Source: Chitinophaga pinensis
Lineage (GTDB): Bacteria; Bacteroidota; Bacteroidia; Chitinophagales; Chitinophagaceae
NCBI RefSeq assembly: GCF_007896845.1
Contig: NZ_VOHS01000018.1
Coordinates: 1-64,000, forward strand
Length of the DNA stretch: 64,000 nt
Reading direction: 5' to 3'
Under the pieces are notes generated by a model that saw nothing but the letters and a program-made list of their open reading frames with translations, was not told the origin of the DNA and did not search any database. Positions 1 through 64,000 of the stretch are shown here, in pieces. Position 1 is the stretch's first letter. Every line of letters starts with the position of its first letter. Both the position numbers and the translations under genes were made by a program.

Positions 1-334
1 GGGATCAAAAAAATGCATATTCTCAAAGACAGAAATGCGGAAGCGTAAACTCCGGTTTTTTCGGAGCTTTACTTTTGTAAGACTCCGATTTTTTCAGAGG
101 GAGACCTGTTGCCGGTAAGGGTGCGTCTTCCGGAAAACCGCCAGCACAAGGCATAAGAGAATTGTCAGGTATATACATTGTTTTTGGCACATTAATAGGA
201 TTCATCAGCATACACATTAAAACAAGATCACCATGCAGTAATGCTGACACTCAACATGATTACCTTTTAACAGAACCATGCATGCCAATTTGAAGCGGAT
301 CAATGGAAGACGGAATACCAGTCCGCCGTATGTA
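1..334. other. No recognisable gene
   Basis: I see no convincing coding region here. A 75-codon minus-strand open frame (23-250) has no recognisable domain. Two short related hairpins, ctccg-N7-cggag near 49-65 and a similar ctccg/cagag copy near 95-112, are visible. The stretch may be the eroded upstream part of the sigma-54 activator remnant that follows. Confidence 0.4.
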
Positions 335-1269
<935 letters not shown>

Positions 1270-1292
1270 TGGGTATATGTCAGCAGCGCATG

Positions 1293-1947
1293 TTACAGGT
1301 AAAAAGGCATACTAGGGAATTTCCATGTACCCATGATAAAGAACAGATGCAGCCTGCCTGCTGTACGGTCCCATTGCGGATATAGGTGATGTCTATATTC
1401 ACATGCCGCATATATCGTAGCTGATCCTATCGCGAGTCTGTTTGCGTGACCACTCTCCGTTACTAAATGAGTAGAAACCTTCATCGTATCCGTACAGTTT
1501 AGCGTCAGCTGCCCATAGTTGAAATGGCCATGTGGCCCTTAACCTGTTTCTGTAATAATAAAGAGGCGCATAATCGTGCGTATGCGGTTCCAGAGCATAT
1601 TCCGGTCTTCGATCAGTATTTTTCTGACCGGAATCTGAAAGATCACGGCAGGCATTACAAAATGTTCCTGTCCGTAAGGTTGCCCCGGACGTTTGTAAAT
1701 AAAATACAGGTACCCGGGGTTCAGCACGACGTTTTTGTGTATGGTAATATATGCCTGCATATAGGCAAGTCCGGCTCTGTAATAGCGGTTATATCCCAAT
1801 TCACCGAACAGACTATCTTTTCTGATACTTTCCGGAATGCACCCGGTAGCAACCATGCCGCTACCGGGTCTTCTGTTTCTGAGCAGATTGTATGGACTAT
1901 ATGCAGAGAAAGAACAGCAGTCCGACGGTGATCAGCTTTCCTTTCAT
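1293..1947 (-). pseudogene. Decayed outer-membrane beta-barrel protein (possibly DUF2490-like)
   Basis: On the minus strand an ATG at 1947 opens a lipophilic signal-peptide-like stretch (MKGKLITVGLLFFLCI), broken by a stop at once. A second frame then carries aromatic beta-strand-like sequence (YYRAGLAYMQ, LNPGYLYFIYKRPGQ, ILIEDRNMLWNRIR). A last frame ends GRLHLFFIMGTWKF, a typical beta-barrel C-terminal strand. The layout resembles DUF2490-type outer-membrane proteins, but the assignment is by eye. Its ATG overlaps the stop of the upstream AraC gene as ATGA, so the two were probably once co-transcribed and translationally coupled. Confidence 0.45.
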
Positions 1948-2930
1948 GCAGTCATACTTTGTGTACTGATGACAGGATGTAATATACCCGGCAATAGCTG
2001 CGCATGATGGGAGTGTGATCTGTATACTGCGGCAGTTGTCTGCGTATACCGTTTAAAATATCTGCAGAAATAACTGGCTTCTGCAAAGCCGAGGCGGTAA
2101 GCAACCTCTTTGACAGATAAACTGGAATGATCCAGCAGATATTTTGATTCCGCAATTGTTTTATCAATGATCCATTTACTGATTGACCTGCCTGTCTTTT
2201 TTCTGATAATATCATTCAGATAATTAGGATGTAAGCCCAGCGCATCTGCATATTCTTTTACGGTAAATACCCTTTCTGCATCTCCGTTGTAGAGGTCCTG
2301 ATAATGTAACTGCAGCATTCTTCTGAAGTTGCATACAATATCAGTTTGCCGTCCTCTGGTAGCTGCGGGCCTGTAATCATGACAACATCTTTCTTTGATC
2401 TTCAGCAGGATCAGCAGCAGGAGATAGGCAATTTGTTTTTTGCGTAGAGGAGAGGCTGAATTACCTGCCTGCTCTATTTGTCTGTAGAATGATTCAAACT
2501 CCGCAAAGGCATCCGCTCCCGGCAACATAGGAGGCATTGCTTCTGCCTGCAGGAAGGGATATTCCTGCATGATACAAACGTGTGTATTTTCTTTCAGAAA
2601 CGATTCACTTACCGTCAGCAGATACAGCTCTTTCACCTCGTTGAAACAAAATTGTATAATATCTCCGGGGTTGCCGAGACAGATGCATCCCGGTACAACG
2701 TCCGCATCATACTGATTCAGAAGGTATTTGCCGGCGGCGTCTTTTACAAAGAGAAAGGAATAGAAGCCAGTCCGGTAAACAGCAGGAGAAATAAAGGCAC
2801 CGGGAATGGCAAGATCTCCGAGGTTACAGAAGGAGAAATCATCTGTCATCAGAGTGGCATCAGGAACAGCGCCGATGGAGGCATATAAGTCTTTCATGTT
2901 CCTGAATACCGGTATGCTGTGTTGCTTCAT
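1944..2930 (-). CDS. AraC family transcriptional regulator
   Basis: A 328-residue cytoplasmic DNA-binding protein. The N-terminal about 190 residues form a cupin-like sensor region. The last about 110 residues are a double helix-turn-helix AraC domain, including GLHPNYLNDIIRKKTGRSISKWI and the second-helix signature VKEVAYRLGFAEASYFCRYFKRYT. The protein runs about 25 residues past the HTH, a little longer than usual. Its stop overlaps the start of the decayed outer-membrane gene. It is divergent from the HbpS-like gene, with a 297-bp intergenic region carrying GATATTTCA-type half-sites that could be its operator. The ligand and targets cannot be read from sequence. Confidence 0.93.
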   Translation of the reverse strand: MKQHSIPVFRNMKDLYASIGAVPDATLMTDDFSFCNLGDLAIPGAFISPAVYRTGFYSFLFVKDAAGKYLLNQYDADVVPGCICLGNPGDIIQFCFNEVKELYLLTVSESFLKENTHVCIMQEYPFLQAEAMPPMLPGADAFAEFESFYRQIEQAGNSASPLRKKQIAYLLLLILLKIKERCCHDYRPAATRGRQTDIVCNFRRMLQLHYQDLYNGDAERVFTVKEYADALGLHPNYLNDIIRKKTGRSISKWIIDKTIAESKYLLDHSSLSVKEVAYRLGFAEASYFCRYFKRYTQTTAAVYRSHSHHAQLLPGILHPVISTQSMTA

Positions 2931-3049
2931 AAATGGTAATTGACGGGGATGGATGGTGAACTTATCTGATGTCTTTACTACAATATTGTACCAGATTGTA
3001 AGTATTGATTATGTATTTGTTATGAGGTGTTTACTGCTTTGTGTACAAT

Positions 3050-3131
3050 GATATTTCAAGAGATGATAATAGAATGATGAAATATCACAACAGGGCGTTA
3101 TAACAGACTAAAAACAGGCCTGTGAAATATC
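3050..3131. promoter_or_regulatory. Three GATATTTCA/TGAAATATC half-sites in a divergent intergenic region
   Basis: GATATTTCA at 3050-3058 faces its exact reverse complement TGAAATATC at 3078-3086 across 19 bases, and TGAAATATC recurs at 3123-3131. All three lie between the divergent AraC gene and the HbpS-like gene. Inverted plus repeated half-sites in this position suggest a regulator binding site, most simply for the AraC protein. That is inference; AT-rich DNA can give short matches by chance. Confidence 0.4.
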
Positions 3132-3227
3132 CAGTATTTCCTGTGGAAAGTGAAGCAGTTCTCCTCTTTGTTTGATCCAACTTTGTTGCAGACAAAAAAC
3201 AAACAGGTAAACAGTAAAGTATCCGTT

Positions 3228-3620
3228 ATGAGTATCAGTTTACAACAGGCCAGACAAGCCATCGAATTAGCCCGTATTAAGGCAACTGAAATAGCGGTGC
3301 CGGTCAATATCGCTGTTCTTGATACCGGTGGCCACCTCAAAGCGCTTGAACGCATGGATGGAGCGCCTATTGGTTCATTGGATATTGCTATAGGAAAGGC
3401 GAAAACCTCTATGCTGTTTGGTATTAACAGCGAGCTGGTAGGGGAGTATATGAAACCGGAAGCAGGCGCTTATGGTATTATTGGTACAAATGGTGGGCTG
3501 GTTGGATTTGCCGGCGGACTACCCATCAGGAAGGACAAAGCTATTATCGGATTTATCGGAGTTTCAGGAGGCGCGGTACCGCAGGATTTCGCGATTGCTT
3601 CAGAAGGGGCTCAGTTATAA
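3228..3620 (+). CDS. HbpS/GlcG-like protein (DUF336, heme-binding family)
   Basis: A 130-residue protein of the GlcG/HbpS (DUF336) family. It shows the family pattern of an N-terminal helix (LQQARQAIELARIKATEI), the strand VNIAVLDTGGHLKALERMDGA, then PIGSLDIAIGKAKTS and a C-terminal GLPIRKDKAIIGFIGVSGG loop. The open frame extends upstream to 3150, but the ATG at 3228 places the family's first helix at the N-terminus, as usual, so I prefer it. Some relatives bind heme and others are glycolate-operon accessories; most remain uncharacterised. It precedes an SDR by 31 bases, suggesting co-transcription. Confidence 0.85.
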   Translation: MSISLQQARQAIELARIKATEIAVPVNIAVLDTGGHLKALERMDGAPIGSLDIAIGKAKTSMLFGINSELVGEYMKPEAGAYGIIGTNGGLVGFAGGLPIRKDKAIIGFIGVSGGAVPQDFAIASEGAQL

Positions 3621-3651
3621 TTTATCTCATCACCTCACAAATTAAAAGACC

Positions 3652-4464
3652 ATGGAAAACAGAAAAAGAATTCTGATCACCGGCGCCGGCTCAGGCTTTG
3701 GCGAAGGCGCGGCTATTGGCCTGGCGAGACTGGGCCACAAAGTAATTGCAGGCGTACAGATATCTCCGCAGGTAACGCCACTGCGTAAAAAGGCAGAAGC
3801 ATTAGGTTTACAGGACAATCTCCGGGTAGAAAGACTCGACCTGCTGGATCCTTATGATGTGGAATATGCACTTACATGGGATTTTGACATCCTGTTCAAC
3901 AATGCAGGTATGGGAGAAGCAGGCCCTGTTTTTGAAATTCCTGTTGACCTCGTCAGAAAGAATTATGAAACAAATGTATTTGCCCCGCTTCACCTGACAC
4001 AACGTTTTGTACGCAAGTTAATTGACCAGAAAAGACCCGGTAAGGTTGTCTTTACTTCATCCATGGGAGGTTTGTTTACCCCGGCTGGTTACGGTATCTA
4101 TGTATCTACCAAACATGCGCTGGAAGCTATTGCCGAAGCATTACAGGATGAGCTGCGTCCATATAATATTCAGGTACAGACGATCAATCCGGGTGCTTAT
4201 CTTACTGGTTATAATGAAACGATGGCGGAGAATCCTTTCCGCTGGCTGGATGACAGTAAGAACGTCACCAAACGTGCTGATATGAAAGCGGTGTTTGATA
4301 GTTTACTGGGTACGCCACAAGGCAGACTTGATCCTGCAGAAATGATCGAAGCAATGGTACAGATCGTACCATCTGATACCGGAAAGTTCAGGAATGTATT
4401 ACCGCAATTCGTGGAAGATATGCTGAAGGAGCATCAGACAAAAGCATGGTCCAATCAGATCTGA
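3652..4464 (+). CDS. Short-chain dehydrogenase/reductase (SDR)
   Basis: A 270-residue classical SDR. The cofactor loop TGAGSGFGEG lies near residue 10, NNAGMGEAG near residue 84, the catalytic serine region VVFTSSMGG near 135, and the Y-x-x-x-K pair in YGIYVSTKHAL near 150, followed by INPGAY. It should be an NAD(P)-dependent oxidoreductase on an alcohol or carbonyl substrate, cytoplasmic; the substrate is unknown. It lies 31 bases after the HbpS-like gene, and a strong hairpin follows, consistent with the end of a two-gene operon. Confidence 0.93.
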   Translation: MENRKRILITGAGSGFGEGAAIGLARLGHKVIAGVQISPQVTPLRKKAEALGLQDNLRVERLDLLDPYDVEYALTWDFDILFNNAGMGEAGPVFEIPVDLVRKNYETNVFAPLHLTQRFVRKLIDQKRPGKVVFTSSMGGLFTPAGYGIYVSTKHALEAIAEALQDELRPYNIQVQTINPGAYLTGYNETMAENPFRWLDDSKNVTKRADMKAVFDSLLGTPQGRLDPAEMIEAMVQIVPSDTGKFRNVLPQFVEDMLKEHQTKAWSNQI

Positions 4465-4513
4465 TCTGCTTTCATCCCTCAAAGGTCCGGTAAAGGATAA
4501 GATGTGTTGATGT

Positions 4514-4546
4514 GAAGCTGTACAGTGATGTACAGCTTCTTTTTTT
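4514..4546. terminator. Rho-independent terminator after the SDR gene
   Basis: A perfect 11-bp stem (4514-4524 with 4529-4539) with a GTGA loop is followed by a T run. It sits between the convergent SDR and small membrane protein genes. Confidence 0.85.
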
Positions 4547-4568
4547 GCAGGATGATTCAGTTGTCATC

Positions 4569-4895
4569 TCAGACTTTTACGACTGCAATCAGCCCCGCTA
4601 ATATCACAAGACCAAAGACGATTTTATAGACTTTCTCCGGCATTGTTCGTCCGCTGTAGATACCTATCAATACTGAGCAAAGTATAAAGATGCCGAGCTT
4701 GGGTACTACCTTGAAATAGTTCACCGCAGGGTATTTGAATGCTACTAATAAACAACCGGTGACAATTAACGCGATGCCGAGTACTCTTGTGAGATGATTG
4801 GTCCGTTTTTCCGGCTGCGGATAGAGTAATAATAGTTGTCCGGCGAAAACGAGGAACGCCACGAAGTGAAGGAGGAGCACAATATTAAATAACAT
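4569..4895 (-). CDS. Small integral membrane protein, unknown function
   Basis: About 108 residues from the ATG at 4895, with hydrophobic segments suggesting four membrane helices (LLLHFVAFLVFAGQLLLLY, VLGIALIVTGCLLVAF, LGIFILCSVLIGIY, FGLVILAGLIAVV). A longer open frame runs to 4937, but the ATG at 4895 overlaps the upstream gene's stop by 11 bases, typical of translational coupling, so I chose it. I do not recognise a family. It is the second gene of a two-gene membrane operon with the DUF4267-like gene. Confidence 0.75.
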   Translation of the reverse strand: MLFNIVLLLHFVAFLVFAGQLLLLYPQPEKRTNHLTRVLGIALIVTGCLLVAFKYPAVNYFKVVPKLGIFILCSVLIGIYSGRTMPEKVYKIVFGLVILAGLIAVVKV

Positions 4896-5289
4896 GGCGG
4901 TTGCGTTTAGGAGCGTTAAAGAAATAGTATACGCCAAGTACTATAGCAATGATCACCGCAATAAGGTGAGGAATCAGTCTGGCTACTTCGTAGTCCGGTT
5001 GCTGCCAGACGATCAGGAAATCAGTAGCCGGTATGATCATGACTGCCAGCATCATCAGACCTAATGCACGGTATTCTTTCGTCAGCAGCAGCAGTAGTAC
5101 AATGATGCCTGAGAAAATATCTCTGATGCCTTTGATATAGTGGAAAGCGTGATTATCTGCCGTTACGTGTATGCCGAAGGCGTGTTCTGCTGTCTCTGGC
5201 ATGAAGAAAAAGCGTGCACCGATAAAGATAATACCGATACCGGTGAGCGCTGCCAGCCAGCCTGCGATGTGTTTAATCGTTGTTTGCAT
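4885..5289 (-). CDS. DUF4267-like small membrane protein
   Basis: A 134-residue protein with four predicted membrane segments. An N-terminal helix (LAALTGIGIIFIGARFFF) is followed by the GIHVTADNHAFHYIKGIRDIFSGI region typical of DUF4267 proteins, then LGLMMLAVMIIPATDFLIV and IAVIIAIVLGVYYFF. Function unknown. It is read just downstream of the Crp/Fnr gene on the same strand and overlaps the next membrane gene by 11 bases. The Crp protein may control this pair; that is inference from position. Confidence 0.8.
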   Translation of the reverse strand: MQTTIKHIAGWLAALTGIGIIFIGARFFFMPETAEHAFGIHVTADNHAFHYIKGIRDIFSGIIVLLLLLTKEYRALGLMMLAVMIIPATDFLIVWQQPDYEVARLIPHLIAVIIAIVLGVYYFFNAPKRNRHVI

Positions 5290-5353
5290 TGTGTTTGAAT
5301 TTTATAACACAAAGCTCCGGCGATTAAAAGACGATTTCGTGCACCTGGGTTAA

Positions 5354-5914
5354 TTAATTACGGGCAAGACGTTTTCTGATCCGGCTGAGTGACTGCGGTT
5401 TGATACCTACAAAGGAGGCAATATGATATTGTGAGATCTGTTGTAAGAGATCTTTATGCTCTCTGATAAACTGTTCGTATCTGCCTTCCGGAGAATCTGT
5501 ATAAAATGAATTCCTGTCTTTCAGTGTCTGAATGAATACCTGTTCTATGACCAGTCTGCCAAAACGGTCGCCATAACGCACCTGTTCATAAAAGCGCAGC
5601 AGATCATCATAGGAGATCGTCAGCAGCACACAATCTTCAAGCGCCTGTATGATCTGTGAAGAGGGGTTTTGTGGCACAAAACTTTCATAGTTACAAGCGA
5701 AATTGAAGGGCTTGGCGAAGCCATATGTTTTTTCTTCCCCATCGTCATTGATGTAATAACGCATAAAGCCGCTGATCACAAATGCGGCTTGCCGGCAGAT
5801 CTCATTCTCAGCAAGAAAAAATGATCCTTTCTTATAGTGTTTCTCTTTAAAGAGCTGACATACGATCTCTTCTTCCGCTTCACTGAGCGGGATGAGTGTT
5901 CTGATGGCTGTCAA
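5354..5914 (-). CDS. Crp/Fnr family transcriptional regulator
   Basis: It has a cyclic-nucleotide-binding-like beta-roll (YKKGSFFLAENEICRQAAFVISGFMRYYI) and a C-terminal winged helix ending SQYHIASFVGIKPQSLSRIRKRLARN, the usual pattern of Bacteroidota Crp/Fnr regulators. No Fnr-type cysteine cluster is visible. The open frame reaches 6058 without an in-frame ATG before the effector domain. I place the start at a TTG (5914), giving 186 residues, near the family's usual 190. An indel in the original N-terminus is possible. It lies upstream of the two small membrane genes. Confidence 0.8.
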   Translation of the reverse strand: MTAIRTLIPLSEAEEEIVCQLFKEKHYKKGSFFLAENEICRQAAFVISGFMRYYINDDGEEKTYGFAKPFNFACNYESFVPQNPSSQIIQALEDCVLLTISYDDLLRFYEQVRYGDRFGRLVIEQVFIQTLKDRNSFYTDSPEGRYEQFIREHKDLLQQISQYHIASFVGIKPQSLSRIRKRLARN

Positions 5915-6136
5915 TAGAGGCGCATGGATATTGCTTGTTGTTGGCGGTGCCGGGTTTTTACGTTTCACAAGTCTGCTATTTAGCTGGTCTGTTATGAGTA
6001 CAAGATAGCTTGACAGGGTCTCAGATCGCCACAAGATATCTGTCCGGTGAAGATACAAAAAGAGGGCTTTTTCCCTGCCCTTGCGGCACTGACACCGTTT
6101 GAGCCTGCCGGCACTTTACTATTTTAAAAAATAAAG

Positions 6137-6166
6137 TTTGAATATTCCAAACTAACCCTATATTTG
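6137..6166 (+). promoter_or_regulatory. Bacteroidota-type promoter upstream of susC
   Basis: TTTG at 6137-6140 and TATATTTG at 6159-6166 match the -33 TTTG and -7 TAnnTTTG consensus of the Bacteroidota primary sigma factor, with 18 bases between them (about 19 is usual). It lies about 190 bases before the SusC start, leaving a long leader. Confidence 0.55.
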
Positions 6167-6353
6167 TTGAGTAGACCAGAATAGAACAAACCAACTAGAG
6201 TCTATAGGTTATTGCTGGTAATCAGTCATTTATGTCTGAGAGGTGGCGCCTTATAGTCGGGGGGACAAGTTCGGAATCGCAAATTTCACGTTAATAGGGG
6301 AATGCCAATTAGCTTTTATACCTGTCATTAAAAAGAATCTTTACAAACACTTT

Positions 6354-9300
6354 ATGCTTCACGTTATGCATGTAAAAAATGCTTCTAAGAGGCTATGGAT
6401 GCTCCTGTCCTTCATAGCTATGCTGACCGGCGTCATGCCTGCCTTCGCCCAGAGTGGCAAAATCTCCGGGACCGTCACGGACATTCAAGGACAAGCACTT
6501 CCCGGCGTATCGGTGAAGCTGACCGGCACCAAAACCGGTACTGTCACTGATCTGAAAGGTGCATTCTCTCTGAATGCAGAAGGAAAAGGTACACTGGAAT
6601 TCAGTTTCCTCGGATTTGAAACACAAACAGTCGTTTTTTCCGGCTCACAGCCGCTCACCGTTAAACTGCAACAGGCTACGGCCAATGTGGACGAAGTGGT
6701 GGTGGTAGGTGCCAGCATGAAAAAATCTGACCTGACCGGTGCGGTTGCTACAGTAGATTCAAAGAAACTGCTGGAACGTCCTGCTACCAACATCAATCAG
6801 GCTTTACAGGGTAATGCTGCCGGTGTATTCGTAAGTAATGGTACCCGTCCGAGTGACGATGCGACCATCAGAATACGTGGTATCAATACCATTAACGCTG
6901 GTTCTTCTCCTATTTATGTGGTGGATGGTGTCATCATGGAAAATAACCAGGGTGGCTTTAACTCCGTTAACGTAAACGACGTTGCTTCCGTACAGGTACT
7001 GAAAGACGCTTCTGCTACAGCGTTATACGGTTCCCGTGGTGCGAATGGCGTTGTGGTGATCACGACCAAAAAAGGTCAGCGCAGAGGCGGAGATGGTCTT
7101 GTGACCTACGATGCATGGGCTGGTGTGTCTGATTTTACCCGCATTCCTAAAACGATGAACGCACAGCAGCTGTTCGATCTGCGTATAGACGCTTATGCGA
7201 ATGGTTACATGAAAGACAATCCGAACGCAAACCGTCAGGATTATATCGATAACACCCTGATGAAGACAAACATTGCCTTCTCTAATCAGGAGTTCGATAC
7301 GCACAACAGAAACCAGAGCTTTAACTGGCTCGATCAGGTAACCCGTACCGGCTTCCAGCAGAACCATGCTTTGAGCTTCTCCGGTGGATCTGACCGTGGT
7401 ATCTTCTATCTCAGCCTTGGATACGCAGGTGTTAAAGGTGTGGTAGAAAACACCGACCAGAAAAAATATACCGGCCGTTTCAATGCCGAATACAATATCA
7501 AAAAATGGTTAAAGGTGGGTACTAACACCGGCTTCACCCGTCTCAATGATGGCATGCCATCTGATGATGTTTATGGTAAAGCCCTGAATGGTAACCCGCT
7601 GCTGGACTATGCGCCTTACCGCGATCCGGCTACCCGTTTTACTTACGACTACCTGACACTTTATTACCGTTCACATGGTGAGCAGAACAACAACGATTTC
7701 AACCCGTTCAACTCACTGCTGATGCAGCGTGATCGTGCCCGTAGTCGTGTAACTACTGCTAACTACGTAGACATTTCTCCTATAAAAGGTCTGAACTTCC
7801 GTTCCAGCTATTCACTGGACTATGGTGCACAGGATTGGTTCGAATTCACACCGCACAACATTCAGGAAGCGATCCGTCACTACAATGGCGATGCGCGTGC
7901 TAAACATGAAAGATGGAGCGATACTTACTGGCAGTGGGACAACACCCTGACTTATAACACAATGTTAGGAACTGATCACAAACTGACGGCGTTGGTAGGT
8001 ACCAGCTCAAGTAAACGTTCTTCCAACTATTCCAAAGCACAGGGCGATCGTTTTGCAAGTGATGATCTGGGTTATTATGATCTGGGTGGCGCTGCCGCAT
8101 TGGAAAAAGCAGTACTCGGTTCTGATTTCTACGCTTACAGTCTGATGTCTTTTATCGGTCGTGTGAACTACAGCTATAAAGATAAATATCACCTGACTGC
8201 TACCGCACGTTATGATGGTTCATCCCGTTTTGCTGCAGGCAACCGTTGGGGTATTTTCCCGTCTATGTCTGCTGCATGGGATGTCATCAAGGAAGATTTC
8301 ATGAAAGATGTACCCGTATTCACACAGTTGAAACTGCGTGCAGGTTATGGTGTTGTAGGTAACCAGGACATTGGTAACTACGCATTCCAGACACTGTATG
8401 GCTCCAAGGTTGACAACGGTAATGCATTGATCGCAAATGATGGCCGTCGTGGTAATCCGGATATCACCTGGGAAAAACAAAAACAGACCAACCTCGGTCT
8501 GGATATGGGCTTCCTGAAATCAAGACTGACAGTAACTGCGGACTTCTTCTACATCAATAATGATAACCTGTTACTCGACCGTTCTCTGGCACTTACTTCC
8601 GGTTATAATAAACAGTGGGCGAACGTAGGTCGTGTAAATAACAAGGGTATGGAGTTCGCTGTAAACGGTGAAGTGATCCAGACGAAAAACTTCAACTGGA
8701 ACGTATCAGCTAACATCTCCTTCGATAAGAACAAAGTGACCCGTCTGTATGGTAATGCTACAGAGATCTATAATCTCTACGAAAACTCCATCCAGCGTGA
8801 AGGCAATATCTTCCTCGGTCAATCTATCCATAGCATCTATACACTGAGATCTGGTGGTATCGCACAGGAGTCTAACCGTCGTGACTGGGAAAATATCAAC
8901 TATAACGGTAAGACCGTTAATCCGGGCGACCTGTTTGCAAAGGATATCTCAGGTCCTAATGGTGTACCTGATGGCGTAGTGGATCAGACCTATGACAGAA
9001 CTGTCGTAGCGAAAACAGATCCTAAATTCTATGGTGGTTTCTCTACCAACCTTGGCTACAAAGCTTTCTCCGTGAACGCAATGTTTACTTACTCTTATGG
9101 TGCTAAAAAGATCAGCAGCTACTATGAAGGTCTGGCTAACAGCATAGGTGAAAGTATGGCATCTGTAGACCTGCTGAATCGCTGGACACCAGAACATACC
9201 AATACAACTGTTCCACGTGTGATCGGTAATACCAGCTACAACCGTTTTAATCCATCCGATCTGGACTACGCTATCCAGAACGCTTCATTCCTGCGCCTCT

Positions 9301-9491
9301 CCGCACTCACGCTGTCTTATACACTGCCTGAGAAAATGCTGAGCAGCTGGAAAATGAACAACCTGCGTCTGTATGCAACAGGTTCTAACCTGTTCTGTAT
9401 CACGAAGTACAAGGGTATGGACCCGGAAACCGGCGACTACGGTTACCCTCCGGTGAAAATGTATGTATTAGGATTGAATGTAGGTTTCTAA
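6354..9491 (+). CDS. susC: SusC/RagA-type TonB-dependent receptor
   Basis: An outer-membrane oligosaccharide importer of about 1045 residues. It has an N-terminal signal peptide (LLSFIAMLTGVMPAFAQ), a carboxypeptidase-regulatory-like domain (GKISGTVTDIQGQALPGVSV), a TonB box region DEVVVVG, and a plug domain (LTGAVATVDSKKLLERPATN, RIRGINTINAGSSPIYVVDG, LKDASATALYGSRGANGVVVI). A long beta-barrel follows, closing with an aromatic strand (MYVLGLNVGF). The frame is open upstream to 6243; ATGs at 6354 and 6366 directly precede the signal peptide, and I take 6354. SusD follows after 20 bases. Together with two alpha-galactosidase-type enzymes it should import galactosides. Confidence 0.96.
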   Translation: MLHVMHVKNASKRLWMLLSFIAMLTGVMPAFAQSGKISGTVTDIQGQALPGVSVKLTGTKTGTVTDLKGAFSLNAEGKGTLEFSFLGFETQTVVFSGSQPLTVKLQQATANVDEVVVVGASMKKSDLTGAVATVDSKKLLERPATNINQALQGNAAGVFVSNGTRPSDDATIRIRGINTINAGSSPIYVVDGVIMENNQGGFNSVNVNDVASVQVLKDASATALYGSRGANGVVVITTKKGQRRGGDGLVTYDAWAGVSDFTRIPKTMNAQQLFDLRIDAYANGYMKDNPNANRQDYIDNTLMKTNIAFSNQEFDTHNRNQSFNWLDQVTRTGFQQNHALSFSGGSDRGIFYLSLGYAGVKGVVENTDQKKYTGRFNAEYNIKKWLKVGTNTGFTRLNDGMPSDDVYGKALNGNPLLDYAPYRDPATRFTYDYLTLYYRSHGEQNNNDFNPFNSLLMQRDRARSRVTTANYVDISPIKGLNFRSSYSLDYGAQDWFEFTPHNIQEAIRHYNGDARAKHERWSDTYWQWDNTLTYNTMLGTDHKLTALVGTSSSKRSSNYSKAQGDRFASDDLGYYDLGGAAALEKAVLGSDFYAYSLMSFIGRVNYSYKDKYHLTATARYDGSSRFAAGNRWGIFPSMSAAWDVIKEDFMKDVPVFTQLKLRAGYGVVGNQDIGNYAFQTLYGSKVDNGNALIANDGRRGNPDITWEKQKQTNLGLDMGFLKSRLTVTADFFYINNDNLLLDRSLALTSGYNKQWANVGRVNNKGMEFAVNGEVIQTKNFNWNVSANISFDKNKVTRLYGNATEIYNLYENSIQREGNIFLGQSIHSIYTLRSGGIAQESNRRDWENINYNGKTVNPGDLFAKDISGPNGVPDGVVDQTYDRTVVAKTDPKFYGGFSTNLGYKAFSVNAMFTYSYGAKKISSYYEGLANSIGESMASVDLLNRWTPEHTNTTVPRVIGNTSYNRFNPSDLDYAIQNASFLRLSALTLSYTLPEKMLSSWKMNNLRLYATGSNLFCITKYKGMDPETGDYGYPPVKMYVLGLNVGF

Positions 9492-9511
9492 ACTTCAACT
9501 GCTAGATTATT

Positions 9512-11074
9512 ATGAAAAGCACTATAAAATGGACGCTGGTTGCAGGTATTGCAATGTTCTCAGCTTCCTGCAGCAACTTCCTCGACGAAAAGAGTCTGAC
9601 CAGACTGGATGAAAGCCAGGTGTACTCTGACGTAAATCTCGTGGAAACAAGTCTCAAAGGTATTTACGCTAACTGGAAGGGTATCCGTACAGATGAGCAG
9701 GGGCTCATCCCGATGATGGGTACTGATGAAACCCAGCAGGGCGCTTTACAGATGAAAAGTGATGCGAGTAAAGGTGGACTGGACCGTTTTGACGGTAACC
9801 TGAACTCTTCACAGGGCCATATCACCAATCAGTGGAATATCCGCTGGCCGATGGTAAATGAGGCAGCTAAAATTGTAAAAGGTCTTAGCGTCAATCCGAT
9901 AGAACCGGGTTCCCGTGAAGCGAAATTATTAGGTGAAGCATCTTTCGTACGTGGCTTCCTTGATTTTCAACTGGCGATGTACTGGGGTGAAATTCCTATC
10001 CGTGATGCAGACCGTGAAGCTGAACTGGGTTTCCGCCGTCAGCCTTTAAAAGATGTGTGGGCGTTTATCATTGCAGATCTGCAGCGTGCAGCCGACAACT
10101 GTCCGAAGACAAACGATCCGGGACGTGCTACTTCAGGTGCAGCGTGGATGATGCTGGGTAAGGCGTATATGTCAGCACCGGTAAGCACTGGTCTGCGCGA
10201 CTTTACCAAAGCAGCTGCCTGCTTTGAAAAGATGATGGGTGATTATTCTTTGGTACCTTACAAGAATCTGTTTGATTATGCCACACCCAACACCGCTGAG
10301 GCAGTACTGGAATTCCAGTTTAGTCCGATCTATCCAAATAATAATAAAATACAGTTCCAGATAGGTTCCCGTGCTGTACAGGCATTTTTTGGTGATGGTT
10401 GCTACTATTCTGGTTATGATAAACTGGTACCTACACAGTACGCTTATTCTTCTGTAGATAGCGGTGGTGTATGGGAGCCTGGCGATCAGCGCCGTTTTGA
10501 AGCGATCCGTTACGATTTCACTTATTATGGTGAAGTGCCGAATCTGGATCCGCTGAAATGGGAAGATCTGGGTAACGACTATGATGAGCTGTTGCCACAC
10601 GTAAAAAAATATGAAGATTTCCGTACCGATAAGCATACTGAAAACAAGATCAATAACATGTGGAACTCCGGTAAAAACATTCCGGTGCTTCGGCTGGCTG
10701 ATGCTAAGTTAAGTTATGCAGAGTGTCTGAATGAAATGAACCGTGGGGCAGAAGCTATCATTGTTGTCAATGAAGTAAGAGCACGTGCATGGGGTGGCGT
10801 ATTGCCAGAAGAAAGGAAATGGAAAGCCATGTCGCAGGATGCGTTCCGTACAGCAATTCTGGACGAGCGTATGCGTGAGCTGTTCGCAGAAGACTGGCGC
10901 CGTATAGACCTGATCCGTACAGGCAAATACGTAGAGTTAGTGAAAGCCCGTAACAAATGGACCAAACAATCAGGTACCATACAGGCATTCAACACTTTAT
11001 TCCCGATTCCGGATACGGAAATGAAACTGAACGGAGATATTACTCCGGCAGATCAGAATCCAGGTTATCGTTAA
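9512..11074 (+). CDS. susD: SusD/RagB-type outer-membrane glycan-binding lipoprotein
   Basis: A 520-residue surface lipoprotein pairing with the SusC just upstream. A lipobox (FSASC) near residue 20 follows a short hydrophobic signal. The SusD alpha-helical TPR-like scaffold is evident (LLGEASFVRGFLDFQL, MYWGEIPIRD, VWAFIIADLQRAADNCP, GAAWMMLGKAYM), and the C-terminal part has the hallmark LDERMRELFAEDWRRIDLIRTGKY and PIPDTEMKLNG with a final NPGYR. It captures glycan at the cell surface and acts as a lid on the SusC barrel. A hairpin in the next intergenic gap may set expression relative to the downstream enzymes. Confidence 0.96.
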   Translation: MKSTIKWTLVAGIAMFSASCSNFLDEKSLTRLDESQVYSDVNLVETSLKGIYANWKGIRTDEQGLIPMMGTDETQQGALQMKSDASKGGLDRFDGNLNSSQGHITNQWNIRWPMVNEAAKIVKGLSVNPIEPGSREAKLLGEASFVRGFLDFQLAMYWGEIPIRDADREAELGFRRQPLKDVWAFIIADLQRAADNCPKTNDPGRATSGAAWMMLGKAYMSAPVSTGLRDFTKAAACFEKMMGDYSLVPYKNLFDYATPNTAEAVLEFQFSPIYPNNNKIQFQIGSRAVQAFFGDGCYYSGYDKLVPTQYAYSSVDSGGVWEPGDQRRFEAIRYDFTYYGEVPNLDPLKWEDLGNDYDELLPHVKKYEDFRTDKHTENKINNMWNSGKNIPVLRLADAKLSYAECLNEMNRGAEAIIVVNEVRARAWGGVLPEERKWKAMSQDAFRTAILDERMRELFAEDWRRIDLIRTGKYVELVKARNKWTKQSGTIQAFNTLFPIPDTEMKLNGDITPADQNPGYR

Positions 11075-11089
11075 TCATTATTTTTAAAG

Positions 11090-11127
11090 AAGCAGGCCGT
11101 TGCAGGTAGCAGCTGGCCTGCTTTTAA
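11090..11127 (+). terminator. Hairpin between susD and the enzyme genes (terminator or attenuator)
   Basis: A 9-bp stem, AAGCAGGCC (11090-11098) with GGCCTGCTT (11115-11123), has a 16-base loop and a short T-rich tail, in the 60-bp gap before the GH27-like gene. It may partially terminate transcription, giving more SusCD than enzyme; this is inference. Confidence 0.5.
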
Positions 11128-11134
11128 CATTATT

Positions 11135-13135
11135 ATGAGAAATATATCACGGATTACGCCGCTGTTACTGTTTGCGGTGATCATGCTAATCTCGGGGGCC
11201 TTACAGGCAGGCACTCCCACCGACTGGAAAATAGTATATGAAAAAACCAGTAAAACGCTGCGTCTCAAAAGAGCAGCCGGTAATGTGGATCTCCTGCAGT
11301 ATGCGTCCTTTAAATGGAACGGCCAGCTGATCACCACCAAAGACTACACGCGCAACACAATCGTAGTGAAGCCACTGAATGACGCTTTCGGGAAAGGCTC
11401 ACTGTTACAGGTCACTTATTATGCTGAGAAATTACCAACACTGGTACAATCTTTTTATCAGTACGCAGGCAAAGATTACCTGTTGACTGACTTTACTTTA
11501 CAAGCGCGTTCCGGCAGCATAGCGTCTAATTATATGGCGCCGGTAAATCTGGAAGACATGACCCGGATATTGGGTACAGGTGACAAACGTGCACTTTTTA
11601 TTCCGTTTGACAATGACAAATGGATCCGCTTTCAGTCCCATCCACTGGACTTTACTTCTTTAACCAGCTACGAGGCTACCGCCGTTTTTAATGGCAATTC
11701 CCGTCAGGGACTTGTAGTCGGTTCTGTAGAACACGATTTCTGGAAATCAGCTGTTATCATGAACAAAGCCGAAAACGGGTCTGCCTACACACTGACCTGC
11801 TACGGTGGCGCTGCTGATTCTACCACCCGCGACCTTATACCACACGGTGCAAAAGAAGGTCGTCTGATCCGTTCTCCGAAGGTAATGCTGGGTGTATTCA
11901 CCGACTGGCGCAATGGTATGGATGCTTATGGTGCTGCAAATGCAGTCATTGCTCCGCCAAGAGCGTGGAAAAAAGCAATGCCGATGGGTTGGAACAGCTG
12001 GGGGGTATTACAGTTTAACATCAGCTACGAGAAAGCATTGGAAGTATCTGATTTCTTCCATCAAAATCTTCAGCCGCAACACTTTGTCAATAAAGACAAC
12101 GAAATAGTGATTGGTCTGGATTCGGGCTGGGATCGTTTCAGCGAAGAACAACTAAAGGATTTTGTAAACCACTGCAAGGCTAATGGCCAGATCGCAGGTA
12201 TTTACTGGACACCGTTCACAGACTGGGGTAAAAGCCCGGACAGAACGATCAAAGAAGCACCTGAATATAAATTCAAAGATGTTTATCTTTATGCGAATGG
12301 TCAGCCGCAAGATCTTGACGGCGCCTATGCCATAGACCCTACTCATCCTGCCATTGAGCAGCGTATGAAAAAGGTGGCTGACCTGTTCCATCGTTGTGGT
12401 TTCCAGTATGTGAAGGTTGACTTTATGGCGCATGGTGCGATCAATGCGGATAAGTGGTACAATCCACAGGTGAAATCCGGTATTGCCGCTTACAATTATG
12501 GTATGCAGCTGCTGGACAAATACTTTGGTGATATGTATATCAACCTGTCCATTGCACCGATCTTCCCTGCGCAGTATGCACAGTCCCGTCGTATTGCCTG
12601 TGATGCCTGGAATAAAATAAAGGACACAGAATACACCCTGAATGCGGTTTCTTACGGATGGTGGATCAATAAGATCTATCAGTTCAATGATGCTGACCAC
12701 GTTGTGCTCCAGCAGGCATCAGAAGGAGAGAACCGTGCCCGCGTGACCTCTGCCGTAATTACCGGTTTATTTATTGCCGGCGATGATTTCAGTAAAGATG
12801 GTAGTGAGGAAGGAAAAACAAAAGCGAAGCAATTTTTAACCAATGCTGAAGTAAATGCTGCCGCCATGGGCCACAGCTTCCGTCCGGTAGAAGGAACAGG
12901 CGAGCGTTCTGAAAACCAGTTTGTGCTGACTGACGCAAAAGGAAATACTTACTATGCCGTTTTCAACTATACAGAAGAGCCACGTAGTATACAACTGCCA
13001 CTGGAAAGACTGGGATTGAATCCTGCTAAACAGTACGGGGTACGCAACCTCTGGTCACACGCTGATGTCGATGCCAACAGCACCATGACGATTCCGGCCA
13101 AAGACGTTCTTTTTTTGAAAATCAATAGCAAATAA
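11135..13135 (+). CDS. GH27-like (clan GH-D) secreted glycosidase, probable alpha-galactosidase
   Basis: A 666-residue exported enzyme: signal peptide (LLLFAVIMLISGALQAG), an about 250-residue N-terminal beta-sandwich, then a TIM barrel starting MPMGWNSWGV. The barrel holds VIGLDSGWDRF, IAGIYWTPFTDWG and FQYVKVDFMAHG, where Asp429 is the likely nucleophile by analogy with clan GH-D. Asp490 in RRIACDAW is a candidate acid/base. A C-terminal beta domain ends the protein. It is clearly related to GH27/GH36, but the exact family is uncertain. Sitting between SusD and a canonical GH36 enzyme, it probably removes terminal alpha-linked galactose in the periplasm. Confidence 0.82.
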   Translation: MRNISRITPLLLFAVIMLISGALQAGTPTDWKIVYEKTSKTLRLKRAAGNVDLLQYASFKWNGQLITTKDYTRNTIVVKPLNDAFGKGSLLQVTYYAEKLPTLVQSFYQYAGKDYLLTDFTLQARSGSIASNYMAPVNLEDMTRILGTGDKRALFIPFDNDKWIRFQSHPLDFTSLTSYEATAVFNGNSRQGLVVGSVEHDFWKSAVIMNKAENGSAYTLTCYGGAADSTTRDLIPHGAKEGRLIRSPKVMLGVFTDWRNGMDAYGAANAVIAPPRAWKKAMPMGWNSWGVLQFNISYEKALEVSDFFHQNLQPQHFVNKDNEIVIGLDSGWDRFSEEQLKDFVNHCKANGQIAGIYWTPFTDWGKSPDRTIKEAPEYKFKDVYLYANGQPQDLDGAYAIDPTHPAIEQRMKKVADLFHRCGFQYVKVDFMAHGAINADKWYNPQVKSGIAAYNYGMQLLDKYFGDMYINLSIAPIFPAQYAQSRRIACDAWNKIKDTEYTLNAVSYGWWINKIYQFNDADHVVLQQASEGENRARVTSAVITGLFIAGDDFSKDGSEEGKTKAKQFLTNAEVNAAAMGHSFRPVEGTGERSENQFVLTDAKGNTYYAVFNYTEEPRSIQLPLERLGLNPAKQYGVRNLWSHADVDANSTMTIPAKDVLFLKINSK

Positions 13136-13157
13136 AGCAGATTAATAACTTGTATCC

Positions 13158-15338
13158 ATGAGCAGAAAGATATTATCCATTTTGTTTTTCCTGGTTGTTA
13201 TAACCCTTTCCGCGAGTGCGGAGACGATCCACATTGCCACTAAAGAGACAGAACTGGTATTACAGACCGCACAAAACGGACGGCTGTTTCAACTGTACCT
13301 CGGCCCCCGTCTGGCTGTAGCAGATGATTATAATCACCTGACCGCCAATATGAAGGGTAAGAGCGACGGACAGGCATGGGAAGCCTACCCTGTATCCGGC
13401 ACGGAAACTTATTTCGAACCTGCTTTTGGTATCCGTCACAATGATGGTAATCAGGCAACGGTGCTGAAGTACGTTTCTCATACAGAAAAGAAAGTTTCTG
13501 ACGATGTGACCGAAACGGTTATTATACTGAAAGACGATCTGTACCCGGTACAGGTAAAACTCTTCTACCGCACATTTGCAAAGGATAATATCATTGAATC
13601 CTGGACAGAGATCAGCCACAACGAAAAGAAAGCAGTCAGCATCAATAATTATGCTTCTTCCATGTTATACTGGAAACGCAGTCAGTACTTCCTGACTGAA
13701 TTCAGCGGCGACTGGGCAAAAGAAGCAAATATGACCACTACACCGCTGGCTTTTGGTAAAAAGATGGTGGATTCCAAACTGGGCTCCAGAGCAGACCTGT
13801 TTGTATCTCCATTCTTTACTGTAGGTCTGGGCGATAAACCCCGTGAAAATGATGGTCAGGTGCTGATGGGTACCCTCGCATGGACCGGTAACTTCCGCTT
13901 TACTTTCGAAGTAGATAATGAGAACAACCTGCGCGTGATCTCAGGTATCAATCCATTCGCTTCCGAGTATACTCTGGATCCGGGGAAGGTGTTTACCACC
14001 CCTTCTTTCATCTTTACACTGAGCAATCAGGGTACAGGTAAAGGTAGCCGCGACCTGCAGCGTTGGGCGCGTAGCTATCGTCTGAAAGATGGTAATGGCG
14101 ACCGTATGACCCTGCTGAATAACTGGGAATCAACTGGTTTTGATTTTAACGAAGAGAAGCTGAAAGGCCTGATCGAAGAAACCAAATATCTGGGCGTGGA
14201 CATGTTCCTACTGGATGATGGCTGGTTTGCCAATAAATATCCCCGTCACAGTGACACACAGGGGCTGGGTGACTGGGCGCCTACCGCTAATAAACTGCCA
14301 AACGGTATACCTGCTCTGGTAAAAGCTGCTAACACTACCGGTGTGAAATTCGGTATCTGGATCGAGCCTGAAATGGTGAATCCAAAGAGCGAACTCTTTG
14401 AAAAACATCCTGACTGGGTGATCATGCTGCCTAACCGGGAGCGCTACTATTTCCGTAATCAGCTGGTACTGGATCTGAGCAATCCGGCAGTACAGGAGCA
14501 TGTATTCAATGTGGTAGATCACCTGATGACGGAGAATCCTGATCTGGCTTACATGAAGTGGGATTGTAACAGTCCTATTACCAATATCTATTCTCCTTAT
14601 CTGAAGGAAAAGCAGGGTAACCTTTATATAGAATATGTACGCGGTCTTTATAAAGTACTGGACCGTATCAAAGATAAATATCCTAATCTGCCGATGATGC
14701 TCTGTTCCGGTGGTGGAGGCCGTACAGACTACGAAGGACTGCGTTATTTCACCGAATTCTGGCCAAGCGATAATACCGACCCGGTAGAACGCTTATATAT
14801 TCAGTGGGGTTATTCGCAGTTCTTCCCGGCAAAAGCCATGGCCGCACACGTAACCAGCTGGAACCATGATGCCGGCATCAAATTCCGTGTAGACGTGGCG
14901 ATGCAATGCAAACTGGGTTTTGATATCAATATTAAAGAACTGCGTGCCGAAGAGCAGACTTTCTGTAAAGAAGCCGTGGCAAACTACGAAAGACTGAAGA
15001 ATATAAACTACGATGGCGACCAGTACAGACTGGTATCTCCATATGAGGGTAATCATTCAGCCATCATGTATGTGAGCCAGTCTCAAAAACAGGCGCTGGT
15101 ATATGCGTATGATATCTTCCCGCGTTATTCTGAAATCCTGCAGCCGGTATTGTGCAAGGGACTGAATCCTGCCGCGAAATACCGTGTAAAGGAAATCAAC
15201 CTCATGCCGGGTAATAACCCTGCTGATGCTTTCAACAGCAAGGTGTATTCCGGAGATTACCTTATGAAAATCGGACTGGATTTATTTACTTCGACTAAAT
15301 TGCATAGCCGCATACTGGAACTGGAAGTTGTAGAATAA
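13158..15338 (+). CDS. GH36 alpha-galactosidase
   Basis: A 726-residue exported enzyme with a signal peptide (ILFFLVVITLSASA). It has the GH36 architecture: an N-terminal beta-supersandwich, then a catalytic barrel with MFLLDDGWFANKYPRHSDTQGLGDW, FGIWIEPEMVNPKSEL and AYMKWDCNSPI (nucleophile Asp469). It continues with LCSGGGGRTDYEGL and FWPSDNTDPVERL (acid/base Asp538), and a C-terminal beta-sheet domain. Both catalytic aspartates and the flanking family motifs are intact. It should hydrolyse alpha-1,6-galactosyl bonds in raffinose-family sugars or galactomannan side chains. It lies 22 bases after the GH27-like gene, and its stop overlaps the next gene's start as TAATG. Confidence 0.95.
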   Translation: MSRKILSILFFLVVITLSASAETIHIATKETELVLQTAQNGRLFQLYLGPRLAVADDYNHLTANMKGKSDGQAWEAYPVSGTETYFEPAFGIRHNDGNQATVLKYVSHTEKKVSDDVTETVIILKDDLYPVQVKLFYRTFAKDNIIESWTEISHNEKKAVSINNYASSMLYWKRSQYFLTEFSGDWAKEANMTTTPLAFGKKMVDSKLGSRADLFVSPFFTVGLGDKPRENDGQVLMGTLAWTGNFRFTFEVDNENNLRVISGINPFASEYTLDPGKVFTTPSFIFTLSNQGTGKGSRDLQRWARSYRLKDGNGDRMTLLNNWESTGFDFNEEKLKGLIEETKYLGVDMFLLDDGWFANKYPRHSDTQGLGDWAPTANKLPNGIPALVKAANTTGVKFGIWIEPEMVNPKSELFEKHPDWVIMLPNRERYYFRNQLVLDLSNPAVQEHVFNVVDHLMTENPDLAYMKWDCNSPITNIYSPYLKEKQGNLYIEYVRGLYKVLDRIKDKYPNLPMMLCSGGGGRTDYEGLRYFTEFWPSDNTDPVERLYIQWGYSQFFPAKAMAAHVTSWNHDAGIKFRVDVAMQCKLGFDINIKELRAEEQTFCKEAVANYERLKNINYDGDQYRLVSPYEGNHSAIMYVSQSQKQALVYAYDIFPRYSEILQPVLCKGLNPAAKYRVKEINLMPGNNPADAFNSKVYSGDYLMKIGLDLFTSTKLHSRILELEVVE

Positions 15339-16396
15339 TGGCGAGACGTGCTAAATGCATAAACAACTATGAAGTGATGAAGACAATTTTTGAAAAGATA
15401 CAGGAGCTGGATGAGGTACCTTCTTATTCCAAGCATGAGCGCTTTGTCGAGGGCATTGTCAATGCGATCAATGACAGGATTATCTGTGTGGGAGATGCAC
15501 TGCCTTCGGTGAATTCAATGATCTCAGGACTGGGATTTGCGAGGGAAACGGTGATCAAAGGTTACCGCGAACTACAGAACCGTGGTCTGATCGAGGCCAA
15601 GAACCGCCTTGGCTACTTCGTTGCTGACGATAATACAAAGCAGTCGCTGAAGGTAGCCCTGCTGATGTATACGATCGATACTTTCCAGGAACAGTTCTAC
15701 CGTAGCTTCCGCAACGAACTCGGTGCTGACGTTCATCTGGACGTGTTTTTTCACCACGGGAACATTGAGGTGTTTGAGACCATGTTCTCGCTGGTGAAGA
15801 ACAGGCATTACGGTATGTACGTCATTTCTCCTATTCATCATCCCCGTACAAGGGAGCTACTGAATACCATCCCGCGTCAGAAGCTGCTGATGTTTGACCG
15901 TTATGAGCCGCTGGAAGGGGATTTCAATTATGTGGTACAGGAATTTGAACAATCTTCCTATCATATTTTTGAAGAACTGGCAGACGTGATCAGGAAATTT
16001 GACCGGATGGTCTTCTTTCATAATCCGGATTCATTGTTTCCTCCGGAAATTGTCAGATCTTTCAGGAACTTCACGCAGCAGCACGGTATCAAAGGAGAAG
16101 TACTGCGCGAATATGAGCCCGGCTCAGTAGAAAAAGGAGTGGTTTATTATGTGAATGAGAATGCTGAGTTGTGGAATCTGTTAAGGGATTGCAATGCAAA
16201 AAAAATAGAACCGGGCAAGGATATTGGTATCCTTTCCCATAATGACGAGCCTGTAAAAGAGCTTGTCGGCAATGGTATTACGACCTATTCGGTCAGTTTC
16301 AGCGAGATGGGTAAAAGGGCTGCCTGCGCAGTCCTGAGCCGGGAACCGGTGCACCAGGTGCTGCCCACCAACCTGATCCGACGTAACTCTCTATGA
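15338..16396 (+). CDS. GntR-type winged-helix regulator with periplasmic-binding-protein-like sensor domain
   Basis: A 352-residue regulator. After a short leader (a second ATG sits at residue 14), residues about 25-85 form a GntR winged helix (FVEGIVNAINDRIICVGDAL, RETVIKGYRELQNRGLIEAKNRLGYFV). The remaining about 250 residues resemble a LacI/sugar-binding two-lobed sensor (VALLMYTIDTFQEQFYRSF, IGILSHNDEPVKELVGNGI). It is translationally coupled to the GH36 gene by a one-base overlap and lies 4 bases before the symporter. It probably senses an imported sugar, such as galactose or a disaccharide, and controls this locus. Confidence 0.9.
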   Translation: MARRAKCINNYEVMKTIFEKIQELDEVPSYSKHERFVEGIVNAINDRIICVGDALPSVNSMISGLGFARETVIKGYRELQNRGLIEAKNRLGYFVADDNTKQSLKVALLMYTIDTFQEQFYRSFRNELGADVHLDVFFHHGNIEVFETMFSLVKNRHYGMYVISPIHHPRTRELLNTIPRQKLLMFDRYEPLEGDFNYVVQEFEQSSYHIFEELADVIRKFDRMVFFHNPDSLFPPEIVRSFRNFTQQHGIKGEVLREYEPGSVEKGVVYYVNENAELWNLLRDCNAKKIEPGKDIGILSHNDEPVKELVGNGITTYSVSFSEMGKRAACAVLSREPVHQVLPTNLIRRNSL

Positions 16397-16400
16397 TAAT

Positions 16401-17996
16401 ATGAATGTTGGGGCTTTACTGAGTTTTCTGCTGGTAACCATCCTTGTGGCTTTGATTTCCTGGTATAAGACCCGGAGAGAAAACCTGCAGACCGCCGCGG
16501 GCCTCTTCTTCGCCAACCGTAACCTCGGTTTTCTGGTAGTCGGTGGCGCCCTTTTCTTTACAAATATCAGCGCGGTACAGTTTATCGGTGAGAATGAACT
16601 CGTCTACACCAATAATATGAGCGTGATGGCGTGGGGATTGTCCTCCGTATTTGCCATGCTACTGGTCTCTGAATTCATCATGCCGGTTTACCTGCGCAGC
16701 GGTATCTCTACAACACCCGATTTTCTCGAAGAAAGATATGACACCGGCACAAAGCGATTTGTGTCGGTGATCTTCCTTGTCAGCTATATTGTCAATATGC
16801 TGCCATCTGTACTATACAGTGGCGCCATTTCCTTTAACGGCCTGTTCCGGGTATCAGAAACCCTGCACATTGATTACTGGGTCACGATCTGGATACTGGT
16901 ATGGCTGATCGGGTTTATTGGTTGTCTGTATACGATTCTCGGCGGACTGAAAGCCGTGGCCATCTCTGATACGGTGCTGGGGGTAGGGATGTTTGCAGGG
17001 GGTATTTTGCTGCCTTATGCCGCCCTGAAATACCTCGGACATGGTTCGGCAGGCACAGGGCTGGATATCTTATTAGCCGCGCGCAGGGACCATTTTAATG
17101 CCATTGGCGGGCCACATGATGCTGTACCTTTTCCCACCATCTTCACCGGTATGTTTCTGGTGAATCTCTATTACTGGGGCACAGAACAATACATCGTTCA
17201 GCAGGCGCTGGCCTCCCGTAGTCTGGCGGAAAGCCAGAAAGGGATTGCCGTTGCCAGTCTGGGAAAGATCATTTCCCCGCTGCTGCTGAATATACCCGGT
17301 CTGATAGCCGTATTGCTCTATCCGCATATGACAAATACGGCGGAAGTCTTTCCGAAGATTGTGAGTGACGTCTGTTCCCCTATGTTGACCGGCTTTATTG
17401 CAGCCATCACTTTCGGGGCTGCCCTGACCACTTTTAACGCAGGTCTGAACAGTACCAGTACCCTGTTTGTACTGAACCTTTATATGCCCTTTAAAGCATG
17501 GCGGCAGGAGGCCGTAAGCGAACGTCAGCTGGTACGTATCAGCAGGCGTTTTGAACTGCTGGTTTGCCTGCTGGCGATGATCATTGCGCCATTTATCGTC
17601 TTTGCGCAGCAGGGTTTATATACCTATATCCAGATGGTCAGCGGTCTTTTCAGCGTACCTATTTTTACTATCCTGTTCTTAGGATTAGTCCATAAACGAA
17701 TGCCGGCTATTGCGGCGAAGATCGGATTGACCTTCTTTATCTTTACTTATTCAATTGCACAGTTTGTGGTGGATACAGGGCTGCATTTCCTGCACGTACT
17801 GGCTATTCTGTTTGTGGTAACCGTATTACTGATGTTAGGAGTAGCGGCTATTGCTCCCCGTAAAGAACCCTTTGTACAGCAATGGAATAATGTGGTAGAT
17901 CTGCAACCATGGAAGCAAAGACATATCTATACTGCGCTGCTGTTACTGGCGATGGTGGCTTTGTTTATTTTTCTCCCCCTCGGACTGGCAAAATAA
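16401..17996 (+). CDS. Sodium:solute symporter family (SSS) sugar transporter
   Basis: A 531-residue inner-membrane protein with about 13-14 hydrophobic helices. It shows SSS family features: FFANRNLGFLVVGGALFFTNISAVQFIGENE near residues 30-60, STTPDFLEERYD near 105, and a central GALTTFNAGLNSTSTLF-type stretch near 345. Close homologues with SGLT-like sequences carry monosaccharides with Na+. As the last gene of the galactoside locus it should import the galactose or disaccharide released in the periplasm. The substrate is inferred from context. Confidence 0.9.
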   Translation: MNVGALLSFLLVTILVALISWYKTRRENLQTAAGLFFANRNLGFLVVGGALFFTNISAVQFIGENELVYTNNMSVMAWGLSSVFAMLLVSEFIMPVYLRSGISTTPDFLEERYDTGTKRFVSVIFLVSYIVNMLPSVLYSGAISFNGLFRVSETLHIDYWVTIWILVWLIGFIGCLYTILGGLKAVAISDTVLGVGMFAGGILLPYAALKYLGHGSAGTGLDILLAARRDHFNAIGGPHDAVPFPTIFTGMFLVNLYYWGTEQYIVQQALASRSLAESQKGIAVASLGKIISPLLLNIPGLIAVLLYPHMTNTAEVFPKIVSDVCSPMLTGFIAAITFGAALTTFNAGLNSTSTLFVLNLYMPFKAWRQEAVSERQLVRISRRFELLVCLLAMIIAPFIVFAQQGLYTYIQMVSGLFSVPIFTILFLGLVHKRMPAIAAKIGLTFFIFTYSIAQFVVDTGLHFLHVLAILFVVTVLLMLGVAAIAPRKEPFVQQWNNVVDLQPWKQRHIYTALLLLAMVALFIFLPLGLAK

Positions 17997-17999
17997 AAT

Positions 18000-19663
18000 A
18001 CGTTGTCGCTCAGGCATTGCGTCATTTACAGTCTGATCTTGAAACATTTATGGATGGTAATAACGATGGTCCGGAGACTTTGCCGGTCTTTGTGATCGTC
18101 TCGATATCTCCATGCGATGGGAGTTGATACTGTATGGTTGGCTCCTTTCAACCAACCCTAATAAAGATAACGGTTATGATATACAGGATTACTATGGTGT
18201 AGATCCCGGCATGGCTCAAGTGGAGATTTTGTGGATTTATGCACAGGGCTGATAAGTTGGGTATAAAGGTAATCATTGATCTGGTTGTCAATCATACATC
18301 GGATAAGCATCCTGGTTTCAGATGGCGCGGTCAGCGAAGGATAGTCCTAAACGTGACTGGTATGTATGGTCCGAAGAAGCCCTCGGAATTGGGATGAGGG
18401 GATGTTTTTCCCGGTGTACAGAAAGCTACCTGGACGCTGGATAAGAAAAGCGACCTATTATTTTCACAGGTTCCATGAATTCGAGCCGGATCTAACACAG
18501 AAACCCTGCTGTAAGAGAGGAGATTACACGTATTATGGGCTACTGGTTAAACTAGGTGTAGCGGGTTTTCGCGTAGATGCTGTTCCTTTATACTGGAATC
18601 GCCTGCACCCGTAAGAAGAAAGCCAAATGAATTTGATTACCTGAAGGAGATGCGCCGTTTTCTCAATGGCGAAAGGGGGACGCGGTACTGCTGGGAGAGG
18701 CGAATGTGCTACCGAAAGACAGCATGAAATATTTTGGTGATGAAATAGTGATGGTATTCATCTGATGTTCAACTTTTTCGTAAATCAGTACCTGTTCTAC
18801 GCTTTGGCTACCTGTAAAACGGCTCCGCTGATCAAGGCACTCGAGCAGGACAAGATTAAGCTCATCTGCTCCTCAGTGGGCCCATTTTCTCCGTAATCAT
18901 GATGAACGGATCTGGGGCGATTAACCGAAAAAGAAAGAGCGGAGGTTTTCCGGCGTTTTGCCGGATGAGAATATGCAGTTATATTCAGAGGTATCCGCCG
19001 CAGACTGGGGCCGATGTTAGGGAGCAGACAGCAGAATGAACTGGCTTATAGTGTGATGTTTCCCTGCGGGTACCCGGTGCTTCGTTATGGCGACGAAATA
19101 GGAATGGGAGATAATCTCAGTCTGGATGACCGGAACAGTGTAAGAACAGTTATGGCGACGAAATAGGAATGGGAGATAATCTCAGTCTGGATGACCGGAA
19201 CAGTGTAAGAACACCAATGCAATGGTCAGGAGAGTATCAGGCTGGTTTCTCTAAGGCCAAAAACTGGTGCACCCGGTGATTGATGATGGCTACTATTCTA
19301 TGTGCACGTGAATGTAGAGACACAGCGCCGGGAGCAGGATTCCATGCTGAACTGGATGACATCAATGATACGACTGCGAAGGGAGTGCCCCGAAATAGGT
19401 AATGGCTCCTGGGAAATAATGAATACAGGCTATGAGCATATATTAGGGATGTACTACCAGTGGAAAGACAGGCAGCTTTTTATCTGGCATAACTTCAGCG
19501 AAAAGCCACAGGAACTTGTATTTATGGCGAAGGAAGCCGAGGAAGCCGGCACCCGCAGACTGGTAGACCTGATGAACAATATTGAAAGTATAGAAGATGA
19601 CAAAGGCAGACATACCATCACATTGGAAGCTTACGGATATCGTTGGTTCAGAGCTGGCTGATA
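18000..19663 (+). pseudogene. Decayed GH13 alpha-amylase/trehalose-synthase-like enzyme
   Basis: GH13 landmarks appear in order but in different frames: VIYSL then DLETFMDGNNDG (18020-18070), NGYDIQDYYGVDPG (18170), KLGIKVIIDLVVNHTSDKHP (18255-18310), PRNWDEGMFFP, LGVAGFRVDAVP (18550-18585, with the usual nucleophile position), a late [10 protein letters not shown] (about 19085), and the C-terminal domain from 19302 to a stop at 19661-19663. A 65-bp tandem duplication at 19084-19213 alone destroys the frame. The symporter stop lies immediately upstream, so this may once have been the next gene of the operon. Confidence 0.88.
19084..19213. repeat. 65-bp exact tandem duplication inside the GH13 pseudogene
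   Basis: The 65 bases at 19084-19148, starting gttatggcgacg, are repeated exactly at 19149-19213. The length is not a multiple of three, so it shifts the frame. The copies are identical, which points to a recent replication-slippage or unequal-exchange event, or an assembly artefact. Confidence 0.9.
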
Positions 19664-19860
19664 TGCAAGGTGTTGGTGATACCGGTGGCGGATCAGCTTA
19701 TATTTAACTTGATCCGCTGCTGTTTTTTTGTATATTTATTCCCGGTATTCATTTTGTTAACCATTGTGTCCAAAGTACAAGTATGTTGCTTCCACGTGCA
19801 TATACTTATCCGAACTTTCTCCTTACAAGTCTATTCATTAACTGCTAAGCGTTAACCTAT

Positions 19861-21846
19861 GATCAAACCTTTGAACCGTCTGTTCGCATGGCAACAGCGC
19901 TCGTCTTTTTGTTTCAGTTGTTCATCACGCCGGTAGTGGCCCAGATATCATGGCCACAGGGACAACTGCTGCCTTCGTTTCCCTCAACAGCGCAAACGCA
20001 GGACTTATTTATTTTACGTGAATCTTCCACCCGCTGGGAGGGAGAAGGCTCCAGTCTCAGTCATAAGACAGGGAGATTAGAGTCGGACGGCTGGCTTTGT
20101 CAGACGGGCATCGATGCTGCCGATGAGCATATGATCTATGGCCCTTATGACATGAGTATTCCTGCCGGTCCTAACGTAGCCGAATTCAGAATGAAAGTCG
20201 ATAATAGCAGGAGACTACACGAGTATTACCTCCCTTTTACCATGCCGACCAACAACCAGTCGATTGAATTACGCGTATACTGGGGGGTACCTCCTATACG
20301 AAAGTAGACTGGGTGGGTGTACAGCAAAACGGTTTTCCGCGGAGATGTATCTGTTTGCCTCCCTGAAGGGATTGTTAACAGAACACAGCCACGTCTCTCA
20401 CTATGAAGGAGACGCCTTGCAGAAGGACAATATACCTGGCTGCAATCACTGGGTTTAAACTGGAATGAGGTCAGTAATAAGTGGGACCTTATCACGAAGT
20501 ATCGTAATGAAATTTCCGGTCTGATCGTGTATGATCCGGCACAGATCCATACGTGAATCTGGCAACCGTGCTGGCTAAAGACAAGAAAGCGCTGATCGCT
20601 TCTCCACTGCTCCTGTCAAGACTGCAGGCTGCACCTATAACCTGCCGATCCTGCTGGACTTACGTGGACAGTACAGCAGCAAACTGGCGGTATATCAGGC
20701 ACTGTACAATACTTACTGGCCTAATCTGGATCATCGCGTATTAATCGGGCTGAACCCCGATGCACACAAAGCGGCTTTACGCGAGTATGCCGTAGCAACC
20801 GGACTGGGACTATCTGGCTGGATCCGGACGTGGCCGCAGAAAGTACTCTGCTCAACAATTTTCTGAGTACCATGCCTGCAGGCTCCAACTATATGGGCTG
20901 GTGGCCGAAGAGGCGCCGGGTGTACAAAGGGCTTCTGGTGGCCGGAAGAGGCGCCGGGTGTACAAAGGGCTTCACAATATGGTATCGCAACGATTGCCAG
21001 TGACTGGGCGACGAACCTCACGTACATAGTGGTACATCCAGAACAGTGAATGTAAAACCGATGCCGGCAAAACCTGCATTGCAGAATAACTGTACGTGGC
21101 TTTCATCCTCAGTGACGGTGATAACTTACAGTATGTTGAACACCTGATGCGTAAGCTCTGGAATAACCCTGACCGGGGTGCTGTTCCGATAGGATGGACA
21201 TTGTCCCCGCAATGCTGGATGCAATGCCGGGAGCACTGAACTATATTACCAGAGTGCAACGAATAATGATAATCTGATCTCAGGTCCTTCTGGTTATGGG
21301 TATACTTATCCTAATAACTGGCCGAATCAGACTGCTTTAAACCAGTTTGTTGCCAAAACGGAAAACTATAACCGCCGTGCAGGATTCCGGGTAATTACCA
21401 TCTGGAATACGATCACCGGAGGTATTAATCAGAACGTGGGACAATCATTTGCTGCCAACGCCCCTTATACATTGGGACTGACCGCACAAAATACCGGTGG
21501 TGGTATGACGATCTATAATAACAGTCTGCCGGGTATGGCGCTTTCCTGTAACTACTGTACCAATGAGCAGGCGATGAAAGACCATATTGCTACCGCAGCT
21601 GCCGGCTGGAATGGTACTTCACCAAGGTTTATCATTATACAGGCACAGCCCTGGACGAATGTAACACCAACCAGCTTTAAGAATGTTGCCAATTCACTGA
21701 ATACGAATTATCAGGTAGTAAGCATATATATTTCAGCTGATGCGGGAGGCGAATGGCTTGCCAGTGAATCCGCAATAGTCAGTCAGGAATCTGGAATTGC
21801 TGTGATGCAGGCCTTCAACGCCGGACATTATCAGCTGATTTATTAA
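19861..21846 (+). pseudogene. Frameshifted GxGYxYP-family secreted protein
   Basis: The 5' part encodes a secretion signal (TALVFLFQLFITPVVAQ) and a beta-rich N-terminal domain (DLFILRESSTRWEGEG, AADEHMIYGPYDM). The 3' part contains the family signature GPSGYGYTYPNNWPNQTAL (about 21280) and a conserved C-terminal domain with TIWNTITGGINQ and FIIIQAQPW. The middle (20290-21260) is broken by several frame changes and by a 37-bp tandem duplication at 20898-20972. The family is predicted to contain carbohydrate-active enzymes, but its function is not established. An ATG at 19861 gives a plausible start only with one more indel before the signal peptide. Confidence 0.85.
20898..20972. repeat. 37/38-bp tandem duplication inside the GxGYxYP pseudogene
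   Basis: The stretch starting ctggtggccg at 20898 is repeated from 20935 with one extra G (37 versus 38 bases). It shares gaggcgccgggtgtacaaag in both copies and disrupts the frame. Confidence 0.85.
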
Positions 21847-21850
21847 ATGA

Positions 21851-21899
21851 TATAAATGAAAAGGGCGTCCATAAATGTTGGACGCCCTTTTCATTTATA
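21851..21899. terminator. Bidirectional terminator
   Basis: A perfect 21-bp stem (21851-21871 with 21879-21899) around a 7-base loop, with A and T runs on either side, lies between the convergent GxGYxYP pseudogene and the minus-strand gene. Confidence 0.92.
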
Positions 21900-21971
21900 T
21901 TACCAATTAATTATTCAAATCTATGCCTCTTTCGCACAGGTCTCCGCGTTAATTCCTGATTTGCAATTCTT

Positions 21972-23050
21972 TTAAAACATCAGCTTTCCACTAAACGGGT
22001 CTATCGTCGTCGCTTCAGGTAGTATCCCTTCAATATGTGGAATGTCAGTAACACTCATGATATCCTGACTGTACATCGGATTGGGAGCTGCCAGTCCGAT
22101 CAGACCCGCTTTTGCAGCAGAGGCTATTGCTACAGATTTATTCCGGTCTTCTGTATGCAGATATTGACGGAAGAGAAAGGCCCGGCCATCACGCGAAAAC
22201 GGTATCAGGTTGCGTTGTGCGTAGAGATATAACTGTCCGTTATAACACATGCCCCAGGGCGCAGGAATAAGCGTTTTGCTGCTATCCTGATTGACAGCAT
22301 ATATCTTCGCCCAATTCGCTTCAAAAAGTGGTTTGAATGATTTTACCGAAGGTGTGTTGTTGATAAATTCATTATATGTCAGATACACACCGTCTGTATA
22401 ATTTTCCATGTTATATGCAGGCGCCTCATAGAGCCGTAGTTCCCGCTTAACGATTTCCTCTCTGGAATATTTGCGGGAAGCAGCAGATTGTTTATCAGCC
22501 GCCGCCATTAAAAGATCTATGGTTTCACCTATATATTGACTAAACCTTTTTGTAACATCAACACCCTTTCTTTCCAGTACGGTATCGAACGTGCAGGCAA
22601 GCTGGTAAGACAGGTTATCATCTGATCTGAAGCGTCTGCTTTCAAACGTACAAAGGCTTTTTCTCTGCCAATACCTGTGCGCTCGCCGATGCGAAAATAT
22701 TTAATGACAAGTAACAGGTACGGTGCTTCGCTTTTGTATTGTTCTTTGTAAGTATCCTGAATGTAGTCATGAATGTATTGCCGGATTGGCCTGTCCGGCC
22801 GTGCTTCTCTTAGTTTGTTGTTCATGCCGGTCTGCACAAAACCAAGACGACTGGTATCTCCGTTAGCGATCATTACTTCTACATCCCTTACAGGAAATGA
22901 ACATTGATACTTTTGCTGCGGCTGTAAATTTAATCTGATGATAACAGGTGTAAGCGTACTCCCCGCATTACGGGACGCTGTATCAGTGGGCTGTGCATAC
23001 GCTACGGCACACTGAAGCGAAAAGATGGCAAAGGCAATAATTAATTTCAT
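21972..23050 (-). pseudogene. Secreted protein of unknown function, split by one frameshift
   Basis: The N-terminal half (22529-23050) starts with a signal peptide (LIIAFAIFSLQCAVAYAQ) and has two cysteine-poor alpha/beta stretches. The C-terminal half (from about 22620 down to 21972) continues in another frame as NLSYQLACTFDTVLERKGVD, then through MAAADKQSAASRKYSREE to the end FSGKLMF. The switch can be placed at about 22617-22628, where a 5-base insertion in a gatcagatgat run would explain it. I do not recognise a domain. Restoring the frame gives about 355 residues. It could be a true pseudogene or a sequencing error. Confidence 0.65.
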
Positions 23051-23392
23051 ACGTCATTCTTTAGCAACCTCACGAGGGACAGTGCAAAAGTAAAGACATA
23101 ATCGTATAAGTGGTTGTTAAGCACTGGTTAATGCAGGCGCTGAGAATAACGTGTTCTTTATACACCAATCAGTTGTTCTCTATCTGGTCCATCCCTTGTA
23201 ATACATCGGGTTTGGTTAACACCAGTTGTGTAACACCACTCAACAGTATGGCATATCGGCATATGCATGGGGATATCGGATATTCTTACCGGAATGTACA
23301 GATTTTTAGTAAAATCGTACAGGTACCGGCAGCTGGACCAGCCTAGTTTTGTAAGATCAGTGCAGCCATTTACCTGCACGATCAGATGAAAT
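23051..23392. other. Non-coding stretch upstream of the lipocalin-like gene
   Basis: I see no gene with recognisable features on either strand. It separates two divergent genes and therefore should contain their promoters, but I find no clear TTTG / TAnnTTTG pair. Confidence 0.4.
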
Positions 23393-23875
23393 ATGAAAAA
23401 CATACTTCCTTTTTTGCTGACGACATTGGGTGCTTATATTGCCTTACCGGCGACAGCGCAACAATTGACAGGCACCTGGCAACTGACAGCTGCCGATAAG
23501 ATCATGCCGGATGGTAAGCAGGAGAGAGATTATGGCCCTCATCCCCATGGTATCGCAATATTCACTGCGGATGGACATTATGCCGTAGAAATCTTCCGTG
23601 AACAACGTATGCCGTTTGCTGCAAAAGACAGGGAAAAAGGAACGCCGGAAGAATATAAAGATGCGGTGTTGAGCATGAGCTGTCATTTTGGAACCTATGA
23701 AGTGAATCCTGCAAAAGGGACGATCCGCTTTCATATTGATAAGGCCAGTTTTCCCAATTCGGATGGTACTACCCGCGAGCATACTTTTACCCTGAAAGAT
23801 GACCAGCTTAGCTGGCAATTACCACCTCGTCCTAATGGAGAAGTGCCTGTTTCCATTTTCAGGCGTATCCGTTGA
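23393..23875 (+). CDS. Secreted lipocalin-like domain protein
   Basis: A 160-residue exported protein with a signal peptide (ILPFLLTTLGAYIALPATA) followed by a lipocalin-like barrel. LTGTWQLTAADKIMPDG at the start of the mature protein is the typical first strand of this family, and HGIAIFTADGHYAVEIFR and HFGTYEVNPAKGTIRFHID match later strands. The family has no single known ligand; many members are annotated only as lipocalin-like. It is followed by the AraC remnant 30 bases downstream. Confidence 0.85.
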   Translation: MKNILPFLLTTLGAYIALPATAQQLTGTWQLTAADKIMPDGKQERDYGPHPHGIAIFTADGHYAVEIFREQRMPFAAKDREKGTPEEYKDAVLSMSCHFGTYEVNPAKGTIRFHIDKASFPNSDGTTREHTFTLKDDQLSWQLPPRPNGEVPVSIFRRIR

Positions 23876-23904
23876 ATCCGATGCTAATTTGGTAACTTAC
23901 GATC

Positions 23905-24119
23905 ATGAAAGAGACCCTGTACAAGCCTTTCGAGATCGAGGTGAAAGAGATGGCGTCTTTTCCTGTAAAGAGACAAGGCTCCTGCATAGTGATATGCGGA
24001 TCACGGAAATTGCCCACGAGTTGAATTTTACAGATGAAAGTCACCTGAACCGGACTTTTAAAAAGATAAAGGGCATGAGCCCGAGCGCCTATAGAAGGCA
24101 ATATGCAATTAACTGTTAG
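23905..24119 (+). pseudogene. AraC-family regulator with a large internal deletion
   Basis: An ATG at 23905 begins the usual N-terminus of a cupin-type AraC regulator (KETLYKPFEIEVKEMASFPV, about 22 residues). In a different frame, the sequence then jumps to the last helix-turn-helix (LLHSDMRITEIAHELNFTDE then SHLNRTFKKIKGMSPSAYRR) and a stop at 24119. About 200 residues of sensor domain and first HTH are missing. The ends are well preserved, so this was a clean internal deletion plus frame change, not slow erosion or a base-calling error. Confidence 0.85.
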
Positions 24120-24133
24120 AGGATAAAGAATAA

Positions 24134-25348
24134 TTAAGAATTAAAATAGCTCAGCCACTTCTTTGTAGCCTGATTGGCCTGTTTGTATTTACTGAAGCGC
24201 AGACAAAGCGGATACAGTAAGGCAATCACTACTATCCATACCAGATACACAACCGGTAGTGAAAATCCATAGCCCTGTAGTTTTTCGTTGGAGGTCACCC
24301 AGGTCGTCAGGTTCACCATATCTGATGCCGGGTGTCCGGTGAGTACAGCTGCTACAACCGCCATTCCATGTATGAGTGGAATATGCAGGAGATAGAAGAA
24401 CATCGGTACTCTGCCGAATACGGTCAGTGCAGCCGTTACTTTATTCAAAGGACGTTCTGCATATGCGAGGAACAGGAGTGAGGGCCCCATGGTCATCAGA
24501 ATAAACAGGAGTGATGGCGGATATTTGGTCACATTGACAAACGAGAAGATCGTCAGCATCCAGTTCTCCTGTACAGACCATGGAGAATGATCGCCATAGA
24601 AGTTGGTCCAGCGGAGTACGATAAATAGTATGATGCTGCCAATACCGAGGTTGCGGAGGGATTGCTGCCGTTTTTCAGGTGCCACATCCGGGGTATAGAG
24701 GCTGCCGATGCAGTAGCCGAGGGTAATGATGCCTAACCATGGCATTACCGGGTAACCAATGATCGGACTGAACGGACCGAAGTGCAGGCCGCCAAAGTTA
24801 GGCTCATGCAGTACAGCCCAGAGGAATGCCGGCAGCGTATTGCCGGTAACATGCACATTGTCAAGCAGATTGTGTGCTGCAACCAATAGTATGCCCACAG
24901 GCAGCAGTATTTTCCGCGGCAGGTGGATCAGCAGGGATAAGGTGATCATACTGATACCAAACGCCCAGATCACCTGTAATATAAAGGCCGGGTAGTGCGG
25001 ATTGAACGTCCACGCAAGGGTAATGATGAATAACTCCACGACCACGAGCCAGATGCCTCTTGTCAGCAGAAATAAGAAAGTGCTTTCTTCCCGTTTTTCC
25101 CACCATACAGACAGGCAGATATACCTGCCAGCAGCATAAAGGTCGGTGCACAATAATGTGTGATCCAGCGGGTCAGGAAAATAGGTGCGCTGGTATGTGG
25201 CAGATCAGTCGGATCGTGTAAATAGGAAAATGCGTGAAAATAATCGCGTACATGATCGAGTGACATGATTATCATGATAATGCCACGCAATAGATCAATA
25301 GATTTAATACGGCGGCTTTTGCCGGCCGTCAGGGAAGCGCCATAGTCT
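24134..25348 (-). pseudogene. DUF1624-like multi-pass membrane protein, frameshifted
   Basis: The N-terminal part (25348 down to about 25095) reads SRRIKSIDLLRGIIMIIMSL then DHVRDYFH, the signature of DUF1624 / heparan-alpha-glucosaminide acetyltransferase-like proteins, through FMLLAGISACLYGGKNGKK. The rest continues in another frame (REESTFLFLLTRGIWLVVV onward) with about ten membrane helices to a stop at 24134. The switch lies near 25080-25110. The ATG at 25348 needs a further one-base change to reach the SRRIKS frame, so at least one and perhaps two indels are present. If intact, it would be an inner-membrane acyltransferase-like protein of unknown substrate. Confidence 0.75.
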
Positions 25349-25426
25349 TAGCAGCTTTTTTAGTGTACAAAATGGTTTGGTGGTTCCGGCTGCTAAGCTA
25401 CGCTAAATAGAAATGAATATTTTTAT

Positions 25427-25530
25427 CTACATGTAATTACTTACCTCAATGAGATTCGGGTCGGGATTCCGGAAGTAGACAGCGATGATCTCTCCAGTCT
25501 GTCGATTTTCATTGCACTGCTTTTTGGGTG
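25427..25530 (-). pseudogene. C-terminal fragment of a VOC/glyoxalase-family protein
   Basis: The minus strand reads RQTGEIIAVYFRNPDPNLIE then VSNYM and a stop at 25427. This is the characteristic last strand of vicinal-oxygen-chelate (glyoxalase/bleomycin-resistance) proteins, including the conserved metal-ligand glutamate in NLIEVS. Nothing of the family's preceding about 90 residues can be recognised upstream. The fragment is too short for ordinary ORF calling and lies in a 237-bp gap. Confidence 0.65.
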
Positions 25531-25585
25531 AAAGATTATTGATGACTGCGACAAAGTAACAACAACTTTATGTTACCTTCAGTCT

Positions 25586-26026
25586 ATGAAGGCAGGCATC
25601 TTTATAAACAGCACCTCTCTGTTGGAGAAATCCGTTTTCGAAAGTACGGTGATCTACATTACCGAGTATAACGAAAATGGAGCAATGGGTTTCATTGTCA
25701 ACAACCCTTTCCCGCGCAAACTGAATGAACTGGAAGAGTTCTGTCATGGGAGGGATTTCCCTTTATGGGAGGGCGGTCCGGTAGATAAGGAGCACCTTTT
25801 CTTCATACACCAGCGTCCTGACCTGATCAGCGGAGGTGAGCAGGTAGGAGAGAATATCTTTCTGGGTGGCGATTTTCAGGCCGCTGTGAAACATATCAAT
25901 GAGCATACTCTGACCGAAAAAGATATCAAGATCTTTATTGGGTATTGTGGCTGGGATTATAAAGAACTGGATGAAGAGATTGATGAGGGCAGCTGGCGTA
26001 TCACTCCAACAGGCAAGTTGTTTTAG
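25586..26026 (+). CDS. YqgE/AlgH family protein
   Basis: A 146-residue cytoplasmic protein of the UPF0301 (YqgE/AlgH) family. GIFINSTSLLEKSVFESTVI and YNENGAMGFIVNNPF near the N-terminus, LWEGGPVDKEHLFFIH in the middle, and FIGYCGWDYKELDEEIDEGS near the end are family-specific. It is shorter than the usual about 180 residues because the N-terminus begins close to GIFI. No biochemical function is firmly established. It ends in a strong terminator and is convergent with the GH92 gene. Confidence 0.93.
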   Translation: MKAGIFINSTSLLEKSVFESTVIYITEYNENGAMGFIVNNPFPRKLNELEEFCHGRDFPLWEGGPVDKEHLFFIHQRPDLISGGEQVGENIFLGGDFQAAVKHINEHTLTEKDIKIFIGYCGWDYKELDEEIDEGSWRITPTGKLF

Positions 26027-26035
26027 CATATAAAA

Positions 26036-26070
26036 AAAACCATCTGACGATATCATCAGATGGTTTTTTA
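26036..26070. terminator. Bidirectional terminator between yqgE-like and GH92 genes
   Basis: A 12-bp stem, AAAACCATCTGA (26036-26047) with TCAGATGGTTTT (26056-26067), surrounds an 8-base loop with A and T runs on the outer sides. Confidence 0.9.
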
Positions 26071-26084
26071 TTTACAGTCATTAT

Positions 26085-28235
26085 TTATTTTGTTACAACC
26101 TCAATCTTCCCGCCGTTTTTAAACAGGTCATGTGGTACGAAGTAACCCTTAATAGGTTTACCATTTACTTTTATCGCAGTCAGTTTTCTGCCTTTGCCCT
26201 GATGGGTGATGGTCAGTATCTTGTTGGTGCTGGTTCTCCATTTCACTTCATCAAAGAGTGGCACCGTTACCAGATATTCCGGATCAGTGGCAGAGAAGGT
26301 ATACAGACCGGCAGCGGAGAATACATACCATGCCGACATTTCTCCCGCATCATCCATTCCGCAGAGTGCAATACCATCGTCTCCCACACCATACAGACTA
26401 TTCAGAATAGTATCAATGATTTTCTGAGACTTCTCCGGTTTGTTGATGAAGTAATACGCAAAAGGCGCTTCATGGTCCGGCTGATTACCATGACAATACT
26501 GACCAATCATGGTCTCAACGTTTCTGGCGATGTAATTTGGATTCCATGGCACAGTAAACAGAGAATCCAGTTTAGATTCGAAAGGTTTCGGACCACCATA
26601 CAGTTTAATCAGTCCCGGCATATCATGTGGTGCAAAGAAAGATACCTGCCATGCATTGGCTTCCCTGTACATATATTCATAATAAGGGTACTGCGGATTG
26701 AAATTTTTGATCCACTCACCATTTTCCAGTCTGCCTCTCATAAAACGGGTGGAAGGATCAAACATGTTTTTGTAGTTCTTTGAGCGTGCCATCAGGATAC
26801 GGTAGTTCGCCGTGTCACCGAGCTTTTTGGCAATCTGTGCCAGTGAATAGTCATCATAAGAATATTCCAGCGTCTTGGACACACCTGCTTTAGCTTTTGT
26901 TTCCACATGCGGATTAGCAATATCCGGATCAGAGATGTATCCTTTTTCGATGTACTCTGTAACGAAAGGTCTGGCGCCGTTAGCCACATTCGCGTTCCTC
27001 AGCAGTACCGCATAAGTGCCTTTTACGTCAAAATTATCAATCCCTCTCAGATAAGCACCTGCGATAGAAGAGGTGCCATGGTCACCATGGAAGAAGGTCG
27101 GAATAAAGCCGGTTTTATCACCTACATCTTTCATGGATTTGATCACATCCAGTGTTACCTGCGGAGAGATCAATCCCAGCAGCACGTCTTTATTGCGATA
27201 GGTATCCCAAAGAGAGGGCTCTGTGTAATAGTTAAAATCTGCTTTTGTTACTTTGCCTTTGGCGTCGCTGAACTCACCATTCACGTCACTACGCAAAGCG
27301 GGCCAGAGGAATGACCTGTATAAGCAGGAGTAGAACATGGTACGTTGTTTTTCAGTACCACCTTTTACTGCTACTGAAGACAGTAACTGCTCCCATTTGT
27401 CGGTAGCCGCATGCCGGATATCGTCAAAGGAATGATTGCCTATTTCCTGTTCGAGGTTTTGTCTGGCGTTTTCGGTGCTGACGAAGGACAGGCCTATTTT
27501 CATTTCTACAGGACCTTTGTTACCATCTGCAAGGTGAACGATGGCGTAGCCGTCATGCGTACTTTCTGCTTTCTTTTCCAGCTGACTGATCTTGTTGTTC
27601 AGCACTGCATAGAAATATATATTACCACCTGCGCGCTGGTATCCCTGTATAGCGAAATCACCTGCCTGATCGATGTGCCATTCGGAGATCCTGTTATTGG
27701 ACTTAGCGAGATCGAAGAGGATTTGTCTGTCGGTTTCATTTTTATATTCATATTTATGAAACCCGCAGCGCAGGGTAGAAGTCAGGCTGACATTGACGTC
27801 ATAATCTTCCAGATATACCTGATAATAGCCGGGTGCAGCACTTTCTTTCTGATGAGAGAACTTCGATTTGAAGGGTGCTGTCGGATGAGACATCGGCAAT
27901 ACCGGAATATTACATAGGTTCCAGTGGCCTTTGTTGGTATGCGTAAAGCTGTAAATGATATTGTCTTCGTATTCATACCCTGCACCGGAGCCATATGCTG
28001 TCATCGGACTTAACTGTACCATTGCATTTGGCAATGAGCTGCCGGGAAATGTCAGACCTGCCCATGATCTCCAGCCGTCAGGCAGCTTATAACCAAGGAT
28101 CTTCGGGTCTGTCAGGGGGGCTGTACCAATGAATGTATTGACGTACTTAGTATAAACAGGTGGTGCCGATTGGCTCCAGCCGTTCGTTCGGGCCAATAGG
28201 AGTGTCAGTAAAAGAAAACCTGTTCTTTTTCTCAT
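26085..28235 (-). CDS. GH92 alpha-mannosidase, secreted
   Basis: A 716-residue exported enzyme with a signal peptide (FLLLTLLLARTNGWS). It has the GH92 two-domain structure: an N-terminal beta-domain with GLTFPGSSLPNAMVQLSP (about residue 58) and FTHTNKGHWNLCNIPVLP, and an alpha/alpha barrel with FHGDHGTSS, the signature GNQPDHEAPFAYYF (about residue 582) and GMDDAGEMSAWYVFSAAGLY (about 630). The family are Ca2+-dependent exo-alpha-mannosidases acting on mannans or N-glycans. The His of HGNQPDH and the acidic residues around DDAGEMSAWY are present. It stands alone with no SusCD pair beside it. Whether it works with the GH47 enzyme about 21 kb away is inference. Confidence 0.95.
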   Translation of the reverse strand: MRKRTGFLLLTLLLARTNGWSQSAPPVYTKYVNTFIGTAPLTDPKILGYKLPDGWRSWAGLTFPGSSLPNAMVQLSPMTAYGSGAGYEYEDNIIYSFTHTNKGHWNLCNIPVLPMSHPTAPFKSKFSHQKESAAPGYYQVYLEDYDVNVSLTSTLRCGFHKYEYKNETDRQILFDLAKSNNRISEWHIDQAGDFAIQGYQRAGGNIYFYAVLNNKISQLEKKAESTHDGYAIVHLADGNKGPVEMKIGLSFVSTENARQNLEQEIGNHSFDDIRHAATDKWEQLLSSVAVKGGTEKQRTMFYSCLYRSFLWPALRSDVNGEFSDAKGKVTKADFNYYTEPSLWDTYRNKDVLLGLISPQVTLDVIKSMKDVGDKTGFIPTFFHGDHGTSSIAGAYLRGIDNFDVKGTYAVLLRNANVANGARPFVTEYIEKGYISDPDIANPHVETKAKAGVSKTLEYSYDDYSLAQIAKKLGDTANYRILMARSKNYKNMFDPSTRFMRGRLENGEWIKNFNPQYPYYEYMYREANAWQVSFFAPHDMPGLIKLYGGPKPFESKLDSLFTVPWNPNYIARNVETMIGQYCHGNQPDHEAPFAYYFINKPEKSQKIIDTILNSLYGVGDDGIALCGMDDAGEMSAWYVFSAAGLYTFSATDPEYLVTVPLFDEVKWRTSTNKILTITHQGKGRKLTAIKVNGKPIKGYFVPHDLFKNGGKIEVVTK

Positions 28236-28401
28236 GATAGGATGTTTGTGGAAATTTCAATTAAAATGGACCTGTGGCACCAAAATAGGCACCAGAGCAG
28301 AAAAATCCTAACTTTTTATGGAAAAACATGGTTGAAGGAGGTATAAACGGCAGATAAAAGGCCATTTATTGGCGAATAGGAGCGATGGTATGACGAAGTT
28401 A

Positions 28402-28995
28402 CTAGGGTTCGAGTTTCTGTTGTTTCAATTGTGCATGTCTTATCCGGCTCAGGGTCTCTCTGGAAACGCCCAGATAAGAGGCTACCATATGCAAGGGTAC
28501 TCTTCTGAAAATGTCCGGAAAGGTGCTGACAAAGTCGTGGTACTTTTCTTCGGATGTATAGCTGATATTCATGAGGATCCTCTCATAACTTGAATTCAGG
28601 GTATTAGAGATCAATGCGTCAAGATAAGTTTTGAAGGCAGGTACTGCCTGCATGATCCTATTCAGACTGTCCTGTGTCCAGAGCAATACTTCCGTGGGTT
28701 CCAGAGCTTCGATATTACATTTGGAAGGGACTTGTCTGGAGAAGCTTTCATGATCTGTTGTCCACGTGTTTTCTGGTGCGAAGCGCATGATATGCTCAGT
28801 ACCGTCATTCTTCAGACAATAGGTTTTTAACAAGCCTTTGGTGATAAACATTTTGTACTGGCAGATCTCACCTTCCTTGAGCAGCAGCTGTCTTTTGCGG
28901 TATTTTTTTACGATGGCCAGCGAGCGCATGAGCTGCAGTTCCTCTTTGCTAAATTGCCCCTTAGCGGTGATATATGCTTCGAATGTGTCAAACAT
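28402..28995 (-). CDS. Crp/Fnr family transcriptional regulator
   Basis: A 197-residue regulator. The effector beta-roll is seen in YRKRQLLLKEGEICQYKMFIT then KGLLKTYCL, and the C-terminal winged helix in RVPLHMVASYLGVSRETLSRIRHAQLKQQ. Cys residues do not form an Fnr iron-sulfur pattern. It begins about 150 bases from the divergent epimerase-type gene at 29148, so it may control that gene, or respond to redox or metabolites. The effector is unknown. Confidence 0.92.
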   Translation of the reverse strand: MFDTFEAYITAKGQFSKEELQLMRSLAIVKKYRKRQLLLKEGEICQYKMFITKGLLKTYCLKNDGTEHIMRFAPENTWTTDHESFSRQVPSKCNIEALEPTEVLLWTQDSLNRIMQAVPAFKTYLDALISNTLNSSYERILMNISYTSEEKYHDFVSTFPDIFRRVPLHMVASYLGVSRETLSRIRHAQLKQQKLEP

Positions 28996-29147
28996 TGATA
29001 GATGCCCTTTCTGATTCCTTTACCTGAAATTAGCGAAGTTAGGTCAAATGACCTCGAAAATTTGTGTCAAATGTCCTTGTTTCCGGGAGGGGTTCCGGCG
29101 GAATTTTGTGATGAAAATTAAGGCATTCATCAAATCAGCAAACAACT

Positions 29148-30038
29148 ATGAAAGTTTTTGTAACCGGCGCATCAGGATTTATCGGCTCGGCTGTTGTTCA
29201 GGAGTTAATCGCAGCAGGTCATCAGGTAACGGGGCTGGCCCGTTCGGAGGCATCTGCAAAGGCATTAGAGGCAGCGGGTGCTGCTGCACACTACGGCTCA
29301 CTGGAAGACCTTGATAGTTTAAAACAGGGTGCGGCCGCTTCAGATGGCGTCATCCATCTGGCATTTATCCATGATTTTTCGAAATATAAAGAAAACTGTG
29401 AAACCGACAGACTTGCCATTGCCGCATTAAGTGAAGGGCTGGAAGGGACTGATCGTCCATTGATCATTACTTCCGGAACGGGTGTTATAGCGCCCGGCCG
29501 GCTGGTAACAGAAACCGATCTGTCAGCTGTCGGATCTGCAGCTATTCCAAGGGTGGCTTCTGAAGAAGCTGCTGCAGCTGCGGTAGCAAAAGGCGTAAAG
29601 GCTTCTATCGTGCGTCTGCCGCCATCTGTACATGGAGATGGTGATCGTGGGTTTATTCCCGGTCTGATCGCTATCGCGCGTGAAAAAGGAGTGTCTGCTT
29701 ATGTGGAGGATGGTGCCAACCGCTGGCCTGCTGTACACAGACTGGATGCTGCAAAGGTATTCAGACTGGCTCTGGAAAAAGGAGACGGACGACCTGTTTT
29801 TCATGCGGTAGGAGACGAAGGGATAGCTGTAAAAGAGCTGGCAGGCGTGATCAGCCACAAGCTGAACTTACCACTGCAATCGGTAACGAAAGACGAAGCA
29901 GTTAATCATTTCGGCTGGCTGGGCATGTTTGTATCACTGAACATTCCGGCTTCTGCAAAACAAACAGCAGAATGGCTGGGCTGGAAACCGGAACATGTAG
30001 GGCTGGTAGCCGATCTGGAGACCGGTACTTACTTTTAA
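29148..30038 (+). CDS. NAD(P)-dependent epimerase/SDR (extended type)
   Basis: A 296-residue Rossmann protein with the N-terminal dinucleotide motif VTGASGFIGSAVVQEL (TGxxGxxG) and VIHLAF, RPLIITSGTGVI and VRLPPSVHGDGDRG later on. The usual Y-x-x-x-K pair is replaced by other residues in ASEEAAAAAV, placing it in the atypical SDR group rather than among catalytic epimerases. Such proteins act as NAD(P)H reductases or unknown redox enzymes. It is divergent from the Crp/Fnr gene and ends at a terminator. Confidence 0.9.
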   Translation: MKVFVTGASGFIGSAVVQELIAAGHQVTGLARSEASAKALEAAGAAAHYGSLEDLDSLKQGAAASDGVIHLAFIHDFSKYKENCETDRLAIAALSEGLEGTDRPLIITSGTGVIAPGRLVTETDLSAVGSAAIPRVASEEAAAAAVAKGVKASIVRLPPSVHGDGDRGFIPGLIAIAREKGVSAYVEDGANRWPAVHRLDAAKVFRLALEKGDGRPVFHAVGDEGIAVKELAGVISHKLNLPLQSVTKDEAVNHFGWLGMFVSLNIPASAKQTAEWLGWKPEHVGLVADLETGTYF

Positions 30039-30091
30039 AGATTAAAACAGAAAAGAGATATGGCGAACTGATTCCATCATCTATCCGGACA

Positions 30092-30123
30092 AAAAGAGGC
30101 TGCTCTGTGAGTCAGCCTCTTTT
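30092..30123. terminator. Bidirectional terminator
   Basis: An 11-bp stem, AAAAGAGGCTG (30092-30102) with CAGCCTCTTTT (30113-30123), and a 10-base loop lie between the convergent epimerase and SDR genes. Confidence 0.88.
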
Positions 30124-30127
30124 GTGT

Positions 30128-30724
30128 TTAATATGCTTTGATCACCTGTCCGGTGCCAGCGCCTAATATACTCTTATGATAGGCGGCTATCACCTCTTTC
30201 ATGGTCACGGGTATGTGTCCGGGGAAGTAGGGGAAATACTCCGGAGACTCTTCCACAACAGTCGGACTCACGGCATTGATCCTTACGCCATTTTCGAGTT
30301 CGATGGCTGCGGCACGTACAAATGATTCGATGGCGCCGTTCACGGCTGCAGGATTAGCAGCACTTAACACCGGGTCTTGTGAAAGGACACCTGAAATCAG
30401 TGTAAAAGATCCCTTTGGTTTGATGTAATGTTGTCCGATCAATACGAGGTTGATCTGCCCCATTAATTTGCTGTTGACACCTATCCGGAATTCTTTATCG
30501 CTCATAGTTTTCAGGGGGCCGAAATGCGCGTCGCCTGCCGTACTTACCAGTGCGTCAAAAGGCCCTGTCTGTTTGAACAGGTTTTCTATTGATGCCGGTG
30601 AATTGATATCTGCCTGTAGTACGCCACTCTTTGATCCTACTCTGATGATTTCGTGCTCTTTTTCCAGTGAGCCGGCGATGTGTTTACCGATTGTACCGGA
30701 TGCTCCTATAAGGACGATTTTCAT
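30128..30724 (-). CDS. Short-chain dehydrogenase, small atypical form
   Basis: A 198-residue SDR-fold protein with the cofactor loop IGASGTIGKHIAG at the N-terminus, SIENLFKQTGPFDALVSTAG, GQHYIKPKGSFTLISGVLSQ (catalytic serine region), and NGAIESFVRAAAIELENGVRINAVSP. The Tyr of the Y-x-x-x-K pair is absent: the equivalent stretch reads ANPAAVNGA. It resembles short SDRs in the Crp/AraC-linked redox clusters of Bacteroidota. It is probably an NADP-binding reductase; the substrate is unknown. The decayed thioredoxin-reductase-like gene lies just upstream on the same strand. Confidence 0.9.
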   Translation of the reverse strand: MKIVLIGASGTIGKHIAGSLEKEHEIIRVGSKSGVLQADINSPASIENLFKQTGPFDALVSTAGDAHFGPLKTMSDKEFRIGVNSKLMGQINLVLIGQHYIKPKGSFTLISGVLSQDPVLSAANPAAVNGAIESFVRAAAIELENGVRINAVSPTVVEESPEYFPYFPGHIPVTMKEVIAAYHKSILGAGTGQVIKAY

Positions 30725-30743
30725 TATTATTCTTTTTTAGCTT

Positions 30744-31650
30744 TTATGATTGAATTGTATAAAAAGACTTAGTAACCGCTATACCGGTTGCTGTACCCAT
30801 GGCGACTGCGTTCGCTACTGTGCGTAGGCGAGTCGTATTATCTCCACAGGCAAAAACACCGGGAATAGTTGTCTGTTGTGTGTTATCTGTTATGAGATAC
30901 CCCTCTGTTGTGCATACGCAACCCAGCTTTTTCGGTAAAGAACAATGTTGTTCAAAAGGCGCATGTGTATATAACGCCGTGACGGCAGCAGTTGTTCCGT
31001 CGGCGAAAACAATATGGCTGATATAGCCATTCTCCTGTACCAGTTGACTGACTGTTTTTCAACAATGGGAATATGCTGTTCCTGCAGGATGGCATACTGT
31101 CCGGGCGTCAATTTAGCACTTCCATTGGTAAACAACGTTAGATCAGCAGTCCAGTTACGGATAAGGAGGGAGAAGTCGAAACCATAGTCGCCATTACCCA
31201 GTATACCGGTGCTGGCATTCCTGACCTCATAACCATGACAGAAGGGGCAATGTAATACGGAGATCCCCCAGCATTCAGACAAACCGGTAATATCAGGTAA
31301 CAGGTCGCGGATGCCTGTTGCAAAGATCAGTTTACGGGCATGGAAGCTATCTCCTGAAGCAACGCTGATGCTGAATCCTGTTGCCGTCCGGACAGCATCG
31401 GTGGCAAGGTCGCTGAGGAATTGTACGGTAGATATTGTGCCACCTGTTGCCGGGCAATAGCGCTGATATTGGCCGGTGTTTGTCCGTCCTGTGTCAGGAA
31501 ATTGTGAGCGTAAGGCGTTTGCCTGTTGCAAGGCAGACCGCTGTCAATGATCAGGACTTTTTTCAAGGCCCTGCCTAAAGCCATACCGGCTGCAAGCCCT
31601 GCGTAGCTGCCACCGATAATGATGACGTCCATATATTTTTCATTGATCAT
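30744..31650 (-). pseudogene. Thioredoxin-reductase-like FAD/NAD oxidoreductase, frameshifted
   Basis: The N-terminus (31650 downward) reads MDVIIIGGSYAGLAAGMALGR, an FAD-binding GxGxxG-type motif, and LPCNRQTPYAHNFLTQDG. A frame change near 31420 leads to FSISVASGDSFHARKLIFATG and LPDITGLSECWGISVLHCPFCHG, which has a C-x-x-C-H. Another change near 31060 leads to the C-terminal GVFACGDNTTRLRTVANAVA then MGTATGIAV and a stop at 30744. The order and spacing are those of thioredoxin-reductase-like enzymes. With two frameshifts it is not expected to work unless these are base-calling errors. Confidence 0.85.
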
Positions 31651-31662
31651 GGTGTATTGTTT

Positions 31663-31890
31663 TTATAAGTTGTTTGCTTTCTTCGCGCGCTTTATGTTGA
31701 TGAGACGTTCTACCAATGGTAATCCTGCGAATACCATCCATGGCACGAGGATGATCGTGAGCAGGAATGTTCTCAGGTACAGCGGTAATGAAGAGATAGG
31801 TTGTCCGAAGAAATAGAGGAATAGTGTGATGGAGGGATAGATGACTATCCATATTTTCAGGGAAGCGATCAGTCTGTTTTTTGTCGTCAT
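31663..31890 (-). CDS. Small membrane protein of unknown function
   Basis: A 75-residue protein with two hydrophobic segments (IWIVIYPSITLFLYFFGQPI and LYLRTFLLTIILVPWMVFAGL) and a basic tail (ERLINIKRAKKANNL). I do not recognise a family with certainty, though the pattern resembles small two-helix DUF2798-type proteins. It is immediately upstream of the thioredoxin-reductase-like pseudogene on the same strand, 12 bases away, so it probably shares its transcript. Confidence 0.6.
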   Translation of the reverse strand: MTTKNRLIASLKIWIVIYPSITLFLYFFGQPISSLPLYLRTFLLTIILVPWMVFAGLPLVERLINIKRAKKANNL

Positions 31891-31972
31891 AGCTGCGTGA
31901 TTACTTGTTACAATGCAAAAGTAGACCGGTAGCGGCTATCAGGTGTAGGACAAAAATGTAGTTCAATAGGAT

Positions 31973-32829
31973 TTATCTGCAGTTCTGCCGGAAGGCGTCA
32001 GGGGTATAACCTGTATGTTTTTTGAAGAAACGGATAAAATAGGAGACGTCTTCATAGCCCAGCCGGAAGGCGATGTTGTTAATCTGTTCCGTAGTGGCGC
32101 GGAGTTGTCTTCTGGCTTCGAGTATGATATATCGTTGATGACTTCAGAGCAGGTTTTATCCAGTGTTTGTTTGGTGATGGCGTTTAGCTGATAGGTGGTC
32201 AGGTGCATCATGGCGGCGTATTGCGACACTTGTTTGTATTCCGCGTAATGTGTTTCTACCAGTTCTGTAAAGGTGTCCAGTCTTTCCTGAAAATAGTGAG
32301 GTTCCTGCGTAGCAGCGATGTGTCTCTGATCTCTCAGCAGTTCGATAAAGAAAACAGAGAGCTGGGACCTGATGGCCTCCTGATAACGTTCTTCCTGATG
32401 CGTGTATTCGTCGGAGATATATTGCAGGATACCGGCTAATTTCTGAAATCTGCGGGCGTCAAAAGTATAGTAATTGATGTTGCCCGCTTTCCGCAGAAGG
32501 CGCCGGGCCTGTTGATCATGGGCGGTATAGAAACCTTCACTGAATTGTATCAGGTAACCGCTGCTGCCGGTGTGTAATGTCAGTTCGTGTACCTGTCCCG
32601 GACGTACCAGAAAAGCGGAGTGATTGGTAATAGGGTACGGCTGGAAGTCAATATGATGTTGACCTGTGCCTGTTTTCAGGATAAGTATGTAAAAGAAGTC
32701 ATGCCGGTGTAATGGTTCTTGCATATCTTCTCCGGTCAGTAAGTCCTGTACATTACGGATGCTGAAGCGATAGGAGGCTTCCTGTTGCTTCAACACCGTA
32801 TGAATATGTCTGATAGGTATGCTGTCCAT
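31973..32829 (-). pseudogene. AraC family regulator with a late frameshift
   Basis: An N-terminal cupin sensor (RHDFFYILILKTGTGQHHI then DFQPYPI, VRPGQVHEL) is followed by the first HTH helix region (YKQVSQYAAMMHLTTYQLN then AITKQTL). At about 32127-32135, near NDIS, the frame is lost by one base. In the next frame the second HTH appears intact (LEARRQLRATTEQINNIAFR then LGYEDVSYFIRFFKKHTGY) to a stop at 31973. One indel therefore separates it from a complete AraC protein. It could be a recent mutation or a sequencing error. Confidence 0.75.
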
Positions 32830-32907
32830 GGAAGAGAAGAAAAGTGCTTAAATAACTTCTCTCAAAAGTAAGCACTTTTCATGAATCCCTGTTTTATAGC
32901 AATGTGA

Positions 32908-33786
32908 TCAGAAGTTGGCTGCAAATTCTTTTGCGAAGCTTTCGAGTTTGATGCTGCCTGTTACCGGTGATCCTGTTTTTATATAGTCTGCAAAGAGTTT
33001 ACCGCTACGGAAACCAGCGCCCATCTCAGCAAACAGGTGCGCGATTTCTTCCGGTATACCTGCCTGTGACATTCCCTGAAGAGATTGTTCATCGGTAAAT
33101 TCTACCCATGGCAGTTCCGGTTTGCCGATCGCAGCACCCAGTACTTTGGAGAAATCTGCCGGTGTGCGGATATCACTGATAACATAGCGTATATTTTTGC
33201 CGGCAGGACTGTGGACCAGTTCTTCTGCGGCCGCTGCTGCGATATCAGCAGGGTGTACCAGTGGCAGACCCAGTGTATCAGGATAGTTACCGCCGATAAT
33301 GCCCATGCCTTTGATCAGTGGTACATCATTGTAAAAATTGGTATAGAAGAGACCTGCACGCAGGAATGTAACAGAAGTGCCTTCCAGTTGTCTGTACAGG
33401 TCTTCAATATGGTGCAGACTGGCGATCGGGCCGTTGCCGGTAGCGTGATCTGCCCCTATGCTGCTGAGCATGACAACACGTGGCACATGTGTTGCGCTGA
33501 TAGCTTCGGCGAAAGCTTTACCGGCATCGATCGTATTTTGGATGACATTGCTACCGCCCATTTTTGGAGGTGTCATGGCGAAGAGTGCGTCGGCGCCTGT
33601 CAGGACTGTTTTCAGAAATGCAATATCGGCTACTGAACCAATGGCGGCTTTTGCACCTGTTGCTTCGATGGCTGCTTGCCTGTCTGTACTGCTGCTGATA
33701 ACGGTTACGTCATGTCCGCCTGCTACCAGTTTCTCTGTCAGATATCTGCCGATGTTCCCGAGGGAACCTGAAATTGTAATTTTCAT
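32908..33786 (-). CDS. NmrA-like NAD(P)H-binding atypical SDR
   Basis: A 292-residue Rossmann protein starting MKITISGSLGNIGRYLTEKL from the ATG at 33786; the frame is open to 33840, but the first strand begins at this ATG. It has ADALFAMTPPKMGGSN, ISATHVPRVVMLSSIGADHA and TFLRAGLFYTNFYND, typical of NmrA/QOR2-type quinone or NAD(P)H reductases that lack the Y-x-x-x-K pair. It is divergent from the HxlR gene, with paired GTACTTACT repeats between them, so it is the likely HxlR target. It is a close paralogue of the gene at 42288. Confidence 0.93.
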   Translation of the reverse strand: MKITISGSLGNIGRYLTEKLVAGGHDVTVISSSTDRQAAIEATGAKAAIGSVADIAFLKTVLTGADALFAMTPPKMGGSNVIQNTIDAGKAFAEAISATHVPRVVMLSSIGADHATGNGPIASLHHIEDLYRQLEGTSVTFLRAGLFYTNFYNDVPLIKGMGIIGGNYPDTLGLPLVHPADIAAAAAEELVHSPAGKNIRYVISDIRTPADFSKVLGAAIGKPELPWVEFTDEQSLQGMSQAGIPEEIAHLFAEMGAGFRSGKLFADYIKTGSPVTGSIKLESFAKEFAANF

Positions 33787-33822
33787 GTTTGCTTTTGTTT
33801 TTGCTGAAACAAAGGTATTTTT

Positions 33823-33849
33823 GTACTTACTTTTTGGCAAGTACTTACT
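33823..33849. promoter_or_regulatory. Paired GTACTTACT direct repeats, probable HxlR operator
   Basis: GTACTTACT occurs at 33823-33831 and again at 33841-33849, an 18-base period, in the 77-bp gap between divergent NmrA-like and HxlR genes. HxlR-type regulators bind GTAC/TTAC-rich sites in such positions. A 9-bp repeat set 1.7 helical turns apart points to a protein binding site and autoregulation; this is inference. Confidence 0.6.
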
Positions 33850-33863
33850 CCAAAGTATGTATC

Positions 33864-34226
33864 ATGGGAATATTTAAAACATCTTCTACCATTCAGGAGA
33901 ATAAGCAGTTTGCATTGGATCAATGTCCGGTGACGCACCTGATGGAAAAGATCGGCAGTTACTGGAAACCGATTATTCTCTGGCAACTTTCCAGCGGCGA
34001 TAAACGGTACAGTGAACTGAAACGCGCGATACCGGCGATTACGGAAAAGATGCTGATCCAGCACCTGAAACAACTGGAGGCAGACAATCTGCTGATCAGG
34101 GAATCAAGACCAGTTGTACCACCTTTTGTGACGTATCGGCTGACGAAAGCAGGAGAGGGATTACTACCGGTTATTCATGCGATGGCGGAATGGTCCTTTA
34201 AAGACAAGGAAGGGGCTTTTAAATAA
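33864..34226 (+). CDS. HxlR family winged-helix regulator
   Basis: A 120-residue HxlR protein. The family core is clear: CPVTHLMEKIGSYWKPIILW then QLSSGDKRYSELKRAIPAIT then EKMLIQHLKQLEADNLLIRE (winged helix), then VPPFVTYRLTKAGEGLLPVI. A conserved cysteine near the N-terminus (Cys20) could act as a redox sensor, as in HxlR/YodB relatives. I chose the ATG at 33864; the upstream frame continues to 33789 but lacks family sequence. It probably controls the divergent NmrA reductase and the downstream SRPBCC and quinone-oxidoreductase genes. Confidence 0.92.
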   Translation: MGIFKTSSTIQENKQFALDQCPVTHLMEKIGSYWKPIILWQLSSGDKRYSELKRAIPAITEKMLIQHLKQLEADNLLIRESRPVVPPFVTYRLTKAGEGLLPVIHAMAEWSFKDKEGAFK

Positions 34227-34232
34227 AAAGCG

Positions 34233-34694
34233 ATGAAAAACACTTCTTATAACAGCAGGGTCATCATGGCTTCTGCAGAAAAGATCTATCATGCACTGAC
34301 TGATCCAAAGGCACTGGCCAGCTGGCAGGCGCCGGGAGATATGACTGCGGAAGTACACGACTTTGATGGCAGGGAAGGAGGTGGTTACACCATGTCACTT
34401 TTCTATGCGGAAACGGATAGTGTCTCCGAAGGGAAAACGCAGGGAAAAGAAGATCGTTTCAGTGCACGCTTTGTAAAGCTTGAGCCACCGCATCGCATTA
34501 TACAGGCGGTTCGTTTTGACACGGATAATCCTGCGTTTGAAGGTGAGATGATCATGGATATCACATTGGAAGAACAGGGAACGGCAACGAAGGTCAGTTT
34601 TTTCTTCAGTGATATTCCTTCCGGTATCCGTCCGGAAGATAATGAAGCCGGTACAGCATCCTCGCTGGAAAAACTGGCTGGATATGTAGAATAA
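34233..34694 (+). CDS. SRPBCC/AHSA1-family protein
   Basis: A 153-residue small-molecule-binding helix-grip protein. YNSRVIMASAEKIYHALTDP then KALASWQAPGDMTAEVHDFD and GGGYTMSLFY are typical of the AHSA1-type START/Bet v 1 fold (SRPBCC). These proteins bind hydrophobic ligands or act as polyketide-cyclase-like enzymes; the ligand is unknown. It lies 6 bases after the HxlR gene and 35 bases before the quinone oxidoreductase, likely one operon. Confidence 0.9.
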   Translation: MKNTSYNSRVIMASAEKIYHALTDPKALASWQAPGDMTAEVHDFDGREGGGYTMSLFYAETDSVSEGKTQGKEDRFSARFVKLEPPHRIIQAVRFDTDNPAFEGEMIMDITLEEQGTATKVSFFFSDIPSGIRPEDNEAGTASSLEKLAGYVE

Positions 34695-34729
34695 CCCATT
34701 AAGCATCATATAAACCCACTACTAACGAT

Positions 34730-35697
34730 ATGAAAGCAGCAGTCATTACACAGGCAGGTGCACCAGAAGTTCTGCAATGGAAGGAGTATGCAGATCCGAC
34801 ACCGGAAGAGAGGAAGTATTGATCGAAGTAAAAGCGGCTGGTATAACCGCGCAGATGTGGCGCAACGGCAAGGTAAATATCCGCCTCCGCCGGGTGTGAC
34901 AGTTGATATTCCGGGACTGGAAGTGGCAGGTATTGTTATCCGCTGTGGAGAGGGCGTTACCCAATGGAAAGAAGGTGACCGTGTCTGTGCTTTGCTGGCG
35001 GGAGGTGGTTATGCCGAAAAAGTAGCGGTTGCTGAGGGGCAATGCCTGCCGGTACCGGAGGGGTATAGCTTTGCGGAAGCGGCTTCCCTGCCGGAAGCTA
35101 TTATACGGTGTGGTCTAATGTCTTTCAGAGAGCACGTCTTCAGACAGGGGAAACCTTTCTGATACATGGTGGTTCCAGTGGTATCGGTGTAACGGCTATT
35201 CAGCTGGCGCATGCGTTGGGAAACCGGGTGATTGTAACAGTGGGCTCAGAGGCAAAGGGAGTGGCCTGTATGGAATTGGGCGCTGACCGTTTTGTCAATT
35301 ATAAAAACAGCGATTTTGAGCAGGAATTAGCCAATGAAAAGATAGACGTGATCCTCGACATGGTCGGAGGGGAGTATCTGCCTAAAAACCTCCGTATACT
35401 GCGTGAGGAAGGGCGTCTGGTTTATATCAACACAATGGGAGGTAACCGCACGGAACTGGACCTGAGCCTCGTTATGCGTAAACGGCTGACAATCACCGGT
35501 AGTACTTTGAGAGGCAGGGAGTACGCTTACAAAAAAGCCCTCACAGAGGATATTCTTCAACAGGTATGGCCCTTGCTGAAGGCCGGAAAATTCAAGCCGG
35601 TTATTTACACCCTTTTTCCATTCGAAGAAGCCGCTGCTGCCATCGTGTAATGGAAAGCAGTGAGCATATCGGAAAGCTCATTTTAACAGCTTCCTGA
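34730..35697 (+). pseudogene. Frameshifted zinc-less NAD(P)H:quinone oxidoreductase (QOR/PIG3 type)
   Basis: An ATG at 34730 starts MKAAVITQAGAPEVLQWKEY. The frame changes near 34800, giving RADVAQRQGKYPPPPGVTVD, again near 35100, giving ETFLIHGGSSGIGVTAIQLA (cofactor motif) and VIVTVGSEAKGVACMELGAD, and once more near 35640, giving MESSEHIGKLILTAS with a stop at 35697. These are the usual landmarks of the medium-chain dehydrogenase quinone reductases. Three or more small indels make it non-functional or poorly sequenced. The HxlR-SRPBCC-QOR order suggests an electrophile- or quinone-response unit. Confidence 0.87.
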
Positions 35698-35824
35698 GCT
35701 ACAAAAAATTACAAAAAACATTATTTAACAAAAGTTGCCGGTGCTGATACAAGGAAAAAATTGGGTTAGCGACTGGTCTGCTGAGTCGTGTCTTTATCAG
35801 GAAGATAATTGGCAGATATTCCGT

Positions 35825-35901
35825 AGATAACCCGTATATAAGCCGTATATAAGCCATTCTATATAGATACGGATTATATACGGCTTATATACGGGTTATC
35901 T
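35825..35901. repeat. Perfect 28-bp inverted repeat
   Basis: The 28 bases at 35825-35852 are the exact reverse complement of 35874-35901, with a 21-base spacer. The stem begins AGATAACCCG and contains two tandem copies of CGTATATAAGC in the left arm. It lies about 130 bases after the QOR pseudogene. It has no T tract like that of an ordinary terminator, and it could be a large hairpin, a protein-binding site, or the remnant of a small mobile element. Confidence 0.85.
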
Positions 35902-35963
35902 AGGGCAATCGTATGGTTTATATTGTTTTATGGAACGACGTCAGGACCTTGTATTAATATGAG

Positions 35964-36275
35964 GTTGATGTATTGCAAGCAGAATTAATTTTATATGTTG
36001 GAGTTTATTTCAGCGGGCGTGTTACAGGTGTAAATTGTCCTGATATAGCAAAGCCTTACAGTTGATTTATTACATGCAGGATTAACTTTACTGTTAGAGT
36101 CCATTTTCAACGGGCATGTTACAGGTGTAAATTGTCCTGATACAGCAAAGCCTTACAGTTGACGTATTGCATGCAGGATTAACCCTACATATTAAAGTTT
36201 ATTCAGCGGGCGCATTACAGGTGTAAATTGTCTTGGTACAGCAAAACCTTACGGTTGAATTATTGCATGCGGTCT
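35964..36275. repeat. Tandem array of about 97-bp units (three full plus one partial)
   Basis: Units start at 35964, 36061, 36158 and 36254 (partial), with periods 97, 97 and 96. Each unit begins gttga-tattgcatgcagg. The best conserved part, about 60 bases in, reads ttacaggtgtaaattgtc and ends gcaaagccttaca; a central stretch of about 35 bases varies more. The period is not a multiple of three and no open frame spans the array, so it is non-coding. The conserved part contains an inverted TTACA..TGTAA. From 36276 to 36501 I see nothing recognisable. The array lies downstream of the photoreceptor-regulator gene. Confidence 0.88.
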
Positions 36276-36501
36276 CCTTTTTACAGGTAGGATGATAGTG
36301 GTTACTTTGTCAGCCTTATAACTAAACCGAAGCCCGAATGTTATAGGATATAATCCGGCTGTGGAAGAAGGCCTGCAAATATGAAGTATACACGGCGTAT
36401 ATACGATGTATCCATACCGGAACTTTTCCATAAAAGGACCATTTACTGCAGGCTTGTTGCGGCAAGCACTGTCTTATGGCTCTGGAACTGTGGGAAAGCG
36501 C

Positions 36502-37385
36502 TCAGGCTTTTTGTGTGATGTGCATCAAAGAAAGCAGATCGTTGACTGTGCGTGCATTGGGAGGGAGCATTTCCCGGACGCCGGCAGGGATAGGCCCTGT
36601 GAAATAGATATTAAGACCGGGTGCAAACTCACAAAGTTGCTGAGAGAAGGACATAAAATCGTTGGAGGTGATAGGATTGGTCATGCCGGTGATGATCAGG
36701 TCAGGTTTACATATTGTAATGACCCTGTAAAGGCTGTCATGAGGAACGGACTGCCCCAGATAAATAGTACGGTAGCCTCTTGCACGAAGTGCGTAGTTAT
36801 AAAACAATAATCCGATTTCATGTAATTCTCCTTCAGGGAGGAACAGGAGTGCCACATTCGCACTGGTTTCAGGATGTTTATTGAGTGCTTCTGTGGCCAT
36901 AATGATCTTACTTCTGATAAGATTTGAGAAGAAGTGCTCCTGTGCCGGATTGATAGTACCCGCCTGCCACATAATACCAATACGGTGGAAGAAAGGGAAA
37001 ATACAGGAAATGATGGTGTCTTCAAACCCTCTTTTCATCATCAGGCCTGAAAATGTACTGTTAAATAGTTGTTCGTCCATGTCTATGAGACTAAGCAACA
37101 GGTTTTCATCCGTGGAGCCGTTCTGACTGAATAATCCGACGGAAGAGGCTTTTTCTGCTATCTCTTCATCATTCATTTCGCTGATCGTGGATATTTTATA
37201 CCCATGCTGATTCAGCAGACTGATATTCAGGATCTTTTTAAGTTCGTCGTTACCGTAGTAACGGATATTAGTATCCGTTCTGCCCGGTTTGATGATACCA
37301 TAGCGTTTTCCCATATCCTCAGCGTGTGCGCTTTGATACCGGACAGTCTTTCCAGATCCTTTATGGAGTAGTTCTCAGATGCCAT
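36502..37385 (-). CDS. CarH-like MerR-type B12-dependent photoreceptor, with N-terminal frameshift
   Basis: From the ATG at 37385 the frame reads SENYSIKDLERLSGIKAHTL then RIWE, the start of a MerR winged helix. A missing A in a GAAAA run near 37305-37312 then shifts it, and the rest (KRYGIIKPGRTDTNIRYY, then 36502-37314) continues in another frame. The C-terminal part is a cobalamin-binding module. W116, E126 and H127 form the W-x9-E-H motif, and E163, H165 and G168 form E-x-H-x-x-G (numbered from the MGKRYG start), the two hallmarks of adenosylcobalamin-binding CarH. CarH proteins repress carotenoid genes in the dark and release DNA when light splits the cofactor. Divergent crtI fits this. 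If the indel is real, the DNA-binding domain is broken. Confidence 0.85.
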
Positions 37386-37431
37386 AATCACCTATTTTCA
37401 GAGCGCAATGTAGTAATAATATGTTGTGGGC

Positions 37432-37439
37432 TTAAACAA
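37432..37439. promoter_or_regulatory. Single TTAAACAA half-site near the carH-like promoter
   Basis: One copy of the same TTAAACAA half-site found in the crt operators lies 47-54 bases upstream of the carH-like start codon, with no matching partner at the standard distance. It could allow autoregulation. One 8-base match is weak evidence. Confidence 0.3.
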
Positions 37440-37591
37440 AATGCACTCATTTTCTCCGGAATCTTCAGCAGCTATATGCTTGTTACTGGTACCCATTTCA
37501 CCGGTTTTCAAACAGAAAATCCCCTCTATTGCTGTGTAAAAAGGTTCCAGGTTCTGCAATTAGTCTAAATAGAAACACCTTTGGTCCTATT

Positions 37592-37660
37592 TTGTTTAAT
37601 TTTTTAATTCAAAAGTTAAACAATACATTTGTTTAAGATTTTAATTAAATGGTTAAACAA
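37592..37660. promoter_or_regulatory. Two TTGTTTAA-N16-TTAAACAA operators upstream of crtI
   Basis: TTGTTTAA at 37592-37599 faces TTAAACAA at 37616-37623. The same pair recurs at 37629-37636 and 37653-37660, each with exactly 16 bases between the arms. The inner arms (37616-37636) also form a 21-base palindrome with a 5-base spacer. Four matching half-sites at fixed spacing directly before crtI, divergent from a CarH-like gene, look like a cooperative dimer- or tetramer-type operator. The binding protein is inferred. Confidence 0.75.
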
Positions 37661-37663
37661 AAT

Positions 37664-39157
37664 ATGGCCAGTTCTGCTATTGTCATAGGCGCGGGTTTAT
37701 CAGGGCTTTCGGCGGCCATTAGTCTGGCGAAGGAGGGGTATGCGGTGACATTGGTAGAGCGGCATGATCAGACAGGTGGCCGGGCAAGGGTATTTGAGGC
37801 TGGGGGATTCAGGTTTGATATGGGGCCCAGCTGGTATTGGATGCCGGAAGTGGCAGCGGATTTCTTCCAACAGCATGGACGTTCGATTGATGACTATATG
37901 ACCCTGAAGCGGCTGGACCCTTCTTATCAGGTTATTTTCGGGAAAGGAGAGCAGGTAAGTCTGCCATCCTCATTTGCGGCATTACAGGCGGTATTTGAGG
38001 GGATTGAAACAGGTGCGGGCAGTCGTCTTGCCAGATTTATGGAGGAAGCAGAGTATAAGTATAAAACAGCGATGTCTGCCTATGTCAGGAAGCCCGGATT
38101 GCATGTGCATGAATTATGTAATGGAGAAGTGATGCGTTCATTTCTGCGGATGGATATGCTGCAATCTTTTAGTCATCATGCCCGTAAGTTTTTCAAAGAT
38201 GAACGGCTGCTGAAAATTATTGAGTTCCCTGTGCTGTTCCTTGGCGCCACACCTGAGCGGATCCCTGCGATGTACAGCATGATGAACTATGCTGATATGA
38301 AACTTGGTACATGGTATCCGGAAGGAGGAATGCATATGTTGGTCAACGCTTTTACCAGACTGGCCATTGAATCGGGTGTAGAGATAATGTTGAACACGAC
38401 TGTAGAAGGCATGGATGTGGAACGGAATCGTGTAAAGAGAGTACGTACCAATAAAGGGGTGCTGACTGCCAATGTCATCGTATCGGGAGCGGATTATCAT
38501 CATACAGATCATGAATTGTTGCCATCAGGGAAAGCGAATTATAGCGCTCATTATTGGGAGAAACGGGTGATGGCTCCTTCCTGTCTTATTTATTACATCG
38601 GTGTAAGTAAAAAGATTGCCCGCCTGCAGCATCATAATCTTTTCTTTGAAGACGATTTCCGGCAACATGCGGAAGCTATTTACAACTCACCCGAATGGCC
38701 GCAGCAACCGCTTTTCTATCTGTGCTGTCCTTCAAAAACAGATGATACGGTTGCACCGCCGGGTATGGAGAACCTGTTTTTTCTCATTCCTACAGCACCC
38801 GGACTGCTGGATACGCCTGACATCAGAAATCATTATCTGCAATTTGTGCTTAGGAAAACAGAAGAATTCTGTGGAGAGAAAATAGGGGAGCAGATTGTAT
38901 ACTCCCGCAGTTATGCCTGTACAGATTTTATAGCTGATTACAGCGCATTTAAAGGGAATGCTTATGGGCTGGCCAATACATTGGGACAGACTGCTTTTCT
39001 AAAACCATCCATCAGACATAAGTCTGTTACCAATTTATTTTTTACTGGTCAGCTGACAGTTCCGGGGCCCGGTGTACCACCGGCCATTATTTCCGGACAG
39101 GTAGTCGCAGAATATATCTCAAAACAAAAAGTATCTCGTTATGAAAGCGTTATTTGA
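37664..39157 (+). CDS. crtI: Phytoene desaturase (CrtI-type)
   Basis: An about 497-residue FAD-dependent flavoprotein converting phytoene to lycopene. It opens with the dinucleotide fold AIVIGAGLSGLSAAISLAKE then GYAVTLVERHDQTGGRA, then FDMGPSWYWMPEV, typical of CrtI. The C-terminal FAD/quinone region is GQLTVPGPGVPPAIISGQVV. ATGs at 37649 and 37664 are both possible. I prefer 37664 because it starts the conserved sequence and leaves the upstream operator outside the coding region. It overlaps crtB by 17 bases. It is the first of four crt genes. Confidence 0.95.
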   Translation: MASSAIVIGAGLSGLSAAISLAKEGYAVTLVERHDQTGGRARVFEAGGFRFDMGPSWYWMPEVAADFFQQHGRSIDDYMTLKRLDPSYQVIFGKGEQVSLPSSFAALQAVFEGIETGAGSRLARFMEEAEYKYKTAMSAYVRKPGLHVHELCNGEVMRSFLRMDMLQSFSHHARKFFKDERLLKIIEFPVLFLGATPERIPAMYSMMNYADMKLGTWYPEGGMHMLVNAFTRLAIESGVEIMLNTTVEGMDVERNRVKRVRTNKGVLTANVIVSGADYHHTDHELLPSGKANYSAHYWEKRVMAPSCLIYYIGVSKKIARLQHHNLFFEDDFRQHAEAIYNSPEWPQQPLFYLCCPSKTDDTVAPPGMENLFFLIPTAPGLLDTPDIRNHYLQFVLRKTEEFCGEKIGEQIVYSRSYACTDFIADYSAFKGNAYGLANTLGQTAFLKPSIRHKSVTNLFFTGQLTVPGPGVPPAIISGQVVAEYISKQKVSRYESVI

Positions 39158-39968
39158 CAGGGTTAGTGCCGCTTGCAGTAAGCTTACAACCAAAGCTTAC
39201 AGTACCTCCTTTTCTCTTGGGATACGATTGCTTGCCGGTAAATTTCATGCGCCTATATATGGCATTTATGGTTTCGTCCGTTTCGCTGACGAGATTGTAG
39301 ATTCTTTCCACGAATATCCTAAAGCGGAGTTGCTGCATGATTTCAGAGAACAGACTTACAGAGCGATCAGGGACAAGATCAGTCTCAATCCTATCTTAAA
39401 CAGTTTTCAACAGGTAGTCCATACCTATCATATAGAGCAGGAGTTGATAGATACCTTTCTGGATAGTATGGAAATGGATCTTCAACAGCACTTTTATACA
39501 AGAAGTATTTATGAAAAGTATATACTTGGCTCGGCTGAAGTAGTTGGATTGATGTGTCTGAAGGTTTTTACAGACGGAAACCATGCAATGTACGAACAAC
39601 TAAAGTACCCTGCTATGAAGCTGGGGGCTGCTTTCCAGAAGGTTAATTTTCTGCGGGATGTGAGAACGGATAGTCAGGAACTGGGCAGGCATTATTTCCC
39701 GCAGATTAACCTCAATAATTTCTCCTGTCAGGATAAAGCGGCTATTGAAGCGGAAATTGCCTGTGATTTCAATGAAGCGCTTGAAGGTATAAAGGCATTA
39801 CCTATGTCTTCCAGAAAGGGGGTATATCTGGCATATGCTTATTACCGGGTCTTGTTTAATAAGATCAGAAACCTTCCACCGCAGAAAATTATGACGGAAA
39901 GGATTCGTGTTGCCAACAGTCATAAGATCGGTATTATGTTACAGACGATGCTGTTGCAGGTCAGATAA
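39141..39968 (+). CDS. crtB: Phytoene synthase
   Basis: A 275-residue prenyltransferase joining two geranylgeranyl diphosphate molecules into phytoene. The two acidic motifs are visible: FVRFADEIVDSF near residue 47, giving D-E-x-x-D, and KVNFLRDVRTDSQELGRHYF near 165. AEVVGLMCLKVF and the Gln/Asn pattern in AMKLGAAFQKVN fit the trans-IPPS family. It overlaps crtI by 17 bases, so the two are translationally coupled. No GGPP synthase (crtE) gene is in the window. Confidence 0.95.
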   Translation: MKALFDRVSAACSKLTTKAYSTSFSLGIRLLAGKFHAPIYGIYGFVRFADEIVDSFHEYPKAELLHDFREQTYRAIRDKISLNPILNSFQQVVHTYHIEQELIDTFLDSMEMDLQQHFYTRSIYEKYILGSAEVVGLMCLKVFTDGNHAMYEQLKYPAMKLGAAFQKVNFLRDVRTDSQELGRHYFPQINLNNFSCQDKAAIEAEIACDFNEALEGIKALPMSSRKGVYLAYAYYRVLFNKIRNLPPQKIMTERIRVANSHKIGIMLQTMLLQVR

Positions 39969-40000
39969 GGATCATTGTTAATACACTATATTGAAACAGG

Positions 40001-40477
40001 ATGATATTACTATCTTATATACTGGTGGGTCTTGGCGCGTTTGTTTTTATGGAAATGGTCGCATGGTTCACGCATAAATATATTATGCACGGATTTTTAT
40101 GGTCCTTGCATAAGGACCACCATCGAAAAGATGAAGGACATTTCTTTGAAAAGAATGACTTCTTCTTTGTGATATTCGCTTTGCCCGGAATGTTGTTGTT
40201 TCTGTTAGGTACATTGCAGCATCTGCCTTACCTGATAGCTATTGCCACAGGCATTACTTTGTATGGCGCTACCTATTTTCTGGTACATGACGTTTTTGTA
40301 CATCAGCGTTTTCGCTGGCTGAGAAATTCGGATAATGTTTATCTGCGTGCGCTGAGACGGGCGCATAAAATGCATCATAAACATATCGGTAAAGAAAAAG
40401 GAGAGTGTTTCGGTATGTTGTTTTTTCCGGTACGTTTTCTGAAAGATGCCTTCAGTAAAGAAAAAAGTTATTCCTGA
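40001..40477 (+). CDS. crtZ: Beta-carotene hydroxylase (CrtZ, fatty-acid-hydroxylase type)
   Basis: A 158-residue di-iron membrane enzyme. The histidine boxes are all present: HKYIMHG (near residue 25), HKDHHRKDE (near 38), HDVFVHQRF (near 97) and HKMHHKH (near 122). Hydrophobic segments such as LLSYILVGLGAFVFMEMV and FFFVIFALPGMLLFLLG lie between them. It adds 3-hydroxyl groups to beta-carotene rings, giving zeaxanthin. The next gene starts one base after its stop (TGA G ATG). Confidence 0.93.
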   Translation: MILLSYILVGLGAFVFMEMVAWFTHKYIMHGFLWSLHKDHHRKDEGHFFEKNDFFFVIFALPGMLLFLLGTLQHLPYLIAIATGITLYGATYFLVHDVFVHQRFRWLRNSDNVYLRALRRAHKMHHKHIGKEKGECFGMLFFPVRFLKDAFSKEKSYS

Positions 40478-40478
40478 G

Positions 40479-41204
40479 ATGTGGTATACTTACCTCACAA
40501 TAGATCTGGCTTCCATTGCCGTGCCTTTTATCTTCTCATTTCATCCTAAGCTGAGATTTTACAGGCATTGGGGCGCTTTATGGCCGGCTCTTTTTATTCC
40601 CGGATTGTTTTTTATCTGCTGGGATTGTTTCTTTACTGCCAAAGGTGTGTGGGGATTTAATCCAAAATATGTATCAGGTGTATATCTGGTCAATCTGCCA
40701 TTGGAAGAGATATTGTTTTTCCTGTGTATCCCTTATGCCTGCCTCTTTTCTTATCATAGTATTTTTACACTCTGGCCGAAATTGCATTTGCCACATATAC
40801 TGACAAAGCTTATTTCATGGGGACTCATTGCTGCCGGCTTGTGTGCCGCATATGTGTATAGTGACAAAAGCTATACTTTTCTGACTTTGTTATTGATGTC
40901 CCTGTTCGTTTTTGGTATAACCATCCTGTTTAAGAACCAATGGGTGGACCGTTTTTATATCTGTTATGGATTGATGTTATTACCATTTCTGGTAGTAAAC
41001 GGTCTCCTGACCGGTTCCTGGATACAGGAACCGGTTGTATGGTATAATGCTGCTGAAATTGCTGGTCCGAGGCTGATGACAATCCCGCTGGAAGACATCG
41101 CGTACGGATTGTTGCTCATCGGTGTAGAAGTAGCACTGTATGAATATTTTTTGTCAGGTAAACGACCCTCGCTTACCTATAGCGCTCTTTCTGAAGGCAG
41201 ATGA
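40479..41204 (+). CDS. Lycopene cyclase, fused CrtYc-CrtYd (CarR) type
   Basis: A 241-residue polytopic membrane protein with about seven helices. Two lycopene-cyclase-domain repeats are seen: YLVNLPLEEILFFLCIPYA near residue 80 and LMTIPLEDIAYGLLLIGVE near 205, each with the P-L-E-E/D-I motif. Such heterodimer-type domains (CrtYc plus CrtYd), fused here in one chain, form beta-rings on lycopene. The ATG at 40479 lies one base after the crtZ stop; an upstream in-frame ATG at 40446 would overlap crtZ by 32 bases and is less likely. The expected product of the four genes is zeaxanthin. Confidence 0.93.
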   Translation: MWYTYLTIDLASIAVPFIFSFHPKLRFYRHWGALWPALFIPGLFFICWDCFFTAKGVWGFNPKYVSGVYLVNLPLEEILFFLCIPYACLFSYHSIFTLWPKLHLPHILTKLISWGLIAAGLCAAYVYSDKSYTFLTLLLMSLFVFGITILFKNQWVDRFYICYGLMLLPFLVVNGLLTGSWIQEPVVWYNAAEIAGPRLMTIPLEDIAYGLLLIGVEVALYEYFLSGKRPSLTYSALSEGR

Positions 41205-41265
41205 GGAACCTTTTTAGATTATCTTTGTGCCGTACATCACTTCACTTGTTTAGCGCGCAGACGGT

Positions 41266-42186
41266 ATGAAACAGGCAAAACATCATCGTATAAAGACAAT
41301 TACCGAATACCATGCTTTTATGGGTATTCCCAAACCTGATCATCCGTTGATCAGTGTAATTGATTTTACGCTGATTAAACATGTACCGGGAGATCAGCCT
41401 GTCAGTCTGTTACTGCATTTTTATTCCATTGCCCTGAAAAAGAATTTCAATGCGCGCATGAAATATGGTCAGCAGGAATATGATTTCGATGAAGGGCTGA
41501 TGACCTTTACGGCCCCCGGTCAGGTTATCAGGATCGAGCGGGAAGACGAAGAAGAGCTGAGGCATTCCGGTAGATTATTACTGATCCACCCTGATTTTCT
41601 ATGGAAGACGGTGTTAGCTAACAAGATTGCGCAATATGAATATTTCGGTTATGCCGTCAATGAGGCCCTGCATTTGTCTGAAAAGGAAGAGTGGACTGTA
41701 ATGGGTATCATGCAGCAGATAGAGCAGGAATACCGCTCCAATATCGATAAATTCAGTCAGGATGTCATCATTGCACAGGTGGAACTGCTACTGGTTTATG
41801 CAGAACGTTATTATCACCGGCAATTCCTCACCCGGAAGATCAGCAATCATAAAATACTGGACCGGCTGGAAAGTCTGCTGAATGACTATTTTGGCAGTCA
41901 GGAGATACAACAGGGCGGACTACCCTCCGTACAGTATGTAGCTGACAACCTCCATGTCTCTCCCAATTACCTGAGTGGGCTGCTGAAGACTCTGACAGGA
42001 CAAAGTACACAGCAGCATATCCATGATAAACTGATAGAGAAAGCAAAAGAGAAACTATCCACGACGGATCTGTCGGTCAGCGAAATAGCCTATGAACTGG
42101 GATTTGAACATTCCCAATCCTTCAGTAAATTATTTAAGAGTAAAACGAACCTTTCTCCCCTCGAATTCCGGCATTCTTTCAACTAG
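41266..42186 (+). CDS. AraC family transcriptional regulator
   Basis: A 306-residue protein with an N-terminal cupin-type sensor (LIHPDFLWKTVLANKIAQYE) and a C-terminal double HTH: VQYVADNLHVSPNYLSGLLK then TLTGQSTQQHI, then TTDLSVSEIAYELGFEHSQS then FSKLFKSKTNLSPLEFR. It is intact. It starts 62 bases after the crt operon and 102 bases before the NmrA-like gene, both on the same strand. The AraC-NmrA arrangement is common for redox-inducible reductases; it may control 42288. Confidence 0.92.
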   Translation: MKQAKHHRIKTITEYHAFMGIPKPDHPLISVIDFTLIKHVPGDQPVSLLLHFYSIALKKNFNARMKYGQQEYDFDEGLMTFTAPGQVIRIEREDEEELRHSGRLLLIHPDFLWKTVLANKIAQYEYFGYAVNEALHLSEKEEWTVMGIMQQIEQEYRSNIDKFSQDVIIAQVELLLVYAERYYHRQFLTRKISNHKILDRLESLLNDYFGSQEIQQGGLPSVQYVADNLHVSPNYLSGLLKTLTGQSTQQHIHDKLIEKAKEKLSTTDLSVSEIAYELGFEHSQSFSKLFKSKTNLSPLEFRHSFN

Positions 42187-42287
42187 CTGAGAATTGGCTA
42201 CAACAAAAATAGATTCCGCTACATCGGACTGTCCTTTCATGCGGACTTTTGCATTGTTAAGTTTTCATCCAAAAAAACTAATCAATT

Positions 42288-43166
42288 ATGAAAGTTGTAG
42301 TAACAGGATCGCTGGGTAATATCAGCAAGCCACTGACAAAGGAATTAATACAGCAGGGACATCAGGTGACGGTGATCAGCAGTAGTACAGACAGGCAGCA
42401 GGACATTGAGGCATTGGGTGCTGTGGCTGCTATCGGATCACTGGAAGATACCGGCTTTCTGACGACTGCATTCACCGGCGCAGACGCCGTATATGCGATG
42501 GTGCCGCCCAATTTTGCGGCAGAAGACCAGATTGCGTATTACAGCCGTATTGCAGAGAGCTATGTAACTGCTATCCGTAACGCAGGTGTTAAACGTGTTG
42601 TACATCTGAGCAGTTACGGCGCACATCGTAGCGAGGGAACCGGTTTTATTCTGGGGTCACATTATTCGGAAGGTATACTACGTCAACTCCCCGATGTCGC
42701 CATCACTTTCCTGCGACCTACCTTCTTCTTTTACAATCTTTACAGCTTCGTGGATATGATCAGACATCAGGGTATCATGGGTGCGATTTATGGGGGAGAA
42801 GATAAGATCGTGATGGTACACCCGACAGATATAGCTGCAGCAGCTGCGGAAGCGTTGACAAGTGCCGGTAGCGGGGTACAGGTACGTTATGTTGCGAGTG
42901 ATGAGCGTACTTGTAATGAGATCGCGCGGGTGCTGGGTACTGCCATCGGAAAACCCGATCTGCAATGGCTGCTATTTACCAAAGAACAGGCAAAAGCCGG
43001 TATGGAAAAGGCAGGACTGCCGCCGCATGTGATCAGTAATCTGATTGATCTGGGAACGAGTACGCACAACGGCGCTTTACGAGAAGACTTTGACAAGCAT
43101 CAGCCGGCTGTATGGGGCAAGGTAAAGCTGGAGGATTTTGTAAAAGAACTGGCTACCGCCTTCTAA
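42288..43166 (+). CDS. NmrA-like NAD(P)H-binding atypical SDR
   Basis: A 292-residue Rossmann protein, paralogous to that at 32908. Both begin with a near-identical SLGNI, GHxVTVISSSTDRQ and GAVAAIGSLEDTGFL-type N-terminal domain. It then has VYAMVPPNFAAEDQ, NAGVKRVVHLSSYGAHRSEG and AITFLRPTFFFYNLY, and ends with a variable tail. It probably reduces a quinone or flavin-type substrate with NADPH, but the substrate is unknown. It follows the AraC regulator and is convergent with the DUF4268 gene (9-base gap). Confidence 0.93.
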   Translation: MKVVVTGSLGNISKPLTKELIQQGHQVTVISSSTDRQQDIEALGAVAAIGSLEDTGFLTTAFTGADAVYAMVPPNFAAEDQIAYYSRIAESYVTAIRNAGVKRVVHLSSYGAHRSEGTGFILGSHYSEGILRQLPDVAITFLRPTFFFYNLYSFVDMIRHQGIMGAIYGGEDKIVMVHPTDIAAAAAEALTSAGSGVQVRYVASDERTCNEIARVLGTAIGKPDLQWLLFTKEQAKAGMEKAGLPPHVISNLIDLGTSTHNGALREDFDKHQPAVWGKVKLEDFVKELATAF

Positions 43167-43175
43167 GCACTTAAT

Positions 43176-43640
43176 TTACATCACTGCTTCGAATGCATAT
43201 TTAGCCATACTCCAGAATTCGTCCAATGCGAGAATGCGTGGTTTGAAAAAAGAAATAATGTCGGGCCAGTCTTCGGAACGTAATACGGATATATTGTCCA
43301 GCTGTTTACTGATCTTACTGATGGACCTGCCATATTCATCAGTCGTATCAGCTTCCCATTGCCAGTCATCTTCGCCAAGGGAGGCGGCCAGCATACTTTT
43401 ATGCAGGAGAAACTGGTCATAGAATGTTTTATGTAATGCCGGATCAGCCGGCGCAATAACGATCGCAATACTGGCATTTCTGTTATCAGCATCCATTTTG
43501 AAGCTGATACCGGAGATGCCGGTTTTATAATTGGACCAGCTGATGATCTCTCCATCCGCTGATAATATAGGCTTCATGTATTTACCGAAGCTTGTCCAGA
43601 ATGCCTGTTTGAGTTTTGAAACTTCCTGTTTAGTGTACAT
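43176..43640 (-). CDS. DUF4268-family protein
   Basis: A 154-residue cytoplasmic protein. YTKQEVSKLKQAFWTSFGKY then MKPILSADGEIISWSNYKTG, NASIAIVIAPADPALHKTFY and the C-terminal PDIISFFKPRILALDEFWSM match DUF4268. The function is unknown; some members sit near restriction-like genes, but no such neighbour is seen here. It is convergent with the NmrA-like gene. Confidence 0.85.
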   Translation of the reverse strand: MYTKQEVSKLKQAFWTSFGKYMKPILSADGEIISWSNYKTGISGISFKMDADNRNASIAIVIAPADPALHKTFYDQFLLHKSMLAASLGEDDWQWEADTTDEYGRSISKISKQLDNISVLRSEDWPDIISFFKPRILALDEFWSMAKYAFEAVM

Positions 43641-43821
43641 GTATCCGCTTAGCTAATTCACAGCTTCAAAGATAGTTCACTCTTTCTGAAAAACGATCGC
43701 TGATAGTGGGTAGTTAGTCACAGTAATGGCGTATTGCTGATAATTTGGTTTAATCTGAGTGCTTATGTGATTGAGCAGTTATTGCATGGGAAAGTGAATA
43801 TGGTACAGGCGAAAAAGCTGA

Positions 43822-44610
43822 TTATCTGAATCGCTTAAAAGCTGCGCCGTAAATCCCAAAGTTTATATAGGAGTCTGCGAATTTTGCCGGGAACCTTGTT
43901 GGACGTGACATGTCGAAACGGAATTGTTCCTGATGGTATTCGCCTTCATAACGTAGTGAAACATAAGTGGTGTTATCAACCTGTAATCTTACCCGCATGG
44001 AGCCGGTCTGACTGCCTTTATATCTGGGTACAAGGAGCACGATAAACTCTCCCGGCTGAACCTTAACCCCAAAACTGCCATTACCGCAGAAGTCAAATGT
44101 CGGGCATTCGATAGCGTACCAACTGGCATAGTCAGCCGTATCTTTTGCTTCCTGTACACCCCATGCATGGCGGTCTTTTCCAAAGAAGAACTTTGTCGTA
44201 TCTGTTTCATTGACCATATACACCGGAAAATAAAGGTGCGTCTGATCGTAAGGATTGGTACGATAACGAATAGTGGTTTTATAATCTGCAAAAATCTGAA
44301 AGCCGTCTGTGTTGAGAGAATCCCACGTACCGATGCTGCCTTTTTCGTAGATAATATAGTTTTCTCCGGCAGTGGTTTTTTCATTCGACTCATCTGCCAG
44401 TCTGAGCGTATCGCAGAATTTATATTTACCCAGAAATGGAAAGTTTGTTGGATTGACCGATTTTACTTCGGTTAGCACAGCTTTCTCCTGAGAAGAATCC
44501 TGTAACACAAAGGGCAGGTGAAATTTTTTCTTTTCAGGTTGCGCGGCCTGCTGCTGACAACTGAACAACAATGCTGACAACAGGGTAAAAGCAATGATCG
44601 GTTTAGACAT
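43822..44610 (-). CDS. Predicted lipoprotein, unknown function
   Basis: A 262-residue exported lipoprotein. A short signal (IIAFTLLSALLFSC) ends in a lipobox-like LLFSC, giving a lipidated cysteine near residue 18, then a low-complexity QQQAAQPEKKK. The remaining part is beta-rich with many aromatic residues (GTWDSLNTDGFQIFADYKT, FFFGKDRHAWG). I do not recognise a family. It could be an outer- or inner-membrane-anchored periplasmic protein. No operon partner is obvious. Confidence 0.7.
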   Translation of the reverse strand: MSKPIIAFTLLSALLFSCQQQAAQPEKKKFHLPFVLQDSSQEKAVLTEVKSVNPTNFPFLGKYKFCDTLRLADESNEKTTAGENYIIYEKGSIGTWDSLNTDGFQIFADYKTTIRYRTNPYDQTHLYFPVYMVNETDTTKFFFGKDRHAWGVQEAKDTADYASWYAIECPTFDFCGNGSFGVKVQPGEFIVLLVPRYKGSQTGSMRVRLQVDNTTYVSLRYEGEYHQEQFRFDMSRPTRFPAKFADSYINFGIYGAAFKRFR

Positions 44611-44697
44611 TTTTCACAGGTTAGGAAGGGGCAAAAGTACGAAAAGCAACTCATTGTGTTTCAAAATGTATTACCTTCGTGTTAATCCTATACGAAC

Positions 44698-44877
44698 ATG
44701 AAAATCATTTACTTATCCCTGCCGGCGATTATCCTGATGGATATTTATGCCTGGACATGGGTTGCAAGTTTGCTAACCGCGCCAAGTGATCTCGCCGTAT
44801 TCGGCGGTATTGTCAGCATTTTCGTAATTATTATTCTACACTACGCATTTTACAAGTTATTAAAATTCAAATTTTAA
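44698..44877 (+). CDS. Short membrane protein (59 residues), likely coupled with the SPFH gene
   Basis: The start MKIIYLSLPAIILMDIYAW opens a 59-residue frame with a hydrophobic N-terminal helix. A second helix (GIVSIFVIIILHYAFYKLL) ends with a basic tail (KFKF). The stop TAA at 44875-44877 lies 2 bases before the next gene's ATG (44880), so the two are likely translationally coupled. No family is recognised. A two-helix membrane partner for the SPFH protein is plausible. Confidence 0.6.
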   Translation: MKIIYLSLPAIILMDIYAWTWVASLLTAPSDLAVFGGIVSIFVIIILHYAFYKLLKFKF

Positions 44878-44879
44878 GT

Positions 44880-45677
44880 ATGAACCAGAAAAAAATCCGG
44901 TCAATTGTCCTGTTGGTCATTGTGGTGGTTGTAATCCCTGTATTCTGTAATTTATGTTGCACCAGAATTGATGCCGGTCATGAAGGTATCAGAGTAAAAC
45001 AATATGGTACTGATAAGGGAGTACAGGATATTTCCCTTGTAACAGGACGGGTATGGTACAATCCGTTAACTGAGTCCGTGTATGAATTCCCGATCTTCGT
45101 ACAGACAGCTGATTACAATCCATTCACGGTGAATGCGAAAGACGGATCTGTATTTACAGTAGATCCTACTATCACTTTCCGTGTATTGCCGGGTAAAAGC
45201 CCTGAGATCTTTAAGAAATACCGTAAGGGTATTGATGAGATCACGAAAACAACTTTATACAACTATGTAAGAGATGCTTTCCGTATACAGTTCAATAAGT
45301 ATACTACTGATAGCATGATCAGCAGCAGGGAAGGTTTTGAAAATGCGGTACAGGCACAATTGTCAGAATCCATGAAAAAGGAAGGGTTTGATCTGGAACA
45401 GCTGACCAGCGGTATCGAATATCCTGAAACGATCACACAGGCGATCGATGCGAAGAACAGGGCGGTACAGCAGGCCATGCAGGTAGAAAATGAGCTGAGA
45501 GTGACTGAAGCAAATGCAAAGAAACTGATCATACAGGCAGAGGCAGAAGCAAAGGCAAATCAGCTGCGTCAGCAGTCTTTGACTCCATTGCTCATTCAGC
45601 AGCAGTTCATCGAAAAATGGGACGGAAAAACGGCTTTATATGGCAGTTCCCCTACCTTCTTCAAGAATGTACAGTAG
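44880..45677 (+). CDS. SPFH/Band 7 (prohibitin-like) membrane protein
   Basis: A 265-residue protein with an N-terminal membrane anchor (IVLLVIVVVVIPVFC) and an SPFH domain (GHEGIRVKQYGTD, VNAKDGSVFTVDPTITFRVL, SREGFENAVQAQLSESMKKE), then a coiled-coil tail rich in A, E, Q and K (VTEANAKKLIIQAEAEAKAN). This is the stomatin/prohibitin layout. Such proteins form oligomeric membrane rings and often support protease complexes or membrane microdomains. No FtsH or NfeD partner is seen here. A short two-helix protein lies 2 bases upstream, and a strong terminator follows. Confidence 0.93.
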   Translation: MNQKKIRSIVLLVIVVVVIPVFCNLCCTRIDAGHEGIRVKQYGTDKGVQDISLVTGRVWYNPLTESVYEFPIFVQTADYNPFTVNAKDGSVFTVDPTITFRVLPGKSPEIFKKYRKGIDEITKTTLYNYVRDAFRIQFNKYTTDSMISSREGFENAVQAQLSESMKKEGFDLEQLTSGIEYPETITQAIDAKNRAVQQAMQVENELRVTEANAKKLIIQAEAEAKANQLRQQSLTPLLIQQQFIEKWDGKTALYGSSPTFFKNVQ

Positions 45678-45694
45678 TCAACTCGTCTGCACAT

Positions 45695-45733
45695 AAAAAA
45701 AGAGCGGCACTATCAGTAGCCGCTCTTTTTTTT
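45695..45733. terminator. Bidirectional terminator
   Basis: An AGAGCGGC (45701-45708) / GCCGCTCT (45719-45726) stem with a 10-base loop and A and T runs lies between the SPFH gene and the convergent DUF3592-like gene. Confidence 0.9.
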
Positions 45734-45747
45734 GTATGTCTGATCAA

Positions 45748-46755
45748 TTAGTTCCTGAACATGGTCACGACCAGTCCCACTTCTTTGTTAAACATCTTTG
45801 CCATAGCCGCGACGCTGGTTTCATTGGAGCTGCTGCTGTTATCCATTTCCAGAGCCTTGGTACGTACCACCAGTTTCAGGTCTCCTTTTGTGTAAAGGCG
45901 GAACATACCGTCATCTTCAGTTTCCTTGTTTACATTGGCACTTGCAGAGTCCTGTTTAAAGCCGGAATTTTTGATTTCCTGAAGCATAGTTCTCATATTC
46001 TCACCCAGTGATACATAGGTTACGCTTCCGTGTGGTGTTACACTCATGTAAAGGTCTTTATGTTCATTCACATAACTGCTCTTGTCATCATCCGCAATGC
46101 TCCAGCGATAGCTGATCTTATTCAGTGTATTTAGTACGCTGTCGCCGGACATGTCCAGTATGTCAGACATATCTTTCAGATTGACATTTCTGCTGCTGAT
46201 ACCTGTGAATTCTTTGATCATTTCCTCACCCAGCAAAATCTTCACCAGTGAAGGATGTTTGGTGGAGTAGATCACTTCCACATGCTGCCCTTTGCTGGCG
46301 GCATGATACTGTTCACTGCTTACTTCTTTCTGTACGCGTACAGGCTTTCCTTTTTTCGTGATATAAGAGATGGTCAGTTTGTAGCTGCTGCTTTTAGAAC
46401 TGCTTTTGTAATAACCATCTACGATCGTTGCCGGTACTGTTTCTCCGAACTGTTTCAGTTCTTTGTTTTCCAGTTTTGTGTAGTGCATTGAGAAGATGAC
46501 TATCAGTGCGATAGCGCCTGGAATAAACAGAAAGGCAATGTTATGATACCAGTATTTAGGCGTACGGTCCCATTCTTTTATTTCATCAATGTCCTGAAAA
46601 TCAGCAAAAAGCTGTACAAGGAACACAAAGCATAATAAGCCACCGACGATACCAAGGAAAACAGGCATATACAGGTACATATCTGCAGGCATCCAGTAAT
46701 AAAATGTCAGGAATGTGAGCAGGAGCAGAATGCCCCACGTGATTCTTCTTTTCAT
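45748..46755 (-). CDS. DUF3592-like membrane protein
   Basis: A 335-residue protein. Hydrophobic helices occur near the N-terminus (WGILLLLTFLTFYYWMPAD, FLGIVGGLLCFVFLVQLFA) and near residue 85 (IAFLFIPGAIALIVIFSM). The middle has the DUF3592-like pattern KQFGETVPATIVDGYYKSSS then YKLTISYITKKGKPVRVQKE and VEVIYSTKHPSLVKI. The C-terminal about 160 residues form a cytoplasmic-type domain of unknown type. DUF3592 is an uncharacterised domain. I assigned the family from the pattern rather than a full match. Confidence 0.7.
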   Translation of the reverse strand: MKRRITWGILLLLTFLTFYYWMPADMYLYMPVFLGIVGGLLCFVFLVQLFADFQDIDEIKEWDRTPKYWYHNIAFLFIPGAIALIVIFSMHYTKLENKELKQFGETVPATIVDGYYKSSSKSSSYKLTISYITKKGKPVRVQKEVSSEQYHAASKGQHVEVIYSTKHPSLVKILLGEEMIKEFTGISSRNVNLKDMSDILDMSGDSVLNTLNKISYRWSIADDDKSSYVNEHKDLYMSVTPHGSVTYVSLGENMRTMLQEIKNSGFKQDSASANVNKETEDDGMFRLYTKGDLKLVVRTKALEMDNSSSSNETSVAAMAKMFNKEVGLVVTMFRN

Positions 46756-47064
46756 ATGTATAGGGTTGTAGTGTACGGTTATAGGGAATTCCGGTTCTTC
46801 AGGATATTTCTAATCTTCAGGTCTTCAATGATTTGTCCCACAAGCTGCTATAAGCATTCTGCAAATATACATTTTTTAATATGTGATTCCCCGTAAGTAC
46901 ATCCATTTTAAATTATGTTTTTATATACTATTTTATGTATTTTACACATGAGCCTCCCTGAAAGCCTTAGTAGTAGCACGTTTGGGCTTATTCTGTGAGA
47001 ATGAGACAGTTAGCCGAAGAGACCTATCTATATATTGAAAGACGATCCCTATAATATAAACCGA
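46756..47064. other. Intergenic region, no gene seen
   Basis: A 309-base AT-rich gap separates divergent DUF3592-like and T9SS genes and must contain both promoters. I find no TAnnTTTG promoter match, tandem repeat or clear hairpin in it. Confidence 0.4.
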
Positions 47065-49491
47065 ATGCCTAAATTTTTATTGCTACCCTCGTTATTGCTA
47101 TTATTTCATACCCAGTCATTTGCACAATATGCGGACAGTGGAACGGGTAATCTGAAGGAAGTGGTGTGGTGGATGGACTGGTCAGGTATGAAGATTGAAA
47201 ATGGCGCAACCAAAACGATTATAACAGCAGATGGACTCTCTATCACGCTCACTATCTCCGATGTTACCGGCACGCCCATATCGCCTGTGGTGATGAACAT
47301 GTCGAATCAGGCTTTACTGAAGAACCTATACAATTTTTCTGATACTGCTGTAAGACCAGCACTGGCAGTACCTAACAACTTCAATAACAGCAGCTTCACT
47401 ATAACAACAAGTGCTACACGTTATGGTCGTCCGGCTGCTTTTACGCTGGTTGCAACAGATGCGGAATCTTCGAGTTCGTTGGAAACACTGCAGTTAAAGA
47501 GTTCTGCAGGACATTGGCGATCAATTGCTTTCTTCCGTAATTCAACGCAGGTGAATAATCCTGCCGTGGGCTGTGGTACAGCTACTGTAAGTGTATCAGA
47601 AACATATGGTGGTACGCCCGGCATAGGGCAGCTCCCGATACTTGCGACAGATGTAGCTGCTGGTGCAACACTTAGATTAGATGTTGGCTTGTTACGAACT
47701 GGTCATGGCAGCAGTGCAGTTGCTTTCGGTATCATTGCCAAAGTAGATGAAGGTGATCTGCCGGGCAGTTATGGTCGTGCTTTTCACCAGCTGGTATACA
47801 GTACACAAAATGCCTGTAATTATCAGGCGCCATATCCGGTTACTACACGCCAATCTGCTTTGCAGTTGGGTAGTGTGCCGGGAGATGCTGATTCGGTAGG
47901 GATGACAGATGATAATCTGCATGGAGTGGATGAAGAAGCGATCAGTGCATTTCATGATTATACCGGTAGTGGTGCTTACACCGTGAATGTACCCCTGAGC
48001 AATGCAAGCGGTAAAAATGCATATCTCTCCGGATGGTTTGATTATAACCGTAATGGTGTATTTGAATTATCAGAACTGGTGACTACCGTCGTGTCTCCCG
48101 GAGCTACATTTGCTACGTTGAACTGGACGGGATTACCTGATGGTTTTATTACAGGCAGTGTTTCGCAATATGGTTTCCGTTTTCGTTTATCTACTGATCA
48201 ACAGGCGGTGAGAACACCCACAGGCTTTGCACCTGACGGGGAAGTGGAAGATTATCTCGTACCTATCAAAGCGCCTTGTGCTGCTAATGTCAATACACTT
48301 TCCAACATGGTGCTCTGTGCGGGTAAACCTGCACAGCTGAATGCAAGTGGTGGTATTAAATATCAGTGGTCACCGGCTACAGGTCTTTCTTCAGATACGA
48401 TTCCCAATCCGGTGGCAACACCTATGGTGACGACTACTTATACTGTGAACAGTGTGGATGCACATGGTTGTCCGGGAAAGGCGAGTCTCACCATCCACGT
48501 CAATCCTTCTCCTGTATTTAACAAGAGAAGTGATACGGCGATCTGTTCCGGTAACTCCCTGCAGTTGTACGCTATCTCTGATATACCGGCGACTTATTCA
48601 TGGTGGCCTGATAGTTCGCTTAGCAATAGTATTATTCCCAATCCTGTTGCCACACCTGCTGTCAGCACCAGTTATACGGCTACGGCAACAACTGTGTACG
48701 GTTGTACCAGCAAGGCGCTCATCAATGTGCGCGTGAATCCTTCACCTGAGTTCAGAGTGATACCGGATACGCCGGTGGTGTGTCTGGGGCAGACAGTAGA
48801 TATTCTGGCGAAAGGAGGAGATGTGTTCAGGTGGTATTCTGACAGAGATTCTTTGCTGACGACCAATGCGTCTATCACGGTTGCGCCTGTCTGTGATTCT
48901 ACTTTTAAGATCTACATGGAGCATCATACGTGTGCAGTATCTGATACGTTTATGGTGCCGATCAAGGTATATGCACTGCCGGTTACTTCTGTGTCAAAAT
49001 CAGGTGATATAGACTGCGCACATCCTGAAGTGAGTCTGGAGGCAAAAGGAGGCGTTTATTACAACTGGCAGCCTGCGGTGGCTATCTCTAATAACCTTGT
49101 GGCTAATCCGGTCGTATCGCCGCTTAAATCGGCCACTTATGAGGTAACTGTGATGGACGTACATGGGTGTACGCAGGTAGAGGCGATTACGGTGAATGTG
49201 GATGTTGCGCTGGCTTTTACCCGTTATCCGTTGCCGACAGCGTTTACGCCTAACGGAGATGGCAGGAATGATTGTTTTGGAATGAAGTTCTGGGGTGAGA
49301 CGAATACATTTGAATTCAGTGTATTTAACCGTACCGGTTTTATGGTATTCAATACGCGTTATCCCGGGCATTGCTGGGATGGCACTTTCAAAGGAATGGC
49401 GCAGCCTGCGGGCACTTATATTTATATGATCAAAGCGAAGACGGTCTGTGGAGATGTATTACGTAAAGGCACTGTTGTACTTGCCAGATAA
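47065..49491 (+). CDS. T9SS type B exported surface protein with CshA-like, GEVED and Ig-like repeats
   Basis: An about 808-residue exported protein with a signal peptide (LLLPSLLLLFHTQSFAQ). It then has a CshA-like beta-domain (EVVWWMDWSGMKIENGATK), a GEVED domain ending in the literal GEVEDYLVPI near residue 400, and three PKD/Ig-like repeats (YQWSPATGLSSDTIPNPVAT, YSWWPDSSLSNSIIPNPVAT, VYYNWQPAVAISNNLVANPV). The C-terminal domain (LPTAFTPNGDGRNDCFGMKF then FNRTGFMVFNT and PAGTYIYMI) is the gliding-motility-associated T9SS type B signal. It is probably anchored or shed at the cell surface; the ligand is unknown. The open frame extends upstream to a TTG at 47035; the first ATG (47065) fits the signal peptide. 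Confidence 0.92.
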   Translation: MPKFLLLPSLLLLFHTQSFAQYADSGTGNLKEVVWWMDWSGMKIENGATKTIITADGLSITLTISDVTGTPISPVVMNMSNQALLKNLYNFSDTAVRPALAVPNNFNNSSFTITTSATRYGRPAAFTLVATDAESSSSLETLQLKSSAGHWRSIAFFRNSTQVNNPAVGCGTATVSVSETYGGTPGIGQLPILATDVAAGATLRLDVGLLRTGHGSSAVAFGIIAKVDEGDLPGSYGRAFHQLVYSTQNACNYQAPYPVTTRQSALQLGSVPGDADSVGMTDDNLHGVDEEAISAFHDYTGSGAYTVNVPLSNASGKNAYLSGWFDYNRNGVFELSELVTTVVSPGATFATLNWTGLPDGFITGSVSQYGFRFRLSTDQQAVRTPTGFAPDGEVEDYLVPIKAPCAANVNTLSNMVLCAGKPAQLNASGGIKYQWSPATGLSSDTIPNPVATPMVTTTYTVNSVDAHGCPGKASLTIHVNPSPVFNKRSDTAICSGNSLQLYAISDIPATYSWWPDSSLSNSIIPNPVATPAVSTSYTATATTVYGCTSKALINVRVNPSPEFRVIPDTPVVCLGQTVDILAKGGDVFRWYSDRDSLLTTNASITVAPVCDSTFKIYMEHHTCAVSDTFMVPIKVYALPVTSVSKSGDIDCAHPEVSLEAKGGVYYNWQPAVAISNNLVANPVVSPLKSATYEVTVMDVHGCTQVEAITVNVDVALAFTRYPLPTAFTPNGDGRNDCFGMKFWGETNTFEFSVFNRTGFMVFNTRYPGHCWDGTFKGMAQPAGTYIYMIKAKTVCGDVLRKGTVVLAR

Positions 49492-49496
49492 ATAAT

Positions 49497-49528
49497 GAGG
49501 CTATCTCAAAAATGAGATAGCCTCTTCC
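49497..49528. terminator. Bidirectional terminator
   Basis: A 12-bp stem, GAGGCTATCTCA (49497-49508) with TGAGATAGCCTC (49513-49524), and an AAAA loop lie between the T9SS gene and the convergent GH47 gene. Confidence 0.9.
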
Positions 49529-49547
49529 TGTATATAGACTGGTTAAC

Positions 49548-50921
49548 TTACTGATTAATGCCCAGACGTCTGGCTGTTTCTGCCGCTTTAAACTCGTCTG
49601 TTCTAAACGGGTTACCTTCTGCTGTGAATACGTAATCAAGTGTATTCAGGCCACTGTCTGGTGTAAATAGCAGATACAGATACTTCATGGTGGTGGCAAA
49701 GAAATAGACCGGCATTTTATTCTGCTGTTGTTTACTTCTGATATCCATTACCCCTGTAAAAGCGACGCCCGATCTGCAATACTGTAATATATCATTGTAG
49801 TATTGCCTTCCCATCTGCTGATACACGGTATCTTTTGTATAATCATACAGATACCATGCTGATTCGATGATCTCCGGATTCAGGTCATATGCTGCCGCCG
49901 TAATATGTTGCCGGCGGAAGTCATAGATCATCGGTATCATACCATATTGCTTCCAGAGATTATTCCATGTCCGGTGTACTCTGGCTGCCTGCTCTGCATC
50001 ATTATCGATGCACAAAAGTGCCGGCAGAAATGCGTCGTATCCGGTCGCTGTGGTATTCTTTATTTCTCCTGAATACATGTCTGTCCTGCGGTACCATATA
50101 GCAGTGTCACTTTCTTCTGCATTGTACTGGTGAACAGCTGTAATCGTTTTCTCCCACATGTCTTTCAGTTCCGCATCTTTGAACAGGAGCCATGTTTTCA
50201 GCATGCTTTCGTAATAAGCACTGCCTCCTGCGCCGATACAACTGATCGTTTCGAGCCAGTCGCCGGTTTCATTATTGATAATGTTACCGGTGAGGTTGAG
50301 TGCGGATCGTCGGCCATATACGGCTTCTGTTGCCTTCCTCGCTGCCTGATAATATTTAGGATCCTTTGTATAGTAACTCAGGATGCCCATTTCAAGTGTA
50401 TAAGCGGCTGCTTCTGCGGTATTGACCTTTTCGCCTTTCACTTTACCGGTTTTCAGATTGACCCAGTAATAGGGAATGCCTGTCGGTGATTTGAAAGCTT
50501 TTAAGAGGCGATCTCCAAAGTCTTTTGCGCGTTCCAGTATTTTAGGCTGGTGTGTACAGGAGTACATGTATAGCAGTCCTCCCAGTACGCGACTATTGAC
50601 ATCAAAGGTCTTTACGTATACGTCTATATCAAAGCTGCAGCTATCCGTTACAAACTTCTCAATATCTCTGGCCTGTTTCTGCAGGCCCATCACTTTCATG
50701 GTACTATATGCATCGATCTGCGAAATACGTATGGGCTGTTCGTACCAGTCCGTGTAGGTTTTCGTTTGCGGCAATAATACATCATGTCCCCAGGCGTATC
50801 GTTTATAAGCATCCCAGGATCTGACAAATTCCTGTTTGACGCTTAGCGATAACTCCGCTTGCTGGGCTTTCATAGGTAGGTAGGCGATCATGGCTGCGGC
50901 AGCCACAATACATTTTTTCAT
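49548..50921 (-). CDS. GH47 alpha-1,2-mannosidase, secreted, with a Glu-to-Asp change
   Basis: A 457-residue exported enzyme. After a signal peptide (IVAAAAMIAYLPMKA) come RYAWGHDVLLP (residues 41-51), DAYSTMKVMGL, TFDVNSRVLGGLLYMY, NPEIIESAWYLYDYT, and the C-terminal FTAEGNPFR with the Ca2+-coordinating-type Thr near 433. The (alpha/alpha)7 pattern fits class I GH47. Where GH47 enzymes usually have F-E-x-x-I-R, this protein reads F-D-V-N-S-R at Asp107, a conservative but unusual change at what I believe is the acid position. It may trim alpha-1,2-mannose from N-glycans or mannan. No SusCD pair lies nearby. Confidence 0.88.
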   Translation of the reverse strand: MKKCIVAAAAMIAYLPMKAQQAELSLSVKQEFVRSWDAYKRYAWGHDVLLPQTKTYTDWYEQPIRISQIDAYSTMKVMGLQKQARDIEKFVTDSCSFDIDVYVKTFDVNSRVLGGLLYMYSCTHQPKILERAKDFGDRLLKAFKSPTGIPYYWVNLKTGKVKGEKVNTAEAAAYTLEMGILSYYTKDPKYYQAARKATEAVYGRRSALNLTGNIINNETGDWLETISCIGAGGSAYYESMLKTWLLFKDAELKDMWEKTITAVHQYNAEESDTAIWYRRTDMYSGEIKNTTATGYDAFLPALLCIDNDAEQAARVHRTWNNLWKQYGMIPMIYDFRRQHITAAAYDLNPEIIESAWYLYDYTKDTVYQQMGRQYYNDILQYCRSGVAFTGVMDIRSKQQQNKMPVYFFATTMKYLYLLFTPDSGLNTLDYVFTAEGNPFRTDEFKAAETARRLGINQ

Positions 50922-51003
50922 CGGGTGCTAAATTATGATCTGCGAAAGTAATAAACCGTTCATACTATTGCGCTAACAAATATATTTTTTACGGTATAAC
51001 GAT

Positions 51004-51843
51004 CTACGACATACGCTGGTGCTGTTCCCGGTATTGAGAAGGTGTTTGCTGATAGATGGTCTGAAACTGTTTATAGAAATGTCCGAGATTATTAAAGCCA
51101 CAATCGTGGCAGATACTCTTAATAGGGGCATTGGTAATAGCTAACTGTCTGGCTGCAAATTGCATACGTAATTCCGTGACAAGGGTAGAGAGCGTTTTGT
51201 CATAACATTTGCGCACGGTGCGGTTGACATAGTCAATGTTACGGCCGCAGATGGACGCAAAGCCTCTGGCGCCCAGCCGGAAGAGGTCAGGCTGTGCCGG
51301 GAACTGCTGAATCGCATTGTTCAGCCATGCGGGAATATCCTGATTATCAGGTTGATTTTCAGTTGGGAGTAAGAGTTTAAAAAGGGAGAGGAGAAAGCTA
51401 TCGAGGTAGATTGCTGAGTCCTGATGTTTCCACATTTTTTCTGCCAGATGAGAAATGCTTCTTAAAACTGTTTCGTCCAGCGTGGCCTGATAAGGCAGGT
51501 CTCCTTTTTTCCAGAAGAAATCTTCCGAGTCAGGAAAATAGCGCTTCCGGAAATACTGGACAGTTTTAAACGGAAAAGCAAGGTTCATCATGGTGATGCC
51601 CTGACGGTTGGAAGAGAAGGTATGCAGGTCATCCGGGCGCATCATGACAATATCCCCTGTATGCAGCGGGGTGTTTTGTCCATTGATGAGATGAATGCCA
51701 TTGCCGTGCTCTATCCAGAAGATTTCGGCATAATCATGATTATGAAGGGAAATATCATCTGTAGAGAATATTTTAACCCTGGACAGATGAAAAAGCTCAC
51801 CTTTTGTAATGAAGTCGCGTAGTAAGAACCTCGTAATTTTCAT
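51004..51843 (-). CDS. AraC family transcriptional regulator
   Basis: A 279-residue protein. The N-terminal cupin sensor is seen in HNHDYAEIFWIEHGNGIHLI then NGQNTPLHTGDIVMMRPDDLHTF. The C-terminal HTH carries FASICGRNIDYVNRTVRKCY and ITNAPIKSICHDCGFNNLGH then FYKQFQTIYQQTPSQYREQH. It is intact. It lies 82 bases upstream of the GH47 gene on the same strand and is divergent from GH130, so it may control either. The inducer is unknown; sugar-type regulation is plausible. Confidence 0.92.
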   Translation of the reverse strand: MKITRFLLRDFITKGELFHLSRVKIFSTDDISLHNHDYAEIFWIEHGNGIHLINGQNTPLHTGDIVMMRPDDLHTFSSNRQGITMMNLAFPFKTVQYFRKRYFPDSEDFFWKKGDLPYQATLDETVLRSISHLAEKMWKHQDSAIYLDSFLLSLFKLLLPTENQPDNQDIPAWLNNAIQQFPAQPDLFRLGARGFASICGRNIDYVNRTVRKCYDKTLSTLVTELRMQFAARQLAITNAPIKSICHDCGFNNLGHFYKQFQTIYQQTPSQYREQHQRMS

Positions 51844-52007
51844 AAATGTCCCCTGACAGTGTTAAAGGTAGCAAAATTTTATGCAGATGTGTCTGCCGGA
51901 AACCATTAATAACATTGGATTAACCGTGTTAAGCAGCTTTTGTGACAAGGGAGTATAAAAAGCATCGTCCGGCAACTTACTGGCGCAGATATTGTTTGTT
52001 GAAAAGC

Positions 52008-52038
52008 CCATAACAGTTAATTTTTATTCCTGTTATGG
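52008..52038. promoter_or_regulatory. 9-bp inverted repeat in the AraC/GH130 gap
   Basis: CCATAACAG (52008-52016) and CTGTTATGG (52030-52038) are exact complements with 13 bases between them, in the 303-bp divergent region between the AraC and GH130 genes. It may be an operator or a hairpin in a leader. The rest of the region has no gene I can support. Confidence 0.4.
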
Positions 52039-52146
52039 ACAGGTCCGAACGGTGACGCTGCCACGTGAAGCGCCTGCAAGGCCTTACAATTAAAAGAGTT
52101 ATCTTTATAAATACATATCTTTTATTAACCCTGTAGATTGTTGCGT

Positions 52147-53604
52147 ATGTTAAGCATGACGAGAAAAAACATCAGGATTAACCCTGATTTCAAAAGAGTC
52201 ATTCCCCGCTTCTTTAACTCCGGAAATGAAAGATCGGTGCAGATCATCAATAAGGTTGTGGATATGCCGGAGAATGTGGTATGTGACGTACTGAATGGTG
52301 TGCTGAAAGAATTTTCCTGCAGGTATAAGGACATCCATAAAGTATTTGAAAATCATTATTCGCGGATCTCTCACCTTGTACCGCCGGGGGTGATTGTCAC
52401 CAAAGACAGACAACATCTGCTGGGGGCTTATTTTACGATGGAGTATTCACTGGAAGCCGCTGCATTGTTCAATCCGTCGGTAGTGGAAGCACCTGACCAG
52501 TCGGGTATTCCACCGGGACATAAACGGGTTATTGTCAGTTTCAGGGCGACCGGTGAAAGTCATATCTCGTCGATCGTGTTCAGAGAAGGCATCATTGACA
52601 AAGACTGTAACATTACACTCGATGATCCGGCGCATTTCCTGACGGAAGGGAAGCTGACCGGAGAAAAGCGGAATGATAAAGAACATTTCGCACGTCAGCT
52701 CAATCAGCTGCGACTGCCGGAGGATCTGCATGTAGGCATCCTGCATCAGCTGACAGATGAATTTACCTATTCGGAAATAGATATCATTCTGCGGAATTCG
52801 CTGCGGGGTATTGTACAGGATCCGGGCGATCAGCAGTCTATGAAGCAACATGTGCTGGAACTGGTAGATGCCAGCTATGAACTGCATTTCCCTGATCATA
52901 CAACATTGGGAGAACGTGTTATTTTCCCGGTCACTTATACCGAAAAGAATGGTATAGAAGATGCCCGTTTTGTGAAGTTTACAGAGGAAGAAGGATCCTG
53001 TACCTATTACGCTACCTACACCGCTTATGACGGTTCATTTATATTGCCCAAGTTGATCAAAACCTGCGATTTTCAGCACTTCGAAATACACCCGCTGTAT
53101 GGTAAGGGAGCGGTGAATAAGAACCTGGCCCTGTTCCCCAAAAAGATCAATGGCAAATATGCGATGTTGTCGCGGATCGATGGCGTCAATAACTACATCA
53201 TGTTTTCTGATGATCTGTATGACTGGGAAGAACCACAGTTATTACAAAAGCCTAAATTTCCATGGGAGTTTGTACAGATCGGGAATGCCGGTTCTCCGCT
53301 TGAAACAGAAAAGGGATGGCTGATCATTTCACATGGTGTCGGACCGATGAGAAAGTATTGTCTGGGGGCCGCTTTGTTTGATCTGGAAGATCCTACCAAA
53401 GAACTCGGTCGTTTACAATATCCTCTGCTGATGCCGAAAGAAGATGAGCGTGACGGATATGTACCGAATGTGGTGTATTCCTGTGGCGCGATGATACATG
53501 AGGGACAGGTATTTATTCCTTATGCAGTGTCTGATTATGCCTCTTCCTTTGCCAGCATTCCGCTGGATAAATTACTGAAAGCGTTATTGAAACCGGCTCA
53601 GTGA
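52147..53604 (+). CDS. GH130-family beta-mannoside phosphorylase or hydrolase
   Basis: An about 485-residue cytoplasmic-type protein. The five-bladed propeller of GH130 is suggested by GAYFTMEYSLEAAALFNPSVVEAP near residue 98, EDARFVKFTEEEGSCTYYAT near 280, LFPKKINGKYAMLSRIDG near 335, and IGNAGSPLETEKGWLIISHG then VGPMRKYCLGAALFDLEDPT near 380. GH130 enzymes phosphorolyse or hydrolyse beta-mannosides; which one is not decided. There is no signal peptide. ATGs at 52147 and 52156 are both possible. The last 7 bases overlap the 3' end of the convergent GT4 gene. Placement with two GT4 genes suggests a shared intracellular glycan. Confidence 0.85.
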   Translation: MLSMTRKNIRINPDFKRVIPRFFNSGNERSVQIINKVVDMPENVVCDVLNGVLKEFSCRYKDIHKVFENHYSRISHLVPPGVIVTKDRQHLLGAYFTMEYSLEAAALFNPSVVEAPDQSGIPPGHKRVIVSFRATGESHISSIVFREGIIDKDCNITLDDPAHFLTEGKLTGEKRNDKEHFARQLNQLRLPEDLHVGILHQLTDEFTYSEIDIILRNSLRGIVQDPGDQQSMKQHVLELVDASYELHFPDHTTLGERVIFPVTYTEKNGIEDARFVKFTEEEGSCTYYATYTAYDGSFILPKLIKTCDFQHFEIHPLYGKGAVNKNLALFPKKINGKYAMLSRIDGVNNYIMFSDDLYDWEEPQLLQKPKFPWEFVQIGNAGSPLETEKGWLIISHGVGPMRKYCLGAALFDLEDPTKELGRLQYPLLMPKEDERDGYVPNVVYSCGAMIHEGQVFIPYAVSDYASSFASIPLDKLLKALLKPAQ

Positions 53605-54608
53605 GTACCGAGAATACGCTTGTAAACATCTATATAACCCGCAACCATCGTTCCCTGGCTGAATCTGGCCAGGGAATGTTCGCGGCAATCGTTTCTGCGG
53701 ATATTATCCACCTTTTCTACGGCACTTATCGCCTCTTCTGTATTATTTACCAGAAAGCCCGTCCGGGCGTCTGTAATCAGCTCTTTCATGGCTCCTCTGT
53801 TGAAGGCAATGACGGGTGTACCGCACATCATGGCCTCCGCAATGCTTAATCCGAATGGTTCGTTGAACAGCACGGGATGTAGTAATGCTTTTGCTTTACC
53901 GAGGATGTTATTCCGGTCTTCCGGACCTACATTCCCTTTATAGATCACCTGTTTGTTATCGATGTGCGGGGATACCTTTTCGCGGAAGTAGTTTTCGTCC
54001 TGTATCAGTCCGCAGATAAGCAGCCGCATGCCTGCTTCTTTTGCAATCTCAATAGCCAGATGTGTTCCTTTTTCCGGATGGATCCTTCCAAAACTCAGCA
54101 GGTAATCATCCGGCGTAGCCGTAAAAGAAAACAATGATTCATTCAGTCCGTTGTATACCGTATCAATATACGTCAGTGACGGATCCCGGTCACTATTGCT
54201 GATAGAAACGTAATGTGTTGTACTGTTATATTGCTGGTACACAGGCAGTATTGCAGGAGAAGAAAATCCGTGGATAGTGGTCACCATGGGAGTACGGATC
54301 ACCCGTGACCATGTCAGTGGCAGAAAATCAAAATGATTGTGTATGAGATCAAATTCCCCGGCCCGTTCCATTAATGAGGAGATATGTAGACATTCCCAGA
54401 CTTTAAAATCACCCGGTTCATCACCCATGGAATGTTCTCTGACGGAAGATAATTTCGCATTGGTAATGGAGTCGCCGGTGGCGAAGAGTGTCACATTTAA
54501 TCCCTGACGTACGAGTCCTTCGGTGAGTACAGACGCTACCTGTTCCCATGGGCCATATTGCTTTGGGGGAGTACGCCAGCTGATGGGCGCAAGAATGGCT
54601 ATTTTCAT
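53598..54608 (-). CDS. GT4 family glycosyltransferase
   Basis: A 336-residue GT-B fold enzyme. AILAPISWRTPPKQYGPWEQ is at the N-terminus, FDLIHNHFDFLPLTW near residue 83, FGRIHPEKGTHLAIEIAKE near 170, and the E-x7-E-type motif EPFGLSIAEAMMCGTPVIAF near 265. It transfers sugar from a nucleotide or lipid donor to an acceptor not seen here. It is the last of three genes in a minus-strand operon; its ATG lies directly against the previous stop. It is convergent with the GH130 gene. Confidence 0.93.
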   Translation of the reverse strand: MKIAILAPISWRTPPKQYGPWEQVASVLTEGLVRQGLNVTLFATGDSITNAKLSSVREHSMGDEPGDFKVWECLHISSLMERAGEFDLIHNHFDFLPLTWSRVIRTPMVTTIHGFSSPAILPVYQQYNSTTHYVSISNSDRDPSLTYIDTVYNGLNESLFSFTATPDDYLLSFGRIHPEKGTHLAIEIAKEAGMRLLICGLIQDENYFREKVSPHIDNKQVIYKGNVGPEDRNNILGKAKALLHPVLFNEPFGLSIAEAMMCGTPVIAFNRGAMKELITDARTGFLVNNTEEAISAVEKVDNIRRNDCREHSLARFSQGTMVAGYIDVYKRILGTH

Positions 54609-55703
54609 CTATTTATTCAGTGTTTCTGCAACGGTGAAGTAAGCGATCCAGAAAGCAATAGTACTTTCTGCGCCCTGATTTTCATTGACACGGTCGGGCT
54701 GTAATCCGTCTGCACAACCACCGGTGATTTCATCATATAAGGGTTGTTGCAGGGCATTGGCGCCCATGAACCATTGCCAGGATTGTGTCAGTCTTTGAAG
54801 ATGTATGTTATCGCCTGTAACAAGAAAAGCCTGTTGATAACATAAGACCATGGCCATCGCATCCAGAGGCTGCTGATCGAATAAGGCCGTAGTGCCACCT
54901 TTACTTGCCCAGCCATTATTACCGACAGGATAAAGGACCTCCTCATGAAATACCTTTGATTCAAGAAAACTCATCGCCTCAAGGGCGGTGTGCAGATAGT
55001 TCTCCTGACGGGTGATCTCATACGCATGCAGTAGTCCTAATGGAAGGATGGCATTATCGTAGGTCAGTACTTCTTCAAACCAGCACCATTTATCGTCACT
55101 GTATATATGATATGCATGTACGAGCTGGTCTGCCAGCAGACTTATTCTGGACAGCTGTTCCTGATCGCCGGTATGTGAGCGGACGAACAGGCAGAGGCCC
55201 GCAAGACTATTCGCCATACCACGCAGGGATTGGAGATGATCCATATGAGGGGCAGCCTTCAGGAAAAGGTCTTCCGCTGTTTTGATAAGCAGGGGAGAAG
55301 GACCGTATTCCGTGAGATAGCCGAGTGCCATTAAAGTACGGCCGTAGGCATCTTCCGAACTGCCATCGTAGATGATCTGTTTATCATAACGCAGGAAGTT
55401 GTGGAAGTAACCATCATCCATCTGCATATAATGAATAAAACTGAGGTAGATAGACAGGAGTCTGAGTGCCTCCGGATACCGGCCATGTTTCCAGGCAAGT
55501 ACTGTCAGGAGTAATGCCCGGGCATTGTCGTCTGTGCAATAGCCTTCTTTCCTGTTGGGCGTAATGCGCAGGGCATGTTGTATCATGCCTGTGCTGTCTG
55601 TCATATTCAGCAGATGTGCCGGATTAAAGGGTGGTAATACCAGTTCATCCGGCACAAAGGCTTTTTCCGGGAAGGGTACTGCTGTCTGTAAATGCGAACG
55701 CAT
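54609..55703 (-). CDS. Probable (alpha/alpha)-barrel glycosidase-like protein, between two GT4 genes
   Basis: A 364-residue protein with six or more helical hairpin repeats in an alpha/alpha-barrel style (DNARALLLTVLAWKHGRYPE, YDGSSEDAYGRTLMALGYLT, AVLGEVLYPVGNNGW-like LYPVGNNGWASKGG). Conserved aspartates and glutamates (STDDNARALL, SSEDAYGRT) lie at the barrel mouth. No signal peptide is seen. I do not recognise a characterised family. It is adjacent to both GT4 genes in the same operon, so it probably acts on the same glycan. Confidence 0.6.
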   Translation of the reverse strand: MRSHLQTAVPFPEKAFVPDELVLPPFNPAHLLNMTDSTGMIQHALRITPNRKEGYCTDDNARALLLTVLAWKHGRYPEALRLLSIYLSFIHYMQMDDGYFHNFLRYDKQIIYDGSSEDAYGRTLMALGYLTEYGPSPLLIKTAEDLFLKAAPHMDHLQSLRGMANSLAGLCLFVRSHTGDQEQLSRISLLADQLVHAYHIYSDDKWCWFEEVLTYDNAILPLGLLHAYEITRQENYLHTALEAMSFLESKVFHEEVLYPVGNNGWASKGGTTALFDQQPLDAMAMVLCYQQAFLVTGDNIHLQRLTQSWQWFMGANALQQPLYDEITGGCADGLQPDRVNENQGAESTIAFWIAYFTVAETLNK

Positions 55704-55738
55704 GTAGTTTTTTTTGGTGAAATAATACGCGACGGTGT

Positions 55739-56938
55739 TTACAGTGCTGCGAGGTTATTATCGTATGTAGGGAGTTGTTTTTTCATCAGCTCATAAAACA
55801 GCATGGCGTGTTTACGTGCGACGGTTCCCCACATGGTGTTTCTTGTTTTCATGAATGCTTTCTTACCCATTTCCTGACGTATGTTTTCATTACGGAGGAG
55901 ATAGATGGCATTGTCGGCGAGTGCATCTTCATCGCCTGATTCAATGATGATACCTGTGTCTTTGTCCAGCATTTCATCTGCTAATACAAAGGCATTGGAG
56001 ATGATCGGGCAACCGGCACTCATCGCATACATAAATGTACCGCTCATGGCCTGATTGCGATCACGGGAGGTGAAGAGGTAAATATCTGTCAGAGACAGGT
56101 AACTCAGCAAAATATGCGTGGGGATGAATTCATTTACCAGTTTGACATTATTAGTAAGGTTATTTTCCCTGATTAATTGTTCAAGACTTTCACGGTAGGC
56201 TTCGCCTTCTGATGCGACGAGGTTGGGGTGGGTATTCCCCAGTATGATGTAGACTGCCTCCGGAAATTCCGCAGCAATTTTCACCATCGCTTTGATACCG
56301 GTCTCAATCCCCTTGTTCGGACTCAGCAGGCCAAAAGTGGTGAGGATCTTCTTATCATTCAGATGTAATTTACTTCTGAGTTCGCCTCTGTTGGCCGCCG
56401 GAATGAAGTGTGTGCCATGGGGTATAATCGCCAGCTTGTCTGCCTGAATATTGTAATCTTCCACCAGTAAGCGATGGGAATGATGCGTCATCACCAGCAC
56501 CTTATCTGCCAGCAGACAGATACTTCTGACCAGCTTCAGCCGCTCTACATCCGGATCGGGCAATACAGTATGGAAACGTATAATGAAAGGTTTGGTCAGC
56601 AGAGAGAGAAAGGCCAGTACATACTCGCCCATATTCCCGCCAAAAAGACCGAATTCATGCTCTATACATACCATTTTTATAGCGGGATTCTGATTAATAG
56701 CTTCCGCGCCTGCAATACAGGAGTTTAGTCTGCAACCGTCCATAACCATGGTAACCGGAGAGGCATAATTATCTGTGTTGGCCCGTTTATCCAAAGCGCA
56801 TACGCTGATTTCAAACTCATGTTTGAGCAAGTACATGAGTTCATTGGTAAGATCCGCTGTAAAAGTGGCGATTCCACATTTACGGGGGGAATAAGTACTC
56901 ACATAGAGTATCTCCGGCTTCATGTCAAATGTATCCAT
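55739..56938 (-). CDS. GT4-like glycosyltransferase
   Basis: A 399-residue GT-B protein with YSPRKCGIATFTADLTNELM (sugar-binding N-terminal loop), IKMVCIEHEFGLFGGNMGEY near residue 95, VLVMTHHSHRLLVEDYNIQA, TTFGLLSPNKGIETGIKAMV near 215, and SGTFMYAMSAGCPIISNAFV near 315. The usual E-x7-E motif is replaced by Q-A-M-S-G-T-F-M-Y, so its donor site is atypical. It is the first gene of the operon with 54609 and 53598. Substrate unknown. Confidence 0.88.
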   Translation of the reverse strand: MDTFDMKPEILYVSTYSPRKCGIATFTADLTNELMYLLKHEFEISVCALDKRANTDNYASPVTMVMDGCRLNSCIAGAEAINQNPAIKMVCIEHEFGLFGGNMGEYVLAFLSLLTKPFIIRFHTVLPDPDVERLKLVRSICLLADKVLVMTHHSHRLLVEDYNIQADKLAIIPHGTHFIPAANRGELRSKLHLNDKKILTTFGLLSPNKGIETGIKAMVKIAAEFPEAVYIILGNTHPNLVASEGEAYRESLEQLIRENNLTNNVKLVNEFIPTHILLSYLSLTDIYLFTSRDRNQAMSGTFMYAMSAGCPIISNAFVLADEMLDKDTGIIIESGDEDALADNAIYLLRNENIRQEMGKKAFMKTRNTMWGTVARKHAMLFYELMKKQLPTYDNNLAAL

Positions 56939-57121
56939 ACCTAAGGTTTTAACGCAGTAAATAGATTCGAACTAACAAGGGCGGAGGGAATAAACAGGTC
57001 GTCCGGGGTCTGAATTGTGTCTGATAAGTGGAATCAGAATATAGAATTGCAAAAAGCGAACCAGTCAGAATTGGCACAGATTCTAATATTTTTATTATTT
57101 TCCTATATAAAAACTGACCCT

Positions 57122-57544
57122 ATGTCAAAACAAACCAGAAGACAATTCCTCTCTGCTGCCGGTAAGACTGCCGCGGTAACCGGTATCGCGACCATGACAG
57201 GCGGGGCTGCTATGGCAGCTGAGGCGCCCGCACAGAAGGTATTCGTCCATCATGTTTATTTCTGGCTGAACAATCCGGATAGTCAGGAGGACAAGGCAAA
57301 ACTGATTGCCGGCTTGCAAAAACTGGCAAAAGGCGCGAAAACCATCCTGCAACATCATATTGGTACGCCTTCCAGTACCAACAGGGACGTGATTGACCGT
57401 TCCTATCAGGTGTCGTGGCTGCTGTTCTTTAAGAACAAAGCAGAACAGGACATTTACCAGACAGACCCGGCACATCTGAAATTCATAGAGGAATGTTCTT
57501 CTGTCTGGAAGAAAGTGATTGTATATGATGCAGAGGATATTTAA
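57122..57544 (+). CDS. Tat-exported Dabb (stress-responsive A/B barrel) protein
   Basis: A 140-residue protein with a twin-arginine signal (MSKQTRRQFLSAAGKTAAVT), then a Dabb-type ferredoxin-like barrel: KVFVHHVYFWLNNPDSQEDK then AKLIAGLQKLAKGAKTILQH and YQVSWLLFFKNKAEQDIYQT then DPAHLKFIEECSSVWKKVI. The Tat motif RRQFLSAAG supports the start at 57122; the frame is open upstream to 57017 without family sequence. Dabb proteins are often dimers binding small hydrophobic molecules or acting as cyclases; no specific role is known here. Confidence 0.9.
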   Translation: MSKQTRRQFLSAAGKTAAVTGIATMTGGAAMAAEAPAQKVFVHHVYFWLNNPDSQEDKAKLIAGLQKLAKGAKTILQHHIGTPSSTNRDVIDRSYQVSWLLFFKNKAEQDIYQTDPAHLKFIEECSSVWKKVIVYDAEDI

Positions 57545-57573
57545 CGATACTTTGTATATTTGAATGTAACAGC

Positions 57574-57602
57574 ACAGCCCTGTCGCTGACGGGGCTGTTT
57601 AA
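57574..57602 (+). terminator. Rho-independent terminator
   Basis: An 11-bp stem (57574-57584 with 57588-57598, one G-T pair) closed by a GCT loop and followed by TTT lies downstream of the Dabb gene. Confidence 0.8.
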
Positions 57603-57682
57603 TCAGCCAGGATCTGTCCCTTCGCCAGAATATTAGGACTAACCAATGCCAGCCTTGATCTCATTTGTAAAAGCAATTGTTT

Positions 57683-58084
57683 ATGCTGAAAAGAATCATA
57701 GGACTGCTATTTCCCCAAAGCCCGCCGGAGCCGCATGCCTCCCTTAAGACGACGGGGAGCCGGATTACGGTAAGTGCACAGGATTGTACCGTTATTACTT
57801 CCAATTATTATGAGGAATCTTCTGACAGTGACGGACTGGAGGTACACATGCTGGATGGCCTGATTGGCCTCCGGAGCGTTGAAATGCGTGAAAAGGAGAT
57901 CTGTTATCTCTCCTGCGCTTATCAGCCCGATACGCATACCCATATGGAGCTGTTAAGTCCTTATATCTACAAAGACAGGATGACGGTCAGTTTCTTATTG
58001 GAAAGGCACAAACAGATCTCTATTTATGTGAATCCTGCTGATCACAGGGAGTACTATTTCGACCTTGAATTTATGAATGCTTAA
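57683..58084 (+). CDS. Hypothetical protein
   Basis: A 133-residue protein starting MLKRIIGLLFPQSPPEPHAS, with a short hydrophobic N-terminus and a beta-strand-rich rest (GSRITVSAQDCTVITSNYYE, MTVSFLLERHKQISIYVNP). No family is recognised. The first ATG in frame is 57683; a TTG two codons earlier is unlikely. Terminators lie on both sides, so it is probably its own unit. Confidence 0.65.
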   Translation: MLKRIIGLLFPQSPPEPHASLKTTGSRITVSAQDCTVITSNYYEESSDSDGLEVHMLDGLIGLRSVEMREKEICYLSCAYQPDTHTHMELLSPYIYKDRMTVSFLLERHKQISIYVNPADHREYYFDLEFMNA

Positions 58085-58106
58085 CCCCTGAATTGCTTAT
58101 AAAAAC

Positions 58107-58139
58107 AAAAAGCGAATGGCTGTCTGACCATTCGCTTTT
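58107..58139. terminator. Bidirectional terminator
   Basis: A 12-13-bp stem (58107-58119 with 58128-58139), AAAAGCGAATGG against CCATTCGCTTTT, lies between the hypothetical gene and the convergent receptor gene. Confidence 0.9.
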
Positions 58140-58172
58140 TGTTTGTTGTATGTTGTTCCCGTGAAAGAGCTG

Positions 58173-60773
58173 TTATTGCATGCCGTCCATCATACCCTGA
58201 TTACCGGCTCCTGAGCTTTTGCGTTTGAACAGGGAGGCATCTACTTTACCAAAGCGGTAGGCGATGTTCAGTCTGATCATCTGCGGGTTTCTCAGGCGTT
58301 CGTAGTTCTGTATGAAGTAGTCGCTGTAAGAATACTGACTGGTTTTACGTGAGCGGAAGATATCGCTTACACCCAGAGTTGCCGTCAGTGCCTTTGTTTT
58401 CAGGAAGCTTTTCTTCAGGGCGATGTCTATACCATAGAAAGAACGGATATAACCCTGAGAAGCGCTCTGTGCTTCCAGACCCGGAGGGCCACCACCAAAG
58501 CCGGTATTGGTATTGATCGGCAGGTTGGTTTTAGACTGATAGGTACCGGTCAGCTGCAGATCAAATGCTTTTGGCAGTTTGAAATTACTGTTGATCTTTC
58601 CAAACATACTCCACAGAGCGTCCTGTTGAGCGCCTGCGTTGGCGTTGATCTTTGAGTTATACAGGTTGATGTTGGTTGACATATCCCACCATTTTGTGAA
58701 ATAGTTCTGTACCGTGATCTCTGCACCTGTTGTATAACTGCTGCTGGCGTTGATATATGTATTGATCAGTGCTGTATTGCCGGTAGTCGGGTCTGTCTGA
58801 CGATCGATAAAACTTGTGATGGTATTATCGGTGTGTTTGTAGTATACGGAACCGAGGAAGGTATGGTTACCTTTGAATGTTTTCAGGTAAGACAGTTCCA
58901 GAGACTGTGTGAACTCTGGTACCAGACCCGGGTTACCTTTGGTGATATTGAATTTGTCGGTAGAATCCGCAAATGGTATCAGCTGGAAGAAGTTGGGACG
59001 GTTGATACGACGGGTCGCACTTATCTGTACTTCCTGATCGTGTTTCAGTTTCTGGCTCAGGAAGACAGTCGGGAACAGGCTGATAGGGTAGCTGTTGCTG
59101 AATTTCTGACCAGTCTGAACCAGTTCGCCCGTATATTCCGAACTTTCTCCACGCAGTCCTAATTTATAGCTGAAGTTTTTGATGCTGCTGCTGAAGGTCG
59201 CATAGGCAGCATACACACTTTCATTATTTTTATAGTTGCTGGTGTTGCCGGAAGTGAGGTCATACTGACCAGTTCCTTCGTTGAACAGATAATTGTAGTT
59301 ATTGTTCTCGATGTGACGGAAGGCCGCACGTAAACCAGCTTCCAGTTTACTCTTTGTACCCAGTGGTTTTACGTAGTCAGTCTGTGCGGTGATGTTGCGC
59401 ATCTTACCGCTACCATCGATCTTTTCCAGTTCATTACCGCTTACTGCACCACCTTTGATATTGTAGTAGTCAGTGTTGTAATTGGAGCTGTTGTCACTCT
59501 TACCTCCGAAGTAGTTGGCGTCCATCGTCAGTTCCTCACCTTCGTGTGGGAAGAGGTGTTTTAAGCCTAATACCAGACCGTTACCGTTAAAGGTACGTTC
59601 GCCTTCGGTTGTCCTGCGGCTGAAGGATGTCATAGCTGTACCGGAGTAAAGGGTATCGCTGTTGATGTCGAGAATGCTGGATGGTTTGAATGAACCGTGT
59701 ACTTTGATACCGGACACTGATAAGGTGGTACGGTTGGTGGCAAAGTAGTCCAGTCCGAGGCGGCCGAACATGAAACCGCCATTTGTTTTAGAGGTGTTTT
59801 CCTGCAGGGTATGGATATTGGGATCGTCCGCAATATCCAGCCTGTCGGTATGACCGTTGGTACGATCGCGCATCTGGTTGATCATCCCGCTGGCGGTCAG
59901 GTTAAATTTACCCTGACGTGCATTGAAGTCAATACCGCCATTGATACCGCCGCGTTTATCTACACCTGCACGGATATTACCATTATAACCGGTTTTACGG
60001 TTCTTTTTCAGGACGATGTTCACGATACCTGCACCACCACCAGAAGCGTCGTATTTGGCGCTTGGAGCGGTCATTACTTCTACGCTTTCAATCGCATCCG
60101 CAGGGATCTGATCAAGGGTGAGGGTAGTTGGACGACCATCGATCAGCAACTGTGGGGCTGCATTACGCATGGTCATTTTACCGTCGATATCGATGTTTAC
60201 AGAAGGTACGTTTCTCATTACGTCCTGTGCGGTACCACCGGCGCTGGAAATATTCTGTTCAACGTTGAATACTTTCTTATCCATATCCACTTTCATCAGT
60301 GGTTTGGAAGCGGTTACGGTAACGCCCTGCAGTTGACTGATATCGCTGGTCAGTTTGATATTGCCCAGGTCTTTGTCAAATGAAGGCATGGTGCCCGGCG
60401 CAGGTTTCTTTGTCATAAAAGAAATAGTCTGTGCGTAAGGCTTGAAACCGGTAGCAGATATCTTCAGGATCAATGGTCCCATTATCGGCAGATCTTCCAG
60501 ATTGAATTCACCATTGTTCTGTGTGATAACACCTTTCAGGAGAATATCTTTTCTGGTATTGGTGGCGGAGTCAAGTCTGTTCTGGAATACGATCACAGAG
60601 GTGTAAGGCATTGGCTTCCCTTCGTTGTCAAGGACTTTTCCATAGACACGTCCTATACTTGGTGGTTTACCGCCTGCAAATCCTCCCGGGCCGGCTCCGG
60701 CTCCCGGGCGCTGCTGCGCGGATACATAAAAGGAGAAGGTCAACATGGCGAATAGCCAGAGAATTCTTTGCAT
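58173..60773 (-). CDS. Outer-membrane beta-barrel (TonB-receptor-like) protein
   Basis: An about 866-residue exported protein. A signal peptide (LWLFAMLTFSFYVSAQ) is followed by a Gly/Pro-rich linker (QRPGAGAGPGGFAGGKPP) and a carboxypeptidase-regulatory-like domain (RVYGKVLDNEGKPMPYTSVI). A plug-like region (DKKVFNVEQNISSAGGTAQD, DALPADAIESVEVMTAPSAK-type DQIPADAIESVEVMTAPSAK) precedes a long beta-barrel ending MIRLNIAYRFGKVDASLFKR, then a Ser/Gly/Met-rich tail. This is the OMP_b-brl_3/FecA-like group, often linked to substrate-inducible uptake or sensing. ATG 60773 precedes the signal peptide; GTG 60794 is possible. A LytTR regulator lies 136 bases away on the same strand. Confidence 0.9.
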   Translation of the reverse strand: MQRILWLFAMLTFSFYVSAQQRPGAGAGPGGFAGGKPPSIGRVYGKVLDNEGKPMPYTSVIVFQNRLDSATNTRKDILLKGVITQNNGEFNLEDLPIMGPLILKISATGFKPYAQTISFMTKKPAPGTMPSFDKDLGNIKLTSDISQLQGVTVTASKPLMKVDMDKKVFNVEQNISSAGGTAQDVMRNVPSVNIDIDGKMTMRNAAPQLLIDGRPTTLTLDQIPADAIESVEVMTAPSAKYDASGGGAGIVNIVLKKNRKTGYNGNIRAGVDKRGGINGGIDFNARQGKFNLTASGMINQMRDRTNGHTDRLDIADDPNIHTLQENTSKTNGGFMFGRLGLDYFATNRTTLSVSGIKVHGSFKPSSILDINSDTLYSGTAMTSFSRRTTEGERTFNGNGLVLGLKHLFPHEGEELTMDANYFGGKSDNSSNYNTDYYNIKGGAVSGNELEKIDGSGKMRNITAQTDYVKPLGTKSKLEAGLRAAFRHIENNNYNYLFNEGTGQYDLTSGNTSNYKNNESVYAAYATFSSSIKNFSYKLGLRGESSEYTGELVQTGQKFSNSYPISLFPTVFLSQKLKHDQEVQISATRRINRPNFFQLIPFADSTDKFNITKGNPGLVPEFTQSLELSYLKTFKGNHTFLGSVYYKHTDNTITSFIDRQTDPTTGNTALINTYINASSSYTTGAEITVQNYFTKWWDMSTNINLYNSKINANAGAQQDALWSMFGKINSNFKLPKAFDLQLTGTYQSKTNLPINTNTGFGGGPPGLEAQSASQGYIRSFYGIDIALKKSFLKTKALTATLGVSDIFRSRKTSQYSYSDYFIQNYERLRNPQMIRLNIAYRFGKVDASLFKRKSSGAGNQGMMDGMQ

Positions 60774-60908
60774 AAGTAACATTCTTATAGACACAAAACT
60801 AATAGCGCGGTTCCATTATACATAGCAAATGAGACAATGCAAGGAAATAACGCGACAAAAAACATGAAAAATGGTGTTGGCTGTATTACTTGATAAGCTG
60901 GTAATGAC

Positions 60909-61622
60909 TTATTTAGTGCCTGTCAGCGCTGCTACGGCTTCCCGGTAGTTATCACCTACGGGCAGTTCCATGGTACCGATAAAAACACTGTTTTTACGGA
61001 TAGCAGTGATGTGGGCAACCGCTATAATATAGGATTTATGTATACGGATGAATCTGGCCGGTGGCAGCTGTTCTTCTACCTGTTTCAGCGGCATACGCGT
61101 TACCACGGGCTTGGCAGTGCCGGTCAGATGGATCCTGATGTAGTCTTTTAAGGCTTCTATCCAGATGATATCTGCTATATTGATTTTCAGTAGACTATAG
61201 TCTGAATTCACGAAGAAGAATTCCGGTGTGCTGCCCGGAGCGGCGGTCAGCTGCTGATGTTTCAGCTGATGCAGTTCTCTGGCTTTATTACATGCTTTGA
61301 TAAAGCGGGGCAGGCTGACAGGTTTCACCAGATAATCAGTCACATCCAGTTCAAATCCTTCCAGTGCATATTTTTCATATGCCGTAATGAGGATGATCAT
61401 TGGTTTATGGGCAAGGCTTTGTATGAATTGGAGGCCGGTCAGTCCGGGCATCTGGATATCAAGAAAGATCAGGTCAACAGTAGTTTCCTGTAATACCTTG
61501 ATGGCTTCGAAGGCGTCCGCACATTTGGCCACCATTTCAAGGAAAGGCACCTGTCGGATATTGTCTTCGAGAAGGTCAAGCGCGAGTGGTTCGTCGTCTA
61601 CGGCTATGCATCTTAATGTCAT
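60909..61622 (-). CDS. LytTR-family response regulator
   Basis: A 237-residue response regulator. A receiver domain (RCIAVDDEPLALDLLEDNIR) carries phospho-acceptor Asp55 in LIFLDIQMPGLTG and the conserved Lys in DYLVKPVS. A C-terminal LytTR DNA-binding domain follows (EFFFVNSDYSLLKINIADII then WIEALKDYIRIHLTG, RFIRIHKSYIIAVAHITAIR). The first ATG (61622) is used; an upstream TTG is not preferred. It pairs with the LytS-type kinase 168 bases upstream and likely controls targets such as the beta-barrel gene, which follows it. Confidence 0.95.
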   Translation of the reverse strand: MTLRCIAVDDEPLALDLLEDNIRQVPFLEMVAKCADAFEAIKVLQETTVDLIFLDIQMPGLTGLQFIQSLAHKPMIILITAYEKYALEGFELDVTDYLVKPVSLPRFIKACNKARELHQLKHQQLTAAPGSTPEFFFVNSDYSLLKINIADIIWIEALKDYIRIHLTGTAKPVVTRMPLKQVEEQLPPARFIRIHKSYIIAVAHITAIRKNSVFIGTMELPVGDNYREAVAALTGTK

Positions 61623-61790
61623 AATCAATCAGGAATCAGGAATTAAGAATGAGTAACTGGTTAGCCGTCAGCAGTGATATAAACACTTTATTATCAATGG
61701 TGTATTGTATTTCTTTTGTATCCTTCAATAATTCTTTCATAATCATATTGTGTAAAGCTAAATCTTAATCTTTAATTCCTGCCTCGTTCC

Positions 61791-62864
61791 TTAATGTAAA
61801 TGTAACTGCAAAGATACCACAAACCATCCCTCTTTTTTGCTGATCAGCAGCTGATAGTTGTCTTTATATAACAGGTTGAGTCTGCGTTTTACGTTTGTCA
61901 GTCCGATACCGGAGGTCTTATCCTTGATCTCGGTATACTCAGGATTGTACTTATTCATGACGGAGAACTGGAGTAAACCCTGTCTGGCGCGGAGTTCGAT
62001 ATCGATACGTGCGTCGGGAATGAGTCCGGTACCATGTTTAAACGCATTTTCCACAAAAGGGATCAGCAGCATGGGTTCTATTTCGTAACCATGTTCGGGC
62101 AACTGCATCGAGACATTGACCTGTACTTTTGCGCCAAAACGCTGTTGTTGCAGGTCGATATAACTTTGCAGATAATCTGTTTCCTTATCCAGCGCCACGG
62201 TATCTTCATCTGCCTCATACAGCATATAGCGCATGAGGGAGGATAATTTGATCAGGGACGGTTCCAGCTGATCCGACTGTTTTCTGGCCAGTGCCACCAT
62301 GTTGTTCAATACATTGAACATAAAATGGGGGCTTACCTGTGAACGCAGGAGAGAGAGTTCTGTTTTCAGATTTTCGTTCTCTTTGGCGCTTGCCAGTCTG
62401 TCTGCATTCATCTTATCTCTGATCATCCGCCATGCCGTACTACAGGCCAGTATGAACAGCACTGTAAAGAAGGTGAAGAGGATGGTTGGTTTTAGTTCAG
62501 CCTGTTTATGTGTGATAAATGACTGTACAAAAAGGTACCGTAAGTAGATAAGTGTGGCAAAAAGGAGGAGTAATACACCGCCGAACTGCAGGTATTTCTT
62601 ACGATAGATCAGTTTTGGTATCAGAATATTTGAATTCAGATAGAAAAAGAGCGTAAGCAAAATGGCATTGATGATAAAATGGATATGCCAGTAGCGCTCA
62701 TCCGGATCAGGCCCTCTGTGCTGATCAGGAGACGGACGCAAAAGATAAGGCAGAGAAAAGAGCGTGATCCAGGCTACGGCATGCAGGAAAATCTGCGCCC
62801 ATCTCCTGGAATACCAAGCCTGTCTGGTATCGTTAACAAGTGTAGTCATTCCGGTGTGTGACAT
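61791..62864 (-). CDS. LytS-type membrane sensor histidine kinase
   Basis: A 357-residue kinase with N-terminal membrane helices (QIFLHAVAWITLFSLPYLLR, HFIINAILLTLFFYLNSNIL, LQFGGVLLLLFATLIYLRYL, LFTFFTVLFILACSTAWRMI), then LRSQVSPHFMFNVLNNMVAL with the phospho-accepting His180 in the His_kinase domain, and an HATPase module (PMLLIPFVENAFKHGTGLI, SGIGLTNVKRRLNLLYKD). It has no extracellular sensor domain of size. It should phosphorylate the LytTR regulator downstream. The signal is unknown. Confidence 0.95.
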   Translation of the reverse strand: MSHTGMTTLVNDTRQAWYSRRWAQIFLHAVAWITLFSLPYLLRPSPDQHRGPDPDERYWHIHFIINAILLTLFFYLNSNILIPKLIYRKKYLQFGGVLLLLFATLIYLRYLFVQSFITHKQAELKPTILFTFFTVLFILACSTAWRMIRDKMNADRLASAKENENLKTELSLLRSQVSPHFMFNVLNNMVALARKQSDQLEPSLIKLSSLMRYMLYEADEDTVALDKETDYLQSYIDLQQQRFGAKVQVNVSMQLPEHGYEIEPMLLIPFVENAFKHGTGLIPDARIDIELRARQGLLQFSVMNKYNPEYTEIKDKTSGIGLTNVKRRLNLLYKDNYQLLISKKEGWFVVSLQLHLH

Positions 62865-63107
62865 TAAACAACCTCAAAAGAACCAAAAAAATCCATCATT
62901 CAGGCAAATATTGAGATGAATGCCGGTTTTTTGGCGGCAAACCTGTACTTTTCGTTATATTGCTGTTTATTAGTGAATTAGGAAGTGTATCATGCCCCGA
63001 ACCCCGGAGAAACTATTACTAATCGGCGACAAGGTAACCAGGTGTGTCAAAATAACAAATATTGATGTAAATCATCCCTGTAGGCAAACAAAAGGCATGG
63101 AATAACG

Positions 63108-63490
63108 GTGTGGAACATGCTAAGTCCGCAACTTGTTGAAAAAAATGCCCATTCCACATTCAAACTAGTAATACCTGTTATAAATTATGGGAAAGTATAT
63201 TTAGAATTTTTTTTATTTAATTTGACCGATAATGCAATATCGTACATGTGGTCCGGGATAGTTTCCGACACGGGTAAAGATGATGTTTTTACTGTTTCAA
63301 GGGATATGGCATAAGGATTGGGCATTAAACAGTACGAAAACATCTATTCCAATATCAGTAACAGCATACACCGCGGTTATGAATGCTATGGCGTAAGCCT
63401 TTAAATTAAAAACCAGGTCCGTACGTTTGAGCGATTTTGTAGTCAGGCGAGCACAAAGAAGGGAGAGGAGCTCTACGTTTATTAATTAAT
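63108..63490 (+). pseudogene. Probable decayed histidine-kinase C-terminus
   Basis: The frame 63108-63314 reads YLEFFLFNLTDNAISYMWSG, similar to the N-box of histidine-kinase ATPase domains, and VFTVSRDMA. A second frame then reads GLGIKQYENIYSNISNSIHR then GYECYGVSL, a stop, and KKGEELYVY, similar to the G-box and last strand. Together they look like the remains of a histidine kinase directly before the response regulator at 63514. No H-box is found. The match is by eye and moderate. Confidence 0.45.
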
Positions 63491-63513
63491 AACCGCGATA
63501 CACCTTACAGCAG

Positions 63514-63921
63514 ATGAGTAAAGTAAAGAACGTTTGCATTGTCGATGATGATGAATTATTCCAGTTTGTAATGCGGCAGCACTTTGAGCGGCTGGATCTT
63601 GTAGAACACGTCCATAAGTTTACAGATGGCGAACAGGCGCTTCGTTATATCAAGTCTCACCTTGATCATCCGGAAGAATTGCCGGATCTGATCTTATTGG
63701 ACGTTAATATGCCGTATATGGACGGCTGGCAGTTTATGACTGAATTTGTACGCCTGCAATTACCTGCCGGAAAACATATCCGGGTATATATCCTTACCAG
63801 TTCAACACATGAAAGTGATTTACAGAAAGCCCGCGAGTTCCCAACCTTATCCGGTTATCTCGTGAAACCTATCGGAAAAAATATGATCCGCGAAATCCTC
63901 GTAGGAGCAGAACAGCACTAA
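63514..63921 (+). CDS. CheY-like stand-alone response regulator
   Basis: A 135-residue single-domain receiver. It has the acidic pocket (CIVDDDELFQFVM, Asp11-13), the phosphorylation site Asp63 in LILLDVNMPYMDGWQFM, Thr95 in VYILTSSTHESD, and the conserved Lys118 in SGYLVKPIG. There is no output domain. A decayed histidine kinase lies just upstream, so it may now depend on another kinase. It ends 79 bases before the window edge. Confidence 0.93.
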   Translation: MSKVKNVCIVDDDELFQFVMRQHFERLDLVEHVHKFTDGEQALRYIKSHLDHPEELPDLILLDVNMPYMDGWQFMTEFVRLQLPAGKHIRVYILTSSTHESDLQKAREFPTLSGYLVKPIGKNMIREILVGAEQH

Positions 63922-64000
63922 GTCTTTTCCTGTATCAATATCAGTATAAGGTCTGATGACCGTCATCTGCCTGCTGCTGCATAAGGTGGACCTTTGTTGT

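Follow-up and report, generated by a model that had tools for sequence, protein, structure and literature searches.

A CarH-like regulator and a candidate inverted-repeat operator upstream of a carotenoid operon in Chitinophaga pinensis

Described systems and the Chitinophaga locus

The regulator considered here resembles most closely CarH of Thermus thermophilus and Bacillus megaterium (class I LitR), with which it shares a MerR helix-turn-helix carrying R-x-W-E-x-R-Y, the W-x9-EH, E-x-H-x-x-G and GxxxP motifs, a connection to carotenoid genes and the half-site core TnnACA (PMC9304148, PMC11796333). Despite this likeness, class I LitR operators consist of tandem 11-bp direct repeats (nnnnTnnACAn), whereas those described below are inverted repeats at 24/25 bp, and His132, the driver of release in Thermus CarH, is without an equivalent. 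CarA/CarH of Myxococcus and its relatives likewise provide a repressor over crt promoter elements and read the same TnnACA core; inverted repeats were originally proposed for CarA, although PMC9304148 makes the case for recognition of direct repeats by CarA as well. The class II LitR proteins PplR1 and PmlR2 of Pseudomonas also recognise half-site pairs at fixed spacing and control a light regulon that, like the targets predicted here, includes the photolyase PhrB and FolE, but they differ in using TGTACA-N12-TGTACA, in having a LOV partner that senses light and in possessing no intact B12 domain (PMC9758184).

Light induction of carotenoids is a known phenotype of non-phototrophic Bacteroidota, and crtI, crtB, crtZ and the cyclase gene are reported as light-induced in Chryseobacterium lacus, in a paper whose accessible text contains neither the word MerR nor an operator (PMC7064467). 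The crt cluster of Echinicola includes merR and rpoE (sigma) genes and that of Nonlabens a merR gene, to which the available parts of PMC8683446 and PMC11855829 assign neither a function nor an operator.

The 64,000-nucleotide stretch of Chitinophaga pinensis DNA analysed here (the window) carries the regulator gene divergent from crtI, crtB, crtZ and a lycopene cyclase gene (Table 1). This arrangement, recognised in a preliminary description made from the sequence alone, agrees with Pfam and is syntenic in 12/12 loci, the window included. The carotenoid linkage of the regulator holds throughout these 12 orthologous loci, and crtI, looked for only inside the fetched flanks, accompanies it in 69 of 90 loci.

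Table 1. Positions of the regulator, carotenoid genes and candidate regulatory elements in the window.
Feature	Position	Strand	Basis or remark
CarH-like MerR/B12 regulator gene	36502..37385	-	Pfam MerR_1 and B12-binding_2; frame broken near 37308
E-x-H-x-x-G lower-ligand motif of regulator	36811..36828	-	ORF translation and orthologue alignment
W-x9-E-H photosensor motif of regulator	36934..36969	-	ORF translation and orthologue alignment
Single half-site TTGTTTAA, upstream of regulator start	37432..37439	-	in 5/12 loci, no conserved partner
Candidate operator site 1, TTGTTTAA-N16-TTAAACAA (half-sites 1 and 2)	37592..37623	.	kept in 12/12 loci
TACATTTG, candidate crtI promoter -7 box (TAnnTTTG); half-site 3 overlaps it	37624..37631	+	TAnnTTTG here in 12/12 loci
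Candidate operator site 2, TTGTTTAA-N16-TTAAACAA (half-sites 3 and 4)	37629..37660	.	half-site 3 kept in 11/12; half-site 4 overlaps crtI start region
crtI, phytoene desaturase	37649..39157	+	start 37649 or 37664; Pfam
crtB, phytoene synthase	39141..39968	+	PF00494
crtZ-like carotene hydroxylase	40001..40477	+	PF04116
Lycopene cyclase	40446..41204	+	PF18916

Photosensor residues of the regulator and its broken frame

The six residues singled out beforehand as hallmarks of CarH (W116, E126, H127, E163, H165 and G168) are present in the 270-amino-acid ORF at 36502-37314 and correspond to W140, E150, H151, E187, H189 and G192 of an intact orthologue (L004). The CarH photosensor residues are nearly invariant among 155 relatives (162 regulator proteins less seven shorter than 200 amino acids, the broken protein of the window being excluded): W-x9-EH is retained in 148, and the lower axial ligand motif E/D-x-H-x-x-G/P keeps E187 in 154 and H189 in 151, both motifs being present in the window. 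The RxWExRY recognition helix of the MerR winged helix-turn-helix occurs in 149/155 and is split in the window by an apparent deletion. A profile of the regulator compared with the PDB returned CarH as its best match (5c8d, E 2.6e-17), and two cobalamin adenosyltransferases are encoded in the Chitinophaga genome. An AlphaFold2 model built from a three-row alignment was too poor for a fold search (mean pLDDT 51.7).

Beyond the lower-ligand residues, the classic B12 signature (x41-SxT/V-x22-27-GG) is not conserved in full among the 155 relatives, its second half being degenerate: T236 is kept in 115, the Ser position is Ser in 7, and G264 is kept in 152 but followed here by Pro. Of 12 close members, only 9 give a match to the Pfam B12-binding family PF02310. 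Leu occupies the position that in CarH is Arg176, and Arg is found there in a single relative of the 155. The equivalent of His132, next to the Trp, is Gln in the window and likewise His in 1/155; this histidine is said to be present in many homologues, and is therefore not strictly defining for CarH. The H132A variant of Thermus CarH is mostly still tetrameric in light, according to PMC10442372, which also cites a contrary earlier report. CarH relatives that naturally lack His132, such as these, bear on the need for a bis-His switch in light release.

The missing histidine, the degenerate half-motif and the incomplete reach of PF02310 would all suit a regulator that binds the operator but senses a cue other than light, such as cobalamin supply, redox state or oxygen, or that acts as a B12-independent, CarA-like repressor; predicted targets that are not plainly light genes (encoding fasciclin, CHRD and carbonic anhydrase proteins) fit this reading as well. 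We nevertheless consider it unlikely, as W-x9-EH, so widely retained here, has been proposed as the discriminator of CarH from CarA (PMC9304148), and the carotenoid, photolyase and folE targets point towards light.

The ORF that the preliminary description had taken as the regulator contains the motif residues, yet is incomplete. Downstream of the natural start (37385), the reading frame shifts near 37308, where one base appears to have been deleted, leaving 36502-37314 without most of the helix-turn-helix. A sequencing fault is the most likely explanation, because the frame is intact in 11/11 orthologues and one-base deletions in the window disrupt 7 of 52 neighbouring orthologous ORFs as well. 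A true loss of the regulator by this strain, with carotenoid made in light and dark alike, would agree with the break as it stands in the sequence and with the lack of a second copy in the Chitinophaga genome; the broken neighbouring frames look like a fault of the data, however, and the operator is wholly retained, which makes genuine loss decidedly improbable. A contig scan with the broken protein of the window as query returned only two loci.

The candidate paired operator and its distribution

Both copies of TTGTTTAA-N16-TTAAACAA lie between the regulator and crtI, set 37 bp apart, and are the only exact copies in the whole 7.1 Mb Chitinophaga genome; after 100 shuffles of the window, each shuffle gave 0 matches. 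The two identical spaced copies reported at the outset are thus real, but their identity goes beyond what is conserved. Half-sites 1-3, read by eye, are all conserved in 11/12 orthologous loci, whereas half-site 4 varies, being TAAACA in three loci, GAAACA in seven (where it is part of the crtI start, ATGAAACAA), CAAACA in one and lost in one. The extra half-site near the regulator's own promoter exists as described, yet is narrowly conserved and unpaired (Table 1). TAnnTTTG, into which half-site 3 reaches, is the -7 consensus of the Bacteroidota.

Conservation in related Bacteroidota intergenic regions, put forward earlier as a test of the motif, holds within the genus and beyond the family. 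Among 79 genomes of the genus, 11 have a single copy of the core array, always at this locus (two mismatches were allowed, none was observed in any match), against 0 for a reversed-pattern control. A more general form, TGTTTA-N18/19-TRAACA, accompanies related regulators in other parts of the phylum and frequently overlies the -7 box. At 24/25 bp and with at most one mismatch, 29 of the 90 loci contain the pair (0.4 after shuffling), as do 24 of the 43 loci examined outside the family from the phylum list (0.5 after shuffling), and it is absent at this threshold from 61/90 and 19/43; with two mismatches allowed it is recovered in 47/90, yet other spacings increase too. In second-group Chitinophaga, TGTTYA..TnnACA appears in 14/18 loci (shuffled, 0.05). 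For the family, the loci of 89 matches out of 155 matching genomes were examined, the majority of them high in the list, and the locus counts are not independent events because certain genomes contributed two loci or even three and one locus (L127) is the same as another (L017).

A chance origin in AT-rich DNA is rejected by the shuffles and the reversed-pattern controls, and a general crt promoter feature by the lack of the pair in all ten crtI operons examined without a close regulator (an eleventh such genome, G046, whose crtI is in two pieces, was not among them). Tandem direct repeats of the CarH type are likewise rejected, as 0/55 operators have a TnnACA spaced 11 or 22 bp from their right half-site, the TnnACA core itself being present. 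Sequence comparison supports an operator reading of the motif well, and the motif goes with the regulator, not with the crt operon.

Binding of the inverted repeat by a transcription factor other than the adjacent MerR/B12 protein might be argued from a layout unlike that of characterised CarH, but we regard this as very improbable: the site tracks the regulator through several gene layouts, stands also at regulators without crtI in reach, is missing from those same ten crt operons, seldom occurs where a genome has no match to the regulator and has TnnACA as its core. A leader RNA hairpin hiding the start codon is more doubtful still, for although the halves can pair (UGUUUA and UGAACA too, given one G-U pair) and many right halves extend over a start codon, the left half is part of the TAnnTTTG box in 22/55 operators, so that transcription would start within the repeat, and in the window the -7 box comes only after site 1.

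Searches of an open-access library, which leaves out most subscription papers, did not turn up this operator. It offers a concrete, testable sequence that allows regulon prediction in genomes of the phylum.

Proposed mechanism and predicted regulon

Our preferred reading is that the carotenoid operon is probably light-switched, under a CarH-like, adenosylcobalamin-bound repressor that light releases. The features, their conservation, the tie to the regulator and the further sites were computed, and from them we infer protein binding, repression and the parts played by adenosylcobalamin and light. In the dark, the regulator, with adenosylcobalamin in its C-terminal domain, would bind the inverted repeats TGTTTA-N18-TAAACA, which overlie the crtI start and its -7 box, and would block RNA polymerase. 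Light would break the Co-C bond and release the repressor, whereupon crtI, crtB, crtZ and the lycopene cyclase would be made, with zeaxanthin the probable product. In several Bacteroidota groups the inverted repeat is probably a regular operator of this regulator family, lying also over the regulator's own start and a small further gene set. The preliminary description is in this way partly confirmed in its observations and partly supported in its interpretation: its light and B12 scheme is likely, given the photosensor residues, the two adenosyltransferases and the photolyase and folE sites, while the absent His132 equivalent, the degenerate B12 motif, the inverted repeats and the broken frame weigh on the other side.

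A composite site, promoter plus operator, was found 59 times across 42 regulator-bearing genomes (2 for the reversed pattern), 47 of them in one family (f5), and twice in 45 genomes without the regulator, a control set with a single f5 genome (G512, 0 sites). Within the genus, the counts are 12 in 17 genomes with the regulator versus 2 in 33 without. All genomes in these scans were hand-picked from lists, and the 12 control genomes outside the genus lack a regulator match at E 1e-30 only, so that a weaker relative is possible. Off-locus sites precede photolyase, folE (GTP cyclohydrolase I, both cases from one genus), ECF sigma factor and fasciclin genes, and also CHRD and carbonic anhydrase genes; many of the targets have no known tie to light. 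The downstream gene was taken as the longest ORF beginning within 320 bp of the site, and 2 of 28 off-locus sites lacked one.

Recurrence of the paired site at related sensors and at DNA-repair and other genes suggests a shared light-response circuit. The chances seem even that the Bacteroidota possess their own branch of B12 photoreceptors without the His132 switch, reading inverted repeats TGTTTA-N18/19-TRAACA over the -7 box and controlling a light-stress regulon in which carotenoid genes are joined by those for photolyase, GTP cyclohydrolase I, an ECF sigma factor and fasciclin surface proteins. For the genome to which the window belongs, a wider regulon defined by the 24-bp pair alone was rejected, with 34 forward matches against 23 in the control at up to one mismatch. 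One further exact 24-bp pair occurs in that genome (G000:C4:307526), and its spacer is G+C-rich.

Paired operator at the crtI locus

The two inverted repeats that the preliminary description reported near crtI are real, and with conservation in the genus and beyond it their support is now stronger: the paired site is conserved, accompanies the regulator and overlaps both a candidate −7 box of crtI and start codons. Further exact copies of the inverted repeat were not found elsewhere in the 7.1 Mb source genome (96 contigs), in which the window makes up the opening 64 kb of contig 18.

Elements of the regulator–crtI intergenic region
Feature	Position in the window	Evidence
Inverted repeat 1	37592-37623	sequence match
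Inverted repeat 2	37629-37660	sequence match
TAnnTTTG (candidate −7 box, + strand)	37624-37631	

Of 79 Chitinophaga genomes, 46 have a match to the regulator, namely the window, 11 at 58–94% identity (Chitinophaga sp. YR627 at 94%) and 34 at 30–40%. The crtI-crtB-crtZ-lycopene cyclase operon faces the regulator in 12/12 close loci, and their 12 intergenic regions, aligned and read by eye, all hold half-sites 1 and 2 and the TAnnTTTG box, with half-site 3 present in 11. Half-site 4 is more variable (TAAACA in three, GAAACA in seven, CAAACA in one and lost in one) and as GAAACA forms a portion of the crtI start ATGAAACAA. A search of the 79 genomes for the three-half-site core, with two mismatches permitted, returned 11 genomes with one copy each, every copy free of mismatches and at the regulator–crtI locus, and a control returned 0. 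crtI itself is found in 23 of the 79 genomes, 11 of them lacking a close regulator, and the operator pair was absent from all 10 of these crtI loci that were inspected (8.5–9.5 kb searched).

This arrangement suggests a scheme in which the regulator, loaded with adenosylcobalamin (AdoCbl), would bind the paired site in the dark and repress crtI, together with its own gene in many relatives, and would release the DNA in the light. In Chryseobacterium lacus, crtI, crtB, crtZ and the cyclase are described as induced by light (PMC7064467).

A CarH-like regulator in a broken frame

Compared with the PDB, a profile of 12 regulator sequences matches CarH of Thermus (3whp, E 2.2e-17; 5c8d, E 2.6e-17). 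Out of 155 aligned relatives, 153 retain W140, 154 E150, 149 H151, 154 E187, 151 H189, 154 G211 and 149 P215, in agreement with the marks of light-responsive cobalamin domains named in PMC11796333 (GxxW, EH, GxxH and GxxxP). In these relatives the classic B12 motif degenerates in its second half. Thermus CarH carries His132 after the Trp, whereas the relatives have His there in one case of 155 (Gln in 63, Leu in 45); His132 is held critical for tetramer break-up in PMC10442372, where an earlier report to the contrary is cited as well. The genome encodes two cobalamin adenosyltransferases, so AdoCbl could come from imported corrinoid.

The core TnnACA given for CarH half-sites in PMC9304148 is common to the operator half-sites here. 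However, characterised CarH recognises tandem 11-bp direct repeats, whereas the present repeats are inverted and 24 or 25 bp apart and, in the window's clade, doubled at a 37-bp step; none of 55 operators has TnnACA 11 or 22 bp away from its right half. We therefore call the regulator CarH-like and keep it apart from strict CarH, since a direct-repeat operator and an intact second half of the B12 motif were both looked for and not found, which does not lower the claim of CarH-like working.

The regulator gene announced in the preliminary description is present, although the ORF called for it is broken and incomplete: its natural start is 37385 and the frame shifts near 37308, so that the called ORF begins within the recognition helix. 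The frame is intact in 11/11 orthologues (L004–L014), and over the window and the next 20 kb, orthologous ORFs matching in more than one frame number 7/52 against genome G035 and 6/37 against genome G068. In alignments of the seven broken genes the window lacks a single base at 12 places, and a 2-base insertion occurs once, at the end of a gene. A real loss is the alternative, but because the losses are one-sided, frequent and single-base they are best read as a probable sequencing or assembly fault, and with 7 of 52 ORFs broken the gene calls of this assembly should be treated with care. The broken ORFs span 21975-37385 of the window and a further locus, L209, near G000:C18:82600, and include a quinone-oxidoreductase-like gene (34730-35641) and an AraC-like gene (31976-32892). 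A 97-bp unit in 3.2 copies (35964-36270) adjoins the regulator 3′ end; its 18-base core was not found in the relatives' loci L035–L038.

The operator beyond the genus

Relatives of the regulator occur in 155/244 genomes of the family and in 50/247 of the phylum, family members counted in. We inspected 90 loci (89 of the family and one from a Sphingobacterium MAG) and 43 outside the family. Of the 90 loci, 68 have crtI downstream and on the strand of the regulator, one has it divergent, and in 21 it was not found in the fetched flanks; in loci inspected by eye a sigma-like gene sits between regulator and crtI, and one relative of this gene is an ECF-type sigma factor (Pfam, regions 2 and 4). 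With no more than one mismatch over both halves, TGTTTA...TAAACA spaced at 24 or 25 bp is present in 29/90 and 24/43 loci (dinucleotide shuffles 0.4 and 0.5) and was not seen at this threshold in 61/90 and 19/43; mismatch-free pairs occur in 15/90 and 6/43 (shuffles 0.0). Many of the loci from outside the family have ATGAACA as right half, in frame with the regulator and presumably its start, and the left half forms part of a TAnnTTTG box in 22/55 operators. The double array with its 37-bp step recurs beside the regulator at L055, a locus of another genus of the family, where the divergent gene is crtB-like (29% identity) and crtI was not found in the fetched flanks.

A second Chitinophaga group of MerR/B12 regulators (30–40% identity) comprises L015–L032, L046–L054 and L267. 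TGTTYA...TnnACA appears there at 24/25-bp spacing in 14/18 loci (shuffled 0.05), its right half covering the presumed TTG start of the regulator; crt genes were not found in the nine loci fetched at larger size.

Composite sites and a predicted regulon

The composite promoter–operator pattern TAnnTTTGTTTA-N18-TRAACA, at zero mismatches, gives 59 sites in 34 of 42 regulator-bearing genomes (reversed pattern, 2), against two sites, both in one genome, among 45 genomes in which the regulator had no match (33 of the genus and 12 others; control 0). Within the genus the figures are 12 sites in 17 genomes with the regulator vs 2 in 33 without. Family f5, AT-rich and at a guess from gene layout the Flavobacteriaceae, contributes 47 of the 59 sites from 24 genomes, its control being a single genome (G512, 0 sites).

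By position, 25 sites lie within 400 bases of the regulator 5′ end on either side, six within 400 past its 3′ end (crtI being next downstream in the four loci inspected) and 28 elsewhere. The composite in G049, a genome of the second Chitinophaga group, also lies upstream of a sigma factor gene. The first ORF after the 28 off-locus sites encodes a fasciclin domain in seven, CHRD in two, photolyase in two and GTP cyclohydrolase I in two (one genus). Single cases are an ECF-type sigma factor, DUF2867 with NAD-binding, short-chain dehydrogenase, carbonic anhydrase, flavin reductase, penicillin amidase, PQQ repeats, MORN repeats, a tRNA thiouridylase-like protein (MnmA) and DUF349; three ORFs have no family and two sites no ORF. 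The seven fasciclin-domain genes, from genomes of the class, follow the composite immediately (L251, L252, L258, L259, L260, L261 and L268), and we know of no tie between such proteins and light. Photolyase and GTP cyclohydrolase I are targets that the predicted regulon has in common with that of LitR in Pseudomonas putida, in which PMC9758184 includes the photolyase PhrB and FolE.
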